Below, piece by piece: positions 1-20,469 of a stretch of 20,469 bases of DNA. A model generated the notes under the pieces. That model had not been told where the DNA came from, searched no databases, and saw only the letters and a program-made list of their open reading frames with translations. Each line of letters begins with the position of its first letter. Positions within the stretch are counted from its first letter, which is position 1. The stretch is taken from assembly GCA_002686955.1 (NCBI GenBank), contig NYZA01000168.1, positions 1 through 20,469 on the forward strand, read 5' to 3'. A program made the position numbers and the translations under genes. This DNA comes from Gemmatimonadota bacterium (lineage in GTDB: Bacteria > GCA-2686955).

Positions 1-3000
1 AAGCGGGGGTCGGTTTCGCCACGGGCTATCCGGGGACACCCTCGTCGGAGGTGACCGATTCGTTCGCGGAGCTGAGTGACGAGGCGGGGGGGGTTTTCGA
101 GTATGCGGTCAACGAGAAAATCTGTCTCGAGCTGGCGTTCGGGGCGTCGCTGGCGGGGGCGCGGGCGATCTGCGCGATGAAGCATCTGGGGCTGATGGTG
201 GCGGGCGATCCGCTTTCTACGATCCCTTATGTGGGGGTGCGGGGTGGGTTGGTGGTGGTGGCGGCGGGCGATCCTTCTTGCCTGACCAGTCCGAACGAGC
301 AGGATCAGCGTCATCTCGGGAGGATGCTGCACTTTCCGGTGCTCGATCCGAGCACGCCGGCGGAGGCTCGTTCGTTGACGATGGCGGCGTTCGAGCTCTC
401 GGAGGAGAGCGGGTTGCCGGTGCTTCTGCGGATCACGACGCGGGTGGCGCATTGCCGCGGGGTGGTTCCGGTCGGGGGGCTGCCGCGGGGGGCGAGGGGT
501 GCGGGTTTCGAGCGCGACAAGCGCCGTCTGGTGCCGATTCCGGCGCACGCGCGGCGGATGCGGGTGGAGCTGAAGGGGCGGATGGAGAGGGCGAAGGGGT
601 GGTCGGAGCGGCTTTTCGAGCGGGAGGGGGCGGGGAAGGTGGCGATTCTGGCGGCCGGTGCTCCGGCGGCTACGGCGGCAGATCTGCTGCGGGAGCTGGG
701 GCTCGAGGAGCGGGTCGTTTTGGCGCGACTACCGGTGGTTCACCCTCTTCCCGAGGAGCGGATCGCCGGTCTGCTCGCCGAGATGGAGGCGGTGCTGGTG
801 GTTGAGGAGCTCTCCGGCTTCGTGGAGGATGCGCTGCGGGCGCTTTGCGCCGAGCGGGGTCTCGAGGTGGCTGTTCACGGGAAACGCTCAGGGCATCTGC
901 CGGAGGAGCACGAATACAGGCCTGAGGTGATCCAACGGGGGGTTCATGTGGCGCTGGGGCTGGGGTGCGCGCCGCCGCGGGCGCCCGCGAGCGATGACGC
1001 GCCGCCGCCGGCCCGTCCGCCGGTCCTCTGCTCCGCCTGCCCTCACCGCGCGACCTTCTTCGCGGCGAAGGCGGTGTTTGGCGACGAGCATCTCTATTTC
1101 AACGATATCGGCTGCTATACGCTGGGCTTCGCGCCGCCGCTCGACTGCGGCGATGTGGTGCTCAGCATGGGGTCGAGCATCAGTTTGGCTTCGGGGGCTT
1201 CGCGGGTCGGGGGGGAGAGGACGGTGTGCTTCATCGGTGACTCCACTTTTTTCCACGCGGGCATGCCGGCGTTGCTCGACGCGATCCGGCAGGGGGTCGA
1301 GGTGGTCGTGGTCGTGATGGACAACGGGATCACCGCGATGACCGGTTTCCAGGAGAGCGCGGGCGGGGGGCGGGGCCACGAGGGCTCCGGCGGAGTGCCG
1401 ATCGGCGGGGTGGCCCGGGCGTTGGGCGCCGGACATGTCGAGGTTTTCGATCCGACCGATTTGGCGGAGGCGGTTTCGGCTTTCGAGCGGGCGCGGGATG
1501 GGAAAGGGGTGAGCGTGCTCGTGGCCGAGAGCCCCTGCCCGGTGCACATGCAACGGGAAACCGGAGAGCCGATGCATCGCGGTGCTTTTCAGATCGACCC
1601 CGCCCTCTGCGCCACCTGCGGCCGGGGGGGGTGCGGTATGGAATGCGGCCAGAGCGTGCGGGAGTCGACCCAGCGGAACATGGTCCGCGGCCGGTCGCTG
1701 GAGCTTTCGCGGAAGGGTGGGGGCGAGGAGCCGGCGGTGGCTCCCTGCGCGGAGCAGTGCCCCCTCGGTCTCTGCATTCAGGGCTACGCGGGGCACGTGG
1801 CGGCGGGGGAGTACGACGCGGCGCTCGAGCTGATCATGGGCCGCAATCCGCTGCCCGATTCGGTCTGTCGCGTCTGCCACCGGCCTTGCGAGGATGCGTG
1901 CATTCGGGGTGGGCTCGACGGGGCGGTGGCGGTGAACGATCTGAAACGCTTCGTGATCGACTGGGCGGCGGAGCAGCCGGAGCCGCCCTACCGGCCCGAA
2001 GTGGAGCCGGAGCATGGGCGGAGCGTGGCGGTCGTGGGTGCCGGCCCGGCCGGTTTGGCGGCGGCCCATGAGCTGCGTCTGCGGGGCTACGGGGTGACGC
2101 TCTACGATCGGGAGGAGCGCGCGGGGGGATTGCTCCGCTCGGGGATTCCGCGTTTCCGGCTGCCGGCGGTGGCGCTCGAGCGGGATATTCAGAGGATTCT
2201 CGACCTCGGCGTTCGCTTCGAGGGGGGGAAGGCGCTGGGGACGGGTTTGACGCTGGAAGGTCTACTGACCGATGACGGTCATGACGCGGTCTTTTTGGCG
2301 ATCGGCGCTCACCGGCCGCTTGCGTTGGAGCTGCCGCGCGAGGGGGGGGAGGGGGCTCCGATCGTGCTCGACGCGCTGCGCTTTCTCGATGGTGAGACGC
2401 GCGCGGCGGAGGGGCGAGAGGTCGTGGTCGTGGGGGGCGGGAATGCCGGGATCGACGCGGCGCGCGGCGCGGCGCTGGCGGGCGCTACGCGTGTGACGGT
2501 GATCGAGCGGGAGAGCGGTCTGACCGCACTGGAGCACGAGATCGGCTGCGCGGCCGATGAGGGCGTGGCGCTCCGTCCGGGGTGGGAGCCGGTCGCGCTG
2601 GTCGGGCGCGAGGGGGGCGGACCGGGGATTCGCTGCCGGGAGAGCGGCTCGACCGGCTCGGAGCGGGAGCGCGTCATTCGCGCTGGTCTGGTCGTGGTGG
2701 CGGTGGGGCAAGAGGTCGATGTCGGCGCCTTGGCGGACCGGGAGCCGGGGCTCGAGCTCACGGAGGACGGGCGGGTCGCGGTGGACGCTACGACCGGCCG
2801 CGGCTCCCACGGGCGGATCTTCGCCGGTGGCGACATGATTCCCGGCCAACGCAGCGTCATCCACGCGATCGCCTCCGGCCAGCGCGCCGCCTGGGGGATC
2901 GACCGGGCCCTGCGCGGCGAGGCGGCGGCGGACCATCGCGCGCCGCCCCCGAAGCCGGGAGCGTGGCCGGTGCCTTCCCTGGCGGGTCTCGAGATCGAAC

Positions 3001-3296
3001 GGAGAGAGCGCACCCCCCGCCATCGCCCGCCCGAGCTGCCCGCCGCGGAGCGCAGCCTCGAGCGCGAGGTGGTAGGGACGCTCCCCGAGGCGCGGGCTCG
3101 GGCCGAGGCGAGACGCTGTATGCTCTGCGGTGGCTGCGCCACCTGTCGGGCCTGCGTCGACACCTTCGGCTGCCCGGCCTTCATCGTGCAGGCCGGCGCG
3201 ATCCGGATCGACGCCGCCCAGTGCACGGGCTGCGGAGTCTGCGCCGATTTCTGCCCGAACGGGGCGATCAGCCGCGTGCCGGAGCCGGTCTCATGA
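1..3296 (+). CDS. iorA: 2-oxoacid (indolepyruvate-type) ferredoxin oxidoreductase alpha subunit fused to GltD-like FAD/NAD(P)H module and ferredoxin; 5' partial
   Basis: The gene is cut by the window start. The frame opens at base 3 and already reads GVGFATGYPGTPSSE (nt 6-50), the conserved start of the pyrimidine domain of IorA, so only some 10-30 residues are missing and the GTG at 51 is internal. Next come CSACPHRA (1029-1052) and the thiamine-diphosphate site GDSTFFHAG with MDNGITAMTG (1236-1346). After a short Cys cluster (about 1617-1656) there is a GltD-type module: N-terminal Fe-S helical domain (Cys-rich, 1746-1911), FAD dinucleotide fold GAGPAG (2037-2054) and a second nucleotide fold GGGNAG (2433-2450). 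The C-terminus has Cys-rich ferredoxin motifs (from 3117; CTGCGVCADFCP 3222-3257). Family role: oxidative decarboxylation of aryl- or other 2-oxoacids to acyl-CoA. The fused flavoprotein suggests NAD(P) as final acceptor (inference). Overlaps iorB by ATGA. Confidence 0.9.
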   Translation, partial: AGVGFATGYPGTPSSEVTDSFAELSDEAGGVFEYAVNEKICLELAFGASLAGARAICAMKHLGLMVAGDPLSTIPYVGVRGGLVVVAAGDPSCLTSPNEQDQRHLGRMLHFPVLDPSTPAEARSLTMAAFELSEESGLPVLLRITTRVAHCRGVVPVGGLPRGARGAGFERDKRRLVPIPAHARRMRVELKGRMERAKGWSERLFEREGAGKVAILAAGAPAATAADLLRELGLEERVVLARLPVVHPLPEERIAGLLAEMEAVLVVEELSGFVEDALRALCAERGLEVAVHGKRSGHLPEEHEYRPEVIQRGVHVALGLGCAPPRAPASDDAPPPARPPVLCSACPHRATFFAAKAVFGDEHLYFNDIGCYTLGFAPPLDCGDVVLSMGSSISLASGASRVGGERTVCFIGDSTFFHAGMPALLDAIRQGVEVVVVVMDNGITAMTGFQESAGGGRGHEGSGGVPIGGVARALGAGHVEVFDPTDLAEAVSAFERARDGKGVSVLVAESPCPVHMQRETGEPMHRGAFQIDPALCATCGRGGCGMECGQSVRESTQRNMVRGRSLELSRKGGGEEPAVAPCAEQCPLGLCIQGYAGHVAAGEYDAALELIMGRNPLPDSVCRVCHRPCEDACIRGGLDGAVAVNDLKRFVIDWAAEQPEPPYRPEVEPEHGRSVAVVGAGPAGLAAAHELRLRGYGVTLYDREERAGGLLRSGIPRFRLPAVALERDIQRILDLGVRFEGGKALGTGLTLEGLLTDDGHDAVFLAIGAHRPLALELPREGGEGAPIVLDALRFLDGETRAAEGREVVVVGGGNAGIDAARGAALAGATRVTVIERESGLTALEHEIGCAADEGVALRPGWEPVALVGREGGGPGIRCRESGSTGSERERVIRAGLVVVAVGQEVDVGALADREPGLELTEDGRVAVDATTGRGSHGRIFAGGDMIPGQRSVIHAIASGQRAAWGIDRALRGEAAADHRAPPPKPGAWPVPSLAGLEIERRERTPRHRPPELPAAERSLEREVVGTLPEARARAEARRCMLCGGCATCRACVDTFGCPAFIVQAGAIRIDAAQCTGCGVCADFCPNGAISRVPEPVS

Positions 3297-3892
3297 CGCG
3301 CGCCACCGACCTTCTGGGAATCCTGGTGGTGGGAGTCGGGGGACAGGGCGCCATCACCCTCGCCCGGCTCCTGGGCGAGGCCGCCTTCGCCGAGGGCTTG
3401 CCGGTGCGGATCGGACAGGTACACGGCATGTCGCGACGCGGCGGCTCGGTGGAATCGACCGTGGTGATCGGGCCCGGGCGGGGCCCCTTTTTGCCTTTGC
3501 GGGGGGCCGATCTCGTGGTTGCTCTGGAGCCTTTGGAGCTGCAGCGGGCGAGGCCTCGACTGCATGCCGGAACCCGCGTTGTCGCCAGCACCGGTAGGGT
3601 CGTGCCGACAACGCTGGCGCTCCGCGGCGAGGAGTACCCCGACACCGACCGGTGGCTCGAAGCGCTGCGTCCCGAGATCGCCGAGCTGGTTCTGCTCGAC
3701 GGCCTCGAGCTGGCCGCCACGGCCGGAACCCGGAAGGCGGTGGGGGCGGTGATGCTCGGTGCGCTCGCATGCCGGTCCTGGTTGCCTTTCGGGCCGGAGC
3801 GGGTGTTCGAAGTGTTGCAAAAGCACTCATCGGCGGCCCATCGAGAAGCCAACCGGCGGGCCTTCGCGGCGGGAAGGAGGGGGGCGGCATGA
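3293..3892 (+). CDS. iorB: 2-oxoacid ferredoxin oxidoreductase beta (gamma-domain) subunit, IorB-like
   Basis: A 199-residue protein starting at the ATG inside the ATGA overlap with the alpha subunit; the open frame upstream of this ATG is only an overlap of the alpha gene. It begins with a glycine-rich fold (VVGVGGQGAITLARLLGEAA) and the family signature GQVHGMSRRGGSVES at about residues 40-54. These mark the pyruvate/ketoisovalerate oxidoreductase gamma-type domain that pairs with the thiamine-containing alpha subunit in the cytoplasm. Length is typical for a stand-alone IorB. Its stop overlaps the hyuA start by ATGA, so translation is probably coupled in both directions. 2-Oxoacid specificity cannot be read from the sequence. 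An aryl-pyruvate substrate is suggested by family, and the aminotransferase in the same operon fits. Confidence 0.9.
   Translation: MTRATDLLGILVVGVGGQGAITLARLLGEAAFAEGLPVRIGQVHGMSRRGGSVESTVVIGPGRGPFLPLRGADLVVALEPLELQRARPRLHAGTRVVASTGRVVPTTLALRGEEYPDTDRWLEALRPEIAELVLLDGLELAATAGTRKAVGAVMLGALACRSWLPFGPERVFEVLQKHSSAAHREANRRAFAAGRRGAA
3874..3880 (+). promoter_or_regulatory. Shine-Dalgarno site fixing the hyuA start
   Basis: AAGGAGG lies 8 nt before the ATG at 3889 and 20 nt before the second in-frame ATG at 3901. The first ATG is therefore preferred. The site lies inside the last codons of iorB. Confidence 0.7.
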
Positions 3893-3912
3893 CGCACCGA
3901 ATGACGCACCGA
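3889..3912 (+). repeat. Perfect 12-bp tandem duplication of the hyuA start codon region
   Basis: ATGACGCACCGA occurs twice back to back (3889-3900 and 3901-3912). The encoded N-terminus is MTHRMTHR, with two in-frame start codons. The first copy also supplies the iorB stop codon (TGA at 3890-3892). Confidence 0.95.
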
Positions 3913-5979
3913 ATCGGTATCGATGTGGGGGGGACCTTTACCGATCTTTTCTTCTGGTCGCAGGACCGCGCTCCCGAGACCTTCAAGGTGCTCAGCACTC
4001 CCGACGACCCCTCGCGGGGGGTGCTGGAGGGGATGCGGGCGATCGCCGAGGCGCACGATCTCACTCTCGAAGAGTTGGCGGCCGAAACCGGTCTCGTCGT
4101 GCACGGAACCACCGTGACGACCAACGCCTGTTTGACGCGCGGCGGTGCGTCAACCGGGCTGATCACGACCCCCGGTGTGCGGGATGCGCTGGAGATGCGG
4201 CGCGGCATTCGAGAGCGGCAGTACGACAACCGCTACACCAACGTGGTGCCGCTGGTCCCCCGACATCTGCGCCTTCCGGTGGGGGGGCGCCTCGACGCGG
4301 GGGGAAACGAGCTGGAGCCGCTCAACCCGGACGAGGTGCGAGAGGCGGCGGCGCTCTTCCGCGCCGAGGGGGGGGAGGCGATCGCGGTCTGCCTGATGCA
4401 CTCCTATGCCGACGACCGGCACGAGCGCGCCGTCGCCGAGCTCTTGCGGGCCGAGCTACCGGATGCCTGGCTCAGCATCTCCTCCGAAGTGCTGCCCACC
4501 ATCCGCTTCTACGAGCGGGTCTCCACGACCGTGACCAACGCCTACGTGGGGCCGATCTTGCGGAGCTATCTGGCGGCCCTGGGCTCGAAGCTGGCGGGGA
4601 TCGGCTTCGAGGGGGTGCTGCTGATCATGCAATCGAACGGTGGCGTCGCCCTGCCCGACGTGGTCCGCGATCGTCCCGCCACCACGCTGCTGAGCGGCCC
4701 GGCGGGGGGGCCAAGGGCGGCCGCCACCTACGCCGGCGCCCTCGGTCGCGACGACTGCCTCTTGGTCGACATGGGGGGCACCAGCTTCGACGCGAGCCTG
4801 GTGCGCGAAGGCGCCGCGGCGCTCGGCAGCGGGGGCGAGCTCGATCGCATCCGGATCGCGCTGCCGATGCTCGACATCGCAACGATCGGGGCGGGGGGGG
4901 GAAGCGTGGGCTGGATCGACGCGGGGGGGTTGCTGCGGATGGGTCCTCAGTCCGCCGGAGCGATGCCGGGACCCGCCTGCTACGGCCGGGGGGGAGAGAG
5001 GCCGACCTGCACCGACGCCGATCTGGTGCTGGGCTATCTCGACCCGGATTGGTTCGCGGGCGGCAAGCTGCCCCTCTTCGCGGAGCGGGCGACGGCGGCG
5101 ATCCGGGAGCATGTGGCGGGCCCTCTGGAGATCTCGGAGGAAGAGGCCGCGGCCGGAATGTACACGGTGATCAACACCAACATGGCGCACGGGGTTCGCG
5201 AGATCACCATCAAGCGGGGCCTCGATCCCCGCGAGTTCCCGATGGTGGTGGCGGGCGGGGCGGGGGCGCTGCACGCCTGCGCCATCGCCGCAGAGCTGGA
5301 GATCCCCTCGATCATCGTCCCTCCGACCGCATCGACCCTCTGCGCGACCGGCATGCTGCTCTGCGACTTGCAGCACGATTTCGTCCGTTCTTGCCTGGGC
5401 TCGCTCGAAGCGCTCGACCTCGCCGATCTCTCTTCGATCGTCGACGAGCTGGCGGCCGAAGGGGAGGGGCAGTTGCTCCGAGAGGGGGCGGCCGAGACCA
5501 TGCATCATGTGGCGCTCGATCTGCGCTATCTCAAGCAGTACCACGAGGTCACCGTCTCGATCGAGCGCGGCGATCTCGAGCGCGGCGACCTCCGCGCGAT
5601 CGCGGCGCGCTTCCACCAAGCCCACAACCGGCTCTACGGCTACGATCTGGAAGAGGTCGGCACCGGGCTGGAGCTGATCAACGTGCGGGTCCGTTCGGTG
5701 GGACGAAGCGCCCGCCCCGAGCTCCCCGAGCTTCCGCCGGGCGGCGCCGAGAGCGACCATGCCCTCAAGGGGCGCCGCCGCGCCTGGCTGCCCGCCCGCT
5801 CCCGATTCGGCGAGCTGCCGGTCTACGACGGCCACGCCCTGCGCCCCGGCAATCGGCTGGGCGGTCCGGCCCTGATCGAGAGGGTCGACACCACGATCCT
5901 CGTCACCACCCCCTTCGCCGCCGAAGTGGACCCGCGCGGAAGCGTTGTCCTCGAAACCGGGGAGGCGAGCCATGCCTGA
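3889..5979 (+). CDS. hyuA: Hydantoinase/oxoprolinase family subunit A (HyuA-like)
   Basis: A 696-residue protein, normal length for HyuA. The N-terminal actin/ASKHA-like ATP site IGIDVGGTFTD is at residues 9-19. HGTTVTTNA follows at 72-80, the second phosphate-binding region LLSGPAGG near 270, DMGGTSFDAS at 294-303 and GAGGGS at 335-340. Family members hydrolyse ATP to open a lactam or imide ring (N-methylhydantoin, 5-oxoproline, caprolactam) or to carboxylate ketones (acetone, acetophenone), always with a B subunit, here encoded next. The start at 3889 is chosen for its AAGGAGG site and its ATGA overlap with iorB; the frame is open further upstream within iorB but has no family match there. 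Ring opening or carboxylation cannot be told apart from sequence alone. A nine-G run (4893-4901) encodes part of GAGGGS without breaking the frame. Confidence 0.9.
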   Translation: MTHRMTHRIGIDVGGTFTDLFFWSQDRAPETFKVLSTPDDPSRGVLEGMRAIAEAHDLTLEELAAETGLVVHGTTVTTNACLTRGGASTGLITTPGVRDALEMRRGIRERQYDNRYTNVVPLVPRHLRLPVGGRLDAGGNELEPLNPDEVREAAALFRAEGGEAIAVCLMHSYADDRHERAVAELLRAELPDAWLSISSEVLPTIRFYERVSTTVTNAYVGPILRSYLAALGSKLAGIGFEGVLLIMQSNGGVALPDVVRDRPATTLLSGPAGGPRAAATYAGALGRDDCLLVDMGGTSFDASLVREGAAALGSGGELDRIRIALPMLDIATIGAGGGSVGWIDAGGLLRMGPQSAGAMPGPACYGRGGERPTCTDADLVLGYLDPDWFAGGKLPLFAERATAAIREHVAGPLEISEEEAAAGMYTVINTNMAHGVREITIKRGLDPREFPMVVAGGAGALHACAIAAELEIPSIIVPPTASTLCATGMLLCDLQHDFVRSCLGSLEALDLADLSSIVDELAAEGEGQLLREGAAETMHHVALDLRYLKQYHEVTVSIERGDLERGDLRAIAARFHQAHNRLYGYDLEEVGTGLELINVRVRSVGRSARPELPELPPGGAESDHALKGRRRAWLPARSRFGELPVYDGHALRPGNRLGGPALIERVDTTILVTTPFAAEVDPRGSVVLETGEASHA

Positions 5980-7711
5980 GTCGCGCATCGACAAGATCCT
6001 CGTCTCGGTTCTCGGGCGCGCCCTGAAGGCGATCGCGGACGAGATGAGCCTGACGATGGAGAAGACCACCCGCTCTCCCATCCTTTGCGAGGCGAAAGAT
6101 TTCGTCACCGGGCTCTACGACGCCGAGGGGAGGATGCTTGAGCAGACCGAGAACCTGCCGATCCTGAGCTTCTCTCTGAGCCCGGTCTGCGAGCATATCG
6201 CCCGCAAGTTCGCGGGTCGCATCTACCCCGGCGATGTCTTCTTCCACAACGACGTCTTCTCCCTGGGCAACCAGAACAACGATGTCGCCGTCTTCAAACC
6301 GGTCTTCCACGGCGACCGCCTCGTGGCCTGGACCGCGGCCAAGGGGCACATGGCCGATATCGGGGGGGCGGTGCGCGGCGGCTACAACCCGAACGCCACC
6401 GAGGTCTGGCAGGAGGCGCTGCGGATCCCCGCAGTGAAGGTCTACGAGCGGGGGGAGCTGCGCGAAGATGTCTGGGACCTCATCTTCGCCAACATCCGCC
6501 TCGACATCGTGCAAGAGGATATGCGAGCGGAGATCGGCGCCTGCACGGTGGGCGAGCGCCGCCTCTTGGCGTTGATCGACAAGTACGGGTTGGATGTTTT
6601 CGAGAGCCACAAATGGGCGCTTTTCGCCGCCACGAAGAAGATGATGGAAGCGGAGATCCGCATCATCCCCCACGGGAAGTACCGCGGCGAGGCGACCGTC
6701 TACTACGACGGCAAGAATCCGGGCTCCACCTACCGGATCCGCGTCGAAGTGCGCGTCGAAGATGGAGGTATCGTCTTCGATTTCAGCGAGACCGACCCGC
6801 AGACCAACGGATTCGTCAACGGCACCTTTACCTCGTCGGCGTCGGCCTGCATCCTCACTTTCCTGCAGATGGTGAACCCCGACCTCCCCCACAACGCGGG
6901 GATGACCGAGCCGATCTCGATGCTCATCCCCGAGGGCACGATCCTCAACGCGGCCTATCCCGCCGCCACCACCTTCGGGAACCATCTCTGTCCCCCCCTG
7001 GCCGATTCGATCATCCGCGCTCTGGCGCCGGTGATCCCGGAGCGCGTCACGGCCGGCTGGAACAACCTGCTCTGCTCCCTCTCCACCGGCGATCATCCCG
7101 GCCGGGGCGAGCCTTACGTCGACATTATGTTCATGGGGCTCAAAGGGGGCAGCGGCGCCACCTGCGACACCGACGGCTACGATCACATCGGCATGATCGA
7201 CGCGTCGGGCGGCGTGCTCGACCAGGACTACGAGATGTTCGAGCAGATGACGCCGCACCGCCTCATCCGCCACGAGCTCCTGCGCGACTCGGCCGGCCCG
7301 GGCCGGCACCGGGGGGGACTGGGCGTCGAAACCCGCTACGTCGTGGGCAGCGACGACACCCAGATCGTGGTCTTCGGCGACGGCGACGTGGAGCCCGCTT
7401 TTGGACTGGAGGGAGGGGGGGACGGGACCCTGAATCGGATCGAGCTTCGACTTCCCGACGGCAGTGTGCGGGTTCCCACCAGCAAGGATCTGCTGACCGG
7501 AATCCCGAAGGGGACGCTCTATGTGCAGCGGGCGGGGGGGGGCGGCGGCTTCGGTGACCCGAAGGAGCGCCCCGCGGACCGCGTGCGAGACGAGGTGCGC
7601 GCCGGCACCCTCAGCGTCGAGGCGGCCCGCGAGCACTACGGCGTGGTCGTCGATCCCGACACCTTCGAGCTCGACACGGCGGCCACGGAGGGTCTGAGAG
7701 GGAGAGACTGA
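5972..7711 (+). CDS. hyuB: Hydantoinase/oxoprolinase family subunit B (HyuB-like)
   Basis: A 579-residue HyuB-type protein. The ATG at 5972 has GGAGG (5961-5965) six bases upstream and overlaps hyuA by 8 nt; an upstream TTG in the same frame is not needed. Family landmarks are GDVFFHNDVF (HND at residues 92-94), KGHMADIGG (H126, D129), and the glycine-rich tail GGGGGFGDPKERP followed by EVRAGTLSVEAAREHYGVVV, which closes most HyuB proteins. It forms the catalytic heteromer with HyuA. In this superfamily the same pair can be N-methylhydantoinase, 5-oxoprolinase, caprolactamase or acetone/acetophenone carboxylase alpha. No small gamma subunit of acetone-carboxylase type follows, which mildly favours a lactam or imide substrate (inference). 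A nine-G tract at 7534-7542 encodes part of the conserved tail with the frame intact. Confidence 0.9.
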   Translation: MPESRIDKILVSVLGRALKAIADEMSLTMEKTTRSPILCEAKDFVTGLYDAEGRMLEQTENLPILSFSLSPVCEHIARKFAGRIYPGDVFFHNDVFSLGNQNNDVAVFKPVFHGDRLVAWTAAKGHMADIGGAVRGGYNPNATEVWQEALRIPAVKVYERGELREDVWDLIFANIRLDIVQEDMRAEIGACTVGERRLLALIDKYGLDVFESHKWALFAATKKMMEAEIRIIPHGKYRGEATVYYDGKNPGSTYRIRVEVRVEDGGIVFDFSETDPQTNGFVNGTFTSSASACILTFLQMVNPDLPHNAGMTEPISMLIPEGTILNAAYPAATTFGNHLCPPLADSIIRALAPVIPERVTAGWNNLLCSLSTGDHPGRGEPYVDIMFMGLKGGSGATCDTDGYDHIGMIDASGGVLDQDYEMFEQMTPHRLIRHELLRDSAGPGRHRGGLGVETRYVVGSDDTQIVVFGDGDVEPAFGLEGGGDGTLNRIELRLPDGSVRVPTSKDLLTGIPKGTLYVQRAGGGGGFGDPKERPADRVRDEVRAGTLSVEAAREHYGVVVDPDTFELDTAATEGLRGRD

Positions 7712-7715
7712 GACG

Positions 7716-8834
7716 ATGGACTTTGCTCTGAACGAGATCCAAAGCGCGGTCCAGAGGACCTTCGCCGAGTTCTCCGACCAGCGGATCGGGCCGGTGGCGG
7801 CGGAGCTGGACCGAAAGGCCGAATTCCCTCTCGAGCTCTTCCGGCAGGTGGGTGATCTAGGCTACTTCGCTATGCGCTACCCCGAGCCCGAGGGGGGAGG
7901 CATGGATGTCCTCTCCTATGCTCTGGCCACCGAGGAGCTCGCCCGGGGAAGCCTCGGGGTGGCGGCGGGCTGCGCCATGCAGTCGCTGATGGGCACGACC
8001 TTCGTCCACCGCTTCACCTCGGGGGCGCTGCGCGAACGCCTCGTCGGACCGGCTCTGAGGGGAGAGATCCTGGGGACGGTCTGCATGACCGAGCCCGATT
8101 CGGGCAGCGACCTCTTCTCGATGAAAACGCGGGCGGAGCTGCGCGGCGACACCTGGCATCTCACGGGACAGAAGATGTGGATCACCTCGGCGCCGGTGGC
8201 CGACCTTTTTACCGTCTTCGCGCGGACCGGTGAGCGCGTCCTGAGCGTGTTCCTGGTGGAGCGTGGCGCCCCGGGACTGAGCGTCGGCCGCACCATCGAC
8301 AAGATGGGGGTCAAGGCTTCGGTCACCTCGGAGGTCGGCTTCGAAGACGTACCGGCCACCGCCCTTCTGGGGGAGCTCGACCAGGGCGCGATCTACCTGC
8401 GCGACTTACTGGCCGAGGTGCGCGTCATGACCGGGGCGCTCGCCCTGGGCACCGCCCGGGCCGCCTTCGACGACGCGCGGCGCTACTCGGAAGAGCGGCG
8501 GCAGTTCGGCAAGCCGATCAACCGCTTCGGCGCCGTCCAGGCCCACCTCGCCGAGATGGCGGTCGACCTGGAAGCGGCCCGGCATATGGTGCGCTGGGCG
8601 GCCTGGCGCAGCGACCAGGGACTGCCGAACGCTCAGGAGGCCTCGATGGCCAAGCTCTTCGCGTCGGAGGCGGCGCTTCGGATCTGCGATCGGGCGGCAC
8701 GGATCATGGCGAGCTACGGATATGCGGAGGAGTACGCTGTGCAGCGCTATCTGCGGGACGTCCGCTTCACACTCATCGGCGGCGGAACCTCCGAGCTGCT
8801 GAGGGTCAACATCGCCCGGGGGCTCTCGCAATGA
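7716..8834 (+). CDS. Acyl-CoA dehydrogenase family flavoprotein
   Basis: A 372-residue acyl-CoA dehydrogenase of normal length, starting 4 nt after hyuB behind a purine-rich GGGAGAG site. It shows the N-terminal helical domain, the FAD-contacting mid-domain (VCMTEPDSGSDLF, GQKMWITSA) and the C-terminal helices (YSEERRQFGKPINRF, YGYAEEYAVQRYLRDVR). It should oxidise an acyl-CoA to the 2,3-enoyl-CoA and pass electrons to an electron-transfer flavoprotein; no etf genes are in the window. The usual catalytic glutamate just before the C-terminal GTSE is glycine here (IGGGTSEL, Gly356). The alternative helix-G base of isovaleryl/long-chain types, expected right before an Arg, is Val235, with Glu234 one residue further back. 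It may use Glu234 or another base. Ends in an ATGA overlap with the next gene. Confidence 0.9.
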   Translation: MDFALNEIQSAVQRTFAEFSDQRIGPVAAELDRKAEFPLELFRQVGDLGYFAMRYPEPEGGGMDVLSYALATEELARGSLGVAAGCAMQSLMGTTFVHRFTSGALRERLVGPALRGEILGTVCMTEPDSGSDLFSMKTRAELRGDTWHLTGQKMWITSAPVADLFTVFARTGERVLSVFLVERGAPGLSVGRTIDKMGVKASVTSEVGFEDVPATALLGELDQGAIYLRDLLAEVRVMTGALALGTARAAFDDARRYSEERRQFGKPINRFGAVQAHLAEMAVDLEAARHMVRWAAWRSDQGLPNAQEASMAKLFASEAALRICDRAARIMASYGYAEEYAVQRYLRDVRFTLIGGGTSELLRVNIARGLSQ

Positions 8835-9232
8835 GAGATCGTCCCATCAGGGTGCTGATCGCGAAACCGGGCCTCGACGGCCACGATGTGGGCGCGAAGG
8901 TGCTCTGCCGCGCTCTGCGCGACGCGGGCATGGAGGTGATCTACACCGGCTTGCGCCAATCCCCGAAGGCGATCGCGGCCGCCACACTCCAAGAAGATGC
9001 GCGGGTGCTCGGGCTCTCGGTCCTCTCCGGGGCGCATCTGCCTCTCTGCCGTCGCATCGGGGAGCTGCTGGAGGAGCAGGGCGGCCTCTCGGGGCTGCTC
9101 TGGCTGGTGGGGGGCAACATCCCCCGGCGCGACCTGCCCGCCCTCGAAGCGCTCGGAGTGCGGGGCGTCTTCCCCACCGGATCGCATTTCGACGAGATCG
9201 TCGCCTTCATCGAGAGAGAGGCCCCCCAATGA
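8831..9232 (+). CDS. Cobalamin-binding small subunit of acyl-CoA mutase
   Basis: A 133-residue stand-alone B12-binding domain. It carries the base-off/His-on motif: Lys12, then GLDGHDVG with Asp16 and His18 as the expected cobalt-ligating pair (Lys604, Asp608 and His610 in Propionibacterium methylmalonyl-CoA mutase). GLSVLSGAH and VGGNIP, which cradle the nucleotide tail, follow. It is the size of the separate C-terminal domains found in two-gene mutases. It overlaps the acyl-CoA dehydrogenase (ATGA, 8831-8834) and the large subunit (ATGA, 9229-9232), so the two mutase chains are made in a coupled way. No MeaB/ArgK-type G-protein chaperone gene is in the window. Confidence 0.93.
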   Translation: MRDRPIRVLIAKPGLDGHDVGAKVLCRALRDAGMEVIYTGLRQSPKAIAAATLQEDARVLGLSVLSGAHLPLCRRIGELLEEQGGLSGLLWLVGGNIPRRDLPALEALGVRGVFPTGSHFDEIVAFIEREAPQ

Positions 9233-10836
9233 GCCGTCCCGAGCCCGAGCCCGCCCCGCTGCGCTGGGAATCCGGACTGGAGATTCAGCCGGTCTACACC
9301 GCCGGGGATGTCGAGCGGAGCGGCGGGACCGACGGCGTCGGCGAGCCGGGGGAGTTCCCCTACACCCGCGGCATTCACCGCCACATGTACCGGACGCGGC
9401 CCTGGACCATGCGTCAATACTCCGGCTTCGGCACCGCCGCCGAGACCCACGAGCGCTTCCTCTATCTGATCAAACAGGGGAATACGGGGCTCAATGTCGC
9501 CTTCGATCTGCCGACCCAGTGCGGCCTCGATTCCGACGATCCGCTGGCGCGGGGCGAGATCGGCCGGGTCGGGATGGCGGTAGATACCCTGGCCGATATC
9601 GAAGAGGCGTTCGCCGATATCGACCTGGACCGGATCACGGTCTCGATGACGATCAACGGCTCGGCCGTCGTGCTGATGGCGATGTACTTCGCCATGGCCC
9701 GCAAGCGGGGCTATGAGCTAAGCAAGCTGCGCGGCAACGCCCAGAACGACATCTTGAAGGAGTTCATCGGACGGGGGACCTGGATCTTCCCGGTGCGCGA
9801 ATCGGTCCGGCTCGTCGGCGACACGATCGAGTTCTGCGCCGAGCACGCCCCGAAGTACTCGCCGGTCAGCGTCTGCGGCTATCACATTCGAGAATCCGGC
9901 GCGACACCGGCCCAGGAGATGGCCTACGGGCTTTCGATCGCCTGCGCCTATCTGGAGCACGCCCTGGAACGGGGGCTGCCGGCCGACCCCTGCGCCGCCG
10001 GGCTCACCTTCAACTTCGATATCTTCGGCGATCTCTGGGAGCAGGTGGCCAAGTTCCGCGCGGGGCGGCGGCTCTGGGCGAAGCTGCTGCGCGAGCGCTA
10101 TGGCGTGAGCGATCCCCGGGCGCTCAAGCTGCGCATGATCGCCGGCGGCGGCGGGGGCGGGTTGACGATTCAGCAGCCGCACAACAACATCGTTCGTGGC
10201 GCCTACTACGCCATGACTTCGGCCCTCAGCGGAACCCAGACGATGGCGCTCTGCAGCTACGACGAGGCCTACACCATTCCGAGCGAGCATGCGGCCACTC
10301 TCTCGCTTCGCACGATGCAGATCCTCGCCACCGAGATCGGTCTCTGCGACACCGTCGATCCCCTGGCCGGGTCCTGGTTCGTGGAGACGACCACCAACCA
10401 GATGGAGAAGCTGATCCTCGAGCAGATGGAGGAGCTGGGCGAGCAGGGCGGCATCATCGAGGCGGTCGCGTCCGGCCAGGTGCAGGCTGCGGTGAACCGG
10501 CAAGCCTATGAGCGGGAGCGGCGGGTGCAAAGCGGCGAGATCGAGAAGGTGGGAGTCAACTGCTTCACCCATCAGGAGGAGGAGCAAGAGGTCGACTTCC
10601 ACCCCTACCGTGAAGAGGAGGCAAGAAAGCAGCTCGTCCGACTCGCGGCGATCAAAGAGGAGCGGGACGGGCGGGCGGTCGAGGCGCGTTTGGGGGAGGT
10701 TCTGGCGGCGGCGGCCGAGGGCCGAAACACGATGCCGGCGATCATCGATGCGGTGGAGGCCTACGCGACGGTCGGCGAGGTTGTCGGGCGGTTGCGGGAT
10801 GTTTTCGGCGGCTACCGCGAGCCGGTGAGCTTCTGA
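9229..10836 (+). CDS. Methylmalonyl-CoA-mutase-like large (catalytic) subunit, divergent active site
   Basis: A 535-residue TIM-barrel subunit of the adenosylcobalamin acyl-CoA mutase family, without its own B12 domain, which is supplied by the preceding gene. Landmarks are TMRQYSGFGTA, VAFDLPTQCGLDSD, QNDILKEFIGRGTWIFP, GYHIRESGAT and YDEA. Aligned by eye to Propionibacterium methylmalonyl-CoA mutase, without gaps from Tyr89 to Arg283, Tyr64, Gln172, Arg182, His219 and Glu346 match Tyr89, Gln197, Arg207, His244 and Glu370. Tyr89 and Arg207 bind the substrate carboxylate, so a dicarboxylic acyl-CoA is expected; isobutyryl- and hydroxyisobutyryl-CoA mutases lack this pair. Arg283, His328, Gln330 and Asn366 are replaced by Gly258, Ile304, Gly306 and Cys342, with six glycines at 306-311. 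I call the family with confidence but not the substrate. Its stop shares one base with the next start (TGATG). Confidence 0.92.
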   Translation: MSRPEPEPAPLRWESGLEIQPVYTAGDVERSGGTDGVGEPGEFPYTRGIHRHMYRTRPWTMRQYSGFGTAAETHERFLYLIKQGNTGLNVAFDLPTQCGLDSDDPLARGEIGRVGMAVDTLADIEEAFADIDLDRITVSMTINGSAVVLMAMYFAMARKRGYELSKLRGNAQNDILKEFIGRGTWIFPVRESVRLVGDTIEFCAEHAPKYSPVSVCGYHIRESGATPAQEMAYGLSIACAYLEHALERGLPADPCAAGLTFNFDIFGDLWEQVAKFRAGRRLWAKLLRERYGVSDPRALKLRMIAGGGGGGLTIQQPHNNIVRGAYYAMTSALSGTQTMALCSYDEAYTIPSEHAATLSLRTMQILATEIGLCDTVDPLAGSWFVETTTNQMEKLILEQMEELGEQGGIIEAVASGQVQAAVNRQAYERERRVQSGEIEKVGVNCFTHQEEEQEVDFHPYREEEARKQLVRLAAIKEERDGRAVEARLGEVLAAAAEGRNTMPAIIDAVEAYATVGEVVGRLRDVFGGYREPVSF

Positions 10837-12050
10837 TGGTCGAGAGAGATAAGCGTCCCGTCGTTCTCAGCCTCGAGCAGGCGCTGAGCATGTCGTACGC
10901 CACCCTGCGCATGGTCCACCAGGGCTGGCGCGTGATCCGGGTCGAGCCGACGCCGCTCCCCGGTCGCAAGAGCAAGGGCGATCCGAACCGCTACATCGGC
11001 CGTCCCGTGGCGGGAGAGGATCGGCACAGCTACTTCGTGGGGCCGAACGTCGGAAAGGAAGCGATCGCCCTCAACCTGCGCAGCGAAGAGGGGCTGGCGG
11101 TGCTGCAGCGCCTGATCCGCGAGCTGCCGGTCGATGTTTTCTGCACCAACACGATGCCCGCTCGCCACGCCTCGCTGGGCATCACCCACGAGCAGCTTCG
11201 GGAGCAGCGCGACGATCTGATCTGGTGCTGCATCTCGGCGATGGGTCTGGATCACCCCGATGTGCCCGGCTACGATCCGGTGGTGCAGGCGCAATGCGGC
11301 TATATGGATCTCACCGGTCCGGGGGACGGGCCTCCCACCCAATGCGGCCCTCCGCTGATCGACCTGAAGGCGGGGGACGAAGCATTCACCCAGGTGGTCT
11401 TGGCGCTCTGGCGGCGAGCGGAAGGGGCCGGGGGGCGCTGCATCGATATTTCGATGGCGCGAGCGGCGGTCTCCTGGCTACACACATTTCTGCCGATGCT
11501 CGACATGGGCAGCCCGCCCGAGGAGCTGCGACGATCCGGGAACGAGCACCGGCAGTTCATCCCGGTCAACGCCTATCGCACGGCCGACGGCTATATCTAT
11601 GTCGCCATCGGCAGCGACGTTCAGTGGCGGCGCTTCGTGGGTGAAGCGACGTTCGCGTCTCTCGATCAGAAGCGCTTCGCCACCAACGAATCGCGGCGGG
11701 CCGAGAAGGAGACACTGTTTCGGCTGATGGAGGAGATCACGCTCCGGCACAGCGCGGAGCGGATCGCCGAGGTTCTGCGTGCGGCCCTGATCCCACACGC
11801 GCCGATCGTTCCGATCGAGGGGGTTCTAGACCTGCCTTTCGTGGCGGAGACCCACCTCGAGACGATCGCTCCCGACGGGCGGATGGTGCGCTTGCCCCCG
11901 GCGGCGGTGCAGACGCCGCACTTGGAGAGTGAGGGGCCGACCCTCCCCTTCGCCCCGGCCTACGGCGAGCACACGGCGGCCCTGCTCTCGGAGATCGGGC
12001 TGGCGCCCGGCGAGATCGCGTCGCTGCGTCGATCGGGAGCCGTCGCGTGA
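10836..12050 (+). CDS. CaiB/BaiF (class III) CoA transferase family protein
   Basis: A 404-residue protein of usual family length. The ATG overlaps the mutase stop by one base. Recognisable family regions are NVGKEAIALNLRSEEG, the VDVFCTNTMPARHASLGI segment, YDPVVQAQCGYMDLTG, the presumed catalytic aspartate in PLIDLKAGDEA (Asp176, counterpart of Asp169 of formyl-CoA transferase), GRCIDISMARAAVSWL, and GNEHRQFIPVNAYRTADGYI. Such enzymes move CoA between two carboxylic acids through an aspartyl-CoA thioester in the cytoplasm. Here it could activate the pathway acid with succinyl-CoA or acetyl-CoA, or recycle CoA from the mutase product; its place beside the mutase fits either (inference). Donor and acceptor cannot be assigned. 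It ends in a GTGA overlap with the next gene. Confidence 0.88.
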   Translation: MVERDKRPVVLSLEQALSMSYATLRMVHQGWRVIRVEPTPLPGRKSKGDPNRYIGRPVAGEDRHSYFVGPNVGKEAIALNLRSEEGLAVLQRLIRELPVDVFCTNTMPARHASLGITHEQLREQRDDLIWCCISAMGLDHPDVPGYDPVVQAQCGYMDLTGPGDGPPTQCGPPLIDLKAGDEAFTQVVLALWRRAEGAGGRCIDISMARAAVSWLHTFLPMLDMGSPPEELRRSGNEHRQFIPVNAYRTADGYIYVAIGSDVQWRRFVGEATFASLDQKRFATNESRRAEKETLFRLMEEITLRHSAERIAEVLRAALIPHAPIVPIEGVLDLPFVAETHLETIAPDGRMVRLPPAAVQTPHLESEGPTLPFAPAYGEHTAALLSEIGLAPGEIASLRRSGAVA

Positions 12051-12895
12051 GCAGCTACCACCGTCCCCCGAGCGTCGCCGAGGCGCTGCGCCTGAAGAGA
12101 GAGCTGCCCGGTTCGAGCTTCATCGCCGGGGGGACCGACCTGCTGGTGCAGATGAAGGACCGCGTGCGCCAGCCCACGGCGCTGATCTCGATCCGCCACC
12201 TTTCGGAGCTGACGAGAATCGAGACTGATGGCGGTGCCCGGCTGGGGGCGGCCACCCCCCTGAGCGATCTGGCCGACGATTCCGCTCTGATGACCGGCTG
12301 GCCGATCCTCGGCGAGGCTTTGCGGGACTTCGCTTCGGTGCAGATCCGAGGCTCCGCGACGATCGGCGGAAACCTCTGCAACGGCTCCCCCGCGGCCGAC
12401 GCCGCTCCGGCGCTCATCGTGCTCGGCGCGCGGGTTCGAATCGCCGGTCTCGACGGAGAGCGCCTGCTCCCGGTGGAGCAGCTCTTCGAGGCGCCCGGGC
12501 GCACCCGGGTGAGGGAGGAGGAGCTCCTGGTTTCGATCGAGCTCGATCCACCTCTGCCCTCGGGCCACGGAGTCTTCCTCAAGAAGATGCGAACGGCGAT
12601 GGATGTTTCGCTGGCCAGCATCGCCTCTCTGGCTCTCTTGCGGGACGGGAGGCTGGAAGAGATCCGCCTGGCCGCGGGCTCGGTGGCGCCGGTCCCGATG
12701 CGCCTTCACGAGACCGAAAAGGTGTTGCGAGATCGCCCACTCACCCCGGAACGGATCGCCGAGGCACGGCGGGTCGCCCGCGACGAGGTCCGGCCGATCA
12801 CCGACATCCGCGCCGGGGCCGACTATCGCCGCCACATCGTCGGCGTTTTCGTACAGCGCGCCCTCGAAGCGACACTTGAGAAGGGAGATCGCTGA
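12047..12895 (+). CDS. Molybdenum hydroxylase FAD-binding (medium) subunit, CoxM/XdhB-like
   Basis: A 282-residue protein beginning at a GTG that overlaps the CoA transferase stop (GTGA). It has both pyrophosphate-binding FAD loops of the family: AGGTDLLV (residues 27-34) and GSATIGGNLCNGSPAAD (102-118). The C-terminal CO-dehydrogenase flavoprotein domain ends near LRDRPLTPERIAEARRVA. It passes electrons from the Fe-S subunit to an acceptor. It lacks the extra [4Fe-4S] insertion that marks the beta subunit of 4-hydroxybenzoyl-CoA reductase, so that specific reductase is unlikely. The gene order FAD, Fe-S, Mo subunit is common for three-subunit bacterial enzymes. Its stop shares one base with the start of the Fe-S subunit (TGATG). 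Confidence 0.9.
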   Translation: MSSYHRPPSVAEALRLKRELPGSSFIAGGTDLLVQMKDRVRQPTALISIRHLSELTRIETDGGARLGAATPLSDLADDSALMTGWPILGEALRDFASVQIRGSATIGGNLCNGSPAADAAPALIVLGARVRIAGLDGERLLPVEQLFEAPGRTRVREEELLVSIELDPPLPSGHGVFLKKMRTAMDVSLASIASLALLRDGRLEEIRLAAGSVAPVPMRLHETEKVLRDRPLTPERIAEARRVARDEVRPITDIRAGADYRRHIVGVFVQRALEATLEKGDR

Positions 12896-13374
12896 TGGAG
12901 CTCAACTTCACTCTGAACGGTGTTCCGATCTCCTGCTCCCTGCCGCGGGGCTCGGAGCTGCTCCTGGACGTGCTTCGCGGGCCCTTGGAGCAGACCGGTA
13001 CGAAGGAGGGCTGCGGCAAGGGGGAGTGTGGCGCTTGCACCATTTTGGTGGAGGGGCGCATGGTCAATGCCTGCCTGACCCTCGCCGCCGAGGTCGAAGG
13101 GTGCGAAGTGACGACGATCGAAGGTCTGGCGGCCGGCGGGAGCGAGCTGGCCGCGGAGCAGCGGGCCTTCGTAGAGCAGGGGGGCATCCAATGCGGCTTC
13201 TGCAGCCCCGGAATGATCATGAGCGTCCGCGCCCTACTCGATCGCGATCCCGATCCACCCGAGGCCGAGATCCGCCGCGCCCTCGCCGGCAATCTCTGTC
13301 GCTGCACCGGCTATTCGCAGATCGTCGAAGCGGTGCGGCGGGCGGCCGAGCTACGCCGGGAGGAGGCGCGATGA
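12895..13374 (+). CDS. Molybdenum hydroxylase [2Fe-2S] (small) subunit, CoxS/XdhC-like
   Basis: A 159-residue two-cluster protein. The plant-ferredoxin-like N-terminal domain supplies Cys40, Cys45, Cys48 and Cys60 (GCGKGECGACTILVEG then NAC). The helical domain supplies Cys100 and Cys103 (QCGFCSPGM) and Cys135 and Cys137 (NLCRCTGY). All eight ligands and Gln99, next to the molybdenum-proximal cluster, are present, so electron transfer should be intact. Length is normal. Overlaps the large subunit start by ATGA. Confidence 0.95.
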   Translation: MELNFTLNGVPISCSLPRGSELLLDVLRGPLEQTGTKEGCGKGECGACTILVEGRMVNACLTLAAEVEGCEVTTIEGLAAGGSELAAEQRAFVEQGGIQCGFCSPGMIMSVRALLDRDPDPPEAEIRRALAGNLCRCTGYSQIVEAVRRAAELRREEAR

Positions 13375-15794
13375 GCCCCTATCTAGGCAAGGCGCGCCCC
13401 CGGCCGGACGCCGCGGAGAAGGCGACGGGGCGCGCGGAGTACATTCACGATATCCGCAGGCCCGGCATGCTCCACGCCGCGATCCGCTTCAGCGAGCATG
13501 CCCACGCCCGCATCAAGGGGATCGACACCCTCAAGGCGGAGCGGATCCGCGGCGTGCGGGCGGTGATCACCGCGCAAAACACCCCCGAGATCCGCCTTGG
13601 CTTCCTGCGGGACAACGTCGCGCTCAAAGGGGAGAAGGTGCGCCAGTTCCGCGACGAGGTCGCCGCGGTCGCCGCCATCGATCCCGATGTCGCCGCGGAG
13701 GCGGCGGCGGCGATCGAGGTGGAGTACGAGCCGCTGCCCGCCCTATTCGACCCCGCCTCGGCGCTGGACGAAGGGGCCCCCCTCGTCCACGAGCGCGACG
13801 CCGCCGGTCGCCCCCTCGAGACGAATCTGATGCCGGTGCACTTCCGCCACAGCTCGGGCGACATCACCGCCGCGCGCTCCGCCGCCGCCCACGCCGTCTC
13901 GGGCGAGTTCTCCACGCCGCTCATCCAGCAGAGCTGCATGGGCACCGCCGGAGCCCTCGCCGAATTCGACCCGCGCATGAACCTCACCATCTGGGCCAAG
14001 ACCCAGATCCCCTTCCTCGCCCAGCGCGACTTCAACAGTGCCTTGAGCCAGATCGGGCTCGCTGGAAGAAACACTCGCGTCATCGTCCCCGCCCTCGGCG
14101 GCGGATTCGGCACCGGCCTCGATACCCACTGCTACGAATACATCGCCATCCTCCTCGCCTGGCGGACCGGCAAGCCGGTCAAGATCCTCTACAAGCGCGA
14201 TCAGGAGTTCGCCTACCTCTCCCCCCGCCAATCCTCCACCGTCCGCATCAGCCAGGGCTGCGACGCCGGGGGGCGCCTCACCTTCCGCGACGTGCACGTC
14301 ACGCAGGACAACGGCGCCTACGGGTCGTGGGGCGCGACCTATCCCAGCGTGATGATGATCCCCGCGACCTCCCTCTACCGCGTGCCGAATATCGAGTTCG
14401 ACTGCGAGTTGGTCTACACCAACAACACCTATGCGCAGGCGATGCGCGGCTACGGCAACCCCGAGCTGACCTGGGCCCTGGAATCGAATCTGGACGAGCT
14501 CGCCGAGGCCGCCGGCATCGACCCGCTGGAGATCCGCCGGATCAACTGCAACGAGCCGGGCGAGGTCACCCCGATGGGGCTTCGCGTCACCACCTGCGGG
14601 CTGCGCGAATGCATTGAGGGCGTGGGTGAGCGCCTCGGCTGGAAGAACAAAGGGGGATGGGGCGCGGGCAAGAAGCGCGGCGTCGGACTGGCCTCGATGG
14701 TGCACGTCGGGGGCTCCGGCCGGATCTACCGGAGCGACGCCAGCGGCGTGATCCTGCGCCTCGACGACTACGGCAACCTCTACGTCGCGTCGGGCGGCGT
14801 CGACATGGGCCAAGGCCTGCACAGCGCGCTCCAGATCATGGCCGCGGACTCGGTGGGGGTCGACCCCGAGCGCGTCTTCATCACCCAGACCGATACCTCC
14901 ACCTGCCCCTGGGATGTCGGCACCCACGCCAGCCGCGGCGCCTTCACCGCCGGCAACGCCCTCCTGATGGCGGCCGAGAAGATGCGTCGCCAACTATTCG
15001 AGGCGGCGATCGATCTCTATCCCGATCTGGTGGAGCAGGCGAGGCGAAGCTGGATCCGCGCCAATCCCGACACTCCACCCGCGGACTTCGATTGGCGCGC
15101 CTCGGTCGCTCCCGAGCGTTTCCAGCTTCGAAACAATCTTCTCTCTCTTCGAGACACGCCGCCGATCCCCTGGCTCGAGATCGACCTGGCCAAGCTGATC
15201 CGCGCCGCGCACTTCCGTGCGGGAGGCGGCGAGATGTTCACGGTCGAGGCCTTCTACGATCCCCCGAGCGAGCTTCCCGATTGGGAACGCGGCCAAGGAA
15301 ATATGTCGGCCTGTTACACCTACGGCACTCAGGGTGTAGAGGTCGAGGTCGATACAGATACGGGGGACGTGAAGATCGTCGCAATGGTCTCCGTCCTCGA
15401 TGTCGGCCGGGTGATCAACCCCCAGGCCTTGCGCGGACAGATCGTGGGCGCCATCGCGCAGGGCGTTGGTTACGCGCTCTACGAGCAGGTGATCACCGAA
15501 AAGGGACGGATCCTCAACCCCAACTTCACCGACTACAAGATCCCGACCGCGGTAGAGATAGATTTCCCTTTGGACCTGGAGTACATCGAGACCGACGAGC
15601 CCGCCGGCCCGTACGGCGCGAAAGGGATCGGAGAGCCTGGCCTCACACCGACAGCTCCGGCGATCGCCAACGCCATCTTCGACGCCGTCGGCGTTCGTGT
15701 GCGGGATCTCCCGATCACTCCCGAGAGACTCCTGGCCGCCCTGCACGCCCGTTACGACGATCACATTCCACGGAGAGCACCCAATGCCCGATGA
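13371..15794 (+). CDS. Molybdenum hydroxylase molybdopterin (large) subunit, xanthine dehydrogenase family
   Basis: An 807-residue subunit starting at the ATG that overlaps the Fe-S subunit by ATGA; the open frame further upstream lies over the two preceding genes. Features are the N-terminal KATGRAEYIHDI region, GGGFG at residues 243-247, MRGYGNPE (family usually MRGFG.PQ), GGVDMGQG with the cofactor-contacting Gln481, and the catalytic glutamate in GIGEPG (Glu755). The AYRCSFR active-site loop of form I CO dehydrogenase is absent, so this is not a CO oxidiser. The family hydroxylates electron-poor ring carbons next to nitrogen or, as hydroxybenzoyl-CoA reductase, removes a ring hydroxyl. 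With HyuAB in the same operon, hydroxylation of an N-heterocycle to a lactam is a reasonable guess. No maturation factor (XdhC/CoxF-type) or molybdopterin cytosine gene is visible here. Its last 11 nt overlap the next gene. Confidence 0.92.
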   Translation: MSPYLGKARPRPDAAEKATGRAEYIHDIRRPGMLHAAIRFSEHAHARIKGIDTLKAERIRGVRAVITAQNTPEIRLGFLRDNVALKGEKVRQFRDEVAAVAAIDPDVAAEAAAAIEVEYEPLPALFDPASALDEGAPLVHERDAAGRPLETNLMPVHFRHSSGDITAARSAAAHAVSGEFSTPLIQQSCMGTAGALAEFDPRMNLTIWAKTQIPFLAQRDFNSALSQIGLAGRNTRVIVPALGGGFGTGLDTHCYEYIAILLAWRTGKPVKILYKRDQEFAYLSPRQSSTVRISQGCDAGGRLTFRDVHVTQDNGAYGSWGATYPSVMMIPATSLYRVPNIEFDCELVYTNNTYAQAMRGYGNPELTWALESNLDELAEAAGIDPLEIRRINCNEPGEVTPMGLRVTTCGLRECIEGVGERLGWKNKGGWGAGKKRGVGLASMVHVGGSGRIYRSDASGVILRLDDYGNLYVASGGVDMGQGLHSALQIMAADSVGVDPERVFITQTDTSTCPWDVGTHASRGAFTAGNALLMAAEKMRRQLFEAAIDLYPDLVEQARRSWIRANPDTPPADFDWRASVAPERFQLRNNLLSLRDTPPIPWLEIDLAKLIRAAHFRAGGGEMFTVEAFYDPPSELPDWERGQGNMSACYTYGTQGVEVEVDTDTGDVKIVAMVSVLDVGRVINPQALRGQIVGAIAQGVGYALYEQVITEKGRILNPNFTDYKIPTAVEIDFPLDLEYIETDEPAGPYGAKGIGEPGLTPTAPAIANAIFDAVGVRVRDLPITPERLLAALHARYDDHIPRRAPNAR

Positions 15795-16272
15795 GAAGAT
15801 CCTGCATCGTTTCGATATCCTCTGCCAGATCACCCGAGCGCAACACTTCGCCTGGCGCCGGGCGGTGGCCGAGCTCGCTCCGGATGTCGCCCCGGCGGCC
15901 GTCGTCGACCGCATGTGGGAGCTGACCGGCGAGCAGACCGGCGAGAGCTACGCCCGCCGCATCGACCGGAATCAACCGCTGGCAAGACAGGTCGCCGCCA
16001 GCATCGTCTGGTCGTCGGAGTGCATGGGCGAAGCGGCCTACCTGGAGGAAGGCAGGGGCGACGAGGCGTTCGTCGTGCACAACGAATGCCCGTGGTTCGA
16101 TTGGCACGAGAAGCTCGGACTACTGGCCGAAGACCGGCCGGGCTGCGACATCTGGTTCCAGAAAACCGTTGCCAGGGTCAATCGCGAGCTAGGCACCGAC
16201 CTGCGCTGCGAGACCCTCGATTCCCTCCCCGACGGAGGCGAATGTTGTCGCCGCCGCTTCTGGGTAGCCTAG
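15784..16272 (+). CDS. Small Cys/Trp-rich cytoplasmic protein, possibly L-2-amino-thiazoline-4-carboxylate hydrolase-like
   Basis: A 162-residue protein with no signal peptide or membrane segment. The ATG at 15784 has GGAG (15772-15775) eight bases upstream and lies 11 nt inside the molybdenum subunit gene; a longer open frame upstream has no such site. The N-terminal half is helical and charged. The C-terminal half has HNECPWFDWHEKLG, a middle Cys (RPGCDIWFQK) and a closing LPDGGECCRRRFW. That pattern (CPW, mid-domain Cys, late Gly-x-x-Cys-Cys before an aromatic end) recalls the ATC-hydrolase/DUF6125-like small proteins that sit beside CoA and redox enzymes. I recall this family from shape only, so the match is tentative. 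Its position between the hydroxylase and the aminotransferase implies a role in the same pathway, perhaps hydrolysis of a C-N bond or metal/cofactor handling. Confidence 0.8.
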   Translation: MPDEKILHRFDILCQITRAQHFAWRRAVAELAPDVAPAAVVDRMWELTGEQTGESYARRIDRNQPLARQVAASIVWSSECMGEAAYLEEGRGDEAFVVHNECPWFDWHEKLGLLAEDRPGCDIWFQKTVARVNRELGTDLRCETLDSLPDGGECCRRRFWVA

Positions 16273-16281
16273 GAGCTCCTC

Positions 16282-17430
16282 ATGCAGATCGGTCGGAAAG
16301 CCGCCGACTACGACTACCCGAATCGGATGAGCGTCGTCCTCCCATCCGGGATCCGCAAGCTCTTCGACGCGGGCCGCCTTCGCCCCGACTGCGTCGATCT
16401 GTCGATCGGCCAGGCCGATTTCGACGTTCCCGAGGCGATCAAGGCGGCGACAGTCTCCGCCATCGAGCAGGGATGTGGACGCTACAGTCCCACCGAAGGT
16501 TTTCCCGAGCTGGTGTCTGCCATCACGACCCACCTGCGGGAGAGTTACGGACTGCCCGAGGGAGAGCAGGTCATGACCACCAGCGGGGCCAGCGGGGCGT
16601 TGACTCTCGCCCTGCTGGCGCTCGTCGGTCCCGACGATGAAGTGCTCATGCCCGACCCCCATTTCGTCATCTATCGCAACCTCGCACTCATCGCGGGCGC
16701 ACGCCCGATCTACCACGATATCTATCCCGATTTCCGTCTCTACCCCGAACGGGTAGAAGCGGCGATCACCGACCGCACCCGCGTCTTGATCCTGAATTCC
16801 CCCGCGAACCCAACCGGTGCCTGCGTGGCCGCCGAAGACTTGGAAGCGGTCTCGGAAATCTGTGTTCGCAGAGGTGTCTTCGTCATCAGTGACGAGCTGT
16901 ACGAGACCTTCATCTACGAGGGGGAGCACGCCACCATCAAACAACATCTGAGCGAACAATCGTTGTTGGTCGGGGGGCTCTCGAAATCGTATGGCATGGC
17001 GGGCTGGCGACTCGGCTGGGCCGCCGGCTCACCGGCCTTGATCGACAAAATGCGTACTCTCCAGCAGTTCATGTACACCTGCCCTCCGACCCTCGTGCAG
17101 AAGGGGGCGCTGGCCGCATTCGGACTCGACATGAGCGAGCAGTTGCGAAACTACCGCCGAAAACGCAACATGGTGTTCAACGGCCTGCGAGAAGCGGGCT
17201 ACGAAGTCACCAAGCCCCAGGGAGCCTTTTTCATCTTCCCCCGAGTGCCTTGGGGAAACGACCTGGAGTTCACAACCGCTGCCGCCAAGCAGGGGTTGTT
17301 GGTGGTTCCGGGCAGCGCATTCTCACAGCGGAACACACACTTTCGCCTCAGCTTCGCCGTGCCGGACGAGGTGATCGAGCGTGGGATCGAGAAGTTGGGC
17401 GAGTTGGCGGTGATGGGCGATTCCAAGTGA
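16282..17430 (+). CDS. Class I/II PLP-dependent aminotransferase (aspartate/aromatic type)
   Basis: A 382-residue fold-type I aminotransferase of usual length. The ATG lies 6 nt after AGGAG (16271-16275), which overlaps the previous stop. The pyridoxal phosphate site is complete: GASGAL phosphate loop near residue 97, NSPANPTG with Asn176, SDELYE with Asp204 and Tyr207, the Schiff-base lysine in GGLSKSYGMAGWRLGW (Lys235) and the substrate carboxylate arginine in FRLSFA (Arg355). It would convert an amino acid to a 2-oxoacid in the cytoplasm, which the oxidoreductase at the other end of the operon could then decarboxylate to an acyl-CoA. The exact amino acid cannot be predicted. It is the last gene of the operon: a 142-nt gap and a change in composition follow. 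Confidence 0.92.
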   Translation: MQIGRKAADYDYPNRMSVVLPSGIRKLFDAGRLRPDCVDLSIGQADFDVPEAIKAATVSAIEQGCGRYSPTEGFPELVSAITTHLRESYGLPEGEQVMTTSGASGALTLALLALVGPDDEVLMPDPHFVIYRNLALIAGARPIYHDIYPDFRLYPERVEAAITDRTRVLILNSPANPTGACVAAEDLEAVSEICVRRGVFVISDELYETFIYEGEHATIKQHLSEQSLLVGGLSKSYGMAGWRLGWAAGSPALIDKMRTLQQFMYTCPPTLVQKGALAAFGLDMSEQLRNYRRKRNMVFNGLREAGYEVTKPQGAFFIFPRVPWGNDLEFTTAAAKQGLLVVPGSAFSQRNTHFRLSFAVPDEVIERGIEKLGELAVMGDSK

Positions 17431-17440
17431 GGCGCTCTGT

Positions 17441-17462
17441 GCGGTCGCCGGCAGTCGACCGC
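17441..17462 (+). terminator. Weak candidate terminator hairpin after the operon
   Basis: A perfect 7-bp stem (GCGGTCG at 17441-17447 and CGACCGC at 17456-17462) with an 8-nt loop starts 10 bases after the aminotransferase stop. No T tract follows, so it is not a classic intrinsic terminator. It could be an RNA 3' end stabiliser or chance in GC-rich DNA. Confidence 0.25.
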
Positions 17463-17562
17463 GGGAGCCACGCATGCGCGTTTGCTGCGTGCCCGACAGG
17501 GGCTGGATCGCCCGTGCTTTTGAACGCGTGCGCCAAGAGTGGCTGCCTGCAATGCCATTGCT

Positions 17563-17566
17563 GGAG
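17563..17566 (+). promoter_or_regulatory. Shine-Dalgarno site fixing the beta-helix protein start
   Basis: GGAG lies 6 nt before the ATG at 17573. This ATG puts a basic, then hydrophobic, segment (MRHRPVGAVAAVFFVAHA) at the N-terminus, as expected for a signal peptide. An upstream in-frame ATG at 17474 would bury that segment behind 33 unlikely residues. Confidence 0.55.
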
Positions 17567-17572
17567 TTGAGA

Positions 17573-19987
17573 ATGAGACACAGGCCGGTCGGCGCGGTGG
17601 CCGCAGTGTTCTTTGTTGCGCATGCCGCCGTCATCCGAGTGCCGGGAGAACAACCAACCATTCAGGATGGCATCGACGCGGCAGCGAGAGGAGACACCGT
17701 AGTTGTTGCGCCTGGCACATACCACGGCTCACACAACAGGAATCTGGACTTCAGAGGTATCGATAGGACGCTGGTGTCGGCCGCGGGCGCGGACAAGACA
17801 GTGATCGATTGCCGGCGTCGAGGACGCGGTTTCTACTTCCATGGAGGCGAGAGCGCAGCCTGCCGGGTTCGCGGATTCAAGGTCATTGGGGGCCGTGGTG
17901 TGGGAGAATCGAGAGTCGGTGGAGGGATCTACTGCAACTCGTCGGAACCGAGCATAGCGAGTTGCACGATAGATGATTGCAGCACGAGACGTGGCGGGGG
18001 GATCTTCTGCGTGGATGCTTCGCCCACGCTCCAGGATTGCAAGATTTCGAACTGCAGGGCGGATGATGCAGGGGGCGGTATTTTCTGCCGGAATGCTAGT
18101 CCGAGCATGACGAACTGCATAATCCGGAGCAATGATGCGGACGAAGGAGGCGGTGCGCTATGGTGCGAAGAAGCGTCGTTTCCAACTGTGACGAACAGTT
18201 CCTTTCTCGAGAACAACTCCGGCTACCGAGGAGGCGGCATCTACTGCTCTACGTCTTCTCTTCCGGTCTTCTCCGAGTGTACCATAGTCGGCAATTCGAG
18301 CCAGTACTCCGGAGGGGCTCTCTACTGTAATTACTCGGGGGCACATCTGACCAATTGCACGCTTGCCGACAACGAGGCCCGCGTTGGTGGGGGTATCAGA
18401 TGTTTTGGGGGGGAGGTCACGCTCATAAACTGTATTCTCGAGAATCGAGCACCCGAGGAGATCGACCTGATGGCCGCCTCCGCGTGGATCACCTACTCCA
18501 ACATCCAGGGCGGATGGACGGGCGAAGGGAATATCGACGCGGATTCGCGCTTTTGCGATGCCGGATGCGGAGAGCTCAAAGATCCACGCCTGGCATCCGA
18601 CTCACCGTGCCTGGGAACCGGCCGAGACGGAGCGGACATGGGTGCATGGGGACGCGGTTGCGAATCGCCGGTGGCGAACACCTCGACGCTTCTCCGGGTT
18701 CCCGCGAACTACCCCACGCTCATGGACGCCCTGGATGCCGTCTGCTACGGCGACACGATCCTCATGGCACCGGGCACCTATCTGGAGTCGGAGCTTTCAA
18801 TTCCGCCGGTGGATCTCGTCATCACCAGCTGGAACCCTCTCGATCCAGAAACGGTCGCTCAGACAGTGATCGACGGTGGAGGAGAAGATGTGCTGGTCTA
18901 TCCACCCGCAAGACCGATCGTCACCTCGCGCCTCATGGGCATGACGATCACGGGCGGAGGGAGGGGGATTACCTGCAGCGGTTCATCGCCACGGATCTCG
19001 AATTGCCGAATCGTTGGGAATTCGTCGGATGATGGGGGCGGGGGCGTCGCTCAATTCGGAGGTGGAGCAAAGCTGGTGGACTGCTGGATTGCGGGTAATT
19101 CATCTGATGAGCGGGATGGTGGAGGTGTGTACAGTGGGGGGACGATGGAATTGATTTGTTGCACGATCTCCGGTAACCACGCGGCTTTTTCCGGTGGTGG
19201 TGTGGGCGGTGGTGGGAATGCAACGCTGATCGACTGCGAGATCGTGGAGAACACGGCCGACTTCTATGGAGGTGGGATGGAGTTTTACTACTCCGGCGGG
19301 ACGCTGGAGCGTTGCACCATCAGGGGTAACAGAGCGACCCGCCGAGGTGGCGGTATCCATTGCGATACTGGTTCGCCTGAGCTGATCAATTGTACGATCA
19401 CCATGAACAATGCCGGGGAAGGTGGCGGCCTCTACTGCTACCGCTCATCTCCCTACGTGCGCGGTTGCATCATCGCTGAGAATTCATCTGGTGAGGGCGG
19501 AGGCCTCTACTCTTACAACAACAGTAGCCCCAGCATTCGTAACTGCACATTCGTTGACAATTCCGCGAGCCTCAGAGGCGGTGGGATCTATGGTGGGTGG
19601 GCTTCATGGCCCCATGTGAGGAGCTCCGTCCTCTGGGGCAACACGCCAGAGCAAGTCTACAATGATCCGGATACTTTGGGAGTACCCACGCTGGAATACT
19701 GCGACATCCAAGGCGGCTACACCGGCCAAGGCAACATAAGCACCAGCCCGTTGCTCGTTGAGTGGATGGGATTCCGCTTTCTGCCCAATCCGATCGACCG
19801 TTGGATCGGCGATACTTTCACTCCGCGGTCACGCTGCATCGATGCCGGCGATCCAAGCGACGAAGACGCGGTTTCCGACTGGCATCCACTGTGGCCGATG
19901 CGGTACGCGAACGGATCCCGAGCCGATATCGGGAGCTACGGCGGGCCGGACAACGCTGGTTGGCTGCTCCGATCCGGCTGCGATTGA
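17573..19987 (+). CDS. Secreted right-handed parallel beta-helix (Pmp-like repeat) protein with two tandem modules
   Basis: An 804-residue protein with a probable signal peptide (residues 1 to about 18, VAHA-A cleavage region). It has two homologous modules. Each opens with a VP..(Q/Y)PT...(D/L)A motif and GDT(V/I).(V/M)APGTY (residues 23 and 376). Each continues as coils of about 23-26 residues of the form GGGIYC..S.P.L.NCTI..N.A, and closes with IQGG(W/Y)TG(E/Q)GNI (about 311 and 712). I count seven coils in module 1 and eight in module 2. Such coils form a right-handed beta-helix, seen in pectate-lyase-like and Chlamydia Pmp-type surface proteins. Many Cys, one or two per coil, could stack or pair. 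No anchor, autotransporter barrel or type IX sorting domain is visible at the end (SYGGPDNAGWLLRSGCD). It has its own context, separate from the operon. Substrate or adhesive role unknown. Confidence 0.85.
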   Translation: MRHRPVGAVAAVFFVAHAAVIRVPGEQPTIQDGIDAAARGDTVVVAPGTYHGSHNRNLDFRGIDRTLVSAAGADKTVIDCRRRGRGFYFHGGESAACRVRGFKVIGGRGVGESRVGGGIYCNSSEPSIASCTIDDCSTRRGGGIFCVDASPTLQDCKISNCRADDAGGGIFCRNASPSMTNCIIRSNDADEGGGALWCEEASFPTVTNSSFLENNSGYRGGGIYCSTSSLPVFSECTIVGNSSQYSGGALYCNYSGAHLTNCTLADNEARVGGGIRCFGGEVTLINCILENRAPEEIDLMAASAWITYSNIQGGWTGEGNIDADSRFCDAGCGELKDPRLASDSPCLGTGRDGADMGAWGRGCESPVANTSTLLRVPANYPTLMDALDAVCYGDTILMAPGTYLESELSIPPVDLVITSWNPLDPETVAQTVIDGGGEDVLVYPPARPIVTSRLMGMTITGGGRGITCSGSSPRISNCRIVGNSSDDGGGGVAQFGGGAKLVDCWIAGNSSDERDGGGVYSGGTMELICCTISGNHAAFSGGGVGGGGNATLIDCEIVENTADFYGGGMEFYYSGGTLERCTIRGNRATRRGGGIHCDTGSPELINCTITMNNAGEGGGLYCYRSSPYVRGCIIAENSSGEGGGLYSYNNSSPSIRNCTFVDNSASLRGGGIYGGWASWPHVRSSVLWGNTPEQVYNDPDTLGVPTLEYCDIQGGYTGQGNISTSPLLVEWMGFRFLPNPIDRWIGDTFTPRSRCIDAGDPSDEDAVSDWHPLWPMRYANGSRADIGSYGGPDNAGWLLRSGCD
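17918..18447 (+). repeat. Beta-helix coil repeat array, module 1
   Basis: Seven degenerate in-frame repeats of about 70-78 nt, each starting with a GGN GGN (GGN) codon run and carrying the protein pattern GGGI.C.....P...NC.I..N. They are protein-level repeats, not a CRISPR or satellite array. Confidence 0.8.
19031..19643 (+). repeat. Beta-helix coil repeat array, module 2
   Basis: Eight degenerate in-frame repeats of the same type as module 1, ending in SVLWGNTPEQVY. The later coils keep the Cys pattern (GGGIHC, GGGLYC), while earlier coils lose the Cys after GGG. Confidence 0.8.
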
Positions 19988-20169
19988 TCTTGGCTGATCC
20001 CATGAGATGAGCGGTGGTCCCTGAGGCCTCATTCGATGGCAGCGGAGCCGCCGCGGATGGCGCGGCGAGCACGCATTTGCCACAGTTGTGGCGAGGACTG
20101 GGGCGCCCGACCTGGTCCGTTCATGCAACCCGAGACCACCCCACGGGATCGGACTCTCAATGTTGCGAA
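19988..20169. other. Non-coding or eroded stretch between the beta-helix gene and the AbiE remnant
   Basis: No gene that I can recognise. Short frames on both strands exist, but none has a family match. A small inverted repeat, GCCACA/TGTGGC (20079-20092, 2-nt loop), is present. Part of this stretch may be an unrecognisable N-terminal relic of the antitoxin gene that follows. No terminator with a T tract is seen after the stop at 19987. Confidence 0.5.
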
Positions 20170-20396
20170 AGATCCTAAAGCCCTCACGCGCATCCCCCAG
20201 CTCGTCGAGAGGGCTACGACCGAGCACATCCAGACCGAGACGGGGACCACGATCGTTTCGACTCTGGAGACTACCGCGTTCGACGCGGTCCGCTTCCCGG
20301 CGGCCAGCCTTGACCTCGGCGCGTGAGAGCACTGGCGCGCCCCGCGACTCACGCTGGCGAGTCCTGGTGAAGGACGGTGTGGAGCCCGACCTGTGA
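20170..20396 (+). pseudogene. abiEi: Remnant of an AbiEi-type antitoxin gene (type IV toxin-antitoxin), truncated and frameshifted
   Basis: Two pieces of the AbiEi family are recognisable in two different frames. In one frame TETGTTIVSTLETTAFDAVRFPAA (in part at 20258-20305) matches the family core usually read as VSTPEATALDLVRY; it hits a stop at 20324-20326. In another frame RWRVLVKDGVEPDL (20352-20393, stop 20394-20396) matches the family C-terminus. Only 46 codons separate the start of the core motif from the C-terminal stop, where I recall roughly 90-110 in intact members, so internal sequence is lost. The space back to the previous gene is also too short for the N-terminal winged-helix part. 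The intact protein would repress its own operon and counter the AbiEii nucleotidyltransferase. The family match is from memory, not a search. Confidence 0.6.
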
Positions 20397-20469
20397 TTCC
20401 GAAGGCAAGCATCACCGCATGGCGGAAGACGCAAACCTGGGGCGAGGACTGGCAGGTCGAACAGGACCT
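20393..20469 (+). CDS. abiEii: AbiEii/AbiGii-type nucleotidyltransferase toxin, N-terminus only (cut by window end)
   Basis: A GTG at 20393 overlaps the antitoxin-remnant stop as GTGA, the usual coupled layout of abiE pairs. The frame then reads MIPKASITAWRKTQTW and GEDWQVEQDL up to the window edge. An N-terminal MIP...I..WR....W..D.QVEQDL is the hallmark I know from AbiEii/AbiGii toxins, DNA polymerase beta-like nucleotidyltransferases whose GG-x(9-14)-DxD active site would lie beyond this window. Only 25 full codons are visible, so integrity cannot be judged. With the antitoxin broken, the toxin may also be inactive. Confidence 0.6.
   Translation, partial: MIPKASITAWRKTQTWGEDWQVEQD

Follow-up and report, generated by a model that had tools for sequence, protein, structure and literature searches.

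An IaaG-type adenosylcobalamin-dependent mutase in a putative tryptophan and indoleacetate degradation operon of a Gemmatimonadota bacterium

The DNA stretch analysed here (20,469 nucleotides, referred to as the window) is contig C168 (NYZA01000168.1) of a Gemmatimonadota genome assembly (GCA_002686955.1), which comprises 4.28 Mb in 270 contigs and is 84.5% complete. The window contains a single compact operon on the + strand, in which most adjacent genes overlap by a few bases. At its upstream end the alpha subunit of an indolepyruvate oxidoreductase (IOR) is encoded as a fusion with a GltD-like NAD(P)-binding flavoprotein (1..3296; TIGR03336, 538 bits; PRK12771, 384 bits). The 5' end of this gene is lost at the contig end, the frame being open to base 3. 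Fusion to the GltD-like iron-sulfur flavoprotein may make the IOR reaction NAD(P)-linked. Such a fusion also adjoins the iaa cluster in locus L031 (530-3931), and a weaker match was found in L032. The IOR beta gene follows (3293..3892; PRK06853/TIGR03334), and then the two subunits of a hydantoinase-like ATP-dependent lactamase are encoded: the A subunit (IaaCE large, 3889..5979; NF050156 CapA, 687 bits), which contains the phosphate motif DVGGTFTD, and the B subunit (IaaCE small, 5972..7711; NF050157 CapB, 382 bits). The next gene (7716..8834) encodes an acyl-CoA dehydrogenase of the decarboxylating benzylmalonyl-CoA dehydrogenase type (IaaF), recognised by a GGG where the YEG motif would stand.

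The mutase is encoded as two proteins. The small B12-binding subunit is of the IaaH type (8831..9232; PF02310, TIGR00640) and retains the KPGLDGHDxG (DxHxxG), SxL and GG motifs; the large, substrate-binding IaaG-type subunit of 535 amino acids is encoded by an intact open reading frame (9229..10836; Pfam MM_CoA_mutase, 600 bits). Downstream are genes for an IaaL-type family III CoA-transferase (10836..12050; PF02515) and for the FAD (12047..12895; PF00941, PF03450), 2Fe-2S (12895..13374; PF01799, PF00111) and molybdopterin (13371..15794; TIGR03194 and others, below their equivalog cut-offs) subunits of a xanthine-dehydrogenase-type molybdenum hydroxylase, which is probably 2-oxoindole-forming. 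They are followed by a small protein (15784-16272) weakly similar to L-2-amino-thiazoline-4-carboxylic acid hydrolase (PF14196, 23.7 bits, below cut-off), for which no match was shown among the 18 IaaG-type loci listed. The last gene of the operon encodes a PLP-dependent aminotransferase (16282..17430; class I aminotransferase families), a candidate tryptophan aminotransferase by its gene context. An aminotransferase and an IOR are also located beside iaa genes in a Planctomycetota MAG and a Flavobacteriales MAG. A gene for the CoA ligase IaaB was not seen within the window. On the 3' side of the operon lies a gene for a long repeat protein, beta-helix-like and rich in GGGIYC repeats (17474-19987), which has no relation to the pathway.

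The large subunit was compared with methylmalonyl-CoA mutase (MCM) of Propionibacterium (1REQ chain A), whose residue numbering is used throughout. The HMMER alignment has no gap from query residue 41 until one inserted residue near 288-289, which bears out the gap-free stretch with a single insertion that an earlier note on this DNA had seen by hand alignment. Five active-site residues are retained in the window protein, namely Tyr89 (Y64), Gln197 (Q172), Arg207 (R182), His244 (H219) and Glu370 (E346), the last of which is in contact with the Ado group of MCM (PMC4413051). Four are replaced: Arg283 by G258, His328 by I304, Gln330 by G306 and Asn366 by C342; all nine assignments agree with those of the earlier note. 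The MCM segment RTHSQTSG thus reads RMIAGGGG(GG), and LHTNS reads MALCS, so that the His-x-Gln and Asn present in MCM and ethylmalonyl-CoA mutase (ECM) are missing. Phe and Gln at the sites of Tyr89 and Arg207, a feature of isobutyryl-CoA mutase (ICM), were not found, Tyr and Arg being present. The earlier note's statement that hydroxyisobutyryl-CoA mutase (HCM) retains His-x-Gln and Asn proved correct, since 4R3U reads RFHCQT and LHTNG at these segments.

An AlphaFold model of the large subunit has a mean pLDDT of 90.5, and its best match in the PDB is 4R3U (TM 0.95; MCM, TM 0.93; full length; VIA Z 53). Residues 304 and 306 are predicted to lie on a strand (303-306) and residue 342 after a strand (338-340). 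By sequence, too, no chain in the PDB copy searched is nearer to the window mutase than 4R3U; hence this subfamily is one without a solved structure in that copy. Apart from the window mutase, IcmF is the only mutase that was found in this genome.

Aromatoleum aromaticum EbN1 and its iaa operon served as the reference. IaaF of this organism (ebA2055) is a benzylmalonyl-CoA dehydrogenase that decarboxylates and oxidises benzylmalonyl-CoA; a GGG that replaces the YEG motif marks IaaF, and IaaGH is the mutase step that precedes IaaF (PMC8360864). The genome of a Rhodocyclales relative served as the centre for a family search, and positive genomes were then searched for the iaaF forward cloning primer given in the same publication. 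In genome G292 this primer matches exactly, and the reverse primer matches exactly 1.1 kb downstream. Because both primers match exactly, the locus in this genome (L127) was taken as the EbN1 iaa operon. Its IaaG is 64% identical to the window mutase. It reads RMIAAGGGGG and MALCS in the two segments, and its residues at the nine sites are Y, Q, R, H, R, I, A, C and E. Identities to EbN1 are 57% for lactamase A, 72% for lactamase B, 56% for IaaF, 58% for IaaH and 54% for IaaL; for the hydroxylase they are 36% (FAD subunit), 48% (2Fe-2S subunit) and 40% (molybdopterin subunit). The gene order Hyu-Hyu-IaaF-IaaH-IaaG, adjoined by IaaL and the Xdh trio, is common to the window, EbN1 and MAG contigs of several phyla. 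The window IaaF, 56% identical to the published gene, ends in LIGGGTSE. GGG was found in all 34 acyl-CoA dehydrogenases adjoining IaaG-type mutases, and YEG or GEG in all ten others found.

In an LG+C20 tree the window mutase belongs to a clade of 13 rows that includes EbN1 IaaG (support 100/99) and is itself contained in an IaaG-like clade of 26 rows (support 100/99); 1REQ, human MCM and 4R3U lie elsewhere in the tree, as does the isobutyryl-CoA mutase type (FQQH rows). The larger clade has members from Rhodocyclaceae, other Proteobacteria, Planctomycetota, a Flavobacteriales MAG, sulfate reducers and Rokubacteria. His328, Gln330 and Asn366 are missing in 26 of its 26 rows, with His replaced by Ile or Leu, Gln by Gly or Ala and Asn by Cys or Pro. 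Because this loss recurs in every member of the clade, the substitutions are not due to chance. A description of the family-wide loss in IaaG was not found in the openly readable literature. Arg283 is retained by nearly all relatives; among the rows aligned, Gly at this site occurs only in the window protein, in its sister L027 and in L035, and it is the sole feature that sets these proteins apart from EbN1 IaaG. L027 is the nearest relative among the matches listed (73% identity), and the gene order is the same over the stretch that its contig covers. A collection of plasmids yielded relatives with at most 47% identity and no IaaG.

Rows outside the IaaG-like clade retain His-x-Gln together with Asn or Asp, with three exceptions. 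A Desulfobacterales mutase (L045:9896-11572) has Phe, Gly and Ala at the sites of His328, Gln330 and Asn366 and a different gene neighbourhood; it possibly represents another, still unassigned family of mutases. The mutases of L006 (1333-3072; Ala/Gly/Ala) and L051 (1311-2963; Phe/Gly/Met), likewise without His-x-Gln and Asn, branch beside the IaaG clade but outside of it. Within the clade a Rokubacteria subclade (L128:4300-19358; 56% identity to the window) has Pro at the Asn366 site. The neighbours in L128 are a lactamase pair, a GGG dehydrogenase, open reading frames that by eye are MaoC-like and amidohydrolase-like, and a hydroxylase large subunit. A near IaaG-type match is present in 40 of the 95 Rokubacteria genomes, and the substrate in this subclade may be a different one.

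Indoleacetate is the plant hormone auxin, derived from tryptophan, and bacteria use an IaaG-type mutase in its breakdown. By sequence the window mutase is a new member of this already named IaaG family. Together with IaaH it very probably forms a heteromeric mutase that depends on adenosylcobalamin and, in indoleacetate degradation, converts (2-aminophenyl)succinyl-CoA and (2-aminobenzyl)malonyl-CoA into each other. These compounds agree very well with the earlier note's expectation of a free-carboxylate substrate with a bulky group. For the first steps we infer an order in which the aminotransferase would convert tryptophan to indolepyruvate and the IOR would convert indolepyruvate to indoleacetyl-CoA, both substrates being guesses from the gene context. 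The molybdenum hydroxylase would then yield 2-oxoindoleacetyl-CoA, and the ATP-dependent lactamase would open its ring to (2-aminophenyl)succinyl-CoA; hydrolysis of the lactam of 2-oxoindoleacetyl(-CoA) has been assigned to the hydantoinase-like IaaCE (PMC5214803, PMC8453981). IaaL is proposed to shift the CoA to the other carboxyl group, IaaGH to rearrange the product to (2-aminobenzyl)malonyl-CoA, and IaaF to form 2-aminocinnamoyl-CoA and CO2. In IaaG, Tyr89 and Arg207 would bind the free carboxylate and Glu370 may be retained for the adenosyl group, while loss of His328, Gln330 and Asn366 would give a less polar cavity for the aminophenyl ring. A direct assay of IaaGH was not found in the papers searched, where the mutase is described as a step of the pathway.

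The added aminotransferase and IOR suggest that the cluster runs from tryptophan to 2-aminocinnamoyl-CoA. With both genes in the operon, and no CoA ligase gene seen within the window, tryptophan is probably the natural input, not indoleacetate from outside. Elsewhere in the genome, L136 (6494-10130) and L137 (8940-13108) contain genes for a HadBC-like dehydratase and its activator and for a set resembling BcrC, BcrB and BcrA/D, both below equivalog cut-offs. The four-gene BcrCBAD-like set is on contig C224. No member of the BamB-type aldehyde oxidoreductase family was found in this genome. The BcrCBAD-like set and the missing BamB-type match are consistent with a downstream ring reduction, at which they hint weakly.

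An IaaG-family mutase could act on a different, if related, aryl- or alkyl-substituted succinyl- or malonyl-CoA, in a cluster that degrades another lactam or heterocycle instead of indoleacetate. The confinement of Arg283 to Gly to the window, L027 and L035 would fit such a reading. So would the Rokubacteria subclade, in which Pro at the Asn366 site goes along with another gene set and the IaaG family may therefore have more than one substrate. We nevertheless regard a different substrate as improbable for the window, where homologues of IOR, aminotransferase, lactamase, IaaL and IaaF all occur together, lactamase B shares 72% identity with its EbN1 counterpart, and the first-shell segments RMIAxGGGG and MALCS are as in EbN1 IaaG.

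Still much less credible is an entirely new class of mutase, as raised in the earlier note, that would catalyse a new reaction. Four positions conserved in MCM and HCM are indeed replaced, and no near solved structure exists, 4R3U being the best sequence match. Substitutions at three of these four sites, however, occur in A. aromaticum IaaG too and throughout the clade, which has a conserved operon. A new class is ruled out by the position of the window protein inside the A. aromaticum IaaG clade, with which it shares the glycine stretch, MALCS and the operon context. The protein lies in neither of the MCM and ECM clades that the earlier note had named as a test; it falls within another mutase family that already has a name. 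Identity with MCM, ECM, HCM or ICM is likewise ruled out, by the residues and by the tree. A degenerate, inactive paralogue, for which the loss of otherwise conserved polar residues could speak, has next to no likelihood given an intact reading frame in a closely overlapping operon, retention of Tyr89, Arg207, His244, Glu370 and the B12 motif, substitutions conserved between distant phyla, a fold that is confidently predicted, and a genome in which IcmF is the one further mutase found.

Assignment to the IaaG family places an odd-looking mutase in a known pathway and in a nearly complete gene cluster. It extends the B12-dependent route of indoleacetate degradation to more phyla and ties it to the intake of tryptophan. 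The signature of the family (no His-x-Gln, no Asn, a GGGG stretch, MAL[CP]) separates arylsuccinyl-CoA-type mutases from MCM, ECM, HCM and ICM; general family models name them merely methylmalonyl-CoA mutase. IaaG is known but little studied, and its interest lies mainly in the family-wide residue loss and in the fact that the PDB copy searched contains no solved structure for it; as a natural large-pocket mutase it is a starting point for structural work. A bolder proposal, which we put forward tentatively and consider rather unlikely, is that IaaG constitutes a mechanistically distinct branch of adenosylcobalamin mutases, in which the polar His, Gln and Asn gave way throughout the family to a glycine-lined, less polar cavity for aryl groups, and that in the window protein and its sister, with Arg283 replaced by Gly, the CoA or substrate site may be altered further, in a one-cluster tryptophan route of a poorly sampled phylum.

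Among known systems, IaaGH of EbN1 is in the same clade as the window mutase and shares with it RMIAxGGGGG and MALCS, the separate B12 subunit and the operon partners. EbN1 IaaG differs in having Arg at the 283 site and Ala at the Gln330 site, where the window has Gly, and the window cluster additionally contains the IOR and the aminotransferase. 2-Hydroxyisobutyryl-CoA mutase (HcmAB, 4R3U) is the best solved structural match (TM 0.95) and has the same two-subunit layout, but it retains His, Gln and Asn and has Ile/Gln at the carboxylate pair instead of Tyr/Arg. Methylmalonyl-CoA mutase (1REQ, human MMUT) has the TIM-barrel fold and Tyr89, Arg207, His244 and Glu370 in common with the window mutase. 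It is located elsewhere in the tree and has H328, Q330, N366 and R283, all of which are replaced in the window, where the B12 domain is a separate protein.
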